Source: Lucinisca nassula (taxonomy: Eukaryota; Mollusca; Bivalvia; Lucinida; Lucinidae). Taken from it: DNA of 64,000 nucleotides. The position numbers were made by a program, and so were the translations under genes. This document shows, one piece after another, positions 1 to 64,000 of this stretch. The stretch lies in assembly GCA_963580285.1 (NCBI GenBank), contig OY757024.1:119908045-119972044 (forward strand). The letters are read 5' to 3'. The notes below the pieces were generated by a model. It did no database searches. It was given only the letters and a program-made list of their open reading frames with translations, and was not told the DNA's origin. Each line of letters starts with the position of its first letter. Position 1 is the stretch's first letter.

Positions 1-1850
1 CGCGACGTCTGATTCAGCTCCAACCGCCGACGGTTCATTTTATTTTATTTTCTGCGACCGAATAGGTTTGGAGGATGTAGCGACCGTCCAAATGTCCGCC
101 CGTCCGTAGACACAACAGACAGATGCAAACAATGCAGATCCGGATCAGACGCCGTACTATTATTGAACGGCGTCTGATGAGAGTCAGCATGTTTGTAGAA
201 GGCATCTGAGATGGCACAGACCCGGACAAGACGCTGCGCAACGGTTATGCGGCGTCTGATCAGGGTCTTATCGGCGACGGTGGTGTTTTTTATCCCTAGT
301 CTGAACACGTTCGGAGCCTGGCGTCCGTTCATTCGCCCGTTCGTAGACACAAAATTATGAGTGGCGTTCGTTCAAATGTCCGTCCGTAGACGCAATAGAC
401 ATATGAAAACAATGCAGGTCTGGATCAGATATACAATTATTAAACGGCGTCTGATGATGGTCTACATGTATGTAGACGGTATCTGAGACGGCGCAGATTT
501 GAATCAGACGCCAGACAATTATAATACGGCGTCTGGATAGGGTCTACAGGTTTGTAGACGGAATATGCGACGGCACAGACCCAGACCAGACGCTGTACAA
601 TGATCATGCGACGTCTGATCATGGTCTGACCGCCGCCGGTGCGTTTTATTTTTATCCCCTGACCAAATAGGTTCGTGGATATAACAATCAGCCTGGTGTC
701 CGTCCGTCCGCAAACAAAATTATGAGTGGCGTCCGTTCACATGACCGTCCGTCCGTAGACACAACAGACAGATGCAAGCAATGCAGATTCGAATCAAACC
801 TGTACAATTATTAAACGGCGTCTGATGAGGGTCTACAGGTTTGTAGACGGCACATGGGTTGGCGCAGACCCGGACAAGACGCTGCACAACGATAATGCGG
901 CGTCTGATCAGGGACTTATCGCCAACGGTGGTGTTTTTTATCCCTAGTCTGAACATGTTCGGGGGATATAGCGATCAGCCTGGCGTCATCCACCCAATCG
1001 TCTGTATAACAATAGACAGAACACAAAGGTGCAAACAATGCAGATTTGAATCAGACACCATACAATGATTATACGGCGTCTGGATAGGGTCTACAGGTTT
1101 TAGATAGCATATGCGACGGCACAGACCATGCGACGTCTGATCATGGTCTGACCGCCGCCGGTGCGTTTTATTTTTTATCCCCTGACCAAATACGTTCGGG
1201 ATATAACAATCAGCCTGGCGTCCGTCCGTCCATCCGCAAACAAAATTGAGTCTGGCGTCCGTTCACATGTCCGTCCGTCCGTAGACACAACAGACAGATG
1301 CAAGCAATGCAGATTCGAATCAGACCTGTACAATTATTAAACGGCGTCTGATGAGGGTCTACAGGTTTATAGACGGCATATGGGTTGGCGCAGACCCGGA
1401 CAAGACGCTGCACAAAGATAATGCGGCGTCTGATCAGGGACTTATCGTCGACGGTGGTGTTTTTTATCCCTAGTCTGAACATGTTCGGGGGATATAGCGA
1501 TCAGCCTGGCATCATCCACCCGTCTGTCTGTATGACTATAGACAGAACACAAAGGTGCAAACAGCGCAGATCGGATTGAGAGCCCAGAAATTTATTATAA
1601 GGCGTCTGATCAGGGTCTACAGGGTTGTAGACGGCACAGACCAAGACCAGTAGCTATCAGCCTGGCGCCATCCACACATCTGTCTGTATGACAATAGACA
1701 GAACACAAAGGTGCAAACAGTGCAGATCGGGATCAGAGCCCAGACAATTATTATAAGGCATCTGATCAGGGTCTGCAGGTTGTAGACAGCACATGCGACG
1801 GCACAGACCCAGACCAGACGCTGTACAATGATCATGCGCATCAGATGTCA
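1..1850. repeat. Satellite-like tandem array with palindromic GGCGTCTGATC cores
   Basis: The region is built from repeated blocks containing GGCGTCTGATCAGGGTC, GTCCGTCCGTAGACACAA and a segment reading about CTACAGGTTTGTAGACGG. A large period of about 526 bp is visible: the block starting at 731 recurs at 1257, and shorter subrepeats occur inside it. Open frames on both strands are translations of the repeat and are not genes. The GCGTCTGATC core also forms the hairpin centre of TTAA-flanked MITEs elsewhere in the window. The array runs off the left edge. Confidence 0.75.
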
Positions 1851-1955
1851 TTTCACCTCAGTGTTGGGTAAAAGTCCCACCAAATTGGAAGCAATATCTC
1901 CAAAATGTCCTAAATAGTGTTGACGGGGATGTTATACCTCTAATCCAACAAACGA
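1850..1955 (+). repeat. SINE-2 3' fragment
   Basis: The segment matches the 3' part of the roughly 300-bp SINE-2 found complete at 26904-27203 and 29471-29771. It includes the 'gtgttgacggggatgtta' tail and a short CAAA-like end. Only the 3' third remains. Confidence 0.6.
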
Positions 1956-2055
1956 ATCTTATTTCTAACAAAAAAAAAAAAATACAGAGGCGGCTCTTTG
2001 GGGTGAGCTGGCTATGGGGTGGTTGATACACTGATTTAAAAAAAAGGGTAAAGTT

Positions 2056-5000
2056 GGGGATCATCATCATCATCATCAACGGATTTTTTATTAACGTGCA
2101 GGTACAGGGGCAGCGTCCACATAAGTGGGCCCCCTTCCAGGTAGCTGGCTTGCTGCACGCATGGCAGATCTTACACCAGATCTCCAGGCTTGTCTATCAT
2201 GAGGATCGATAGCAGAGAGCTTCCATTCTCTGCAATCTCTTTCTGTTAGCTGCTTCCAAGTCATCTTGGGCCTTCCTGGTCCCCGCTTTCCACCTACCTG
2301 TATGTCACAGGCAGTCTTGACTGCACCGTTGGAGCGTTCCACATGTCCATGCCAGCGAAGTCTTCTCTCTTTCAGGATGAGGTCCAGGTCCTCAATGCCA
2401 AGACGTTCAAGTAACTCACTGGACCTGATGGTGACAGTGTCCTGTGGCTTGACATTGCAGATCTGTCTGATCATTGCCCTGTCATTTCGCTGTAGACGTT
2501 GGAGGTTTGGCTTTGTCAATGGCCATGTCTCACTGGCATGGAGCATTGCGCTCCGCACACAAGAGCTATACACACGGCCACGTGTCTTGAACGAGAGGTG
2601 GCGGGAAGAGAGAACTGGTAGCAACTCCTTGAATTTCTTCCAGGCTGTTTTCACACGTGATGTAGTTGCAAGGTCGCAACCACCTGCTGCAGAGAGCATA
2701 TCACCTAGGTAGCAGAAGGAAGCTACAACCTCCAGCTTGTTGGATCCGACTTGGACTTCCCTCTGTGGTCTGCCATCTAAGGGGCGTGCAGTTCCTTGGC
2801 AACGTGTACACCTGTAATCAGGGTCCTCTTTCAAGCGTTTGAGCCCACTGCATTTCTTGTGCACCCAGAACTTGCAGCCATTACAAAAGATACTGTTGCT
2901 GCCCACTCCAGTGCGACATACAGCGCATGGGAACTGGCCTGTACTCTGCAAGAGGTCCAGACCTGTACCACAGATCATGATCTTTGTCTTTCCTGCATTC
3001 ACTCTCAGCCCTTACGCCTCCATTGCGTCTTTCCAAGTTAAGAGCCTCCTGACACATTCCTCAAGGGATTCAGCTATGATGACAAGGTCATCAGCATACA
3101 GGTCCTCCCAGGGGACTCCAGAGCGGAACTCGCATGACAAGGCTTCAAGCACAATGATGAAAAGCAGTGGGCTGAGAACAGAGCCTTGATGAACACCCAC
3201 CTTCACCTCGAATTCTTCACTGTAACCATCACCAACGCGGACACGGCTCCGAGCATTAGCATACATCCCTTGGACCAGTTTCACAATCCACTCGTCCACT
3301 CCAAGTTTTCTTAGTGCCCACCAGATGACTTTCCTAGGCACTCGATCAAATGCCTTCTCCAGGTCTACAAAAGCCATGTAGAGTCTCCTGTTGGCCGCCA
3401 GATACTTCTCTTGCAGCTGCCGTACAACAAAAATTGCATCTGTTGTGCCTCTTCCTGGGACGAAGCCAAACTGGGAATCGTCGATGGACACCAACTGCCT
3501 GATGAGGCCATCCACAATCCTCTCCAGGACTTTCATGACCTGTTCTGTCAGCTTGAGACCACGGTAGTTGCCCCGTTCCAATGCATCGCCCTTGCCCTTG
3601 TAGAGACAGACAATGAAACTCTGTTCCCAGTCACAGGGTACCTTCCCATCACGGATGATTGCAGCTGCAAGGTCGCGGATCATTGAGGCACCCGCATCGC
3701 CTGCAGCTCTTATCATCTCCACCACTATGCCAGAGGGACCCGGTGCTTTGCCAGTCTTCATCTGAGAGATAGCCTTCTTAACCATATCAATAGTGATTGG
3801 GATGGGTGGCCCTTCCACTGGTGGTTCATCAGATAGGTGGTCAGGGTCCCAGTCAAACTCAACATTGAGTAGCCTTTGGTAGTGTTCTAACCAGGCCCTC
3901 TGCTTTGAGTCTTCACTCATTGACATCTCCCCTGCATCATTCTTTACTGGTTTGTCACCTACAACATCGGCATTCTCTCTTCTCATCTGGTTAGCAAGGC
4001 GGTATACTTCTGAGGACTTAGGGTCAATATTCTTGTAGATCTCCTTCTCAGCTTCTTGGCGAGCATGGTGCACCGCTCGTCTGGCTATGCGTTTGGCCGC
4101 AAGATATGATGCACGGGTGCCCTTACCAGTCTTCCAAGCTTTAAAGGCTTGCCGCTTGGCTGCAATGACCTTATTAACATCCTCATTCCACCACCAGGTT
4201 TCACGACGCCAGCGGTGGGGCCGAGTTGTGCCACACACCTCTTCAGTTGTCTTGAGCAGACCGGTCTTGATGCTGTTCCATATATCCTCAGTAGTAGCAT
4301 CTGCTACACCGGCTGAAGCACTCACATGCTGGCTGAAAACCTCCTGGAAATGATTTCTTGTCTGAGATTCTTTCAGCTTCCAAACTTTTAGTCTGGGGGT
4401 GAACTTGCGCTTTGGTTTTGGTGGCACATCAATCCTCATGTCGCATATGAGTAGCTGATGTTGCAGGGCTACTTCCTCTCCAGGGATCACTTTGACATCT
4501 GTGACAAGTTTGCGCATTGTCCTGCGGTAAAGGATGAAATCTATCTGCGTAGCTGCGCTTCCTGACTTGTACGTGATAAGATGACTGTCACGTTTCTTGA
4601 AACATGTGTTTCCAAGAAGCAGGTCAAATGCCAGGGCATACTCTAGAATCCTCTCACCTTCAACATCTGGTTCAGGTCTACCATACCCGATCCCACCATG
4701 CACTTCCTTGTATCCAGTGCCTGCACGGCCTACGTGGCCATTCCAATCTCCGCATGGGATCAGGAGTTCGGATCCTGGGATCCTGGCAGTCACAGCACGC
4801 AGTTGGTCAAAGAACAAGTCCTTGACTTCTGCACTTAAACCACTCTGTGGGGCATACACAGACAGAAGGGTAACCACGCACTGGCCGACTACAAGCTTCA
4901 CCACGATGATTCTGTCTGAGACTCTTTGCACTTCAAAAACTTTCTCTATCCACTCTTCTGCCACAAACACTCCTACACCAGCAGTGCCCTTATCATTTCC

Positions 5001-5640
5001 AGACCAGAAGAGCTTATACTTGGTGTCCTTGCCCATGATCGTGCGGCAGTTTCCACCACGGTATCTGGTCTCCTGGACACAACAGACATCCACTTTCCTG
5101 CGGGATAGTGTTTCCACTACCTCGCAAACTCTTCCTCTCAGGGTGTTAACATTGAGTGTTCCCACCCTGAATTTCCTCAGGCGCTTGCTTGATTCGCCAC
5201 AATGGCCCGACCCTGCCTCCCACACCTGAGAGGAGGCCAAGCCGGAGACGTCACCAACAGAGCTTTGATGTCTGTTGGCACCGCCTAACCTTGATTCTGA
5301 ATTTGTAGCTGCCATGATATGTTTTGACGGTTATAGTTTACAGGACCGCCTGTCCTGGCTGACGTCCCTACTCAATTCTTTTACGGCACCTGAGCAAGCC
5401 GCCGTTCCCAACTCACTAGGGCAGGTGTGCTTTACCGTTGTCCTTGTACAGCAAGGATCATCCGCCAAACCACAGTAGCTAGTACACCAAGCCATCGGTC
5501 TGTAGATGGTTGCTGCCTAGCTCTGCCACCCAGGTTGTGGCAGCCTCATAACCCTGAAGGTGGGGAGGCAACTGTGATAATGGGCAACCTCACATTCCCA
5601 CACTCATTTAGAGTGTCACAGCTGGATGCATTTTTTATGT
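2056..5640 (-). mobile_element. APE-type non-LTR retrotransposon (RTE-like), nearly full length
   Basis: A minus-strand LINE with one long coding region (endonuclease plus reverse transcriptase), a short 3' UTR and a 3' tail of (ATG/GAT)n trinucleotides at about 2059-2079. The same tail follows a 5'-truncated copy at 32.4-32.74 kb, so the microsatellite is part of the 3' end and not chance. RTE-clade elements often end in short tandem repeats; the clade call is an inference from the RT sequence and tail. The 5' limit is uncertain because the region upstream of the ORF merges into tandem repeats (5640-6235). One in-frame stop is the only obvious lesion. Confidence 0.85.
2091..5315 (-). pseudogene. 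LINE ORF: endonuclease-reverse transcriptase with a single internal stop
   Basis: The polyprotein starts at Met 5315. Residues about 48-290 form an EEP/APE endonuclease (VGTLNVNTLRGR, VDVCCVQETRY, CGDWNGHVG). Reverse transcriptase motifs follow: KTGKAPGPSG, GFVPGRGTTDAI, FVDLEKAFDRVPR, VHQGSVLSPLLF and the catalytic YADD near residue 740. A TAA at 3012-3014 interrupts the frame where related elements carry Lys (MEA*GLRVNAGKTK); translation continues in the same frame to 2091. The downstream part has a C4HC3-like PHD finger (CAVC, FCNGC, WVHKKC, CTRC) and a C-terminal RWHGHVE/GRPKMTW region. Total length is about 1,074 codons. A single AAA-to-TAA change explains the break; readthrough is possible but unsupported. 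Confidence 0.85.
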
Positions 5641-6235
5641 CATACCCAGGACCCTGGAGGTCGTTATATATGGCTTAGCACACTCAAGTATCTGACAACT
5701 CACAGGCTCTTCAGATAAATGAGTGTGACAAACCAGATTTTGTTCGGAGACCTACCAACTCCTAGAAGGATTTCCAGGATATATAGCTCAGCACATTCAA
5801 GTTTCTGACAACTCACAGGCTCTCCAGATAAATGAATGTGACGAGCCAGATTTCGTTCAGAGACCTACCAGCTCCTAGGAGGAATTGCCAACTAAGGCTA
5901 TGGGCTCTATCTGCCCAGGCTAGGTTTTGTTTAAGGACCTATAACCCCTAGGTGGGTTGCCAATCAAGGCTACGAGTTCCACCTACCCAAGCTAGTTTTG
6001 TTTAGAGGTCTAGCATCTCCTAGATGGATTGCCAACCAAGGCTGTGGGTTCCATCTACCCAGGCTAGGTTTTGTTTAAGGGCCTAACCCCTAGGTGGATT
6101 GCCAACCAAGGCTATGGGTTCCACCTACCCAAGCTAGCTTTGTATAGAGATCTAGCAACTCCTAGATGGGTTTCTCTCCCGAGGTAACGAGTCCCTTCTG
6201 CCCGCATGCAACAGGTTGTACTAGATTACATGTTA
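5640..6235. repeat. Tandem repeats upstream of the LINE
   Basis: Two roughly 120-bp units (about 5690-5880) share 'gacaactcacaggctct' and 'ccagattt(t/c)gttc'. They are followed by four to five units of about 80 bp containing 'aggttttgtttaag', 'cctaggtgg(a/g)ttgcc' and 'ccacctacccaagctag'. They may be 5'-UTR-like monomers of the LINE or an independent array. A segment like the first unit recurs on the minus strand near 55680-55745. Confidence 0.55.
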
Positions 6236-6297
6236 CTAGTAGCAGGAACGAACCTGACCTGACCTGATGGGGGTGCTAAAAAGGATAGACAGGCTGT

Positions 6298-6405
6298 AAG
6301 AGTGAGTGTTTGAGTTTTACGTCCCACCAACAGCTAAGGTCATACGGACACAGGACCTCGGTTTAAAGACTCATCAGAAAGTCTGGAGAAGCCCATAGAT
6401 AGGCT
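6298..6405 (-). repeat. SINE-3 fragment (tRNA-Thr-like family), 3' part
   Basis: It matches the 3' half of SINE-3, complete at 26533-26697. Shared blocks are 'gtgagtgtttgagttttacgtcccaccaac' and 'cggtttaaagactcat', read here in reverse orientation. The tRNA-like head is missing. Confidence 0.6.
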
Positions 6406-7590
6406 GTAATAGTTATTTTAATCTTATGCAAAAGTACTGATTTTTTCATAAACAAAACACACCCATGTGTCATAGCACATTCTTTAATTTCTCCAAAATG
6501 GCTACTTTTCCATTGAAAACTTTGATATTTTTCTTATTTATACTCAGAACACAGGTTGTGGGTGCCGATTGAGGCAGTTCTTACGAGTACCCACAACATT
6601 GGTCTTGGTGCAGAAATAAGGAAAATAATGTATACCGGGTTCAAATAGATGTTCATTTCACAGACTTATGAACATGATCTTATTTCTGCATAAAAAAGTA
6701 TGTTATGGAAACTTGTTGGAAGAGCCTCAGTGACATGCCATGATGATTACCTACAAAATACTTTTTTGTGCGGAAATAAGAAAAATAATACGTGGATACC
6801 CCCTCTTTTCTGGGGCTATGGTCGTTAAAAATACTTTCTCTGACCAACCCAAAACAGAAATTTTTGCTAAAGAAAATATTTTGCTCACTTTGACACTTCA
6901 TATTTTCAAAACGCAAAGAGAAACTATAATAAATTTAGTACCATTGGAAAGAAAATTTAATTTCCTAGAAACTTTACATTTACATAAATATTGTCAAATG
7001 TACAGAAAATACTAAAATAATCATTTTTGTAACATAAAGGTGTAAATCACACAAAAATGCCAATATCTCTGTTCAGATAAGACTGTCAGGCATGGGCTAT
7101 TGATTACTGATTTACCTGTATCAGTGTTCTGTTAAGATGCTGTATTTGCTAATTTTGAGTAGTAAAGGGTTAAGTGAGATAAGTAAACCGGTATTAAAGT
7201 GCAAAGGTATCAGAATAAGGTGAGAGACAAAATAAGAAACATAATTAGGTAATCTGAGTTAAAGACTTTTATTAAAGAACAATATCATTGCAAACTGAAG
7301 TTTTTCAGAGACACTTTATTATTATCATGTGGTGGAAGTGTATGTTGTAGATTTAGAATCCTTATAATACCCGCAAGATAGAAAGATATGTTTGAGTGTC
7401 AAAGGAGAAAACCGTTATTGGAGGTCTTATATGAACTCTCAAATATAGCTGTCACTGTCTCATTGTATTGTTTCAATAACGATTTCAATTTTATCTTTTT
7501 CAGATCTGCCTATAAAAAGACGTTCCTGTCTGATATTTTATGTAAACAAATATTAGTAAATAAATTAATACATTACCGGTCTTTTTATTC
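6406..7590. other. Intergenic stretch without a recognisable gene
   Basis: AT-rich sequence with no convincing coding frame. One imperfect hairpin (about 6555-6597, arms 'gttgtgggt' and 'acccacaac') belongs to a hairpin repeat seen many times further right. A second weak palindrome surrounds 6660-6790. Confidence 0.5.
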
Positions 7591-7594
7591 CATA

Positions 7595-7865
7595 CCCACT
7601 GACTGTTCCAAGGCAGTTCTTCTAAGGCGAGTTATTTATGTTATTGTTTGTTTCTTATTGTGTGTATTTTGTCTTTTTAGTTTGGATGGTCATCAGGCAT
7701 TTTGTGGGAAAGTAACTGTCCTTTTGGCCTTCCTCTGTTGAGGTTTCCATTATTGTCTGATAGCTTCATGTTTGTGTTTCTTTCCTTTTGGTGTCTTTAG
7801 TGGGTGGTGTAAGTTAACTGTATCAATTCCTGATCTTTGTTTTAGTTCTACTTTGAGGTTCCTAC
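7595..7865 (+). repeat. Retroelement 3'-end fragment
   Basis: The blocks 'tttgtgggaaagtaactgtc', 'catgtttgtgtttctttcc' and 'gttaactgtatcaattcctg' recur in the same order at about 9465-9615, 39175-39460, 49010-49280 and, inverted, at 45180-45430. At 48-49 kb they follow an RT-related coding remnant, so they look like the 3' end of a retroelement. The family is unresolved. Confidence 0.6.
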
Positions 7866-8454
7866 TTGCACATGATTTTTTTTCCAATCACCCTCCCATC
7901 CCATGCTTTTTTAATCACCCTCAGTACAGGCTTTTCAACATTCCCAGTACGCCCTTATTGTCAGCTTTTAACTCGGTAGACATAAATTAACTGAGGTCTT
8001 AGAATAGCTCCTTGACATACATGCATTTAAAAATGGCAAAAGACATGAACTGATTTAGTTTTACACACACACACACATTATTTGTAATTTCGCCACCTCC
8101 CAAGAGGAATAACAGAGATTAAAACTCTTTTTTTCGTAAATGCTCCGATGGAAGTCAGCATTGCCGGGTCAATTGATAGAACACCTCGATGTTAATCCTC
8201 ATTTTCAGTCAGTGTTTTTTTTTTTTTTTTTTTTTTAAATATTAATAATGCATAAAGGAAATAATGCAGAGGTATAAACAATGCTAACCTCCCTTCTTCC
8301 GGGCTCTCAAAGGAGAGGTCGAGATTACAAATGACCGATACATAATTATTAATTAACAACTTCCCCAAAAGAGAGACTTCAAGATAATTTTCTGCATCCC
8401 CATGAATATCAAATCATTAATAGTTATAAAACATAACCAGAGAAAACGTGATTT

Positions 8455-8754
8455 AGAACAGATCCAGTTTACTGATGTTTTAAATTACCAGTTGTCAGAT
8501 CCAGTGGCTGTTTTAGCGGGTGTCCGACAAGGGTCGGTTCTTGGACGGGTCCTATTAGTTTTTTTTTAACTCATCTTCCAGGTAATTTAAGACCTTCTAT
8601 TTTATCTTTGCAGACAATTGTGTATTAGGTAGGGATATTTTTACCCCTCAAGATTGTTCAACTGCAGGAAGCTGTAAATAAACTGGTACATTGGGAGACA
8701 GATTTGTAAATGAAATTTAACGTAACAAAATGTCACTATGAGGGTGATACGAAC

Positions 8755-8788
<34 letters not shown>

Positions 8789-9415
8789 AAACAGATAATA
8801 CATAACTATTTTTACATAATCAGATATAAGATTCAGTTCAGTCTGCCAAATATCTTGGGGTTACTATTACAGATAATCTTGATTTGGGTGAGCGTGTATC
8901 TGAAACTTCTACAAAGGCATCTAAAACCCTTTTGTTTTCTCCACCGGAATTGTCACTGGTACCAAGAGAAACAGAGGAGATAGCATACAAAACGCTTGCA
9001 TCCACAATCTGGAATCTGCCACAATCTGGAATCTTCATCTAAAAACTCTCGCTAATCAACTGGAGACAGCCCATCATTGGACTTACAAATGTTCGTGGTA
9101 CATTAGCCATGTCGCCGAGATGCTGGATGAACTGCAGTGGCCAACACTGGAAGCCCGAAGGGGCAGTCTTCTTAAGCCTTCTTCCACAAATTCAGACAGC
9201 TGCAGTTGACATTAGCAAGGAATGGAACTTTACCCCTGCTCCAGCACTTAGACAGATGACAGCGTCACATTACTTTCAATACACAAAATGCCTGGCCTAT
9301 TCTGTCGCTCTCAATTGTTCATTTTCCCCGGACCATTACCTTTGTGGAATGGTTTTCCTTCAGTGGCCTCCACAAATACCACCGAACAGTTTAAGACTAA
9401 TTTAAAGTAACAAGT
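8455..9415 (+). pseudogene. Degraded LINE reverse transcriptase, C-terminal half (Jockey/CR1-like)
   Basis: Conceptual translation across several frames recovers familiar RT pieces in order: 'SDPVAVLAGVRQGSVLG', 'FADNCVLGRDI', 'ILGVTITDNLDLGEHVSE', 'HRNC...TKRL', 'MLDELQWPTLEARRGSLL' and the terminal 'PLWNGFPSV...TTEQFKTNLK'. These match the RT-to-C-terminus order of Jockey-superfamily LINEs. Frameshifts, stops, a long C/CA microsatellite (8758-8790) and missing blocks show that it is dead. The APE domain and the RT start are absent. Confidence 0.7.
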
Positions 9416-9459
9416 CCGGAGTATGTATTTAAGCATACTTCTGTATCACTTCTTGCAAA

Positions 9460-9680
9460 TGGTTTGATCAGTAACTGCCCTTTTGGCCTTCCTCTGTTTA
9501 GGTTTCAATTATGGTCTGGTCGATCCGTGTTTGTGTTTCTTTCCCTTTGGTGGGTGGGGTAAGTTAATTGTATCGATTCCTGATCTTTGTTTTACTTCTA
9601 CTTTGAAGCCATCTGATCTGGATCTACACTGTTTCCAAAAATAGGGGTTGTTGTGAACAGCAGGATAAGGGTTAAGGGTT
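9460..9680 (+). repeat. Retroelement 3'-end fragment joined to a half MITE
   Basis: 9465-9610 repeats the retroelement 3' blocks seen at 7595-7865. From about 9607 it continues with 'gccatctgatctggatctac' and 'gaacagcaggataagggttaa', the right half of the TTAA-type MITE B. The left half is missing. Confidence 0.55.
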
Positions 9681-10860
9681 AAATACTAGGTACAGAATGA
9701 TTTTTAGAGATGAGACTGTTTTAACTTGATTGGTGGTTCCTTTGTAGCAAATAAAGTTAAGTGGATAATCAGAGTTGTTTAGATAATATAACACCCTGGC
9801 AGTTGCATGTCATTCATTTCTGCATATGGATCTAGTCTGGCAGTGCACAAAAAAAACCTACAAAATGGTGCATGACCAGTGAAGACTTCTGTCAGCATGC
9901 ACACTTCTGATTAGCTGTAGCCCTCCACATTATGCATTAAGTTTGTCTTGGATAGATGTAAATTACTCAGTTTGAACACATAATGCTTGGGCTTAATTTT
10001 TTAATTTTTTATGCATTTGCTGTCAGATCTTAAGTCACATAACACACATTATTCTGTGGGTATTAGTGTGCCTTGGCCATTAAATAACATACCTATGCAA
10101 TATATTTCTATATTTCTGGCTCTAGGAATGTCATTTTATATCAGATGATAAATTGTCATATTTTTTCTGCTCCAAACATAAGATTGTGGGTACTCGTTAC
10201 AGCCGAGGTGGTGATTACCACAATATATTTTTTTTTTTAAGCAGAAGAAAGAAAAGTAATGTATACCCATGTAAACCCTACTTTTCTCTACCTAGAATGG
10301 GGTTTACTGGAGTATACGTTTCACAGAGTTGTTAACGGAACGCACAGAAATTTACATGTAGTTACTATTTACAAATTAAAATTGTTCTTGTGTTGTGTCA
10401 GGAAAATTCTGGAGTCTGTATCGTTTGCTTTTGAATATTTGCTCTGTAAATACAGCTCTTGCATAATTGGTAGAGGAGCAGATAAGCTGTCAGAGTATTT
10501 TATTTTCTCCAGATGTCTGGCACTATTAAGTTAGAACTGCCTCTGACATGATGCGTAATTGACGGACTCTACATAATGGACTAATTTGAAAGCAACTCTA
10601 AAACCAGAAAAAGTTGAGTTCTGAAGAGGTTTATGGCTCTTTCAACAGTATTTCACTCATATTGCACAGAACCAGATCGAAGTTTTTTTTAGCTCTTAAC
10701 CCTTGCTGTCAGATGCAGTTTCCACCATATATATTTTTACTCAACATAGTGGCTTTTGAACAAGTAAATAAAAGGACTATGGAGTGCTGACTGCTTTACT
10801 TGCAGCAGCCATTTAATTCATGTTCTTTTGTCTCCCTTTCTGGTCAAGGACTAAATGTAT
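9681..10860. other. Non-coding stretch, nothing recognised
   Basis: AT-rich sequence with short unrelated frames only. I see no splice-bounded exon on either strand and no clear repeat family. Confidence 0.45.
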
Positions 10861-10871
10861 AGACAGTTTGT

Positions 10872-11165
10872 TTGTTTGATTTGAGGTTTAATGTCCCCAT
10901 CAACACAATTTAGGTCATTTTGGAGATGCTGTTTCCAATTTTGTGGGACTTTTACCCGACATTGAGATGAAATGACATCTCAATCCCTGCCGCTCAATAA
11001 AACCAATAGGGTTTATATGCATGGATGGGCCGACTCCCAGCAGTTTTCCAGGGCAGACTTAGACCTTCTAAGCAGATTACCAGTACTCATTTGTGGTTGG
11101 TATCAACTCTGCGTGGAAGCATCGTGCAGCTCATCTATTTCTCCAAGCCCTGATGGGCGGGGGCG
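10872..11165 (-). repeat. SINE-2 copy
   Basis: A complete-looking copy of the roughly 300-bp SINE-2: 'gtttgtttgatttgaggttt' tail at the left, 'catcaacacaatttaggtca', 'gacattgagatgaaatgaca' and 'tgggcgggggcg' at the right. Taking the CAAA-rich tail as the 3' end, it lies on the minus strand. Confidence 0.75.
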
Positions 11166-11245
11166 ATCATGTATAGACAGACTGAAATAACTGTAATGGT
11201 CATTACGCCAACCAACTAATGAAACAAAAACATTATTATTCCTGC

Positions 11246-11251
11246 TTTATT
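11246..11251 (-). promoter_or_regulatory. Candidate poly(A) signal of the PARG-like gene
   Basis: AATAAA on the minus strand, about 100 nt downstream of the proposed stop codon (11349-11351). The spacing is consistent with a short 3' UTR. The hexamer is common in AT-rich DNA, so support comes only from position. Confidence 0.4.
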
Positions 11252-11348
11252 AAACGAAGTTCGCAAGAAATATGAAAATCAACATCAGATGTATTCAGCT
11301 TCTGTTCTGAAGTTGTCACAGACACCAATTTTTGTAATTTTGCATCTG

Positions 11349-11531
11349 TTAGAATACTTCTGAAAGGAAAGCAAAATGTGACGATTTACTTTCGGGGTCT
11401 CTGTGGCTCTGACAATGGTATAAGAGGACTTCAGTCATGATTGTGGGAAATCCAACTCCTGCATTCTGAGAGCCTGTTCTTTTTTTCTTCTCTTCAAGTT
11501 TCTCCCATCTTGTAAATTTAAGTGAAATATT
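11349..11531 (-). CDS. PARG-like gene, exon 14 (candidate last coding exon)
   Basis: The acceptor 'ggcctttctag' precedes an open frame of 60 codons ending in TAA (11349-11351). The phase is 0, matching the phase-0 donor of exon 13. The peptide begins [17 protein letters not shown] and contains [15 protein letters not shown], which could correspond to the C-terminal helices after the YTFG strand of PARG. The similarity is weak, so the assignment rests on splice signals, phase, uninterrupted frame, the stop and a nearby AATAAA. Confidence 0.5.
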   Translation of the reverse strand, partial: NISLKFTRWEKLEEKKKRTGSQNAGVGFPTIMTEVLLYHCQSHRDPESKSSHFAFLSEVF

Positions 11532-14500
11532 CTAGAAAGGCCCCTGCCAGACCACCACTAAAATGTCTTTTTCAGATAACTTAGAAAATATTAAATTCTA
11601 TGGGTCATGGTATGTGGAGCAAATACAATTCTATGGGTACTTGGCATAAAAAAATATCTAAATCTATAGGTAATTGGTCTCTGAAGAAATCAAATTCTAT
11701 AAGTGGTGGGGTGAAAAAAAAAGTGCCGTCTTCCCCCCCCCCCCCCATATCGTTTTTTCTGGAATAGCCCTAATTTAATTCAGCAGGAAAAGCATTAAAT
11801 AGTCATTTTAAACAGAATATAGGAGGAAAAATGAAGCTCTATGAATCCTGCAAATGCTTGAAAAGTATGAGGCCTGATATTTATAAGATTCAAGCTGTTC
11901 TTTCTTTATGTTTGCTATGCTCTGGGTCATAGGGAATGAGACCACCTTTGGGACTGTTCAAAAGTGGTCTTAAAGACCAGTCCCAAAGATGGTCTTAATA
12001 TATGAATTTTACTATACCTTGTCCATTTTTTCATGTCCAAAGGTGTAGTAGATGAGATGAGGTGTTCCAGCATAGGATGCTGCCATCCACTGTATCAGGG
12101 ATTTCAAGTGTGGGTTACCGCCAAATGCACCACATCCCCAGTTACCCGTGGCTATCGGACGACCATACTGCCTCTGGAAATAAATCAATAAGCTAGATCA
12201 GGTAATGTCAGGGCACTAATTGCAGAGATAAATCAAAGCACTGATAGAGCTGGTGGTTTTTGTTTGTTTGTATTGGAGTTTAACGGCCCAGTCAACACTA
12301 TTTAGGTCATTTTTGAGCCGGTCAGTTTACCTATCCACACTTTCCTGGGCAGGCTTATACGTAAGTGGTTAACCAGTACAGTGCACATTCTTTTGCCAGA
12401 AACTGTCAACTGCCCTTCTTGAATCAGCGGAAGGGATAGAATGACCATAGACAAGAGGGCCCAGAGGGCCCTGAATCGCTCACCTGAGAATCAGTGTCTC
12501 TAGTACATTCTTGGCCCAAGGGCTATACTAGGTGAAGCTTCATACCAAATATCAAAGACCTGAGCCTTGTGGTTTCAGAGATGAAGATTTTTAAATATTT
12601 TCCATATATAAGCCTATGAAAAACCAAAGGGCCCCAGGGATGGGGGCATTTTTGGCCCCAGGGCTATAATTTGAACAATCTTGGTACAGGTCCACTAGAT
12701 GAAGCTTCACACCAAATATCAAAGATCTGAGCCTTGCAGTTTCAGAGAAGAAGATTTTCAAAGATTTTACCTATATAAGCCTTTGTAAACCCTGAGGCCC
12801 CCAGGGCGGGGGCATTTCCGGCCCAAGGATCATAATTTGAACAATCTTGGTAGAGGTCCACTAGATATACCAAATATCGAAGACCTGGGCCTTTTGGTTT
12901 CAGAGAAGAAGATTTTTAAAGATGCCAATGTAAAAACCAAAGGCCCCCTGGGCGGGGGCATTTTTGGCCCTGGGGCTATGATTTGAACAATCTTGGTAGA
13001 GGTCCACTAGGTGAAGCTTCACACCAAATATCAAAGACCTCGGCCTTGCGGTTTCAGAGTAGAATATTTTAAAGATTTTCCCTATATAAGCCTATGTAAA
13101 ACGAAAGGCCCCCGGGGCGGGTGCATTTTTGGCCCTAGGGCTATAATTCAAACAATCTTGGTAGAGGTCCACTAGGTGAAGCTTCCCACCAAATATCAAA
13201 GACCTGGGCCTTGTGGTTTCAGAGAAGAAGATTTTTAAAGATTTTACCTATATTAGCCTTTGTAAACCCTGAGGCCCCCAGGGCGGGGGAATTTCCGGCC
13301 CAAGGATCATAATTTGAAAAATCTTGGTAGAGGTCCACTAGATAAAGCTTTATACCAAATATCGAAGACCTGGGCCTTTTGGTTTCAGAGAAGAAGATTT
13401 TTAAAGATTTTCCCTGTATAAGCCTATGTAAAAACCAAAGGCCCCCGGGGCGGGGGCATTTTTGGCCCTGGGGCTATAATTTGAACAATCTTGGTAGAGG
13501 TCCACTAGGTGAAGCTTCACACCAAATATCAAAGACCTCGGCCTTGCGGTTTCAGAGTAGAAGTTTTTAAAGATTTTCCCTATATAAGCCTATGTAAAAC
13601 GAAAGGCCCCCGGGGCGGGGGCATTTTTGGCCCTGGGGCTATAATTTGAACAATCTTGGTAGAGGTCCACTAGGTGAAGCTTCACACCAAATATCAAAGA
13701 CCTCGGCCTTGCGGTTTCAGAGTAGAAGTTTTTAAAGATTTTCCCTATATAAGCCTATGTAAAACGAAAGGCCCCCGGGGCGGGTGCATTTTTGGCCCTA
13801 GGGCTATAATTCTAACAATCTTGGTAGAGGTCAACTAGGTGAAGCTTCACACCAAATATCAAAGACCTGGGCCTTGTGGTTTCAGAGAAGAAGATTTTTA
13901 AAGATTTTACCTATATAAGCCTTTGTAAACCCTGAGGCACCCAGGGCGGGGGCATTTCTGGCCCAAGGATCATAATTTGAACAATCTTGGTAGAGGTCCA
14001 CTAGATAAAGCTTTATACCAAATATCGAAGACCTGGGCCTGTTGGTTTCAGAGAAGAAGATTTTTAAAGATTTTCCCTGTATAAGCCTATGTAAAAACCA
14101 AAGGCCCCCGGGGCGGGGGCATTTTTGGCCCTGGGGCTCTAATTCGAACAATCTTGGTAGAGGTCCACTACGTGAAGCTTCACACCAAATATCAAAGACC
14201 TGAGTCTTGTTATGTCAGAGAAGCAGATTTTTAAAGATTTTCCCTATATAAGCCTATGTAAAACCAAAGGCCCCCGGGGCGGAGACATTTTTGGCCCTAG
14301 GGCTATAATTTGAACAATCTTGGTAGAGGTCCACTAGATGAAGCTTCATACCAGATATCAGAGACCTGGGCCTTTCAGTTTCAGAGAAGAAGATTTTTAA
14401 AGATTTTCCCTGTATAAGCCTATGTAAAACCAAAGGCCCTTAGGGCGGTGGCATTTTTGGCCCTAGGGCTATAATTTGAACAATCTTGGTAGAGGTCCAC

Positions 14501-17500
14501 TAGGTGAAGCTTCACACCAAATATCAAAGACCTGAGCCTTGTGGTTTCAGAGAAGAAGATTTTTAAAGATTTTACCTATATAAGCCTTTGTAAACCCTGA
14601 GGCCCCCAGGGCGGGGGCATTTCCGGCCCAAGGATCATAATTTGAACAATCTTGGTAGAGGTCCACTAGATAAAGCTTTATACCAAATATCGAAGACCTG
14701 GGCCTTTTGGTTTCAGAGAAGAAGATTTTTAAAGATTTTCCCTGTATAAGCCTATGTAAAAACCAAAGGCCCCCGGAGCGGGGGCATTTTTGGCCCTGGG
14801 GCTATAATTTGAACAATCTTGGTAGAGGTCCACTACGTGAAGCTTCACACCAAATATCAAAGACCTGAGCCTTGTGATGTCAGAGAAGCAGATTTTTAAA
14901 GATTTTCCCTATATAAGCCTATGTAAAACCAAAGGCCCCCGGGGCGGGAACATTTTTGGCCCTTGGGCTATAATTTGAACAATCTTGGTAGAGGTCCCAT
15001 AGATGAAGCTTCATACCAAATATCAGAGACCTGGGCCTTTCGGTTTCAGAGAAGAAGATTTTTAAAGATTTTCCCTGTATAAGCCTATGTCAAACCAAAG
15101 GCCCTTAGGGCGGGGGCATTTTTGGCCCTAGGGCTTTAATTTGAACAATTTTGGTAGAGGTCCACTAGGTGAAGCCGCACACCAAATATCAAAGAACTGG
15201 GCCTTGTGGTTTCAGAGAAGAAGATTTTTAAAGATTTTCCCTATATAAGCCTATGTAAACACAAAGGCCCCCGGGGCGGGGGCATTTCTGGCCCAAGGGC
15301 CATAATTTGAACAATCTTGGTAGAGGTCCACTAGATGAAGCTTCATACCAAATATCAAAGACCTGGGCCTTTTGGTATCAGAGAAGAAGATTTTTAAAGT
15401 TTTCATTTCAAAAATCTATTTTTAGCTCCTGTGACCCAGATGTGCAATGGACCGGAACCATTTGAACAACTTTGAAAGGGGACCACCTAAGGATCATTCC
15501 TGTGAAGTTTGGTCAAAATCCGATCAGTGGTTTAGGAGGAGATGTCATTTGAAGAAAAAGTTTACGCACACACACACGCACGCACGCACACACGCACACA
15601 CGCACGCACGACGGACGACGGACAAAAAGTGATCCCAAAAGCTCACCTCGTCACTACGTGACAGGTGAGCTAAAAAGATTTCATGATCAATCTCCACAAA
15701 AGAATGTTGCCGTCCCCGGTGGGAGTCGAACCCGCGTCCTTGATTGTTGCCTAATGTAGGCTGCAAAAACTGTCCTAAACGAGGACTTAAGGGGAATGGG
15801 AACACCTGGTAGATTTTGCCACCATTTTTTCAATGGAGACAACTTTTACGGACTTCCTGTTCGCTTTACTTTAAACTCTGTTCCCCTGACAAAGGGGTCT
15901 GCACTTAAAGGAAGGAATTTGCTCCTCAGGAGCAAATTCTTTCCTTTAGGAGTTGACCACTATTGACATGGGAGACAAAAATACTTTTGCAGGAGTTGCT
16001 TCCCATGAAGATGTTCCCATTCTCCTTAAGACTGTTTTGTTTAACCCTTAAATTCCTGTACTGTAAGTGAAATGTATACCCTATTAGATGCCACATTCTG
16101 CGGCATCTGATCTGGGTCTACAGTTTGCCAAACCAACACATGATTCCAGTCCAGGTTCTACAGGTAACCCTCTTACCCAACACTCTGACCAATAAGAATA
16201 GCTTGGCTGCAGTATTTTCTATAAATAACCCTTAACTGGAAGTCATTGATAGTCATATGGACTTCAACAGTGAAAAGCTACTGCGCTTTATAACTTTGGG
16301 TCGGCTGAAAATCATACCAATAATGAAAGTTCAGGTTCAGTTGTTCAAAGCATCATTAACCCATTGTATGCTAGTGGACCCTTCCATTCCTGTATGTTGG
16401 ACAAGTCCATTTGTCATATAAGGGGTGTCAGACCTTTTTTATGTTTTCATTCTATATTCGACAGAAAATTCTGTTAGCAAAAGTGCAGGCCCTGATCAGA
16501 CATCGCGTTCTGCGGCATCTGATCTGGACCTGCACTGTTTGCCAGGGTACCCATTTTGGGGTTTCTGGTACAAAAATGAGGTAACTTAATACTTGTTAGT
16601 AGTCAAAATGTTAACTGTCCTAGTGAGTACAGTATCCAATAAGCTTGTTTTTTCACTGAAAATATTGTGAGCAGCTTTAACCCTTTTTGTACCAAATGGA
16701 ATCTTCCACCTTGTATAGAGGAGTCCATTAAAAAATTAGGGGTGTCAGGTTGCGTTTTCTTCAAAAACTATTTGAAAATTGGCTGAAACTTTTACAAACA
16801 GTGCAGGCCCTGATCAGATGCCGTGTTCTGCGGCGTCTGATCTGGACCTGCACTGTTTGCCAGGGTACCCATTTTGAGATTTCTGATGCCAAATGGTTTA
16901 ACCCTTGTTCTGCTGAGCCCGGATATGCCTTTTCTTTGAAACAATGTAGATCCAGATCAGATGGCTTCTGAAGAAGCCATCTGATCAGGATCTACATTGT
17001 TTGCCATTCAGATTGTGAATTTGTTACAATAATTTGCATCAAGTAATCGGATTGGTTGATAATCGGTAGTGGGTGTGGCATATATGAATATTCAGCAGGA
17101 CAAGTTTGTTAGGCTGAATGATGCTTCCACGCAGAGCTGAAACCGTCCACACACTAGTACTGGTAAACCGCTTAGAGGATCTGAGCTTGTCCAGGAACCC
17201 CGGTGCGAGGCAGACTGTCCATGCTTATAAACCCTATTAGTTTCATTAGGCGACAGGGCTTCAGATGTCATTTAATCTCAATGTCGGGTAAAGTCCCACA
17301 AAATTGGAAGCAATGTCTCCAAAATGACCTATACTGTGTTGACGGGGATGTTAAACCGCAAATCAAATAAACAAACAATTGTTAGTAGTCAAAATGTTAA
17401 CTGTCCAAGTGAGTACAGTATCGAATAAGCTTGTATTTTCACTGAAAATATTGTGAGCAGCTCTAGTATTTACAAGTACAGTAAAATTGCACTATTAAGA

Positions 17501-20500
17501 CCAGCTAAAATTAAGTCTAAATCTGCTTGACGGTTTCAGTTATTCTTTCTTTGTGTTTTCTACAGCCAGTGTCTCCTAGTCAGAGACCACCATTGGGACT
17601 GTTCAAAAGTGGTCTTTAAGACCACTTCTGAACAGTCCCAAAGGTGGTCTTAATATAGGAATTTTACTGTATCATGGGTTCATCTATGAAACAGACTTCA
17701 AAATCACTGGACATTGAAATTTAGGTCAAATGAAAGTATATACATGTATACTGTGAAAGCAATCTGGGTAAAACATGCAACCAATATCCTACATACAGTC
17801 ACCCTTCTTCAAAGTAAAGCCGGCCTCGGTAGCTCAGTCGGATGAACATCTGACTGGTGATCAGGAGGACGCAGGTTCGAAACCTGCCGGGGTCGGCAAC
17901 ATTCTTTTGTGGAGATTGATCATGAAATCTTTTCTACACAGACACACAAACGGAAAGACAAAAGCTATATACCCCAAAGGTATACTATGTATGCCTGGGG
18001 TATAAAAATTAATTAAATGGGCATAACTCAGAAACTAAGAAAAGGGGAACAATCATTCTTGTGTGCTAGACTCCTTTCTCCAATACATATTCCTATAACG
18101 TTGCATGAAGATATCCTTAATGGTTACTGAGTTATGGAGCATACAAGAATGTTTACGGATGGATGGACGGATGGTTAGAACCATGCCATAATACGACCCA
18201 TTTTTTTAAACAACATATGAGACAGTGCAAGACAAAACCTACAATAAGACACGTGCACCCAATGAAGACTCAAATCAGCCTGCGCATCTGCGCAGTCTGA
18301 TCAGTCTTGGGTGTGAGCTCTAAGGATAGCTAAGGGCCCAAATGCTCCTTCATGCAACAAGAGACTTCTCTGCTTAGACTATATGGATGCACAGGCTGAT
18401 CTGATTCTTTGCTGGGCACACATCTTATTGCAGGTTGAGTCATGCACTGGCTCATATAATCAATTGACCTACCCTCAGCTGACTCTCCTGTTCTCGTTTC
18501 AGTACTGACACTGAAGTAACCATCACTCTACTTGCAATTGATTCAGCAAAAGCCTCAAGTCTCTGATACGGTAGATCTAGGGCATCCTCATACTCCAGTG
18601 AACTCATGGTACCATCTGTTCCTCTGTCATTCAAACTACCTTGACCCTCAGAATCCAAATAGTCTGAGTCTGAAGTTTCTGATTCATCATTACTATATTC
18701 AAGACATTCAGTTTCTTCACCCCATGTGACCATTTTATTCTGTTCCAGCCAATCAGAACACACCATTCTATTCTCTGCCTCAATCATTGCTGTTTTCAGA
18801 ATGCTGGTTGCCAGCTTGCTGCTATAATCATTCAGATTGGTACAGCGGCTGGCTCTCGGCCTTCTAGACCTTGCATTGTTATTCACATTCAAACTGACTG
18901 GGAAATCTTCTCTAAATGCAACAGTGACAGCTTCACACAAAATTCTTGTAGACAATCTATCTGCATAGTCAGAAACTTCTGTGTTCCCTTTCAATGAATC
19001 AGACTTAACTGAAAACCATGATACTGCAGAAAACTCGCTGTCAAATGATGCTCCAACATAGCGGCTTGGAAATTTAATACTGCTGAAATTATTATCTGAG
19101 CTGTCATTCCAACTCTGTCTCGGGTGGCATACTTGTCCTTTTCTATTAGACCAGGAAGACTGGGTGCGTGCTGAGGACTTCCCGTAACTAGAATTAAGAA
19201 GTTCATCCTCAAAACTTGCCAACACTGGGTCTCTGAAAGAACTGACAGTACTGCACACTGACTTACTAGATTCACTTGTACTGACACAACCATTAAATAC
19301 TTGGAATGTAGGGACAGACACGTTTGCCTTCATCAGCTCCTCAGCAAATCTGCAATTCACACACACAAAAAACATTATTGACAGTGGACTACATAGAGGA
19401 TCTTACATGAGTGCTCATGTATTATTGAATTTATTAAACGAGTTGAGGAAAAGGGATAAAATGCGAAGCTTGCCAAGCATTTTTTTCCTTTTCCTCAACA
19501 AGTTTAATAAATTCAATAATACACGAGCACGAATGCAAGATTCTATTTATCAAATGACATTTAAAACGCATTATATATTTGATTGTTTACAAAAAATATC
19601 AATATTCCGCCATTAGTAAACGCGACGTCATTAAGGACGCCGTACATGAAACTTTGCGGGACATATCTAGTAATTTGCATATTTAATCCACTAGTGGATT
19701 ATCAAAAATATTACATGGCATTATTACACTCTCAGACGCGACGTCATATGATAAATGTAGATATAGAGGGTCTCATATTTGTTGTCATTTCATATGAAAT
19801 TAATGAAACAAGCCTTTGGTGAGAAAAACTGATGTATTTTATAGGAGGATTTGTTTGTTTGAAATTAAACGCCCCCAACAACACTATTTAGGTTATTTTG
19901 TAGACGTTGCTTCCAATTTTGTGGGACTTTTACCCAACACTGAGATGAAATGACCTCTCAATACCTGCCACCCAATGAAACCAATAGGGTTTATATGCGT
20001 GGATGGTCTGACTCTCACCACTTTGTCTGGCCAAGCATACACCTTCTAAGCGGTTGGTTTCACCTCTGCGTGGAAGCATCATGCAGCCCAATCTATTTCT
20101 CGAAGCCCCGATGGGCAGGGGTCAGAATATTTTAGGAGGAGATAGCCAGAAACAAAACAATAACCGAAATTTTCAACGGGACATAATAAATATTCTGCTA
20201 ATATTTGGTGGACTGTAACCTAGAAACAATATGCACTGCCCCACATCATGGTGTAACTATATCTCCAGTTTCTGCTTGACTGAATGTTAATTGTAGGAGT
20301 AGTTAGCCAGAAAACAAAGGTTCACAGAAATATTTTAAGAGGCAGCATTCAGTTAATATTTGGTGGACCCCGACCTTGAAATAATATGCACTGCTTCACA
20401 TCATGGTCTAACTATATATCAAGTTTCAGCTTGATCAGATCTAAATTGTAGGAGGACTTAGCCGGAAACTAAATGTTTATGGAAAATTTCAAAGGGGCAT

Positions 20501-23500
20501 AACTCTATAAATATTTGGTGGACCATAACCTCAACAGTATTTGCTGCGTCACATCATGGTCTAACTTTATATCAAGTTTCAGCTTGATTGGATGAGTTAT
20601 CCGAAAATGAAAAGTTTAAAGATAGATGGACAGACACTTGGACGCGGAGGGGCATAACACAGTACGACCTTTTTTTCAAAAGGGCGTATAAAAAGGAAGC
20701 CTTTTTTCATAATCCCCACATTTTTCAAGTAGTAATGAGGTTATGTATTAAACACAGAATATCTTTGGATCCTCCATTTATATAATAAGAACTTGCCATG
20801 TACGTACAGAGGGAAACCTTTGATTAATCATGACAAACTATGATTTTTACATACCCCCACAGAAGAGGGGCTATCCAAATATGATTTTTTTCTTATTTTC
20901 TGCATGAAAGCATATGTTGTGGGCACTCATCAGAAGCACCTCACCAAGGAGTACCCACATCATAAATTTTCGTGCAGAAATATAGAAAAATATCTAAAGT
21001 CAAACTTCAATAGCTCGAACACCTTTAGGACAATGAAAATCTGTTCGAGACAGGGGTAGTTCGAGCCACTGAGGGTTATTATTAGGAGGCATAACGAGAT
21101 ACTTTTAGACATCTTTCTGGTGTTCTATAATGAAAATGTATGCGGTGTGTACTCATTAGAATCGCCTCATTGAGGCGATTCTAATGAGTACACACAGCAT
21201 ACATTTGCAAGATAAAAGAGTAAAATCTCCTTAATTATCCCCACTATTTCTTATGTAGAGGATTTGCCTAGGGGCTCAAGAATGGGTTCGACACATCCAT
21301 GGTAAATGAGCCATCGGTGTTTGAGCCATCGAAGTTCTACTGTACTTTTTGGATGAAAAAAGCACCTTATAGCTATGTATGTAATCATAGGTCATAGAGC
21401 AAATTGATTAATCAGCAAATCACAAGGTTTTACTTCTTCCTAGGAGCTGACATTTTTTCAACTCACCTTGATAAAATAGGATCTCTAAACCCGCTACCAC
21501 TTTTCCTGTGTCTAACTTCACAGCTGGCTCCATGACGAGACAGTTCCTCGGCAAACTTGCCAATATCTTCATCTGTTTTGCTCCACTGAGTTCTCCTCCC
21601 ATTCACCGTGGGAGTAGAGTGTTGGAGTCTCTGCAGAGCTGCACCATTAGATATCTGCATCGGTTCACTGCTACGACGAGGAAAACTAAACATATCTTCA
21701 TCTCCAGTGTCTTGCACTTTTAGAAATACATTTGTTAACAAATCTCGCGATAGACAATTTGCAAACTGATCATAATTTTTCTTACTCCTATGAGAGTCTG
21801 CAGGAGAACTAAACCGTTTATGATCTGTGTCTGAGGTCTGCGAACCTCTTCTATTTTTACCCTGTGAAGAACTATTGCTTTTTGATCCCATTTTTTTTAA
21901 TTTCCTGGATACTGATTTGGCAGATCGTGGTGATGAGTTGCTGGACATGATGTGTACAGGGGAAATATTAATACTGTCTCTTTTTGGACTCTGGCATACA
22001 TTGGTTGATCTTTCACTCAGTGAATTACTGTTAGGTGATTTTGAAAGATTGCTTCTAACTGACTGACGTCTTGGACTAGAATTTTCCTTATTATGCTCAT
22101 CACTTTCAATATCACATGCTAGTTGACTATGTGGTACAGAAACAAGAGGACTAGAAATGTGACTCTCTAAGTCTATCACTCCTTCTACTACACCTTCTGT
22201 AATACTGTCTGTATTGTCAACAGTTTCTATAAACTTAGTACTATTTCCTGGAGGCAACATTTGTATTGCTTCATATGAAATTTCTATAGGAATAATCTCA
22301 ATATTATCAGCCTTAGGTACAGACTCTCCTTCCCCACTCTTGTATACAACCTCTGTCATATCACCAATATCCCGGCTTCCTGTATCACGTAAATTATCAC
22401 TAGTTATAATATTTATATCACAATGTGCTTGTAGTGGAACGGTTGAAGAAATTATCTGTGGCGCCTTAGGTCTGGCCCCAGGGTCAGGGATGGAATCATA
22501 TATCTCAAACATTACTTCATCTGCTACATCTGTTGCAGATACATTAATATTAAAATCACTATTTCCAACTGCACCAAGATCAATATCACCTAGGCTTGAA
22601 CTTGAAGACAGTCTAGAACGACAGTAGTACCTACTGTCACTGTAAGAATATCTTTGCTTATACTCAATTAAAGCTTCAGTAAAAGCCTTAACTATAAGAT
22701 TATTAGCAATATTAATCAAAACATTATCATCATCATCATTATTCACATCAGGCTCGTTATCAACACTAGTCCTATCAGAATCAGAATCTATACTTTCACT
22801 GTCATCCTGCTCCACTGTCACATAAACATCTTCAAGGTGATTATTAAACTTATATCTGCTGAGATGAACTAAAACAGCTCTTAATTCTTTCTGGGTGTTG
22901 GTCCAAGCTCTTGTCTCTGAGATCTGGAATGGCCAAATCTGGGAAAAAAGATTATCTATAAAACTCCTAACAACGTTTTCATCAATACATATATCTTCCC
23001 TTTCAGTTTCAGATGAGTTTCTACAATGGTGATCATCATCATCATCTGTTTTATGTGTTCTTCTAGGTTTTACTGGTGACGGCTTTGCAAGCACAGCAGA
23101 TGGCTGTATATTATGGAATTTCTGAACACCGGACACCGTCCTAGTGGAACTGTAAGCCTCAACACCTTCCCTTAGTAAGCTTTGTGCCAAATTTAGAGCA
23201 AACTCATTGACAACGGAAGGACCAACCTCTTCTTTGATAGTGTGGTATTTATATTTCTCCTGTTGTTGAAAGTTATCATAATACTCCTCAAATTCTGAAC
23301 TAAATTCTGAGCTGTATTTGGTGCTACAGCCGCTACTTCTTCTTGATGATGGGAGATCATAACTACTTCTACGCGAGCTCAGGTCACTCAAGTTTGAACT
23401 CCTTCTTCTATAGTGAGCTAACCAGTCTCTGAAATTCACCTCCAAATGGTCCATTGGAATTTCATTATCTGCTGACATTGCCGAGCCTAGGGAGGCTGAA

Positions 23501-26500
23501 ACAGAGCCAACAGAAGCTGAAGATTTACTCAATGATGAATCTTGAGTATCCGATGATGATGAATGGTCAAATTTACGTCTTTTGGTCAGTTTAAGAACAG
23601 CTTCAAACAAGGCCATTTCAACAGCATTTGACACCAAGTTGTCTGCATAAACCACCACAGAAAAAGGAACATCTGAAATACATGAAAAATTTTGGCCGTT
23701 ATGTCCCATATGTGAGAAGTGTCAAGCAAAAAATTACCATCAGATTGATTGATTGATTGATTGCTTGCTTGGGGTTAAGTAACCTTATCCATGTATACAC
23801 TTCAACATCAACTTTAATCCTTTGTCTTTTCCCTTTTTTGGTTTTGGCTTTACTGCCCTTTCAGTATCAATTCACTTATTTCACTGATTGTTAATCAGAT
23901 GTGTGCGAAAACACAAGTACCCAGAGAAAAACACCTGATCTCCCACTACCACAGTGATAAAGAGACAGCATTCTTGCCACAAAGGTTCACACTATAAATC
24001 CTAGTGGGTAAACAATGACGAGGTCAATGTTAAGATAATGTTTATTTCTCTAATAAGATATGAAAGTCCATTTTATATGAGAAATCCCAAAATGGGCCAT
24101 TGAGAAACAGCGCAGGCCTAGATCAGATGCTGAATAAGATGGCATCTGATAAATGTCTTCACTGTTTGCAGCAAGATAAACCATTTTTGTATTCAATTTC
24201 TACAAAACCACCGAGCCTGACTCCCTTAATTTGAAATGAGCTTCTGCTGTGTATAAGGGGAAAGGTTCCACTCAGTACAAAATGGGCACCTCAGCACTTT
24301 TCAAAGTGTATTTGGAAAAAAATAATAATTCAGAAGTAACAATTGTTTTAAGAAGGTCAGCCTCATTTACAGTCTTCAGCTTTGACCAACCTGAGCTGCC
24401 AGAACTGCTACTACTCTCATCAGCTGTGTAATATTCTTCCTCTGAGACAGCTTTTGGACATACCACTGGGAACTTCACACAAAATCCTGAAAATATATGC
24501 GAACAACATCATTAGAAAATCTCCAGCTTGTGGACATACAACTGGAAACTTCACAAAAAGCCCTGAAAAAAATAGGAAATCTCCAGCTCAGAGACAGCTT
24601 GTGGACATACCACTGGAAACCTCACACAAAGCCCTGAAAATATATGTGAACAACATCAATAGGAACTCTCGAACTCAGAGGCAGCTTCTGGACATACCAC
24701 TGTAAACTTCACAAACAATCCTAAAAACAACAGGACTTTAAGTCCATATTCTTTCTTACCTGTGAATGCTTTGATGAGATCTCGTAGGATGAAATGATCC
24801 GTGTATTATTCCATACCCTGACCATGACTGTAGGAGACAGCATCAATAGAATTCTTTCTTACCTGTGAATACTTTGGTGAGATCTCGTAGAATGAGAAGA
24901 TCCATGTATTGTTCCATACCCATATCATGAATGTTGGAGACAGCATCAATAGAATTCTTTCTTACCTGTGAATACTTTGTTGAGATCTTGTAGGATGAAA
25001 TGATCCATGTATTGTTCCATACCCGACCATGACTGTAGGATACAGCATCAATAGAATTCTTACGTACATCAACCATAGTGCAGTTTATATTTTACTTTTG
25101 GTCCTTTGAGATCAGCGTGAATATTCTTAGAAATCGGAAATAAATTATTGGTTTAGACTCATATTCTAAACAGGTTTTTAATTATTTGGACTCCATTTTG
25201 ATTCATATCAGTCTTTGAATCGACTGCCTATTCGAAATTCGCAAAATTGCAATTTTTTCCTCTGGCTTTCTTTGCCAGATCATTACAGGGTCACTGATGA
25301 GGCTTTATTAGCCGAAACTACGTAGTATGACCCATCTTCTTTCTTATGAATGTTTTCATTGCTCTTAAAGGAACTCATTTTTGATTTTTATTTACCTGTG
25401 AATGAAGATGATGATTTCGTGTTTAACGACGCAGCAACCCTCTTTGTGGGTCATAAGCGTCAAGTGGTTAATGATCAAATGGTATCTTACGTGTGAATGC
25501 TTTGTTGAGATCTCGTATGATGAAATGATCCATGTATTGTTCCCTACCCCTACCATGACTGTAGGAGACAGCATCAACAGAATTCTTTCTTACCTGTGAA
25601 TGCTTTGTTACTAGTAGGATGAAATTATCCGTGTATTGTTCCCTACCCCTACCATGACTGTAGGAGACAGCATCAATAGAATTCTTTCTTACCTGTGAAT
25701 GCTTTGTTACTAGTAGGATGAAATTATCCGTGTATTGTTCCCTACCCCTACCATGACTGTAGGAGACAGCATCAATAGAATTCTTTCTTACCTGTGAATG
25801 CTTTGTTGAGATCTCGTAGAATGAAATGATTCGTGTATTGTTCCCTACCCCTACCATGACTGTAGGATACAGCATCAATAGAATTCTTTCTTACCTATGA
25901 ATGCTTTGTTGAGATCTCGTAGGATGAAATGATCCGTGTATTGTTCCCTAACCCGACCATGACTGTAGGAGACAGCATCAATAGCACAAAGCATCTTCTT
26001 TAAGTTGCCATCGCTGTCAACCTGGAAAATATAACCTGAATAAACAATGCCAAACTTTAACCCAATGTATGCTAGTGGACTCTTCCCTTGCTATATGTTG
26101 GACAAGTCCATTTGTCATATAAGGGGTTTCAGGCCTATTTTAATTTTAAGTTTTTATTCTATTTTTGACGGGAAAGTCTGTTAGCAAATAGTGCAGGCCC
26201 AGATCAGACGCCGCTTTCTGAGGTGTCTGATCTGGGCCTAAACTGTTTGCCAAGGTACCCCTTTAGGGGTTTCCCGCATACAATGGGTTAAAGGGGTTAA
26301 TCCACTACTTAAGGGGAGCTGCTACACATTGCATTACTCTCTGCCAATCGGACAAGGTAAACAACTTCCGGAATGTCAGGCTACCAGTTCTCTGAAATGA
26401 GACACTCACCCAAAAGGTGTCCACTCTTAAAGGAAAGAATTTGCTCCTTGGTTTTCAAGCTATAGAAGGTAGTTCCCTATATACTTTTCAGCCCTACTAT

Positions 26501-29500
26501 TTATTCTAAAGTCAATCATATTTAACCCTTTTTTACAAGCGTCTGTAGTGTAGTGGTTAAGCTACTCGCCTTGTATACCAGGGGTCGCAGGATCGATCCC
26601 GGGCTTCTCCAGACTTTGAGATGAGTCTTTAAACCAAGGTCCCATCTCAGTATGATCTTAGCTGTTGGTGAGACGTAAAACTCAAACACTCACAGATTTA
26701 ACCCTTTTTGTACCAAATTGAATCATCCTCCTTATATATAGCAGGAGTCCATTTAGAGGTGTAAGGTTGTGTTTTCATCAAAATTTATTTGGAAAATGAC
26801 TGAACTTTTAGCAAACAGTGGTAGCCCTGATCAGACACAGCATTCTGCAGCATCTGACCTGGGCCTGCACTCTTTGCCGGGGTACCCATTTTGGGGTTTC
26901 TGGTTTTTGTTTGATTTGAGGTTTAATGTCCCCGTCAACACTGTAAAGGTCATTTTGGAGGCGTTGCTTCCAATTTTGTGGGAATTTTACCCGACATTGA
27001 GATGAAATGACATCTCAAGCCCTGTCGCCCAATGAAACCAATAGGGTTTATTAGCATGGACGGCAAGCCTCGCACCGCGGTTCCTTGACAGGCGTAGATC
27101 CTCTAAGCGGTTTACAAGTACTAGTGTGCGGCCCGGATTCAGCTCTGCATGGAAGCATCGTGCAGCCCATATATTTTTTCAAGCCCCTATGGGTGGGGGC
27201 TGATTGGGGTTTCTGGTACAAAATGGGTTGATACAACCAATTATGTGAATTTTAGCAATTCAAATTGTTTGACTTCAATTAGGTCTGCCTTAATATAAAC
27301 TATCTGAAACTTTAAAATTAACATTTCTAGCATCAAGTTAAAACAAAACTGGCTTAGATCGAAAAATCAGTATCTTGCGGCTTTATACTGATAGATGTGA
27401 TACCTGTATGTCATCTCTGAAGTCACCAGCAAACTGTAGGGCTGATGCATAGCCTACTGTAGCTGAGAACTGTTCATAACCTTTTATCACTATGGCCTCA
27501 TTGTCATCCATAACTTCCATGAACAGCATTGAAACTATAAGCTCGGGGCATACTGTGAATCGTATCTCTTCCTGAAATTACAGATACATGTACAATCACC
27601 ACACATTCCATGTTACTACTGGGCCCAATTGTTCAAAGCATCGCTAGCTTAACAAGCTCATTAGTGGTAAAAATGTTAACTGTTCAAGTAAGTACATTAT
27701 CCATTAAATGGGCATTTTTGCTGCAAAAATATGAGAAGCTTTTGCATTTGCAAAAGCTACTCACATTTTTTCAGCAAAAATATTAGCCTATTGGCCATAT
27801 TTAATGATTGATCAAAGTTTTTAACGATTTTTTAACTAGCATTATTGCTAGTTTTGAACAACTGGCCCTTGACAACCACAGCTGTTTTTTTTTTTTTCGG
27901 ATTTAGTTGTATGACCCTTTCTAGATTATTTCACTTATATTGAGCCAATAGATAATCAGAGGTGGGAGAAAACCAGGGTACCCAGAGAAAAACCACCTGA
28001 CCTTCCATTGCAGAACATGGTGTCTCACATGCGACCTGTGCCAGGCTTGAACCACAGCGCTGAGAGACTGAATGATTAAGAGTCAGCACTCTTATCCACT
28101 AGGCCACAGAGGCCCCACAGCTTGGTGTTACGAGCAAAGCATAGCAGAAAGGAAAAGAACAGGAAAACCAGCAATAAGCTTTAACTATTACCCTGCTGAA
28201 TAAATTAATTTAGCCAGACCCGGCCAACTAGCAACCAATCAAATTACTTGTCAATGATTCAATGTATTCATTCAATTCACATACACCAAGACAAAAAGTG
28301 TAGATCCTGATCAGATGGTTTCTTGAAGAAGCCATCTGATCTGGTCTACACTGTTTGCAAAGGTAGGGGTTCTCATGTTCAGCAGGATAATGGCTGAAAT
28401 ATTTAACAAGATTTATTTGCAACATGTTAAAGTTACTTTGCTGATATTGAAGATTAAGAAATAAACAAATACTTCTTAGTTCTGCCCCCAAATATCCTTA
28501 ATTTAAGTTTTGATGTCTGATCCACATAGTATTAGCACTGAAATGAATAATAAATCCTATAGTAATTCAACACAGAATTAAGAATGAAATTTTCTCAGAA
28601 CTCTCAAACTGAAGCTATCAGAAAAATATTTCTCCTTTAATATATAGATTCATGGAAGGTACTGGAACATGCTTGATAATGAATTTGCTACTACCTTCCA
28701 GGTAAAGGATTTATGAGGACTTAAGGGGAATGGGTACACCTTCAGGGGAGGCAACTTCTGCAAGTGTTTTTTTTCCCATAGCAATAGGGGCTCAACTCTT
28801 AAAGGAAAGAATTTGTTCCTGTGGAGCAAATTCGTTCCTTTAAGAGCAGACCTCTTTTTCGGTGGGGCTGATCCTGCAGAAAAGTGATCAGGAAGTCCTG
28901 AAAGTTGTCTCCCTTTGAAAAATGGCGGAAAAATGTGCTAGGTGTTCCCATTCACCTTAAATCTGTTCATAATCCAAAAATAATATGGGCACACCATATT
29001 TACCTTATCTTGCAGAAACCATCTGATCTGGATCTACACTGTTTGCAATGCAGTTTTTGAATTGAATGAATATATTATTTAAAGTCATTTGATTGGTTAA
29101 TAGAAAGAAATGGGTGTGGTTAAATAAATTTATTCAGCAGGATAAGGGTATAGCAAGAAAGAAATGTATCCTAAATTTTACATCTGGAAATTGGCAGTTT
29201 AGCAGAGCTGCCACTGGGTCTTTGTAAACTGAAGTCCTGGGGCCAGTTGTTCAAAACTAACAACGTCATTAGACTTTGATCATTGAATATGGCAAATATG
29301 CTGAAATTTTTGCTGAAAAAAATGTGAGCAGCTTTTGCAGACGCAAAAGCTGCTCACATTTTTTCAGCAAAAATACCAAAATTTTAAATATTAAACTTGC
29401 TAGAAGACTTAACAATATGACCACTAACGAGCTCGTTAAGCTAACGATGCTTTGAACAACTGGCCCCAGGTTGGTTGTTTGATTTGAGGTTTAACGTCCC

Positions 29501-32500
29501 CGTCAACACTGTAAAGGTCATTTTGGAGACGTTGCTTCCAATTTTGTGGGACTTTTACCCGACATTGAGATGAAATGACATCTCAAGCCCTGTCGCCCAA
29601 TGAAACCAATTGGGTTTATAAGCATGGACGGTCCACCTCGCACCGAGGTTCCCGGACAGGCTTAGATCCTCTAAGCGGTTTACCAGTACTAGTGTGCGGG
29701 CAAGATTCAGCTCTGCGTGGAAGCATCATGCAGCCCATATATTTCTACAAGCCCCTATGGGCGGGGGCCTTACTGGCCCCAGGACTCCATCCTTGTGAAA
29801 AGGTGGAGATCCCGTTAAAAAGACATAGAGCCCAACCTAAGGAAGTTGGAGTCCTGAATTTGATCACACATAATAGTCATACATAATTATTCCACACCAC
29901 TATTGACTGACTCACACACATTTATGTCCTTTTGTTAAGTTTTTGATGCAAGAAAATAACATCGTCTGATGTCAAAGAATTTATGAGTGAGTCATGGCAT
30001 CATAAAATAGTGGCTTTTCATGACATCAATCAAAACGCTCTTCCACCCACTGATTTATTGCAAATGTAATCACTGTACTTTTCCTTTGTCATACAGTAAA
30101 ATTCTTTTAGTAAGACCACCTTTGGGACTGTTCAAAAGTGGTCTTGAAGACCACTTTTGAATAGTCCCGAAAGTGGTCTCTTCCTAGAGGACACAGGGTG
30201 TAAAACACACAAAGAAAGAATAACTGAAATGTTTAAAGTAAGATTTTTGTGAAGAATTAGTCTTAATTTTAGGCGGTTTTAATAGCGGAATTTTACTGTA
30301 TATGCTGGCTGTGTAAGGAATTTTAGCATAATAACAGTAACTGAGGCTGTAATGTTTTGAGCTGTAATGATTCTGACTATTGGGACAGACAGGCCTAAGC
30401 AAACAATCCAGTCACAGATCAGACTGCTTCTGAAGAAACTGCTTCATAGTTTGCAATTCTGTCTTGCATCTTTTGGGCTCCTTGCTGGATCGTGAACCTA
30501 ATTTGTTAATAATTTAGGAGCATTACAGCAATTCCTCAAGCAGGCCGAATTTTTAAGAATTTAAGGGGAATGAGAACACCTAGCACATTTTTCCGCCATT
30601 TTTCAAAGGGAGATAACTTTCAGGACTTCCTGTTAGCTTTTCTATAAGCCACTGAAAAAGGTGTCAACTCTTAAAGGTAAGAATTTGCTCCTGAATTTGC
30701 TCCTGAGGAGCAAATTCTTTCCTTTAAGAGTTGACCACTATTGAAATGGAAGACAAAAATACTTTTGCAGGAGTTGCCTCCCCTGAAGGTGTTTCCATTC
30801 CCCTTAACAGCAGCTACAATAAAAGTCTACTGAATAGGAGGAATAACAAAGATAATGAAGGCATAATTTTTGAAAAATATGTTGTGGGTACTTGATAAGA
30901 AATGCCTCAATGTGGGGATTGTTACAATTATCCACAACATTATCCTACTGAACATGACAACCCTGCTTTTGCAAACAATGTACATCCTGATCAGATGGCT
31001 TCTTGTTTAGTCAGCAATAGGGAAAGAATCCAAATATGTCTTCCATTTCAGCTATTTTAATTCTTGTTTGTTTGTTTGAGTTGAGGTTTAACATCCCCGT
31101 CAACACTGTAAAGGTCATTTTGGAGACATTGCTTCCAATTTTGTGGGACTTTTACTGGACATCGAGATGAAATGACATCTCAAGCCCTGTCGCCCAAGGA
31201 AATCAATAGGGTTTATAAGCATGGACGGGCCGACATGCACCGCTTTGCCTGCGCAGGCTTAGATCCTCTAAGCGGTTCACCAGTACTCGTGTGCGGGTCG
31301 GTTTCAGCTCTGCATGGAAGCATCATGCAGCCCATATATTTCTTCAAGCCCCCGTGGGTGGGGGCCGGTTTTATTTCTTGTATAGTGGTAACAATTATGT
31401 GAGGATCAGTAATTACCTGTACTCTTCCACGTGCCAGAGTTCCTCCACCAATATAACGATTAGCAAAGTCTACCTGCAATATTATAATATTATTAATCAA
31501 GTATATTTTGTATTGGCCCAGTTACAGGTCTGAGGTCTGCTGTATTGGCCCGAGGCCAAAGGCCGAGGCCAATACAGCTGACCATGGACCTGTAACTTGG
31601 CCAATATGAAATTACTTGAATAATGACAATTTTATTAATTGACACAGTTAAAAACATGATTATTGTTATTTGACCTACTGTTAATACAGATGACCTCCGT
31701 TCAATACAAGATAGTCAATTAATAATGTAGCATATAATGTCATTATTCCAATACAATTACAATATTAACCCTTATCTCAATCCATTACACTATTAACCCT
31801 TATCCTGCTGCATAATTAACTTAGCCACACCCATTTCTGACTTTGAACCAATCAGATTACTTGATGTAATTTATTGCTGCAAATTCACAAACTGAATGTC
31901 AAACAGTGTAGATGCTGATCAGATGGCTTCTTCAGAAGCCATCTGATCTGGATCTACACTGTTTGCAAAGGTTGGAGTTGTAGTGAACAGCAGGATAAGG
32001 GTAAAATAAGAATCCATCCTGAGACTATGTCATGCTTATCACGGCCAAATCTGACTTACAGTTTGAGAGATGGACTTGAACTCTAGCGTCCAAGCTATGC
32101 TTGATGCAAATGTTGTCGGCTAGAAAAACAAACACATGAATGAACAAAAGAAATGGCTAAAGTCCAGGGGTCAGTTGTTCAAAGCATTGTTATGTTAGCT
32201 TGTTAGTGCTCAAAACGTTAACTGTTCTAGTAAGTACAATATCTAATACTCTTTTTATTTTGTTTTTTGCAGCAAAAATGTGAGCAGCTTTTGCAAATGC
32301 AAAAGCTGCTCACATTTTTTCAGCAAAAATACTAGCAAATTAATAGCAATGTTAGTTTCGAACAACTGGGCCTCGATCCCTATATTACACCATGCTAGAA
32401 GCAGGGTGACAACAGAGTACTATCATCATCATCATCTTTCTGATCATAATCATCATCATCATCATCATCATCAGATTTTTTATTAAACATGCAGGGACAA

Positions 32501-35500
32501 CATCCACATAAGTGGGACCACTTCCAGGTAGGTGGCTTGCTGCACGCATGGCAGATCTCACACCAGATCTCCAGGTATGTTTATCATGGGGGTGAATAGC
32601 CAAGAGCTTCCACTCTCTGCAGTCTCTTTCTGTCAGATGCTTCCAGGTCATCTTGGGCCTCCAAGGTCCACGTTTTCCATCCACCTGTATGTCAAAGGCT
32701 GTCTTGACTGCACCCTTGGAGCATTCCACATGTCCATACCAGCAAAACAAGTGTACCATATTTATCAACAAGAGCACCGCAAGCGGGTGCCAACGCTCGT
32801 CTGCAGTTTCTTTTAGAAAACAAAAGTTCTAAGTCAAATCAAATTGCAAGATGGAGTTATAAAACTTGTAAAGATTGTAGCTCTTGTGATGGTGAGTATG
32901 TGTATGAAGTTTCATGATGGTAGGCCAAATACTTTTGGAAATATGGTCAAGGTTAAGTTTTTTGGTTAATTTTTCGAAAAATAGGTCAAAGTTCAAAGGT
33001 CAAGGTCACAGGTCAAAAAGCGTGGTATGACTGAAAAGGTCTTGTCCCAAGGAACATTCATGTGAAGTTGGAAGGCTCTGTTGTGAATAGTATTGAAATA
33101 AGAGACAAAAACAATTAAAAAAAAACGGAGAGAAAAGGGGAGATAATTCAATCAAATTGCAAGATGGAGTTATAAAACTTGTAGGGAATGTAGCTCTTGT
33201 GATGGTGAGTAGGTGTATGAAGTTTCATGAAGGTAGGCCAAATACTTTTGGAAATATGGTCAAGGTTAAGGTTTTCGGTTAAATTTTCGAAAAATAGGTC
33301 AAAGTTCAAAGGTCAAGGTCACAGATCAAAAAGTGTGGTATCACTGAAAAGGTCTTGTCCCAAGGAACATTCATGTGAAGTTTGAAGGCTCTGTTGTGAA
33401 TAGTATTAAAATGAGAGCAAAAAATGTGTTTCAGAAAAAAATTGGAAAAGGGGAGATAATTCAGCCAAAATCAACAATGTTGTTATGGTCCTTGGTCAAA
33501 ATGTAGCTCTTGTGATGATGAGTGTGTGTATGAAGTTTCATGAGGCTAGGTCTAATACTTTTTAAGTTATAGCCAAGGTTAAGTTTTTTTGGAACGACGC
33601 AGGACGACACAGGACGACGCAGGACGACTACGCAGACGCCGGAGTGATGACAATAGCTCGAAAGTTTTTTTTCAAAAAACAGACGAGCTAAAAATTTTTT
33701 TTAAAAAACAGACGAGCTAAAAATAAGTATTTGGACATACAGCCTGTGCAAACGGTGCTCTTCCATTGCTATATGTATGACAAGTCCATTTGTCTGTTAG
33801 GGGTGTCACGCCTATTTTTTCATTTTTATTCTATTTTTGACGGAAAATTCTGTTAGCAAATAGTGCCGGACCAGATCAGACGCTGAGTTCTGCAGCATCT
33901 GATCTGGGCCTGCACTGTTTGCCAAGGTACTCCTTTAGGGGTTTCCCGCATACAATGGGTTAAGCTGATTTTACAGAAATGAGACAGATACAGTGTGTAG
34001 AGGCAGCATATCTCTCCTAATGTTTAAACCATTGTATATTGTTGGACTCTTCAATTGTTAGATATCGGACACATCATTTTGTCATTTAAGTTGTGTCGGG
34101 TCTGTTTTTGTTTTGTTCTTATGAAAAGTCCTATTAGCAAATACATGTAGTGCAGACCTTGATCAGATGCTATAATATGCAGTATTTGATATGGGTCTGC
34201 ACAATTTTCCCAAGTCCCTTTCCATGGGTTTCCAGGTAAGAATGGACTAAGGTAATTATAAAATTCAAAAATACTGTTAGAACCCACAACCCTGTTATAA
34301 CACTGTTCATTATAATATAGCTTTGGATATAACACAGTTTATCTCATTGTATACTAGTGGACTCTTCCATTCCTATATGTTGGACAAGTCCAGTTGTTAT
34401 ATTAGGGGCGGTAGGCCAATTTTTTGGTTTTTATCCTATTTTTGAAGAAAATTCTGTTAGCAAATAGTGCAGGCCCTGATCAGAGCCCGCATTCTGCGGT
34501 GTCTGATCAGGGCTTGGACTATTTGCCAAGATACCCCTTTAGTGGTTTCCCGCATACAATGGGATAAGGCTATGTTGTGGATTGTTCCTTATATCTCCAT
34601 ATAACCCTATGCTGTGGTTGTTCATGAGAACTGCCTTGGTGAGGCAGTCCTGATGAATACCCACAACATAACTGAGAAAAATTGCCCTCCAACTATCACC
34701 AAATGCTCATCCCATCTGTTTCTACGAAATCTAATCACAATCTCACCTCAATGGTACCACTGCTAGCCTCCTCTATACTTCCATCTGTGTGCACTGTAAC
34801 AGGGCATAGGTCCAAGGTACAGTCTAGCCATGTGTCTAATGATGGAATCTCTTCTAGCTTCAACACCTGTTATTACATAGATTTCTTCATTATACACCAC
34901 AACCTCATTATAACACTGTTCGTTATAACAGGATTTTGGTTATAACACTGTTTCAAGATGGATCCCAAAAATGTATAGATTATATAGAAAATCACAAATT
35001 GTCCTTTTTCTATATAATCTATACATTTTTAAAATGATCATAAATGGTCATTTTACTAAATAATCTAATAATCTATACATTTTTGTTTGGATATACCACG
35101 GTTGTTTAACTAACACAGTTTCTGATTTGGAACCCATTAATAGTGTTATAAATAGGTTATGGTGTATAAGAGGATCTTTAATACACGAGAGTTTCATAGA
35201 TTTCATATGAAATGACCATGAGTGTAAGATTCTGTTTATCATATAACGATTTTTAATCAGATTTTATCACTGAAGAAGTTCAAAAGAGTTGTCATGGACT
35301 GGTCATGAAGCTATGGACAAGTAACTAGGTGTTATTACATGTGTGGTCATATGATATGATTTTTATGAAATGACGTTATCTACCAAAGCAAAGTGCAGAC
35401 ACAGATCAGGCTGCTCCTATAGGAGCAATGTGATCAAGGTCTACAATTTTTGCCATTCTTTGTTGACTCCTTGCTGGATCTTGAAACAAATTTGTCCAAA

Positions 35501-38500
35501 TTTTAGGAGAATTACAGCAAGTACATAATAATGTATCCAAACTTTTACGGTAATAAACTGTTTTAACCCTTATCTTGCTGTTCATGACAACCCCTATCTT
35601 TGCAAACAGTGTAGATCCAGATCTGATGGCTTCTGAAGAAGTCTTATCTTGCTGTTCACGACAACCCCTATCTTTGCAAACAGTGTAGATCCAGATCAGA
35701 TGGCTTCTGAAGAAGCCATCTGATCAGGATCTTCACTGTTTGGCATTCAGTTTATAAATTTGTAGCAATAAATTACATCAAGTAATTTGATTGGTTAATA
35801 GATAGAAATGGGTGTAGCTTAAATGAATATTCAGCAAGATAAGGGTTAATACCTATAGCACAAGTACAGTGAAAGTTTGTTACTAAGACAAGCCAAATGA
35901 AGACTAATTCTGCTTTGGAAAGCATATTCAAAAAGTTTCATTTATTCCTTCTTTATGTTTTCTGGACCAAGTGTACTCTGGTAAGAGACCAACTTTGGTC
36001 CTATTAAAAAGAGATCTTTAAGACCACCATTCATCTGAAACAAGGTTGTACTTTAAGGGTTTCCGGTACAAAATGGGTAAATGAGACTCGATGTTGATGC
36101 CACTTTTAATAGCATGTGTCCCCTATGTCTAGACAGTTTGTTTGCTTAGAGTTTAACAGCCTGGTCAACACTATTTAGGTCACATCCAGCAGGGTAGTTT
36201 ACGGTAAATTACCTAACAATGTTTTTCCAGGACAGACTTATGCATAAGTGGTTAACCAGTACAGAACACATTCTTTTGCCACAAACTTACAACAGTCCAT
36301 CTTAAATCAGCATAAGGAAGAGAATGTAAGAAGAATATAAGAATCTTATATTGGTGTGAGGGGTGGATAGAAAAATTCGTCCCGAGGGTCACTGTCCGGC
36401 ATCACTTGGCTTGCCGAGTGATGCCGGACAGTGATCCCGAGGGATGGATTTTTCTATCCACCCCTCACACCAATATAGATTCTTTTTCTTACATACCTTC
36501 CATTTCTATTGCGAATTTTTAATGCTGCTGTCACTTCGGTTACCCACGTCCGCCATTTTGTGATGACACAACAGGAATGTTTAGTGACATCACGCATGAC
36601 GACGCCGCGCATGAGGTTGCAAACACGCGATTATATTCGATTTGGGGTCGGAACACCAGGGTCAGAACATAAATTTCTGTCCCAGGGTAAAATCACGGAT
36701 TTCCTTGTCTGGTGTGCAAGAAAGATTTCATGATCAGTCTCCACGAAATGTTGTTGACCCTGCAGGTATCAAACCTGTGACCTGCTGATCACCCGTCAGA
36801 CACGCGTCCAACTGAGCTACCGAGGCCAGTGAAGTCTAGATAAAGGGGAGTTAGGATGACAAAGGTATATTTTTTCTTCTGTAAAAAACCTGTGTTGAAG
36901 TTACTTGTTAGAATCGCCTCAATGAGGTTATTCTAACAAGTACCCACAACATTCTTTTTCCAGAGAAATAAACAGAGGATCTTATATGAGTCTATTATTG
37001 AATTAATTAAACAAGCTGCCAAAAAGGGATAAAATGCGAGGCTTTGCCGGGCATTTTATCCCTTTTCCTCAGAGTTTAAACCTCAAGTGGATTATCCAAT
37101 TTATTACATGGCATTATTCCATTCTCAGATGCGACGTCATATAATAAAGAAAATTGTACCATGATTATCCTTGTTACTTATCCTTATCTGGAGATACAAG
37201 GATCAATACAGTAAAATTCCTATATTAAGACCACCTTTGGGACTGTTCAAAAGTGGTCTTTAAGACCACTTTTGAACAGTCCCAAAGGTGGTCTTCAGAC
37301 CACTTTTTGAACAGTCCCAAAGGTGGTCTCTGACCAGAGGACACTGCATGCAGAAAATTCGAAGAGAGAATTACTACAGTCTACTAAATAAGCTTCTAAG
37401 ATCAGATTTAGTCTTAATTTTAGGAGGTCTTAATAGCAGAATTTTACTGTATAGTGATGTCACTTTTTAACAGATGGTGTGAACTGTTCCAGCCCATAGT
37501 CTGTAGAGAAAATCTGCCAGCACAACGAACACAAAACAAAGGTAGGAAAGAGAATATTTGGCTTTACAGCTGTTTCTGAAACCATCTACCGGTCTCATGA
37601 TGCAATACAGTAAAATTCCTATATTAAGACCACCTTTGGAACTGTTCAAAATTGGACAGTCCCAAAGGTGGTCTCTGACCAGAGGACACTGTATATAGAA
37701 AAGACAAAGAGAGAATAACCGCAACTGAGTAAATAAGCTTCTAAAAGCAGATTCAGTCTTAATTTTAGGTGGTATTAACCCATTTAGTACCAGAAACCCC
37801 CAAACGGGTACCCTGGCAAACATTGCAGGCCAAGATCAGACGCCGCATAACGCGGCGTCTGATCAGGGCCTGCACTGTTTGCAAAAAGTTCAGCCACTTT
37901 CTGAACAAATTTTGACAAAACACCACTTGACACCCCTAAATTTTGAAATGGACTCCTGCTATATATAAGAAGGAAGATTCTATTTAGTACAAAAAGGGTT
38001 AATAGTGGAATTTTACTTTTAACAGAAAGTGCAAATTGTTCCAGCCCATAGTTTATAAAGAAAATTTGCCAGCACACCAATCACAAAACAAACTTTATTT
38101 CGTAGGAAAGAAAATATTTGGTTCTACAGCTGTTTCTGAAACCACCTACCTGTCTCATGAAAACTACAGAACCTGTCAATCTGTCCCATTCTGGCGATAC
38201 TCGGTCAAAGAAGTTGAGAATACATTGAAGCTTGGCATTCTGGGAAGGGCTAAAAATATCAAATACACAATAACCTCTTTAATACCACAGTTTTTCGATA
38301 TATATTTAATACAGTTTAAAGATGGATCTCAGAAATATATATAGATTATATTGTTTGTCTAAGTTATTCAGATGCTGTGGAATGCCTGGCAAGTCCAGTA
38401 CTCTAAATTATTAACTTAATGTTTAACTGCCATCAAAAAACATGTGATAAAATATTGCGACAAAGTCTTCGAAAGATCAGGTAGAAATATGATAAAATTT

Positions 38501-41500
38501 CAAGACTGGCAAAAATTGAAAACCTACAAAGGGACATAACTCCAAGAGTCCATAATATCAAAAAGTGTGTTGAAAACATCTGATTTTTTTCAACACACAA
38601 GATGAAATTTTTTCGTATTTATTGAAAAAAGTAAATAAATTAGTATGAACTAAAATAGTAAATTTTCTATTTATTTTATATAAGAGTATTAAGACTATGT
38701 TATTCGACAGACTGCATGCATGGTAGTTAAGCCAATCACAGTTGACAACTTTGCTTCTCTCTTTAATTATACGACAGACTGCATGCATAATAGTTAACCC
38801 AATCACGTTGACAACTTTGCTTCCCTCTTTAATTGCTCTCCGGTGGGTCAGGCCTCAGATTCTATGTGGGTTCCAATGTAAAGGCTTATGTTGGTTGATA
38901 CCTGATGCTTTGTCTCTGGTTGGGCCCATCGGAGTCTAACTGTTGTTTTTCTTTTCCTCCAGCATTTCAGTGGTTTCTTGCTGTCGAGTCCGCATCATTG
39001 TTTCATCTCTGTGGTTGTTTGATTTTTGTGTTTACGGAGATGTTGTTCTGATGATTTAGGAGGCCTTTGTGTGGACTGAACAAATTATTTGTCTTAATCG
39101 CTACGGAAGGGCGAGGATTTTGGCCACGTAAAATCGATTTAAGCCAACCCCACCCCCCCCCAGTGGAATTCGTTTCCACTGACCGTTCCAAGGTGGTTCT
39201 TCTGTTGCGGTTTATGCGATTTATTTTTGTTATGGTTTGTCTTTGGGTGTTTGTATCGCTTATATTATTTTATTTTGGATAGCCTTTTGGCCATTTTGTG
39301 GGAAAGTAACTGTCCTTTTAGCTTTCCACTATTGATGTTTACATTAGGGTATGTTGTTTCATGTTTGTGTTTCTTTCCCTTTGGTGTCTCTGATGAGAGC
39401 TGTGGGTTAATTGTATCGATTCCTGATCATTGCCTCCACTTCTATTTGGCGATATACTGTAATTGAACAGCTGTTCTACACATTGCTTTGGTCTTATGAA
39501 AATTCCTTGTGTTTTCAACACACTCAATGAAATATGTTTTCAACACATTCAATGAAATATTGGTATTTATCTAAAAAGAAAAGAAATTTGTCTTTTTACT
39601 TTATACGAAAAACAAACCCAAAAAGTAGTCCTGGCTGCTACTGTGAAAATAACGTGGACATATTATTTTTCACAAAGTGAAAATATCATATCTTTTCAAT
39701 GTGAACATATTATTTTATTTGTTTCAGATATGCATTGATTTAATAGCTAAGTATATAAAATAAAAGAAGGTTCCGTTCCTGTGTACTTATATGGGAAGGG
39801 TTTTATTAACATGAGAAGATTTGTACTTACCTGGCAATGTTTTGCACTGACATGAAAATGTTTTGTACTTGCACGGGAGGTTTGTACACCTACTTACATG
39901 GGAAGGTTTGAGAAGAACTTGTTGAAGTTGATGTTGTTGAGCTTAGTTCCCCTCCCACGTTGTTCATTAGGGAACAGACAGAGGAAGGCCAGGGCTAGAA
40001 TGGACACACACAACTGTCTCTGTATACTGTAACTTCCTTCTGCAAGAGAAATTAACCCTTTTTGTAACAAATATAATATAGCAAGAGTCCATTTCAAAAT
40101 TTACGGGTGTCAGGTTGTGTTTTCTTCAAAATTGATTTGGAAAATGGCTGAACTATTTGCAAATAGTGGAGGCCCTGATCAGACGCCGCATTCTGCGGCG
40201 TCTGATCTGGGCCTGCACTGTTTGACAGGGTACCCATTTTGGGGTCTCCGGTAAACAATGGGTTAACAAATAAGTTTCTCTATAAAGCTGCTTCCCAGAA
40301 TCTGTTCCTCTTTGGCAATTTCAGAATCTTACATTGGTGTGAGTGGTAGATAGAAAATTTGTCCAGAGGGTCACTCACCGGCATCACAAATGTAAGATTC
40401 TTTTTGTTGCATACATTCATTTCTGAGAATGGATTTTTTTTCATAATGCAGTCACTTTGATTGTCGACATCCGCCATATTCTGATGACAGTAATGCAGCA
40501 TTTTTTATGTCACTTATGTGCAATAAAGTCAAACTTATGACCACCACACAGTATGAACTGATTCCAAACCACTAGCTATCTGCACCAAGTTATTTAAAGC
40601 ATGGTTACTTTAACAAACTTGCCGGCCTCGGTAGATCAGTCGGTTGTGCATCTGACTGGTGATCAGGAGGATACGGGTTCGATACCTGCCGGGGTTGGCA
40701 ACATTCTTTCGTTGAGATTATGAAATCTTTTCTATGGTCATTCTCTCCCTTCCCCTGAGTCAAAAGTCAGTTTCTGGCGAAAGAATGTGCACTGTACTGG
40801 TTAACCACTTACGTATAAGCCTGCCCAAGAAAAGTGTGCATAGGTAAACTGACCGGCTAAAAAATGACCTAAGACAGTGTTGACTGGGTCGTTAAACTCC
40901 AATACAAACAAACAAACAAAACGTTAACAAACTTGCCAGTGTTCAAAATATTGCAATTCACATTTTCCAGCAAAAACACTCAAAACAAGATGTGTTTGTG
41001 AAACACGAATGTGTCCCCGGGAATGGTCATTTTTTTCAAAGTTGGTCACAGTTCAAAGTCAAGGTCACAGGTCAAGATTTTTGGTTGAGTGGGAAGCCCT
41101 TGGTCCAAGGAACTTACATGCCAAATATGAAGGCTCTATCTTAAACGGTTCGAAAGTTATGAACAATAATATTTTTTCCTTTAAAGTAGGTCATGGGTCA
41201 AGGTCACAGGTAAAAAAATTTGGCAGCTCTTGTCACAAGGAACCTACATATGAAGGTTCTATCTTAAACGGTTCAAAAGTTATGAACAATTTTATTAGGT
41301 CTTTAAAGTAGATCAAAGGTCAAGGTCATGGTAAAAAATTTTGCGCCATTTATGGATAATACATGAAAGCGGTACCTCCACTTATGCATCAGTCCTGATA
41401 TTAAAACAATCTGCTACAGAATAGATGAAAAATATCACTTTGAAAAAAGGTTAACCAAAAGGTAAATCTGGGACGACGCCCGCCCGTCCACAGGACGCCC

Positions 41501-44500
41501 GCCCGGACATCGCTATTTTAAAGGACGGATTTTTTTTACAAAACCCGTCCAAAAAGGTCAAAGGTCAAAATGATTTGCATGAATGTAAAGCTCTTGTTAC
41601 AAAGAACCTACATGCCAAATATGAAAGCTGTATCTCAAATGGTTCAAAAGTTATGACCAATTTTAACTTTTTCTTTTATGAAGGTCAAAGGTCAAGGTCA
41701 CAATTAAAAAAATTTGTGTGAATGTAAAGCTCTTGTCACAAGGAACCTACATGCAAAATATGAAGGCTGTATCTCAAATGATTCAAAAGTTATGCCCAAA
41801 ATGTTATTTTTTTATTTTAAGTAGGTCAAAGGTCAAGGTCATGGTCACAGGTCAAATTTTTTTGCATTAATGTAAAGCTTTGTCACAAGGAACATACATG
41901 CCAAATATGAAGGATGTATCTCGAATGGTTCAAAAGTTATGACCAATGTAATTTTTTTTCTTCTTTTAAGTAGGTCAATGGTCAGGGTCAAGGTCACAGG
42001 TCAAATTTTTTTGTGTGAATGTAAAGCTCTTGTCACATGGAACCTACATGCAAAATATGAAGGCTGTATCTCAAATGGTTCAAAAGTTATGACCAAAATG
42101 TTTTTTTTTTTTATTTTTTTTTTATTTTAAGTAGATCAAAGGTCAAGGTCCAAATTTTTGGCATAAGTGTAAAGCTTTTGTCAAAAGGAACATACATGCC
42201 AAATATGAAGGCTGTATCTCAAGCGGTTCAAAAGTTATGACCAATGTAATGTTTTTCTTTTAAGTAGGTTAAAGGTCAAGGTCACAGGTCAAATTTTTTT
42301 TGCATGAATGTGAAGCTCTTGTCACAAGGAACCGTCATGCCAAATATGAATACTCTATCTCCAACAGTTCAAAAGTTATGACCAATGTTAAAGTTGTCCA
42401 TGTACAAACCAACAAACAGACAGGGCAAAAACAATATGTCCCAGCTATCACTATCGGGGACATAAAAAGGTGCCTTAGCAAATCCAGGGATACAGACTAA
42501 TATGTGCCCAGAGGCCCAAATTGCCTGAATTTTGGCCTTGGGCACCTATTGTAAGTTTTCAATAAATTAACTGCCCAGACATTTTTTCAATTTTCCCCAT
42601 TATAAGTCAATGGAAACTATGCCATAGAAACCAAACTAAATGGCTGCTATTCATAAACAATAGGGCCATGATGCCCTAGGATTGCTCACCTAAATCACAG
42701 GTGCAAAAGTTATGATAATGTAGTTCAAAGGTCAAGGTCACAGGTCAAACTTTTTGTATGGGCAGGAAGCCCTTGTCACAAGAAACATACATGCCAAATG
42801 GTTCAAAAGCTTTGGTAATGTAGGTCAAAGGTCAAGGTTACAGGTCAAATTTTTTTGCATGGGTGGGAGGCCCTTGTCAGAAGTTCAGTGAACGTTTTTC
42901 ATGATGAGAAATAAGGAAAAATATTTACATTCTCAGTTCATTACCCTTTTGGGTCACAATGTTGTTCATACCCCGATGAATACATTGACGCAATGTCATA
43001 TGACCAGTATATGATGTCAAAAACAAATCATGGTTGTCTCAATTATGACTGATAACGATGACAATGTTATGACATCAATGGCACTCAACCACGGTTTCTA
43101 GGAAAACGGCTTGCAACTGTTTTCTTGTTTCAATTTTAGCCCTCAAGTCAATTTTTCACCACATGATGGATGGAAAATAATGTTTATAATGAATGTGATT
43201 TTTAAGCGTTCATTGAAGTATGAAAAGCAACGAGTCACGAGCTTTGTGATCCGTTGTTATTTATACTTCAATGAACATTTAAAAATTACATTCATTTCTT
43301 AGCTTTGCATGTGATCCGGTGTTATTTATACTTCAATGAACGTTTAAAAATTACATTCATTTCTTAACTTTGCTTGTGATCTGTTGTTATTATACTTCAA
43401 TGAACGTTTAAAAATTACATTAATTTCTCAGCTTTGCTTGTGATCCGTTGTTATTTATACTTCAGTGAATGTTTAAAAATTACATTCATTTCTTAACTTT
43501 GCTTGTGATCCGTTGTTATTTATACTTCATAAACATTTAAAAAATTACATTCATTTCTCAGCTTTGCTTGTGATCCGTTGTTATTATACTTCAATGAATG
43601 TTTAAAAATTACATTCATTTCTCAGCTTTGCTTGTGATCCGTTGTTATTTATACTTCAGTGAATGTTTAAAAAATTACATTCATTTCTTAACTTTGCTTG
43701 TGATCTGGTGTTATTTATACTTCAATAAACTTTTAAAAGATTACACCACAACCTCTTTATAACACTATTTATGGGATCCAAAGTGGAAACTGTGTTAGTT
43801 AACAACCATGTTATATCCAAACAAAAATGTATAGAATATATAGAAAAATGACCATTTATAGTCATTTTTCTGTATAATCTATACATTTTTGGGATACATC
43901 TTGATTTGGTTTGTTTGTATTGGAGTTTAACTGTCCAGTCAACACTGTTTAAGGTCATTTTTGAGCCGGTTAGTTGACCTATACACACTTTTCCTGGTAG
44001 GCTTATACGTAAATGGTTAACCAGTACAGTACACATTCTTTCGCCAGAAACTGACAACTGCCCTTCTTGAATCAGCAGAAGGGAGAGAATGACCGTAGTA
44101 AAGATTTCCTGATCAGTCTCCATGAAAGAATGTTGCCTACCCTGGCAGGTATCGAACCCGCGACCCCCTGATCACCAGTCAGATGCGCATCCGACTGAGC
44201 TACTGAGGCCAGCAGATCCATCTTGAAATAGCGTAATATCCATAACCATGTAATACTGAACAGTGTTATAATGAGGTTGTGGTGTACATGATTTTTTTTA
44301 ATTATTCCAGAATTATCCTATAAGGAGCTGTGTTTTACCCTCTTGTTGTTCACTAATGATTATCCCCTCTGTTGGTAATACAGTCTCAATCCTCAGAGCC
44401 AGTTCAATGATAGACGGGAATGTCTCCTTGAGAAAATGTTCTCTCTCCTCATTGCTGGCATGTTTCCTCATATACTTCACTAGGCCGTAGTAGATACTGG

Positions 44501-47500
44501 AGCCCCACTGGACATCTGGCTGTTCCATCTGACCCAGGTTTGTGTTGTAGATCCTCTGGTGACATTCTGCTAGTTTAGTCAGCTCACAGTTATCCTGCAG
44601 AACAAACATACAGTTATCTTGCTGAACTAATGTACGGCAATTCCACAGTTAGGATGTGGAACAAATATATGACTTAAAGCCATAATTGCCGGCCTCGGTA
44701 GCTCAATTGGATGCATGTATGACTGGAGCAATATGAAAGCGTTTCAAGCCAAGGAATTTGAAGCATGGTCGCCATTGTCAAGTTTGTAATTAGTCTGCAC
44801 TTTCTTAATAAGTTAGAAATAAAGGAACAGCCAGAAATTGAGAGATGTTGATATTTAATGTCTTATCATAGTTTGTCAAAACAACAGACAGTGTTGGTAT
44901 TAGTTGACAATTATTAAAGGACAACTTTCATTAGTCCTGCATAGAACAGGCCTTTATGGCATACTGTGGGTAAGAGCAATGACTCTTAAATTCTTAATCA
45001 TAAGGTCTCTGTGGTTCAAACCTTGCTTGGGTCACATGAGATGCCAAGTTCTACAACTGAAGGTCACATGGTTTTTCCACAAGGGTACTCCTGTTCTTGC
45101 CCACCTCTGATTACTGATCAGCGAGAAACAAAGTTAAATAATCTGAAAGGGCTGTTAAACCAAAACCAACAGAAAAAGTCCTCCATAGAAATATAAAAAG
45201 TAGAAGTAAAACAAAGATCAGGAATCGATACAATTAACTTACTCCACCCATCAAAGACACCAAAGGGAAAGAAACACAAACATGAAGCGACCAGACCACA
45301 ATGGAAACCTAAACAAAGGAAGGCCATAAGGACAGTTACTTTCCCACAAAATGGCCAAATGACCATCCAAAATAAAAAGACACAAGTGATACACACAGTA
45401 AGTAACAAACAACAACATAAATAAACTGCCACAGAAGAACCGCTGGCCTCGGTAGCCTCAGTGGGCAGTTCTAATAAAAGTAATGATTTTTATGGTGAAA
45501 TATAGAAAATTGCCCCTTTAAACTTGTTTACAATTTAATACCCACATCAGCTGACTTTCCATTTTTTTACATGATGTATACCAAGATATAGTTGATTAAC
45601 TAAAAACAGAGTGGTACTGAATAAATGAATATGTTTTAATAGAAAACACCATCTACTTGAGTGAGTGTTTGAGTTTTACGTCCCACCAACATCTAAGGTC
45701 ATACGGAGACGGGACCTTGGTTTAAAGACTCATCCGAAAGTCTGAGAAGCCCGGGACTGATCCTGCGACCCATGGTTTACAAGGTGAATAGCGTAACTAC
45801 TACACCATGGAGACCTTAACCACCCATTTGAAAGGAGGGTAATGCCTTTCTTGTGTTTTGTTTGTCTCCTTTCAAAATTTTCCAAATTAATGAGACAGCA
45901 ATATTGTGCAATGTAGCTATTATACTTTTTGTGTCTGATTTATTCCAAATTGTTTACTTGATATGTCTGAATACACATACAGTCGAACTTCAATGGCTCG
46001 AACACCTTTGGGACCTCGAAAATATGTTCGAGACGGGTAGTTCGAGCCACTGAGCTAACTGTCAGGAGGCATAACGAGATACTTTTCGACATTTTTCCGG
46101 TGTTCTTTAATGAAAATATATGCTGTGTGTACTCATTAGAATCGCCTCATCGAGGCGATTCTAATGAGTACACACAGCATACATTTGCAAGATAAAAGGC
46201 TTAAATCTCCTTAATTATCCCCCACTATTTCTTATGTAGAGGATTTCGCTAGGTACCCAAAAATGGGTTCGACCCATCCATGGTAAACGAGCCATCGGTG
46301 TTCAAGCCATCGAAGTTCTACTATATATATCAAGACAGTATACTAAAGAACCTGGAGACAGAAGATGAAATTTTCATTTTTATGTTTAGTTAAAATACAA
46401 ATGTATACGACTCATTAAAGAAATCAAATGAGAAAAAATGAAATAATTCTTGAATTTTGTATGCTTAAATATACACTGCAACCTCGTTATAGCGCTGATC
46501 GTTTAAGCGCGGAAATCAGTATAACACGGTTGTTCCATGGCTCCCGATTTTTTTTCCGTCGGGCGAGATTCCGCGCGTCCGAAATTGACTGGGGCGAACC
46601 GGCAGATTTTTTCGAGCGGCCGAAAGTGACGGGGGCGAATCAGCCGATTCGCTGAAATAGATTTGCGACAAGCCGCAGACTTGAATCCGTGGCATAGTAG
46701 AGCTTCCGCGCATCCGAAATTTACTGGGGCGAACCGGCCGATTTTTTTTCCAGCGTCCGAAATTGATGGGGGCGAATCGGCCGATTAGCTGAAATAGATC
46801 TTTGACAACCCGCACACTTGAATCCGGCGCATAGAACTTCCGCGCATCCGAAATTGACCGGGGCGAATCGGCCGATTTTTTCTGAGCGTCCGAAATTGAC
46901 GGGCGCGAATCAATGAGATGAAACCACCGCTACAGTTTTTTCTGCACGCGATTGGTAAATGACGTCATCAGACCCCAGCAACCACACACGTGTCTATTGT
47001 TTTATCTAAATGGGGCGTATCTCTTTCATTAATTGTTTGTAAACGGTAAAAAAATTCTCGATAGCAAAACGGTTGTGGAAAACAGTGCTTTCTGTAAGCT
47101 CCGTGTCAATAACCAACAACAGCATACAGATGTGTTAACACGAATTTTTCTCCAACTTTTCTCGCCAAGCGTCTGCTATTTGGCGCCAAAACATAATCAT
47201 TCACGAGATAGTAGAATAGTCGTAGCAACTCGTCTAAGGAGCAATTAAATAATTTTCACATTGATTGCGGATTAAATTTTATGATCGGGGAATAAACGCA
47301 AATTAGAGACATAACTTGACCATATCTTCACACCTTATCGACATGCACCGCAGGGTGGCAATTATATGACAGGGATTAACAATAGTGTCATAATTGAACC
47401 GTTATAAATCATCAAACAGTGTAAATCCAAATCCGATGTCTGCGGCGTCTTTCTGAGGTGTCTGATCTGGGCTTGCCGGTGCCCCCAAATTTATAACGCG

Positions 47501-49413
47501 GTGATCACCACTAATGCGGTTGGGGTTCTTGGAGCCCACCACCCGCGTTATAACGAGGTTGCAGTGTATTTGGTTATATAAAATCTAGTGAGTTTTATTA
47601 AAGACAATATATTTAGGTAGAAAATATTAATCATTTAAAAGTCCTGTATTACAGTAACGTCTGTCACCAGTTTTGTAATGTCCGTCGTTTTTAGACATGC
47701 TAAAAATTAGAAGACAGCACTTTACAAAAATAAAAACGGTCAAAACTAATTTTTTGTTTCTATGTTGCACATTTAGATACAGTTGTTTAAATAAAATAAA
47801 GCATAAAAATCGTTGATAAGGTTATATTTTCTTCTCCTAGTTATGCCTCAAACATTGGCCTGTAATGTCCATCACTGGACTGGTCTAAAACTTATCTTTT
47901 CTTTGACTGTTTCTGATAGGTAAAGCATTGTTCTATTGAATAATACTTAAGTAATGCCAAAAAAGTAAACTGCTGGGAGCTATGGGTTAATTGTATTCAT
48001 TCTTGATCATTGCCTTCACTTCTATTTATTTTTTAATGTTAATGCTAACCCATTTGGACACTTTACTGTGCAGCAGGGCAAATTCTTCTGATAATGAGAC
48101 CATGTTTTTGGAATTTACATCTATCTATTGTAGATGGGTTTGTTTCCAGCAAAATTTATGATAAAAGCAGTGATTTTGATTTTGAGATTGTGAATTTTCC
48201 TTTCTTTGATGGTGATGTTCCTCATTGTGGCATCCTATGGCGTTTATATTTCGCAGTTAATTTGATTTGCCAGAGTGTCTAGTCATGCAAATGACACTTG
48301 TAATAAATTGTTAACTGCTAAACTTCTTAATAAGGGTTATCGGTACCGTAAACTATGCAAAACCTTTTCAAACTTTTAGAGACGTCGTTCCAATTTAATT
48401 TCAATATTCAATGTTGGTCTTAAATCTCTTCTGCAACAAGGTCTATCGGAACCCAAATTTTATGGTGACTTTGTATATAAATTCAGAAAAATATATACTT
48501 GCAATGAGTTCAGCACCCAATTTCCTGAAATCATTCTTCGATAAAAAGATCGGGTATAACATAAATGTTATACGTCAAGACTGTATGCATGGTAGTTAAC
48601 CCAGTAATGGTTGACAGCTTTGCTTTCCTCTTTTATTGCATGCCAGTGGGTCAGGCCTCATATTCTTTGACAGTTCCAGCGTAAAGGCTTACTGAGAATT
48701 AGAGAGAATTTAATTTTATGTAATGTTGGTTGGTGCCTGATGCTCTGTCTCTGGTTGTGCCCATCAGAGTCTACCGCCAGAGTCTAACAGTTGGTTTTCT
48801 TTTGCTCCAGCATTTCAGTGGTTTCTTTCTGTTGAGCTCTCACCGTTGTTTCATCTCTTTGGTTGTTTGATTTTTTGTGTTCTCGGAGATGCTGCACTGA
48901 TGACATAGAAGGCCTTAATGTGGACTGAACAAATTATTTGTCCCAATCCGGACAGAAGTATGGGCAAGGACTGCGATTTAAGCCCCCCCACCCCAGTGAA
49001 ATTCATATCATTGACTGTTTGTAGGCGGTTTTCTTTCTGTCAGTTTATTTTTGTTATGGTTTGACTTTGAGTGTATGTATCACTTGTATTTTTTTTTTCT
49101 CTTAGATAGCCAATTGGCCCTTTTGTGGGAAAGTAACTGTCCTTTTGGCTTTCCGCGATTGATGTTTCCATTAGGTATTGTTGTTTCATGTTTGTGTTTC
49201 TTTCCCTTTGTTGTCGCTAGTGGGAGCTGTGAGTTAATTGTATACATTCCTGATCATTGCCTTCACTTCTACTTTGTGCTCACTTACCTGTTCACTGAGG
49301 TTCTTGAGATAGTGCAGCTGATCTTTCACTATCCACCATGTTTCCTGGTCACAAGGGAAGACAACTCTTGTCATAATGATGGAGGGGCCACAGTCATTGT
49401 ATCTTGACAACAG
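11349..49413 (-). CDS. PARG-like gene with an AKAP-like insert in the catalytic domain (14 exons)
   Basis: Whole-gene entry; exons are listed separately. PARG hydrolyses poly(ADP-ribose) chains on proteins. The assembled exons encode about 1,557 residues from the first recognised exon. Without the insert about 500 remain, the usual size of the PARG catalytic region. Landmarks in order are a helical N-terminal region, [11 protein letters not shown]...QEEIRF (catalytic GGG/QEE), [20 protein letters not shown]...LNKAF, and [13 protein letters not shown]. Between LNKAF(I)GF and [13 protein letters not shown], exons of 96, 2206 and 877 nt add about 1,060 residues rich in Ser and acidic residues, with repeated amphipathic helices. 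All junctions are phase-compatible. The N-terminal start is not identified. What is seen: exons, motifs and phases. What is inferred: that one transcript joins them all. The alternative is a nested AKAP-like gene, discussed in the findings. Confidence 0.85.
11885..12017. repeat. MITE D, right part, abutting the exon 13 splice donor
   Basis: Palindromic 'gaccacctttgggactgttc' with its inverted partner, ending 'gaattttactata'. Other copies at 17476-17671, 30094-30301, 37208-37452 and 37606-38020 end in 'tacagtaaaattc' or its complement. The terminal 'tatagtaaaattc' starts 1-2 nt inside the intron that follows exon 13. Confidence 0.7.
12018..12173 (-). CDS. PARG-like gene, exon 13: [10 protein letters not shown] catalytic-domain exon
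   Basis: A 156-nt exon, phase 0 to 0, with acceptor 'gatttatttccag' and donor 'gtatag'. It encodes [19 protein letters not shown] followed by [17 protein letters not shown] and [25 protein letters not shown] is a PARG hallmark that lines the ADP-ribose pocket, and the following helix and YTFG strand also match the family. This shows that the catalytic domain resumes here, directly after the AKAP-like exon 12. Confidence 0.92.
12258..12451 (-). repeat. SINE-1, 3' portion (interrupted copy)
   Basis: The body and tail of the tRNA-derived SINE-1 ('gtttgtttgtattggagttt' to 'agaatgaccatag'). The copy is split by the element at 12452-15671 and resumes at 15672 with 'gatttcatgatcaatctcca'. Confidence 0.8.
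12452..15671. mobile_element. Hairpin-ended tandem-repeat element (Helentron/HINE-like), family 1
   Basis: The left end is 'acaagagggcccagagggcc' followed by 'cgctcacctg'. The right end is a hairpin of AGCTCACCT, an inner GTCAC/GTGAC stem, then AGGTGAGCT, followed by an A-tract. The interior consists of about 17 repeats of roughly 185 bp ('aatcttggtagaggtccact', 'accaaatatcaaagacctgg', 'ccccggggcgggggcatttt') and a (CGCA)n microsatellite. Subterminal inverted repeats at unequal distances, a terminal hairpin, an A/T-tract target and internal tandem repeats fit non-autonomous Helentron-like elements known from bivalves. No transposase is present. Open frames inside are repeat translations. Confidence 0.75.
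15672..15765 (-). repeat. SINE-1, tRNA-like head portion (interrupted copy)
   Basis: The continuation of the SINE at 12258-12451: 'gatttcatgatcaatctcca', 'gaatgttgcc' and a B-box-like 'gagtcgaacccgcg' on the reverse strand. The remainder of the tRNA-like head has diverged. Confidence 0.7.
15787..16029. repeat. MITE C (TTAA-flanked, TTAAGGGGAATGGG termini)
   Basis: The termini 'ttaaggggaatgggaacacc' and 'gatgttcccattctccttaa' are inverted repeats. A central palindrome is 'aatttgctcctcaggagcaaatt'. Further copies are at 28721-28960 and 30561-30807. The TTAA ends suggest piggyBac-type mobilisation. Confidence 0.75.
16356..17107. repeat. Cluster of three TTAA-type MITEs (two A, one B)
   Basis: MITE A copies lie at 16356-16588 and 16678-16901: TTAACCC ends and a hairpin core around 'gatcagacatcgcgttctgc'. 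They are followed at 16898-17107 by MITE B, with core 'gatcagatggcttctgaaga' and right part 'aatattcagcaggacaag'. A fragment of MITE E sits at about 16330-16355 and 16590-16677, so MITE A inserted into it. Confidence 0.7.
17109..17375 (+). repeat. SINE-2 copy
   Basis: Reverse orientation relative to most copies here, ending 'gacggggatgttaaaccgca' and 'aaataaacaaacaa'. The 5' part contains 'atgcttccacgcagagctga' and 'ggatctgagcttg'. Confidence 0.75.
17476..17671. repeat. MITE D copy
   Basis: Flanked by 'tacagtaaaatt' and 'gaattttactgta'. Contains the strong palindrome of 'gggactgttcaaaagtggtc' and its complement, separated by a few bases. Confidence 0.75.
17821..17940 (+). repeat. SINE-1 head (tRNA-derived)
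   Basis: The tRNA-like head 'gcctcggtagctcagtcgg' (A box) and 'ggttcgaaacc' (B box) is followed by 'caacattcttttgtggagat'. The body is replaced by another element from about 17930. It is not a functional tRNA: the continuation is SINE sequence, and the same head recurs in six or more places. Confidence 0.8.
17941..18240. repeat. Hairpin-ended repeat fragments
   Basis: 17961-18002 carries the inverted pair TATACCCC...GGGGTATA followed by AAAAA, the same 3'-end design as the tandem-repeat elements at 15.67, 33.7, 42.46 and 62.25 kb. The following 'atgggcataactcagaaact' to 'acggatggatggacggatgg' resembles the interior and CG-rich tail of such elements. The stretch 18240-18450 holds palindromic sequence of no recognised family. 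Confidence 0.5.
18473..19349 (-). CDS. PARG-like gene, exon 12: AKAP-like insert, C-terminal part
   Basis: An 877-nt exon, acceptor 'gtgtgtgaattgcag' and donor 'gtaggt'. It begins with one base completing an Arg codon and ends in phase 0. It encodes about 292 residues, Ser-rich with an acidic cluster ([17 protein letters not shown]). Three amphipathic helices of similar form are visible: [18 protein letters not shown] (18967-18905), [18 protein letters not shown] (18826-18764) and [18 protein letters not shown] (18550-18491). The motif [13 protein letters not shown] echoes [13 protein letters not shown] at the exon 11/12 junction. This pattern resembles the AKAP3/4/11/SPHKAP group. Read unspliced, the frame stops at 18452, which would give an alternative C terminus. 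A real coding exon is clear; the AKAP label is inference. Confidence 0.85.
19393..19775. repeat. Long inverted-repeat element
   Basis: Two arms, 'gtattattgaatttattaaa' and 'tttaataaattcaataatac', surround 'aaaagggataaaatgcgaag'. The 3' part has 'tctcagacgcgacgtcatat'. A related copy with the same order lies at 36965-37145. Confidence 0.55.
19851..20125 (-). repeat. SINE-2 copy
   Basis: 'gtttgtttgaaattaaacgc' tail at the left, 'gacgttgcttccaattttgt' body, and 'agccccgatgggcaggggtc' at the right. Moderately diverged, with an internal deletion. Confidence 0.7.
20140..20705. repeat. Hairpin-ended tandem-repeat element
   Basis: Three units of about 165 bp ('taatatttggtggacc', 'cacatcatggtctaacta', 'caagtttcagcttgat') are followed by a terminal structure TACGACC, a T-run and an A-run, then GGGCGTA and TAAAA. 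The architecture matches the other hairpin-ended repeat elements; the sequence does not. Confidence 0.6.
21000..21345. repeat. MITE F with internal hairpin
   Basis: The ends 'caaacttcaatagctcgaac' and 'gagccatcgaagttctactg' are inverted repeats. The centre holds 'tgtgtactcattagaatcgc' facing its own complement. A second copy is at 45983-46327. Upstream, 20914-20963 holds an isolated copy of the hairpin. Confidence 0.7.
21467..23672 (-). CDS. PARG-like gene, exon 11: large AKAP-like insert exon
   Basis: A 2206-nt exon, acceptor 'tttttcatgtatttcag' and donor CAAG|gtgagt; starts in phase 1 and ends in phase 2. It encodes about 735 residues without a stop. Amphipathic helices: [18 protein letters not shown] (23649-23590), [17 protein letters not shown] (23202-23152), [17 protein letters not shown] (22710-22660) and [17 protein letters not shown] (21765-21715), plus a shorter [13 protein letters not shown]. 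Their hydrophobic pairs every four residues fit the PKA RII docking consensus. PKA-type sites occur as RRSS (four times), RRQS and RRGS. The rest is low-complexity Ser/Asp. No enzymatic motif is seen. An ATG (23709) immediately upstream would allow an alternative start. A genuine exon is supported by length, frame and splice phases; anchoring function is inferred. Confidence 0.88.
23740..23995 (-). repeat. SINE-5 partial copy
   Basis: Contains 'caagtacccagagaaaaaca' and 'cctgatctcccactaccaca', in the same order as the copy at 27885-28118. The tRNA-like head is missing. Confidence 0.45.
24391..24486 (-). CDS. PARG-like gene, exon 10: junction exon into the AKAP-like insert
   Basis: A 96-nt exon, phase 1 to 1, acceptor 'catatattttcag' and donor CTCAG|gttggt. 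It completes Gly and encodes [19 protein letters not shown], then [12 protein letters not shown]. The first residues finish the PARG LNKAF(I)GF motif and the rest starts the acidic, Ser-rich insert. It could be skipped without changing frame (both ends phase 1). Three degraded copies of its first half lie just upstream with their own acceptors. Confidence 0.75.
24487..24725 (-). repeat. Array of duplicated exon 10 acceptor segments
   Basis: Three extra copies of the exon 10 start, each preceded by an acceptor: exon-like starts at 24562, 24633 and 24720 (AG|GGCTTTTTGTG, AG|GGCTTTGTGTG, AG|GATTGTTTGTG). Each reads in the same phase as (G)[12 protein letters not shown], (G)[16 protein letters not shown] and (G)[16 protein letters not shown]. 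With the true exon 10 acceptor this makes four. None has an obvious donor, and read-through from the second meets a stop in the next copy. Confidence 0.75.
24745..25895 (-). repeat. Array of duplicated exon 9 donor segments (99-103 bp units)
   Basis: Tandem copies of the exon 9 3' end plus the first intron bases. Donor-like junctions lie at 25792, 25693, 25594, 25491 (CACAC|gtaaga), 25396, 24966, 24863 and 24760, in addition to the true exon end at 25895. Each unit keeps IDAVSYSHG...REQYTD and a version of LNKAFTG, and has an internal acceptor-like 'gctgtctcctacag'. Two units lost 4 nt and became 99 bp, so the frame runs open through them. An unrelated roughly 300-bp segment (25070-25380) splits the array. 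The open frame is a by-product of duplication. Confidence 0.8.
25895..26021 (-). CDS. PARG-like gene, exon 9: AIDA...LNKAF exon
   Basis: A 127-nt exon, acceptor 'ggttatattttccag' and donor TTCATAG|gtaaga, phase 0 to 1. It encodes [30 protein letters not shown] and LRDLNKAFI. This equals the segment of PARG around AIDAL...LNKAYCGF. It is the original of the duplicated donor array downstream; this copy has Ile where most duplicates have Thr before the donor. Confidence 0.9.
26057..26291. repeat. MITE A copy
   Basis: TTAACCCAATGTATGC at the left and GCATACAATGGGTTAA at the right, with core hairpin 'gatcagacgccgctttctga' and partner. TTAA on both sides. Confidence 0.8.
26533..26697 (+). repeat. 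SINE-3 (tRNA-derived), complete copy
   Basis: The head 'gtctgtagtgtagtggttaa' and 'ggatcgatcccgggcttc' carries A- and B-box-like motifs and resembles a tRNA-Thr. The tail is 'gttggtgagacgtaaaactc' and 'aaacactcac'. Other copies: 6298-6405 and 45655-45825 (reverse). Confidence 0.75.
26698..27230. repeat. MITE A interrupted by a SINE-2 insertion
   Basis: The MITE runs 26698-26903 and resumes at 27204-27230. TTGGGGTTTCTGG is duplicated at 26891-26903 and 27204-27216, a 13-bp target-site duplication flanking the SINE. Confidence 0.85.
26904..27203 (-). mobile_element. SINE-2 copy with 13-bp target-site duplication
   Basis: A complete 300-bp unit whose ends are fixed by the duplicated MITE sequence. 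The 3' end is the CAAA/poly-A side (left, reverse strand) and the 5' end is 'gcccccacccataggggct'. No tRNA-like promoter boxes are obvious in the head. Confidence 0.85.
27404..27571 (-). CDS. PARG-like gene, exon 8: QEE catalytic exon
   Basis: A 168-nt exon, phase 0 to 0, acceptor 'gtaatttcag' and donor 'gtatca'. It begins [17 protein letters not shown] and continues [20 protein letters not shown], then [10 protein letters not shown]. With the final Gln of exon 7 it forms the catalytic QEE of [16 protein letters not shown] matches the conserved EQYS..TGYA segment. All expected landmarks are present, so this part of the active site looks functional. Confidence 0.95.
27623..27871. repeat. MITE E copy
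   Basis: The ends 'gggcccaattgttcaaagca' and 'ttttgaacaactggccc' are inverted repeats. The central palindrome is 'agcttttgcatttgcaaaagct'-like. Copies also at 29228-29466 and 32165-32371. Confidence 0.7.
27885..28118 (-). repeat. SINE-5 with tRNA-like head
   Basis: On the reverse strand the head reads 'ggggcctctgtggcctagtg' and 'gtggttcaagcc', with A- and B-box-like motifs, followed by 'gggtacccagagaaaaac'-type body (complement). It does not fold into a normal tRNA; treat as SINE. Confidence 0.6.
28183..28397. repeat. MITE B copy
   Basis: 'taccctgctgaataaattaa' at the left and 'catgttcagcaggataatgg' at the right. Core hairpin 'gatcagatggtttcttgaag' and partner. The stretch 28400-28720 that follows is AT-rich and shows nothing else. 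Confidence 0.65.
28721..28960. repeat. MITE C copy
   Basis: TTAAGGGGAATGGGTACACC at the left and 'aggtgttcccattcacctta' at the right, with the central 'tttgttcctgtggagcaaat' palindrome. Confidence 0.7.
28990..29150. repeat. MITE B fragment
   Basis: The right half only: 'gaaaccatctgatctggatc' to 'attcagcaggataagggt'. Confidence 0.55.
29228..29470. repeat. MITE E copy, target of the adjacent SINE
   Basis: Inverted ends 'ggggccagttgttcaaaact' and 'gctttgaacaactggcccca', with the central 'gagcagcttttgcagacgca' palindrome. Confidence 0.7.
29471..29771 (-). mobile_element. SINE-2 copy with 12-bp target-site duplication
   Basis: ACTGGCCCCAGG occurs at 29459-29470 and again at 29772-29783, precisely flanking the element. 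The insertion is at the end of MITE E. The body matches the other copies, with 'gttgtttgatttgaggttta' at the tail side. Confidence 0.85.
30094..30301. repeat. MITE D, complete copy
   Basis: 'acagtaaaattcttttagta' at the left, 'gcggaattttactgta' at the right, and the internal palindrome 'gggactgttcaaaagtggtc'. About 208 bp. Confidence 0.8.
30561..30807. repeat. MITE C, complete copy
   Basis: TTAAGGGGAATGAGAACACC and GGTGTTTCCATTCCCCTTAA ends; central palindrome 'gaatttgctcctgaggagca'. A short internal duplication of 'gaatttgctcct' is present. Confidence 0.8.
31063..31365 (-). repeat. SINE-2 copy
   Basis: 'gtttgtttgagttgaggttt' tail to 'ccccgtgggtgggggccg'. It lies about 50 bp from exon 7, within the intron. 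A MITE B fragment (about 30945-31010) precedes it. Confidence 0.75.
31417..31473 (-). CDS. PARG-like gene, exon 7: GGG catalytic loop
   Basis: A 57-nt exon, phase 0 to 0, acceptor 'ataatattgcag' and donor 'gtaatt'. It encodes [24 protein letters not shown] and the GGG followed a few residues later by Q(EE) are the defining PARG catalytic signature, completed by exon 8. Confidence 0.95.
31505..31612. repeat. Long imperfect hairpin
   Basis: The arms 'tattggcccagttacaggtc' and 'gacctgtaacttggccaata' enclose a second palindrome (GTATTGGCC, GAGGCCAAAGGCCGAGGCC, AATAC). It lies about 30 bp upstream of exon 7 on the gene strand and would fold in the pre-mRNA. Probably a MITE. Confidence 0.6.
31794..32005. 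repeat. MITE B, complete copy
   Basis: TTAACCCTTATCCTGCTG at the left, CAGCAGGATAAGGG at the right; perfect core hairpin 'gatcagatggcttcttcaga' and partner. Confidence 0.75.
32060..32119 (-). CDS. PARG-like gene, exon 6: candidate 20-codon cassette exon
   Basis: A 60-nt segment between a strong acceptor ('gtttgtttttctag') and a consensus donor ('gtaagt'), phase 0 at both ends, encoding [20 protein letters not shown]. It would sit between GTIE (exon 5) and [11 protein letters not shown] (exon 7), where vertebrate PARG has no extra residues. Because it is 60 nt and phase 0-0, it can be included or skipped without changing frame. The FASSI start recalls the FA..I helices of the insert; the resemblance is slight. 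Confidence 0.55.
32165..32371. repeat. MITE E copy
   Basis: 'ggggtcagttgttcaaagca' and 'gttcgaacaactgggcc' ends; perfect central palindrome 'gagcagcttttgcaaatgca' and complement. Confidence 0.75.
32418..32742 (-). pseudogene. 5'-truncated copy of the 2-5.3 kb LINE
   Basis: It encodes the last 90 or so codons of the same ORF ([32 protein letters not shown]) and has the same (ATG/GAT)n 3' tail at about 32420-32473. The 5' truncation point is near 32742. Severe 5' truncation is typical of target-primed reverse transcription. Confidence 0.85.
32768..33718. mobile_element. Hairpin-ended tandem-repeat element, family 2
   Basis: The left end is CAAGAGCACCGCAAGCGGGTG (a short hairpin) followed by GCTCGTCTG. 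The interior has two to three units of about 320 bp ('gtagctcttgtgatggtgag', 'aaagttcaaaggtcaaggtc') and a GACGACGCAGGACGAC repeat. The right end is AGCTCG, a T-run and an A-run, then CAGACGAGCT and AAAA. CAGACGAGC is the complement of the left subterminal GCTCGTCTG. The last 30 bp are partly duplicated (33690-33718). Confidence 0.7.
33752..34566. repeat. Three MITE A-type copies
   Basis: 33752-33962, 34022-34260 (diverged) and 34342-34566. All have the 'ttgttagatatcgg/gttggacaagtccatttgtc' region and the 'gatcagacgctgagttctgc'-type core; the right ends read 'cgcatacaatgggttaa' or a near match. Confidence 0.65.
34605..34672. repeat. Isolated GTGGGTACTCATTAG-type hairpin
   Basis: 'ctgtggttgttcatgagaac' faces 'gatgaatacccacaacat' across 'tgccttggtgaggca'. 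One of many dispersed copies. Confidence 0.55.
34747..34866 (-). CDS. PARG-like gene, exon 5
   Basis: A 120-nt exon, phase 0 to 0, acceptor 'tgtaataacag' and donor 'gtgaga'. It encodes [29 protein letters not shown] and [11 protein letters not shown]. It corresponds to the PARG segment RQSL..FP.W......L..V...GTIEE that leads to VDFAN. Confidence 0.9.
34893..35170. repeat. MITE G (pogo-like termini)
   Basis: 'tacaccacaacctcattata' at the left and 'gttatggtgta' at the right; internal 'atgtatagattatatagaaa' with inverted partner. ACCACAACCTC-type ends resemble pogo/Tigger non-autonomous elements. Confidence 0.6.
35563..36060. repeat. MITE B with internal duplication, followed by a MITE D copy
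   Basis: MITE B at 35563-35848 has its left arm duplicated in tandem ('cttatcttgctgttca' at 35571 and 35643). MITE D remnants follow at 35868-36060. Confidence 0.6.
36128..36832 (-). repeat. SINE-1 interrupted by a hairpin element
   Basis: SINE tail and body at 36128-36322 and tRNA-like head at 36723-36832. Between them, 36323-36722 holds an element with a long near-perfect hairpin ('ggtgtgaggggtggatagaa' and its complement around 'cacttggcttgccgagtg'). A related element is at 40316-40560. Confidence 0.7.
36893..37145. repeat. Dispersed hairpin and partial inverted-repeat element
   Basis: 36893-36950 is another GTGGGTACT-type hairpin. 36965-37145 resembles the element at 19393-19775 ('aaaagggataaaatgcgagg', 'ctcagatgcgacgtcatata'). 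Confidence 0.5.
37208..37452. repeat. MITE D, complete copy
   Basis: 'tacagtaaaattcctatatt' to 'agcagaattttactgta', with the palindrome partly triplicated. Confidence 0.8.
37606..38020. repeat. MITE D interrupted by a MITE A
   Basis: The outer MITE D starts 'acagtaaaattcctatatta'. MITE A (37775-38002) sits inside it, bounded by TTAA on both sides, with the hairpin 'gatcagacgccgcataacgc' and its complement. The outer element resumes with 'tagtggaattttac'. Confidence 0.8.
38150..38249 (-). CDS. PARG-like gene, exon 4
   Basis: A 100-nt exon, phase 2 to 0, acceptor 'tatttgatatttttag' and donor 'gtaggt'. It encodes [18 protein letters not shown], then [15 protein letters not shown]. It matches the PARG segment K(L)..L..YF.R.....P.G.V.F.RQ. 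Confidence 0.88.
38690..39470 (+). repeat. Retroelement 3' region (RT-protein end plus 3' UTR)
   Basis: 38700-38840 contains two copies of 'cagactgcatgcat' coding remnants ([13 protein letters not shown]-like). It is followed by the same 3' blocks as at 48.6-49.3 kb ('ctggttgggcccatcggagt', 'tttgtgggaaagtaactgtc'). The region 39470-39890 beyond it is AT-rich with no feature recognised. Confidence 0.55.
39898..40039 (-). CDS. PARG-like gene, exon 3
   Basis: A 142-nt exon, acceptor 'taatttctcttgcag' and donor CCCAT|gtaagt, phase 1 to 2. It encodes [20 protein letters not shown], then [10 protein letters not shown] and [12 protein letters not shown]. This is the PARG helix equivalent to LSQ.QIA.LLANAFFC.FP and the following NFN.LF. 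Confidence 0.92.
40052..40266. repeat. MITE A next to the exon 3 acceptor
   Basis: TTAACCC ends, hairpin 'gatcagacgccgcattctgc' and complement. The TTAA on its left lies about 10 nt upstream of the exon 3 acceptor on the gene strand. Confidence 0.8.
40316..40560. repeat. Hairpin element related to 36323-36722
   Basis: 'agaatcttacattggtgtga' and 'aaatgtaagattctttttgt' arms, then 'gtcgacatccgccatattct' as in the other copy. Confidence 0.55.
40622..40923 (+). mobile_element. SINE-1, complete copy with target-site duplication
   Basis: tRNA-like head ('gcctcggtagatcagtcgg', 'gggttcgatacctgcc'), body and 3' tail 'gtcgttaaactccaatacaa' plus (CAAA)n. TTAACAAACTTG is present at 40610-40621 and again at 40924-40935, marking a 12-bp or longer target-site duplication. 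About 300 bp. Confidence 0.88.
40985..42470. mobile_element. Hairpin-ended tandem-repeat element, family 3
   Basis: The left end is CAAGATGTGTTTGTGAAACAC followed by GTGTCCCC. The interior has about ten units of 120-130 bp ('aggtcaaaggtcaaggtcac', 'catgccaaatatgaaggctg', 'ggttcaaaagttatgacc'). The right end is TATGTCCC...GGGACATA then AAAAA. A second terminal structure (GGACGG, T-run and A-run, CCGTCC, AAAAA) lies inside at about 41520-41553, so two related elements seem fused or nested. Confidence 0.7.
42640..42890. repeat. Fragment of a hairpin-ended tandem-repeat element
   Basis: 'tagggccatgatgccctagg' and 'attgctcacct' match the family 1 left end; the interior 'aggtcaaaggtcaaggt' matches family 3. 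The right end is missing. 42890-43190 shows nothing else. Confidence 0.5.
43190..43738. repeat. 65-bp tandem array with an inverted first unit
   Basis: About eight units of roughly 65 bp ('ttaaaaattacattcatttc', 'gctttgcttgtgatccgttg', 'ttatttatacttcaatgaa'). The first 100 bp hold an inverted copy, so the array starts with a palindrome. Confidence 0.8.
43741..44288. repeat. MITE G interrupted by a SINE-1
   Basis: Ends 'acaccacaacctctttataa' and 'ataatgaggttgtggtgtac'. The SINE lies at about 43905-44216. A near-perfect direct repeat, 'gatacatcttga' and 'gatccatcttga', flanks it and is likely its target-site duplication. Confidence 0.75.
43905..44216 (-). mobile_element. SINE-1, complete reverse copy
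   Basis: 3' tail 'gtttgtttgtattggagttt' at the left and tRNA-like head 'gtatcgaacccgcgac' with 'ctgagctactgaggcc' at the right. Confidence 0.8.
44339..44594 (-). CDS. PARG-like gene, exon 2
   Basis: A 256-nt exon, phase 0 to 1, acceptor 'gtttgttctgcag' and donor GAGG|gtaaaa. It encodes [54 protein letters not shown] and ISEQQE. It corresponds to the helical region before the PARG macrodomain-like core (..LP.I..LAL..P). Confidence 0.85.
45180..45430 (-). repeat. Retroelement 3'-end fragment (reverse)
   Basis: An inverted copy of the 3' blocks seen at 39.2 and 49.1 kb. Small SINE-1 head fragments occur at 44692-44740 and 45443-45468. Confidence 0.55.
45655..45825 (-). repeat. SINE-3 copy (tRNA-Thr-like)
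   Basis: 'gtgtttgagttttacgtccc' tail at the left and the head complement 'gactgatcctgcgacccat' and 'gtaactactacaccatgga' at the right. Confidence 0.7.
45983..46327. repeat. MITE F copy
   Basis: 'gtcgaacttcaatggctcga' and 'aagccatcgaagttctacta' ends; central hairpin as at 21 kb. Confidence 0.75.
46471..47570. mobile_element. 1.1-kb pogo-like non-autonomous element
   Basis: Inverted terminal repeats 'atacactgcaacctcgttat' and 'ataacgaggttgcagtgtat'. CAGTGnAACCTCG-type ends flanked by TA are typical of pogo/Tigger elements. The interior has a GC-richer tandem block (about 46540-46915; units with 'ccgaaattgactggggcgaa') and a MITE B-like core near 47410. No transposase frame is present. 47575-47985 is AT-rich without features. 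Confidence 0.7.
48060..49285 (+). pseudogene. Retroelement RT-protein C-terminal remnant and 3' UTR
   Basis: Translation gives [35 protein letters not shown] and, after frameshifts, [20 protein letters not shown], [13 protein letters not shown] and a piece like [10 protein letters not shown] recognise this order from retroelement proteins commonly predicted in mollusc genomes; the class is unresolved. The 3' UTR blocks follow and end beside PARG exon 1. Confidence 0.55.
49288..49413 (-). CDS. PARG-like gene, exon 1 (first recognised; 5' border uncertain)
   Basis: The consensus donor 'gtaagt' follows [13 protein letters not shown] in phase 0. The open frame runs back through [17 protein letters not shown] to an in-frame TAG overlapping a possible acceptor ('aaatgggatag') at 49414-49415. 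Met at 49374 could be the start codon, or the exon could be spliced from an upstream one. The V(V)FPC..ETWW region resembles the start of PARG catalytic regions. The acceptor lacks a good pyrimidine tract. Confidence 0.7.
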
Positions 49414-49604
49414 CTATCCCATTTATTCATTCTGTAGTGTGTAAACCACTGTCCTGTTCGAGATTCTAAAAAGATGGTGAGATTTTGTTAGATGAACACC
49501 TTAATATGAAACAAAGGCATTGCCTTTTGAGCAAACACACTCATTTACATCCCTTAGGTAGTTAATGGTGGTGTGGAACATAAAAAATATCAGTAGTGAT
49601 AGCG

Positions 49605-49915
49605 TGGTAGCTCAGTGGTAAGTACACTTGCCGCCAATGCTAGAGCCTAGAGATCCCCGGTTCGATTCCCAGCAGCGACAATAAAGTTTGGTATCTGAAC
49701 ATGTTCTATTGGCATCATTTGTAGGGATGAACGTCATAAAGTGCACCGTCACTTGGATCGGTACGATAACTGGAGGCCCCATGTGAAGAAAGAATCATCC
49801 TCTCTGCATGTTAAAAATCATGCACCTGCCCGGTGCGATTTCGGACTTGTCCTGGGCGGCCGGGCAATGGATTTGTCAGCCCCTGGTGATGAGCATCCAT
49901 TCTATAAAATTTTTT
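49605..49915 (+). repeat. SINE-4 with tRNA-like head
   Basis: 'agcgtggtagctcagtggta' (A box) and 'cggttcgattccc' (B box) are followed by 'ggatgaacgtcataaagtgc' body. The acceptor arms do not pair, so it is not a working tRNA gene. Confidence 0.6.
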
Positions 49916-49954
49916 CTTGACAGCCACTCAGATCTGTGATCTGCAAATACTGAT

Positions 49955-50430
49955 TTTGTTTGTTTGATTTGAGGTTAAAATCCCCGTCAACACTGTAAAG
50001 GTCATCTTGGAGAGGTTGCTTCCAATTTTGTGGGAATTTTGTTTGTTTTGAGGTTTAACATCCCCATCAACACTGTAAAGGTCATTTTGGAGACGTTGCT
50101 TCCAATTTTGTGGGACTTTTACCCGACATTGAGATGAAATGACATCTCAAGCCCTGTCGCCCAATGAAACCAATAGGGTTTATTAGCATGGATGGGACTT
50201 TTGCCCGACATTGAGATGAAATGACATCTCAAGCCCTGTCGCCCAATGAAACCAATACGGTTTATGAGCATGGACGGTCTGCCTTGCACCGGGGTTCCTG
50301 GACAGGCTTAGATCCTCTAAGCGGTCTACCAATCAGAATCACCAGTACTAGTGTGCGGGCCGGATTCAGCTCTGCGTGGAAGTATCATGCAGCCCATATA
50401 TTTCTTCAAGCCCCTATGGGCGGGGGCTTC
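49955..50430 (-). repeat. Two overlapping SINE-2 copies
   Basis: 'gtttgatttgaggt' and 'gacattgagatgaaatgaca' each occur twice (first copy truncated after about 80 bp, and 'gatgggacttttgcccgaca' repeats at 50190). It looks like tandem duplication or insertion of one copy into another. Confidence 0.7.
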
Positions 50431-50721
50431 TGCAAATACTGCACTGATGTGTAGGCTGATAAGTATTCGCTTGTTTCAGAATGGCTTGCAGAGTTACAGA
50501 ACAGCATGCAAAACATTCTCTGGGTAGCTCTGTGACTGCAGTCAGCTGTTGATTGATTATCGGCATCTGTTTTCTTATCAAACGATGAAACATGCAATAT
50601 ATTGAATGTGCTGACTGATAAGACTTTGTAATTTGCGATAAAGGCAAATCTGCTCCAACAATTTTATATGATCAGCCTGCACCTGCCGTTGTGATCAGAT
50701 GCTTCGCTGTTCAAAGGACAC

Positions 50722-50784
50722 CTCTATGGCTTCTGCACTATTTATAATGGAAGGAGCAAAGACAGCAATAGCACATGATGATCT
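50722..50784 (-). CDS. Candidate upstream PARG exon (weak)
   Basis: A 63-nt phase 0-0 segment after a good acceptor ('taatattgcatttcag') and before a weak donor (GAG|gtgtcc). It encodes RSSCAIAVFAPSIINSAEAI. It would join exon 1 in frame. The donor is poor and the frame continues to a stop 29 nt later, so this may be chance. The surrounding 185-codon frame is not credible as a gene. Confidence 0.25.
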
Positions 50785-50789
50785 CTGAA

Positions 50790-51590
50790 ATGCAATATTA
50801 GAATGTAATGCTTTGAAATGGTAAGAAAAAAATCCAGGCAACAACGACCCACAAGTTTGGCCGAAAAGACCTATCCCACAAAAGTGGGCCAAAACAGTTG
50901 GGTATAAAAGCCAAGGCCGTGCCGGGTCGGGCCGAGCCGCCGAGCCAAAAATTGTCGATCCAAAGATTTTATTTTTCGGAATTTTAACCGAAAATGAAAT
51001 GTTAGTGGTAAATTTTGGTATGATAATGTTAATTATATCAAATCTGATACTCAGCATAAATTTTGTTCTTTTTGGTGCCCTAATTTTTGTTTTATAGCAA
51101 ATTTGCCAAATTTTTGGGGTATAAAAGCCAAGGCATTTTTTTCGTACGTTTTGATCGAATTTGAATGAAAAAGACATGAATGTGTGAAAACATGTACATG
51201 ACAACCCCAAAAAAGTATTTTCTAAACCTTTTATTGTAAAAATTCCAGTCAATTCCTTTTAGTATTTGTAATAACCGTATTTTTGGTGGATTTATGTAGG
51301 CCGCGCCGTAAACAACCGCAACGGACGGCAATGTCAAATAAATGATAATGGCATTTAAATATAATATCTGAATGGTAGGAAATAAAGATAGAGCTTTATG
51401 AAACTCATCATATTTCTTAATCATGTTTTAGACATATTAATTATGTTTTGATACTTACCTATTGTATTATTATTGCTTGTTAATATGCATCAGTCAGTAA
51501 GTGATTAGTGCATTAATTGACTCATCTAATTGTTTTAATTAGTGAGATCTTGTCAATTAAGGTTCTTAAAGCATTCGATTCTTTAAGTTA
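50790..51590. other. AT-rich stretch with 'gggtataaaagccaaggc' repeats
   Basis: The phrase 'gtataaaagccaaggc' occurs near 50900 and 51118, and in reverse near 52815 and 55345. No gene is recognised. Confidence 0.4.
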
Positions 51591-51594
51591 ACTG

Positions 51595-51860
51595 AACCGC
51601 GATCATCATGATACTCGTTAGAACCGCTACGACAAGGCAGTTCTGATGAGTACCCACAATCTATGTGTTCATAGATTGCATATATAGATGGACAATACCA
51701 CCGCCTTGGTGATTGAAAGGGTCGTAAATATAGATTGTGGATACTCGTTAGAACCGCTTTGACAAGGCAGTTCTGATGAGTACCCACAATTCATAGATTG
51801 TGTATACTCGTTAGAACAACCTCGACAAGGCAGTTCTAACGAGTACACACATTCTATGTG
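51595..51860. repeat. Cluster of three GTGGGTACTCATTAG-type hairpins
   Basis: Hairpins at about 51609-51660, 51733-51790 and 51796-51855 share 'actcgttagaac' and 'ttctgatgagtacccacaat'. They flank a short unique piece that is itself partly inverted. Confidence 0.65.
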
Positions 51861-52063
51861 TCCGAAATAATGTTTAATGTAAATAATGTATGTGCTATAA
51901 AAATTGGGGTTTGATGGATTCTAAATTAAATAGACATAAACTGCTTAGCAGTAATGTTCTTTATTGTTATTATCATTATGCATGTATACATTCGAATAAA
52001 AAAGAAAAAAAAAGATTTTTAATTCTTTATTGTTTTGTTTGAATTTGGATCATTGCCTTCATT

Positions 52064-52285
52064 TCTATTTTTAACGGCCAAGCCAACACTATTTAAGTCA
52101 TTTTGAGCCGGTCAGTTTACCTATCCACACTTTTCCAGAGCAGGCTGACAACTGCCTATCTTGAATCAATTGAACAGAGAGAATGACCGTAGAAAATATT
52201 ACATGTTCAATCTCCACAAAAGAATGCTGCCGACCTCAGCAGGTATCGAACCCGCATCCTCCTGGTCACCAGTCAGTAAACACTC
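52064..52285 (-). repeat. SINE-1 copy, internally deleted
   Basis: 'acggccaagccaacactatt' tail side, 'gaatgaccgtagaaaatatt', and the head complement 'gcaggtatcgaacccgcatc'. The next segment (52300-52460) repeats CAACGTTGATTCAACGT in both orientations. Confidence 0.7.
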
Positions 52286-52886
52286 CTACTGGCAGTAAAC
52301 AGAACCCTACAGGCACACAACGTTGAATCTACTTTGTATCAACGTTGATTCAACGTGGAGTGCCTGCTGGGAACATATATTTACACTTTTTATGAAAAAA
52401 AAGTTTGGTGGACAAGAGTGTTGATTTCCCTTTAATGACGTCGAATCAACGTCATAAAACACTGAAGTCCTGGGACAATCATTTAAACAAAGTCGCATAT
52501 ACAAATTTTGTTCACTGGGATAACAGTCTGATGTCACTGAACAGCATGGGTCGTCATTCGATTCTGATCATTCCGGTCATTGTGTGCCTTCCCTTTAGGT
52601 CCTTTTCGGTCGTTTCCTGTAATAAGGTAATTCTAAAAATAGAAACAAAAATGAAATAAGTCATTCGATCATTAAGGTGATTCTGGTGAATATATTTAAT
52701 TTTATCACAAACATATAATAAGTATAATCAATTTCAAATATCATAAGGCCAAAAAGAATTAATTTAACCGATGAATTTGAAAGAAATTAAGAAATGTCAA
52801 TACTTTTTCGCCGCCTTGGCTTTTATACAACTGGATATCGGAAAAGGTTTCTGGTCAACTCGTACCTAAGTCAACTCGTACCTTAG

Positions 52887-53050
52887 CAGGGGTGTAAAAT
52901 TCCACTCGCCCGCTCGCATTTGCGAGTAAGTTTTAAGGCAGGGCGAGTAAGTATTTCAAAACTGACCTTAATTTTTCTTCATTTTTAGCACCTAAATGAA
53001 AAGTTTAGACGATAAGGGCGAGTAAGTTTGAGAGAAATTTTACACCTCTG
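52887..53050. mobile_element. Small TIR element with 5-bp target duplication
   Basis: CAGGGGTGTAAAATT and AATTTTACACCTCTG termini, with CTTAG duplicated at 52882-52886 and 53051-53055. It is inserted in a GTCAACTCGTACC repeat. Interior 'gcgagtaagt' motifs; no coding capacity. Confidence 0.8.
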
Positions 53051-53140
53051 CTTAGTCAACTCGTACCCGAATTTGGTCAACTCGTACCTTAGTCAACTCG
53101 TACCTAAGTCAACTCGTACCTTAGTAAAAATAAAATTTGT

Positions 53141-54250
53141 TTTGGGGTAAGTTTGGCTTAAGTACACATGTACATTGTATACAGGTCAACTTTATGGTCT
53201 ATGCAGACTCCTGATCCTTTTCCCGACGATGAAGACGATACATAGTGTGTGCATGACGCCATTACGCACGTGTGCCAAAATGGCGCCTTTCATGTGTATG
53301 ACCCCCATATCCCTTTAGCCAGACATAATTCATGGGTGCTCGTTAGAACTATCCCTGTGGGGCAGCTCTAACGAGTACCAACAATCTATGCTCCAGAGGG
53401 ATGTGATTAGTACATAACACCATGCTCAACATAAGACGAACTTCATATGTGTATATGTAAATGAAAATAACGAGAAAAAATATAATTGTAGAACTTACAT
53501 TTCATGCTCAGTTGCAAATAAAATGTAGTTATACAATTATAATTTGTTCTTATATATGCTCAAAACATAAATGTTGGCTAACATAAATGTTGCATATTCC
53601 TTATTACTGTTACTTTACGATAACACACCCGTGCGATATAGTGCGTTTTTCACATCTCCGAAATGGCAGTTTTTCTTATGAAAATCCGTGTTTTTGTTGT
53701 TGTTGTTGTTGTTTTTCTTATTTATACTTCAAACATAGGCTGTGATCTTTAGTTGGAACGACTCTAACGAGTACCCTCAACCTGTGTATTGGAGCATAAA
53801 TAAAGAAAGCTATTGGGTACCCCCGTAAACCCGAGTTTCTCTATATAAAGTGAGGTTTAGGGGTGTGCCCATTGCACGGACAAAACCGGTTACATGTCGG
53901 CGAGTATAAACACAGCGGGATGTACAGCTAGCACAATAAAAATAAATTCAGTTATATAATTTTATTGCTTAAATTATAAACATTTGTTATACCGTTTAAC
54001 TAACAAACTCTGAAATAAAAACAATCATCCTGAATGCAAGCCTATATGAATTTGTCCCTCTTAAAACCCACTTTCATTTATAAATAGTAAAACTGGGATT
54101 TAATTTTAAGTTTTGTCAGAACAAAAACAGCCGCTCGCCGGCAAAATTAAAGCAATTAAAAACAGTCTTTAACGAAGGACGATTAGATTAAACTAGTACC
54201 GATAATCGTTTTTTACACCCACATTAATCGGTACACGATTAACTAAAGTG
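53141..54250. other. Unassigned interior of the foldback-like region
   Basis: AT-rich. It holds two GTGGGTACT-type hairpins (about 53330-53390 and 53735-53790) and no gene. Confidence 0.45.
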
Positions 54251-54254
54251 TTAA

Positions 54255-54900
54255 TTAAATTAACCCAAATGGAATCTTCCATCTTATATATTTTGAAATT
54301 TAGGGGTGTCAGGTTGTGTTTTCTTCAAAATTTATTTGGGAAGTGGCTAAACTTTTTCAAACAGCGTCCGCCCTGATCAGACGACGCCGCGTTCTGCGGC
54401 GTCTGATCTGGGCATTCAGTGTTTGACTACCCAAATGGAATTTGCCATCTTATATATATCGAAATTTAGGGGTGTCAGGTTGTGTTTTCTTCAAAATTTA
54501 TTCGGCAAGTGGCTAAACTTTTTCAAACAGCGTAGGCCCTGATCATACGACGCCGCGTTCTGCAGCCTCTGATCTGGGCCTGCAGTGATTGACAAGGCAT
54601 CCCTTTGTGGGTTTCTGATACTGAATGGGTTAAAAGTGAATAGTAATAAAATAATAATAATGATAATAATAATAATAACAATAATAAAAATAATATTAAC
54701 TAGAGCAGGTTGATGGCGCGCCATCACATATCCCCACGTTCTGCGGCGTCGGATCTGGGCCTGCAGTGTTTGACAAGGTACCCCTTTGTGGGTTTCAGGG
54801 ACGGAATGGGTTTAAAGAGAATAATACTAATAAAATTATAATAATAATAATGATAATAATAAAAATAATAATAACTAGTGCAGGTTGATGGCGCGTGATC
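54255..54900. repeat. Duplicated MITE A plus (AAT)n segments
   Basis: Two MITE A-type units (54255-54430 and 54430-54633) and a third half (54715-54815) alternate with (AAT)n tracts and 'gcaggttgatggcgcg'. This suggests segmental tandem duplication. Confidence 0.65.
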
Positions 54901-55679
54901 GCAAATCCCCGCGCTGTGAAAACCATGTTACAATAAAAGGACCCAAAGTACTTCTTTCTGGCCTCCGGTGAACTCAAGACATGTCTCGGGGCAAGTTATA
55001 ACCCATTTCAACTATTGTTCGGCAAAAAAATAGAGTACCCCACCTACCCCTGGGGTACGAGTTGACCAAAATAGGTAAGAGTTGACTAGGGGGTACGAGT
55101 TGACCAAAGAACGGGTACGAGTTGACCAAAAACAGGTACGAGTTGACTCAGGTACGAGTTGACTTAGGTACGAGTTGACCAGTTACCTCGGAAAACAGCT
55201 ATTAAAAGATAAATAAGCCATGTAGATACGTAAAACTACTTCTAGATATAACATATCTAATATATAATAATTTAATCCCACATTCACCCTAATATATATC
55301 TAACTTGTAACTAGAGACTAAAAATAAAATTTTCGGTAGGCTCGGCCTTGGCTTTTATACCCGACCGGCCGAAACAACTCAAGACCGAAATGTCACGCAA
55401 CCTACCAGTATATTCAGATGCAGGGTACTGGAAAGATTTCACTACAATTCTGACATTAAACTGACCCACAGGGAAAAAATACTTCTAACTCCCTGAAACA
55501 GAATTGTTTACTGGTGACACATCCAGGACCTTTGACCGTCTGAACTAGTCCCCTAGACTGCACAATGGTGATGAATCTAGAGATGGAGTCATCTGCACTT
55601 TCTGCAGACATCAAGAGAGAAGAGGGGAGCGAGACCTGAGAGACCAAATTCAAAAATTGAATTATTCCTTGGAGGCTTG

Positions 55680-55750
55680 CCACATTCATTTTTCTGAAGA
55701 GCCGGTGAGTTGTCAGATATTTGAGTGTGTTGAGCTGTATAAAATTTAGA
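55680..55750 (-). repeat. Segment related to the repeats upstream of the 2-5 kb LINE
   Basis: The reverse strand reads 'tctgacaactcaccggctct' and 'tgaatgtggcaagcc', close to the units at 5690-5880. 55185-55680 and 55750-55900 show nothing recognised. Confidence 0.5.
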
Positions 55751-55910
55751 ACAGGGTGCTGAATAGTCCTTTTTAATCCACAGCTCCCAGTACTTTCCTT
55801 TGATGTTGGCAGTACTAATAAATTTTGATAAATGTATTGTTATCATGTACTGATATCATGTACTGATATCATGTACAGTTTTGAATTGACCAATCAGCTG
55901 AGCTACAATT

Positions 55911-56545
55911 AAAATGGGAAGGGGCTTCTAGCTCTGCATGACAAAATTAACATTGTGGGTATTCCTTAAAATAGCCTCGCCGAGGTTATTTGAATGAGTA
56001 CCCACATTTAAAATAGCTTCTACTTAATGGCAAACAGTGCAGACCCTGATCAGACTGCTCCTTCTAATCTTAAAATGAGAAGGGGCTTCTAGCTCTGCAT
56101 GACAAAATTAACATTGTGGGTATTCTAGAAATTGGGTCGCCAAGGTTATTTGAATAAGTACTCACATTTAAAATAGTTTTTACTTAATGGCAAACAGTGC
56201 AGACCCTGGTCAGACTGCTCCTTCTAATTTTAAAATGGGAAGGGGCTCCTAGCTCTGCATGACAAGATTAACATTGTGGGTATTCATTCAAATAGCCTCG
56301 CCAAGGTTAATTGAATGAGTACCCACATTTAAAATAGCTTTTACTTAATGGCAAACAGTGCAGACCCTGATCAGACTGCTCCTTCTGATCTTAAAATGGG
56401 AAGGGGCTTCTAGCTCTGCATGACAAAGTTAACATTGTGGGTATTCATTAAAATTGCCTCGCCGAGGTTATTTGAATGAGTACCCACATTTAAAATAGCT
56501 TTTGCCGAATCAGTGCAGACCCTGATCAGACTGCTCCTTCTGATT
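55911..56545. repeat. 161-bp tandem array, four units
   Basis: Units start near 55911, 56072, 56232 and 56394. Each contains 'gggaaggggcttctagctct', a GTGGGTATTC...GAGTACCCAC hairpin and 'cagtgcagaccctgatcaga'. A further hairpin follows at 56575-56660. Confidence 0.8.
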
Positions 56546-56669
56546 AAGTTTCTCCAATTCTCCACGAAATCAAATTGTAGGTACTCGCTAGAAGTAAGTC
56601 CAACGAGTACCCACAACATGTTTTTGTGGGATGAGGCAGTTCAAATGAGTACCCACGACATACCTTTTT

Positions 56670-57080
56670 ATGGAGAAAAAATATCCCTGAATTATCACAA
56701 AATACACTCCCATTTACTGGTGCCAAACATTTTATAAAACATTTGCATGCAGCAAAAGCACACATCTGAGTTCAAAGTAAGTCCTTTCACTTGAAGGTTC
56801 AGCATTAAAATGCCCCGGTGATAAACATCAGGTTAAAAAAGCATGGTCAAATAACCTATGGTCAGTTGGATTTAGACCAATCAAATCCAATTGAATATTA
56901 ATGAAGCAGAGAAGCTGGCAGTGTCCTTTCAGACAGGACAATCCATTTTCCAGATGGGGTAAATCAGGTCCAATAAAAGAAATTGAAATTAACAGTAAAT
57001 AAAACAAATATGCTTTAATAGGTTTTATCTATTACCTTTAAGTGGAAGTTACAATAAGCTGTGGATTTAAACAGATATAT
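56670..57080. other. Unassigned AT-rich stretch
   Basis: No gene or recognised repeat family is seen. Confidence 0.4.
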
Positions 57081-57084
57081 CCAA

Positions 57085-57218
57085 TTGTTTTTGAGAAATA
57101 TTGGTAAATATTTGTACTGATTGACATCTGTACAGGATAATTAGACTCGCCCTGGCGGGCTCGTCAAATTATCCTGTACAGATATCAATCAGTACAAATA
57201 TTTACCAATATTTCACAA
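57085..57218. repeat. Long palindromic element, interrupted by the repeat trimer
   Basis: The arms 'aaatatttgtactgattgac' and complement surround 'ataattagactcgccctggc'. The outer right arm ('acaatggatatatctatta') resumes at about 62255, so the 5-kb trimer was inserted into this palindrome. Confidence 0.75.
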
Positions 57219-60200
57219 CAAGAGGGCCATGATGGCCATGGATCGCTCACCTGACCCATAGAGTAACAAGTGGGCCATCAGGAAGGGCCATTATTGACCA
57301 TAGGGTTATAATGTGCATAATGATGAGGGAGGTCTAAAAAGGTGAAGCTTCATACCAAATATCAAAAAAGGCTCTAATTTGAACAATCTTGGCAATTGTC
57401 CACTATATGAAGCTACACACCAAATATCAAAGGCCTTGGCCTTGCGGTTTCAGAGAAGAAGATTTTTTTTAAGATTTTCCCTAGATAAGCCTTTGTAAAA
57501 CCAAAGGGCCCCGGGGCGGGGGGCATTTTTGGCCCAAACACTACATAAGCCTAAGTAAAACCAAATGGCCCCAGGGCAGGGGCATTTTTGGCCACAGGGC
57601 TATAATTTAAACAATCTTGATAAGGGTCCACTAGATGAAGTTTCACACCAAATATCAAAGACCTGGGCCTTGCTGTTTCAGAGAAGAAGATTTTCGAAGC
57701 TTATCTCTATATAAGTCTATGTAAAACCAAAGGGTCTCGGGGCGCGGGCATTTTTGACCCCAGGCTATAATTTGAACAATCTTGATAGAGGTCCACTAGA
57801 TGAAATTTCACACCAAATATCAAAGACCTAGGCCAAGTGGTTTCACAGAAGAAGATTTTTAAAGATTTTTCCTATATAAGTCTATGTAAAACCAAAGGGC
57901 CACAAGGAGGGGCATTTTTGGTCTCAGGGCTATAATTTGAACAATCTTGGTACAGGTCCACAAGCTGAAGCTTCATACCAAATATCAAAGACCTGGGCCT
58001 TGTGGTTTCAGAGAAGAAGATTTTTCAAGATTTTACCTATACAAGTCTATGTAAAACCAAGGGCCCCGGAGCAGGGGCATTTTTGGCCCCAGGGCTATAA
58101 TTTGAACAATTTTGGTAGAGGTCCACAAGATGAAGCTTCATACCAAATATCAAAGACCTGGGCCTTGCAGTTTTAGAGAAGAAGATTTTTAAAGATTTTC
58201 CCGATATAAGCTTATGTAAAACCAAAGGGCCTCGGGGCGGGGGCATTTTTGGCCCCAGCACTATAATTTGAATAATCTTGGTAGGGGTCCACTAGAGGCT
58301 TCATACCAAATATCAAAGGGCCACAAGGAGGGTCATTTTTGGTCTCAGGGCTATAATTTGAACAATCTTGGTACAGGTCCACAAGCTGAAGCTTCATACC
58401 AAATAGCAAAGACCTGGGCCTTGCCGTTTCAGAGAAGAAGATTTTTAAAGATTTTCCCTATATAAGCCCATGTAAAACCAAACGGCCCCAGGGCGGGGGC
58501 ATTTTTTGCCCCAGCACTATAATTTGAACAATCTTGGTAGGGGTCCACTAAATGAAGCTTCATACAAAATATCAAAGACCTGGGCCTTGCGGTTTCAGAA
58601 AAGAAGATTTTTAAAGATTTTCCCTATATAAGCCCATGTAAAACCACAGGGCCCCGGGGCGGGTTTTTTTTTGTCCCCAGCACTTTAATTTGAACAATCT
58701 TGGCAGGGGTCCACTAGATGAAGCCTCATACCAAATATCAAAGACCTGGGCCTTGTGGTTTCAGAGAAGAAGATTTTTTAAGTTTTCGGTGAAAAAAATC
58801 TATTATTGGCTCCTGGGACCTATATGTGCAACGGACCGGAACCATTTGAACAACTTTGAAAGGGGACCACCTAAGGATCATTCCTGTGAAGTTTGGGCAA
58901 AATCCGATCAGTGGTTTAGGAGGAGATGTCGTTTGAAGAAATTGTTTACGCACGGATGACAGACAAAAAGTGATCCTAATATTAAACACAAGAGGGCCAT
59001 GATGGCCCTGGATCGCTCACCTGATCCATAGAGTAACAAGTGGGCCCCGGGGAGGGCCATTATTGACCCCAAGGTTATAATGTGCGTAATGTTGAGGGAG
59101 GTCTAAAAAGGTGAAGCTTCATACCAAATATCAACAAAAGGCTATAATTGTCCACTAGATGAAGCTCCATACCAAATATCAAAGAAATAGGCCTTGCAGT
59201 TTCAGAGAAGAAGATTTTTAAAGATTTTCCAATATAAGTGTATGTAAAACCAAAGGGTCTCGGGGCGGGGGCATTTTTGGCCCCAGGGCTATAATTTGAA
59301 CAATCTTGATAGAGGTCCACTAGAAGAAATTTCACACCAAATATCAAAGACCTAGGCCTAGTGGTTTCACAGAAGAAGAATTTTAAAGATACAAGTCTAT
59401 GTAAAACCAAAGGGCTCTGGAGGGAAGGGGGCATTTTTGGCCTCAGGGCTATAATTTGAACAATCTTGGTAGAGGTCCACTAGCTGAAGCTTCATACCAA
59501 ATACCAAAGACCTGAGGCCTTGTGGTTTCAGAGAAGAAGATTTTTCAAGATTTTCCCAATATAAGTCAATGTGAAACCAAAGGGCCCTGGAGCGGGGGCA
59601 TTTTTGGCCCCAGGGCTATAATTTGAACAATCTTGGTAGAGGTCCACAAGATGAAGCTTCATACCAAATATCAAAGACCTGGGCGTTGCAGTTTCAGAGA
59701 AGAAGATTTTTAAAGATTTTCCTTACATAAGCCTATGTAAAACCAAAGGGCCCCGGGGCAGGGGCATTTTTGGCCCCAGCACTATAATTTGAACAATCTT
59801 GGTAGGGGTCCACTCGATGAAGCTTCATATCAAATATCAAAGACCTGGGCCTTGCGGTTTCAGAGAAGAAGATTTTTGAAGATTTTCCTATATAAGCCTA
59901 TGTAAAACCAAAGGGCCCCGGGGTGGGGGCATTTTTGGCCCCAGCACTATAATTCAAACAATCTTGGTAGGGGTCCACTAGATGAAGCTTCATACCAAAT
60001 ATCAAAGACCTGGGCCTTGCGGTTTTACAGAAGAAGATTTTTTAAGTTTTTGGTGAAAAAATCTATTTTTGGCTCCTGTGACCTATATATGCAACGGACC
60101 GGAACCATTTGAACAACTTTGAAAGGGGTCCACCTACGGATCATTCCTGTGTAGTTTGGTCAAAATCCGATCAGTTGTTTAGGAGGAGATGTCGTTTGAA

Positions 60201-62250
60201 GAAATTGTTTACGCACGGATGACAGACAAAAAGTGATCCTAATATAAAACACAAGAGGGCCATGATGGCCCTGGATCGCTCACCTGATCCATAAGTAACA
60301 AGTGGGCCCCAGGGAGGGCCATTATTGACTCCAGGGCTATAATGTGCATAATGTTGAGGGAGGTCTAAAAAGGTCGAGCTTCATACCAAATATCAACAAA
60401 GGCAATAATTTGAACAATCTTGGCAAAGGTCCACTAGATGGAGCAACACACCAAATATCAAAGCCCTGGGCCTTGAAGTTTCAGAGAAGAAGATTTTTTT
60501 TATTAAAGATATTCCCTACAAATGCCTATGTAAAACCAAATGGCCCCCCAGCAGGGGCATTTTTGGCCTCAGGGCTATAATTTAAACAATCTTGATAGAG
60601 GTCCTCTAGATGAAGCTTCACACCAAATATCAAAGACCTGGGCCTTGCGGTTTCAGAAAAGAAGATTTTCAATGATTATCCCTATATAAGTCTATGTAAA
60701 ACCAAAGGGCCCCGGGGCGGGGGCATTTGTGGCCCAGGGGCTATAATGTGAACAATCTAATGGTAGAGGTCCACTAGATGAAGCTTCATACCAAATATCA
60801 AAGACCTGAGCCTTGTGGTTTCAAAGAAGAAGATTTTTAAAGATTTTCCCTATATAAGCCTATGTAAAACCAAAGGGCCCCGGGGCGGGGGCATTTTTGG
60901 CCCCAGCACTATAATTTGAACAATCTTGGTAGGGGTCCACTAGATGAAGCTTCATACCAAATATCAAAGACCTGGGCCTTGTGGTTTCAGAGAAAAAGAT
61001 TTTTAAAGATGTTCCCTTTATAAGCCTATGTAAAACCAAAGGGCCCCGGGGCGGGGGCATTTTTGGCCCCAGCACTATAATTTGAACAATCTTGGTAGGG
61101 GTCCACTAGATGAAGCATCATACGAAATATCAAAGACCTGGGCCTTGTGGTTTCAGAGAAGAAGATTTTTAAAGATTTTCCCTATATAAGAAAATGTAAA
61201 ACCAAAGGGCCCCGTGGCGGGGGCATTTTTTGTCCCTGCACTAGATTTGAACAATCTTGGTAGGAGTCCACTAGATGAAGCTTCATACCAAATATCAAAG
61301 TCCTGGGCCTTGTGGTTTCAGAGAAGAAGATTTTTAAAGATTTTCCCTATATAAGCCTATGTAAAACCAAAGGGCCCCGGGGCGGGAGCATTTTTGGCCC
61401 CAGCATTATAATTTGAACAGTCTTGTTAGGGGTCCACTAGATGAAGCTTCATACCAAATATCAAAGACCTGGGCTTTGTGGTTACAGAGAAGAAGGTTTT
61501 TAAAGATTTTTCCTATATAAGCCAATGTAAAACCAAAGGGCCCCGTGGCGGGGGCATTTTTTGTCCCAGCACTGAAATTTGAACAATCTTGGTAGGGGTC
61601 CACTAGATGAAGCTTCATACCAAATATCAAAGGCCTGGGCCTTGAGGTTTCAGAGAAGAAGATTTTTAAAGATTTTCCCTATATAAGCCTATGTAAAAGC
61701 AAAGGGCCCCGGGGCGGGGGCATTTTTTGGCCCCAGCATTATAATTTGAACAATCTTGGTAGGGGTCCACTAGATGAAGCTTCATACCAAATATCAAAGA
61801 CCTGGGCCTTGTGTTTTCAGAGAAGAAGATTTTTAAAGATTTTCCCTATATAAGCCTATGTAAAAGCAAAGGGCCCCGGGGCGGGGGCATTTTTTGGCCC
61901 CAGCATTATAATTTGAACAATCTTGGTAGGGGTCCACTAGATGAAGCTTCATACCAAATATCAAAGACCTGGGCCTTGTGGTTTCAGAGAAGAAGATTTT
62001 TTAAGTTTTTGGTGAAAAAAATCTATTTTTGGCTCCTGTGACCTAGATGTGCAGCGGACCGGAACCATTTGAACAACTTTGAAAGGGGACCACCTAAGGA
62101 TCATATCTGTGCAGTTTGGTCAAAATCCGATCACAGGTTTAGGAGGAGATGTCGTTTAAAGAAATTGTTTACGCACGCACGCACGGACGGACGCACGACG
62201 GACAAAAAGTGATCCCAAAAGCTCACCTCGTCACTACGTGACGGTGAGCT
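57219..62250. mobile_element. Head-to-tail trimer of family 1 hairpin-ended elements
   Basis: The left-end sequence CAAGAGGGCCATGATGGCC...CGCTCACCTGA starts at 57219, 58989 and 60252. The first two monomers end at 'gacaaaaagtgatcctaata' without the terminal hairpin; only the third ends in GCTCACCT...GGTGAGCT and an A-tract (62220-62254). Interior units of about 185 bp as in 12.4-15.7 kb but of a distinct subfamily. Frames inside are repeat translations. Confidence 0.75.
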
Positions 62251-62434
62251 AAAAACAATGGATATATCTATTACGTAGCTTTCAGTACACTGCTTGTTAA
62301 AAACTCGGATTCAGAATTGTTACTTTCATTTGGAAGAGCCTTGTGTTATCAGCTTGTCAGCGAGTGTGGACTGTCCGTACAGCTGGCAGACTATCTTGTA
62401 GTATTGTTGACTCAAAGTTGCCCTTTATATTAAA

Positions 62435-63037
62435 ATGAAGGTCTCCCTGCTTCCCATGGTCTTGATTCTTTGGTTCACCCTTTGGAAATTAAGTAACAGA
62501 ACCCAACCGGATGATGGAAATCAGGAATGCGGGATTGCAAAAGAGCAACACTGCGATAAAACTTCTCAGTACTTGGCTGTAACTAGGAAGCTAGGAAACA
62601 AACTACGTTCGGAGGGCTTACGCAACTTTAAGTCCTCAGGTGGAACAAATTTGGTCATTCTATTGATCCTGGCCGGAGACATTGAAACTAACCCCGGTCC
62701 AAGATTTCGCTGTGGGCTGTGCAAAAAATATTGCAAAGACTCTCAGAAATGGGTAGAATGTGAGGACTGTGAAAAGCATTTTCATGCCTCGTGTTCTGAA
62801 TTGGATGAAAACCAATTGCTAGAGCTTGAAATTGGAATTGGAACTTGGTATTGCAAAGATTGCAAGGCAGACTGTGGCCTTTGCAGTGGTGATGTTCTAA
62901 ATGAGCATAAGGCAGTTCAGTGTGACCAGTGTGAAATGTGGATTCACACTGATTGCGCTTTCCTTTCAGACGCCGAATATGGCAAACTGGTTAACTCGAG
63001 TTGTTCATGGATATGCCCGAAGTGCGAGTTTTTTTAA
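62435..63037 (+). CDS. CR1-like LINE N-terminal ORF with 2A-like motif and two PHD-like fingers
   Basis: About 200 codons. A hydrophobic N terminus (LLPMVLILWFTLW) is followed near residue 85 by ILLILAGDIETNPGP, which ends in a 2A-like ribosome-skipping motif (DxExNPGP). Such motifs are established near the N termini of some APE-type non-LTR retrotransposons in invertebrates. Two Cys/His clusters follow: CGLCKKYC...CEDC...HFHASC...CKDC and CGLCSG...CDQC...WIHTDC...CPKC. The frame stops at TAA in a run of seven T (63029-63039); with six T it would continue into the endonuclease. Confidence 0.8.
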   Translation: MKVSLLPMVLILWFTLWKLSNRTQPDDGNQECGIAKEQHCDKTSQYLAVTRKLGNKLRSEGLRNFKSSGGTNLVILLILAGDIETNPGPRFRCGLCKKYCKDSQKWVECEDCEKHFHASCSELDENQLLELEIGIGTWYCKDCKADCGLCSGDVLNEHKAVQCDQCEMWIHTDCAFLSDAEYGKLVNSSCSWICPKCEFF

Positions 63038-63883
63038 TTTTTCTGACTCGTTCTTCAGCGAACCTATAGAACTGGAAGAAAGAAATAAATTTGAACCTCT
63101 GTCAAAGGAGAAAGGAGTTAAATCTCCGACTACTGACATGAGAAAGCCGAATTTTGTAAAAGGTTTGAAACTTTGCACTATTAACATTAACGGTTTAAGA
63201 GGAAAGATACTTGAACTTTTAGCTTTCCTTGATACTCACCAACCACATATTGTGGCTATTCAGGAAACAAAGATTGACAGTTCAATTATGACTTCAGAGC
63301 TTTTCCCTGAAACTTGCGAATACAGTGTCTACAGAAAAGATAGAAACACTCATGGCGGCGGGGTGATGTTGCTCGTTCACAGAGATATCCCTCATATACC
63401 ATTCATGGAACTGGAAAACGATTCAGAATCTGTTTGGGTTAAGGTTTTTGAAAACAAAACTTCCCACTTTATTGCAAGTTGGTATCGACCACTAACGACA
63501 CTGTCGAAAACTTCCACTTATTTAAAGATCAGCTTGATCGCATTAAGTCTCAGAAAAAGGGTAAAAAACTTCCAGCAGTACATGTCTTAGGCCACTTCAA
63601 CTTCAGAGAGATTGTTTGGCCAGATAGGCTCAGCAAACAAGGCACGATGCTGAGTCCGTCAGAGGGACAGGTGTTGGTCGACATCATGAATGATCATGGC
63701 TTGGAACAGGTTGTTGACTTCCCTACTCGAGATAGAAACACTTTGGATTTGATTCTTACAACTTTGCCAGGACAGTTTGGGGATATTCAATCCCCGGACA
63801 AACTAAGTGATCATGATATTGTCTCTGGATTTTTGAAAATCTTCATACCACCTATAAAGAAACCTCGTAGAAAGGTGTACAGT
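63035..63883 (+). pseudogene. LINE EEP endonuclease, frameshifted
   Basis: LKLCTININGLRGK, IVAIQETKIDS, GGGVMLLVHRD and ASWYRP mark the first half in one frame. After about 63495 the reading shifts: VHVLGHFNFREIVWPD, HGLEQVVDFPTRDRNTLDLI and PDKLSDHDIVSG follow. The usual catalytic GDFN motif reads GHFN, so a metal-binding Asp is lost. Two frameshifts plus this change make it non-functional. Confidence 0.8.
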
Positions 63884-64000
63884 ACAGTCTTAGAAATCTT
63901 ATTATCCCTCACGATCGTGCATGAACAAGAAAAGGATTACGCTTCGCGCACAACCCTCGCAAAACCCACGCTAGTTCCACGCTTGATCCACGCTTATTTC

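Follow-up and report, generated by a model that had tools for sequence, protein, structure and literature searches.

In a 64,000-nucleotide stretch of the Lucinisca nassula genome (the whole stretch analysed, hereafter the window), exons encoding two parts of a PARG catalytic domain flank a long AKAP-like coding sequence, which raises the question of whether a single protein contains all of these parts and what such a protein would be. The product of one gene in this window is a PARG with approximately 1,000 residues inserted into its macrodomain immediately ahead of the ATGNWGCG loop. With a probability of roughly 0.7, we interpret it as a split PARG carrying a predicted tether and PKA/VAP scaffold in the insert, and the vertebrate AKAPs as derived from the same gene.

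The insert-PARG gene comprises 12 minus-strand exons inside the window and one exon approximately 2.4 kb outside it, with a predicted product of about 1,520 residues (Table 1). The macrodomain is interrupted by 1,061 residues between LNKAFIGF and a 12-residue PARG stretch. Tandem repeats abound in the surrounding region, which also contains a retroelement.

Table 1. Exons and predicted motifs of the L. nassula insert-PARG gene (positions in the window).
Feature	Position	Strand	Basis
First coding exon, 29 residues, donor GTAAGT	49288..49374	-	tblastn of clam homologues; sequence read
Exon A, N-terminal part and start of PARG helical domain	44339..44594	-	
Exon B, helical domain	39898..40039	-	
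Exon C, helical domain	38150..38249	-	
Exon D, macrodomain start (GSIEE)	34747..34866	-	
Exon E, first part of catalytic motif (20-residue stretch)	31417..31473	-	
Exon F, EEIRF..., completes GGG-x-QEE motif; further 12-residue stretch	27404..27571	-	
Exon G, ...RDLNKAFI, last exon of macrodomain N half, phase 1 end	25895..26021	-	
Exon H, 96 nt (33-residue stretch), frame-neutral (1-1), phospho-FFAT-type motif	24391..24486	-	
Phospho-FFAT-type core EYYTADE, predicted VAP binding	24416..24436	-	motif search; position counted by hand
Exon I, 2,206 nt, main insert part: second FFAT-like motif, helix motifs, RRxS cluster	21467..23672	-	
AKAP-type helix motif 1 (13 residues)	23611..23649	-	position by hand
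Second FFAT-like motif EYYDNFQ, exon I	23266..23286	-	position calculated by hand
AKAP-type helix motif 2 (13 residues)	23164..23202	-	position by hand
AKAP-type helix motif 3 (13 residues)	22672..22710	-	position by hand
AKAP-type helix motif 4 (13 residues)	21727..21765	-	position by hand
Exon J, 877 nt, remainder of insert; weak SmAKAP match	18473..19349	-	
AKAP-type helix motif 5 (13 residues)	18929..18967	-	position by hand
AKAP-type helix motif 6 (13 residues)	18788..18826	-	position by hand
AKAP-type helix motif 7 (13 residues)	18512..18550	-	position by hand
Exon K, macrodomain C half (20-residue stretch; 19-residue stretch read)	12018..12173	-	
Last exon, outside window	match at L009 7527-7351	-	

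Exons G to K lie where the preliminary description had placed them, and its clean splice sites and matching phases are borne out: all sites are AG/GT, with phases of 1-1, 1-1, 2-2 and 0-0. Exons A–F joined to G–K yield a stop-free frame of 1,435 residues. Only two of the eight subsets of exons H, I and J keep the frame between G and K, namely I+J and H+I+J. Exon H is absent from two Mya gene models. A transcript bypassing exons I and J, which the preliminary description had considered, has no possible in-frame version, as no insert-free splice from G to K can be built in frame from the known exons.

The fusion would be a reading error if a separate AKAP-like gene were nested on the same strand within a PARG intron. 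Kilobase-sized introns do separate the AKAP-like from the PARG coding sequence, and exon I sits in its own 752-residue stop-to-stop frame, but the phases match and no combination without I and J stays in frame. Furthermore, homologous proteins in many species carry PARG and insert in one molecule, for which the preliminary description had proposed to search. Two of their ORFs nearly fill the transcript-sized contigs that contain them (4,566 of 4,649 nt and 3,990 of 4,385 nt); the contigs of two other ORFs are 1.3 and 1.7 times as long as the ORF. A second genomic copy on another contig preserves the succession of exon J, exon K and the last exon over no more than 8 kb. The phases, the homologues and the transcript-sized contigs lead us to reject the nested gene as very improbable.

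An insert of 831–2,011 residues occupies the same loop in 24 of 32 homologues, from bivalves, two gastropods, a chiton, two nemerteans and a lancelet. Because the architecture recurs in other species, it is not a chance arrangement, and the claim of a PARG catalytic domain split by some 1,060 residues holds. Repeats and the retroelement in the region would favor an assembly error or a recent accident private to this lineage. The identical insertion site across these animals speaks against both, as does the second copy, whose exon J differs at 18 of 877 nt and contains no stop. Given this species distribution and the second copy, misassembly or a recent accident is rejected, with a negligible likelihood.

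The same loop was said in the preliminary description to be short in known PARGs. Among 120 insert-free PARGs listed, 75 could be parsed, and their loops span 10–80 residues in 61 plant-named rows and 9–119 residues in the 14 others. The loop is thus not uniformly short, but the inserts lie far outside this range.

Apart from the interruption, the protein appears to be complete as a PARG. When the PARG part is joined without the insert, it matches PARG_cat_C (PF05028) with 252.8 bits and PARG_cat_N (PF20811) with 83.2 bits, which places the helical domain and the macrodomain in one protein. The catalytic GGG-x-QEE motif is present in a 13-residue stretch spanning exons E and F, and the ATGNWGCG loop lies in a 13-residue stretch of exon K, where PARGs in the PDB match at an E value of 2.7e-11. 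The alignment to solved PARGs runs through GGG...QEE and a further 11-residue stretch. The GGG, QEE and GNWGCG columns show no variation among the 14 insert-PARG rows of alignment A1. Of the 24 parsed homologues, 23 retain GGG-x-QEE, and the remaining one is a partial record. As judged from the sequence, the L. nassula insert-PARG is apparently an intact enzyme for poly(ADP-ribose) removal. A scan of viral contigs with exon K gave three pattern matches, none of which was confirmed.

The protein could instead be a scaffold in the first place, with a macrodomain that binds poly(ADP-ribose) without cleaving it, a role that has been proposed for the tails of vertebrate AKAPs (PMC11377751). The 1,061 residues inserted next to the ATGNWGCG loop could interfere with catalysis, and the L. 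nassula genome also encodes an ordinary PARG without the insert, which could supply the enzymatic work. A non-catalytic domain would, however, be free to lose GGG-x-QEE, as happened in the AKAPs, whereas the motif persists across the parsed homologues. We consider a binding-only macrodomain unlikely and retain the reading of an active split PARG.

The insert itself carries motifs that point to a scaffold. In 23 of 24 inserts, a phospho-FFAT-type motif lies no more than 70 residues from the insert start, against 0.28 expected. The second FFAT-like motif has counterparts in the lancelet (EYFDAME) and in AKAP11 (EFFDSFD); a block HMM built around it gave an unconvincing 9.5 bits for the best AKAP11, compared with 5.5 bits for the best decoy. 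With helix and second-FFAT patterns defined after the sequences had been seen, the insert in the window contains seven amphipathic R-binding helix motifs versus 0.02 expected in shuffles. The 24 inserts together contain 113 versus 0.8, AKAP11, SPHKAP and AKAP4 (one protein each) contain seven, three and two versus at most 0.07 expected, and insert-free PARGs contain none in 64,527 residues. RRxS-type sites, which are of the PKA type, number 178 in the inserts versus 34.6. The earlier label "AKAP-like" is consistent with these predicted helices, but no curated AKAP model exceeds its cut-off in the window insert. SmAKAP reaches 19.8 bits in the exon J frame (cut-off 27), finds no match in the exon I frame, and matches 7 of 17 aligned proteins at an E threshold of 1, the best at 1.5e-4. 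The single PDB match of exon J, at an E value of 0.2, was taken as chance.

Beyond the preliminary description, the conserved phospho-FFAT motif is accompanied by a link to AKAP11, SPHKAP and AKAP4. An HMM of the PARG tail matches the C-termini of all 120 AKAP rows among the matches listed, at a median of 42 bits; these rows were chosen by their PARG-like tail, and the score, not the count, is the test. None of 240 decoys matched. Profile comparison of the PARG and AKAP tails with hhalign gives 99.2% (E 2e-19), and PARGs are the first 11 of 14 PDB matches to the AKAP-tail profile (E 0.0016–0.0042). In a tail tree with long branches, the AKAPs group with the insert lineage at 89/88, below the usual bar. 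A Pfam scan of five AKAPs detected PARG only in sturgeon SPHKAP and in AKAP4, the latter matching PARG_cat_C weakly (E 0.038). PF05716 (AKAP_110) matches none of the 17 proteins of alignment A1 at an E threshold of 1 and nothing in the L. nassula genome at the same threshold, where the control likewise matched nowhere. An AlphaFold prediction of AKAP4 from a 22-row alignment had a mean pLDDT of 30.2 and was not used for a fold search.

At the opposite end of the AKAPs, the profile comparison of their N-terminal part with the PARG N half yields 95.6% (E 1.3e-8) when the FFAT stretch is included and 37% (E 3.5e-4) when it is left out, and falls to 8.0% for AKAP11 alone and 7.8% for AKAP4 alone. 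The N-terminal AKAP window ranks first in five of six scans; in the sixth (AKAP11 with the FFAT stretch), an overlapping window outranks it. When AKAPs are searched with a plain HMM built from the PARG N half, the best scores, 9–11 bits, are above those of decoys yet not significant. Comparison of the insert middle with AKAP11 and SPHKAP profiles reached E values of 0.003–0.01 at best, and one reversed control scored higher.

These values bear on whether AKAP11, SPHKAP and AKAP4 are descendants of the insert-PARG gene or gained their PARG tail and their FFAT motif independently. Independent gain would agree with insert middles that do not align, with an N half that is weakly supported once the FFAT stretch is removed, and with a published account that saw the C-terminal half only (PMC11377751). 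It would have to reproduce both PARG halves in order, a phospho-FFAT-type motif that immediately follows the N half in AKAPs and insert-PARGs alike, a further FFAT-like motif common to AKAP11 and the lancelet, and a shared helix type. We regard it as quite unlikely and favor descent.

Under the split-PARG interpretation, the two macrodomain halves would fold together into a working macrodomain, from which the insert, probably mostly unstructured, would extend as a tether. Once phosphorylated, the phospho-FFAT-type motif that opens the insert would attach the protein to VAP at the ER, PKA regulatory subunits would bind to the helix motifs, and PKA would act locally on the RRxS clusters. Removal of poly(ADP-ribose) would thereby be positioned at ER contact sites beside PKA. 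For the L. nassula protein, binding of PKA and of VAP as well as hydrolase activity are predicted from its motifs; in mammalian SPHKAP, the phospho-FFAT is reported to be needed for VAP association (PMC10460453). Vertebrate AKAP11, SPHKAP and AKAP4, together with AKAP3, whose inclusion rests on PMC11377751, would descend from the insert-PARG gene, having retained a scaffold and both flanks and lost the catalytic motifs. The L. nassula gene may represent, in a living species, the ancestral form from which AKAP11, SPHKAP and AKAP4 arose. It is probable that the bilaterian ancestor possessed an active PARG with an ER-tethering, PKA-anchoring scaffold in its macrodomain, kept in molluscs, nemerteans and lancelets, and that vertebrate AKAP11, SPHKAP, AKAP4 and AKAP3 are dead split PARGs.

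If this is true, AKAP11, a risk gene for bipolar disorder and schizophrenia, is a decayed poly(ADP-ribose) enzyme, whose original task was a direct link between PKA, ER contacts and ADP-ribose. The interpretation predicts an enzyme in which a single polypeptide combines PKA anchoring with ER contact sites and the removal of ADP-ribose, and it hints at possible remaining ligands of the dead AKAP11 domain. It also offers an origin for a medically relevant family of kinase-anchoring proteins, reported in psychiatric disease (AKAP11), sperm (AKAP3 and AKAP4), and neurons and beta cells (SPHKAP).

Compared with known PARGs (PF05028, PF20811; e.g., human PARG, PDB 4B1G), the L. nassula protein has the same helical domain, macrodomain and GGG-x-type signature, and solved PARGs match it across the catalytic part, but its macrodomain carries the 1,061-residue interruption. 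Plant PARGs extend the same loop, mostly beyond 50 residues, but a scaffold-length insert is absent from the 61 plant-named rows. In the tree, insert-PARGs stand apart from a cluster of ordinary PARGs, which comprises insects, a nematode and unnamed rows, with support of 100/99. AKAP11 (AKAP220) and SPHKAP share with insert-PARGs a C-terminal tail homologous to that of PARG, the phospho-FFAT-type motif, which in SPHKAP follows soon after EINKFLIGL, and the helix motifs, and AKAP11 has the second FFAT; they differ in that the catalytic motifs are gone in the aligned stretches and the insert middle cannot be aligned. AKAP4 and AKAP3 (AKAP_110, PF05716) share this tail and are shorter. PARG-like macro domains in AKAP3, AKAP4, SPHKAP and AKAP11 were already reported in 2024 from C-terminal homology and predicted fold (Nat Commun, PMC11377751), with the N-terminal portion said to appear lost; the main text of that article contains no word starting with invertebrate, mollus, ancestor or insertion. 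What is new here is a living insert-PARG, which would explain the AKAPs as decayed split PARGs. In contrast to the C-terminal account, the N half of the macrodomain is also placed at the AKAP N-terminus, on weaker evidence. The C-termini of these AKAPs would thus resemble half a PARG because the other half lies at the opposite end of the protein, beyond the scaffold.

The insert-PARG gene lies on the minus strand, and its eleven exons A–K encode 1,435 residues without a stop codon, with AG/GT at every border and compatible phases. Clam homologues added a first and a last exon, giving a total length of approximately 1,520 residues, compared with 1,485–1,618 in the nearest clam homologues (P0123–P0128). 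When the insert is removed, the PARG part matches PF05028 (PARG_cat_C) with 252.8 bits and PF20811 (PARG_cat_N) with 83.2 bits, and solved PARGs align to it via GGG-x-QEE, the LNKA stretch, and [11 protein letters not shown]; judged by sequence, the protein minus its insert is plainly a PARG. The insert, flanked by LNKAFIGF and [12 protein letters not shown], comprises 1,061 residues with an open frame and matching phases, in agreement with the preliminary description of a catalytic domain split by about 1,060 residues. The three tRNA-like calls in the window are possibly tRNA-derived short repeats.

Added exons, repeats, and other elements
Feature	Position	Strand	Remark
First exon	49374-49288	-	added from clam homologues
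Last exon	match at L009 (sequence outside the window) 7527-7351; ~2.4 kb past window edge		ends in stop; added from clam homologues
Tandem arrays	25485-25984 and 24748-25061		~100-bp decayed exon G copies including donor; intron after G
Decayed partial copies of exon H start	~24740-24520	-	immediately upstream of exon H
166-bp minisatellite	12527-15404		inside J-K intron
Arrays related to 166-bp minisatellite	~57541-60051
Non-LTR retroelement	2094-5330	-	endonuclease and reverse transcriptase matches; PHD finger in next frame
tRNA-Thr(GGT)-like call	17821-17897	+
tRNA-Thr(GGT)-like call	40624-40697	+
tRNA-Thr(GGT)-like call	44138-44209	-

From exon G, which ends the N half of the macrodomain, to exon K, which carries the C half, the frame is kept by I+J or H+I+J only. 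Among the known exons, no in-frame route thus exists for the transcript bypassing the insert exons that the preliminary description had considered. A nested gene between the two halves is rejected on the basis of this reading frame, the insert-bearing homologues, and contigs near ORF size. In two homologues the ORF almost fills the contig (4,566 of 4,649 nt and 3,990 of 4,385 nt), and in two others the contigs are 1.3 and 1.7 times the ORF length. Since the gene contains kilobase introns, these short contigs suggest that the four homologues derive from cDNA. Their source label, lgn, presumably denotes assembled sequencing reads.

A search with the insert plus tail returned 32 proteins, 24 of which carry 831–2,011 residues at the PARG loop (as parsed; one is a partial record), confirming that PARG and insert coexist in one protein elsewhere. 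These 24 come from bivalves, two gastropods, a chiton, two nemerteans, and a lancelet, plus some without a name. The remaining eight comprise the unparsed P0129, P0132, P0143, P0145, P0147, and P0150, and two nematode PARGs with a 10-residue loop. In the 75 parsable proteins among 120 insert-free PARGs listed of 835 found, the loop spans 10–80 residues in 61 plant-named rows and 9–119 residues in the other 14. No publication on an insert-bearing invertebrate PARG was found among open-licence PMC papers.

In a tree of the catalytic part (34 rows; seven in which a motif was not found were left out), eight ordinary PARGs from insects, a nematode, and unnamed rows separate at 100/99 from all other rows, among them the insert-PARGs and plants. 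The insert label requires three changes on this tree. Because the insert-free P0003–P0006, of unnamed organism, are placed among or beside the insert-PARGs, a single gain of the insert is possible rather than established. The Lucinisca nassula genome (2.93 Gb) also encodes an ordinary PARG on contig C2; there the exon translates as [30 protein letters not shown], without the insert. On contig C427 (locus L008), exons J and K recur together with the last exon; exon J of this second copy differs from the one in the window at 18 of 877 nt and has no stop. This copy is perhaps the other haplotype, the alternative being a duplicate. The J–K spacing is ~2.8 kb on C427 versus 6.3 kb in the window.

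PARG homology has been reported in the C-termini of AKAP3, AKAP4, SPHKAP, and AKAP11 (PMC11377751, Nat Commun 2024). Our AKAP search, using human tails as queries, yielded 120 listed rows of 1,140 found, many near-identical (by motif, 39 SPHKAP, 56 AKAP11, 5 AKAP4, and 20 unsorted). A profile of 22 insert-PARG tails matched the last 140 residues in 120/120 (median 42 bits) and an insert-free PARG tail profile likewise in 120/120 (median 33 bits); as the rows were picked by tail, the score rather than the count is informative. The insert-PARG tail profile gave no matches among 240 reversed or shuffled decoys. Profile–profile comparison of the PARG and AKAP tails gave 99.2% (E 2e-19; reversed control, 0.3%). 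Searched against the PDB, a four-row AKAP tail profile placed PARG chains in the first 11 of 14 places (E 0.0016–0.0042), followed by an integrin (E 0.0093). In a Pfam scan of five AKAPs, a sturgeon SPHKAP model, whose tail is repeated three times, exceeded the PARG cut-off, AKAP4 matched PARG at E 0.038, and the remaining three showed no PARG match. In the tail tree, whose branches are long, AKAPs group with insert-PARGs and P0003–P0006, apart from the ordinary PARGs and those of plants; support for this split is 89/88, under the customary threshold.

The N-terminal PARG portion of these AKAPs "appears" lost, according to PMC11377751. With plain HMMs, the best scores of the PARG N half against AKAPs were 9–11 bits, higher than decoys and not significant. 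Profile comparison gave 95.6% (E 1.3e-8) when the FFAT stretch was included and 37% (E 3.5e-4) when it was omitted; single families gave 8.0% (AKAP11) and 7.8% (AKAP4). The N-terminal window ranked first in five of six scans along AKAPs, and in the sixth (AKAP11 with FFAT) the top window overlapped it. The evidence for homology of the N half to AKAPs is weaker than that for the tail. The middle of the insert gave no convincing alignment with AKAP11 or SPHKAP.

Motifs were counted in 24 inserts (the window and 23 homologues). A phospho-FFAT-type core occurs within the first 70 residues of 23, where the rate elsewhere in these inserts predicts 0.28, and the strict pattern in 17 (0.05 expected). 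By hand count of rows, 19 inserts contain a second FFAT-like motif further along. The AKAP-type helix pattern occurs 113 times, versus 0.8 in shuffles; it is absent from 64,527 residues of insert-free PARGs and is found seven times in AKAP11, three in SPHKAP, and two in AKAP4 (one protein each). These FFAT and helix counts are not fully independent, because the patterns were designed after inspecting the window and AKAPs. For R[RK]x[ST] sites, the count is 178, versus 34.6 expected. In the Mya arenaria models P0129 and P0132, the exon H equivalent is skipped, leaving no in-frame phospho-FFAT motif.

Alongside the observed architecture, conservation, motifs, and tail homology, we propose a mechanism in which the two macrodomain halves would fold together and the insert would bind VAP and anchor PKA. 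PKA might then control the removal of PAR at ER contact sites. Since exon H is frame-neutral, it could be skipped, as in the two Mya models, which would remove VAP docking. Among the AKAPs, EFFDSFD of AKAP220 (AKAP11) conferred moderate VAP targeting in yeast, and DFLTASE, named AKAP110 in that report and located in SPHKAP in the present analysis, conferred weak targeting (PMC3261905). The phospho-FFAT of SPHKAP is reported to be required for its VAP association, and SPHKAP clusters type I PKA (PMC10460453).
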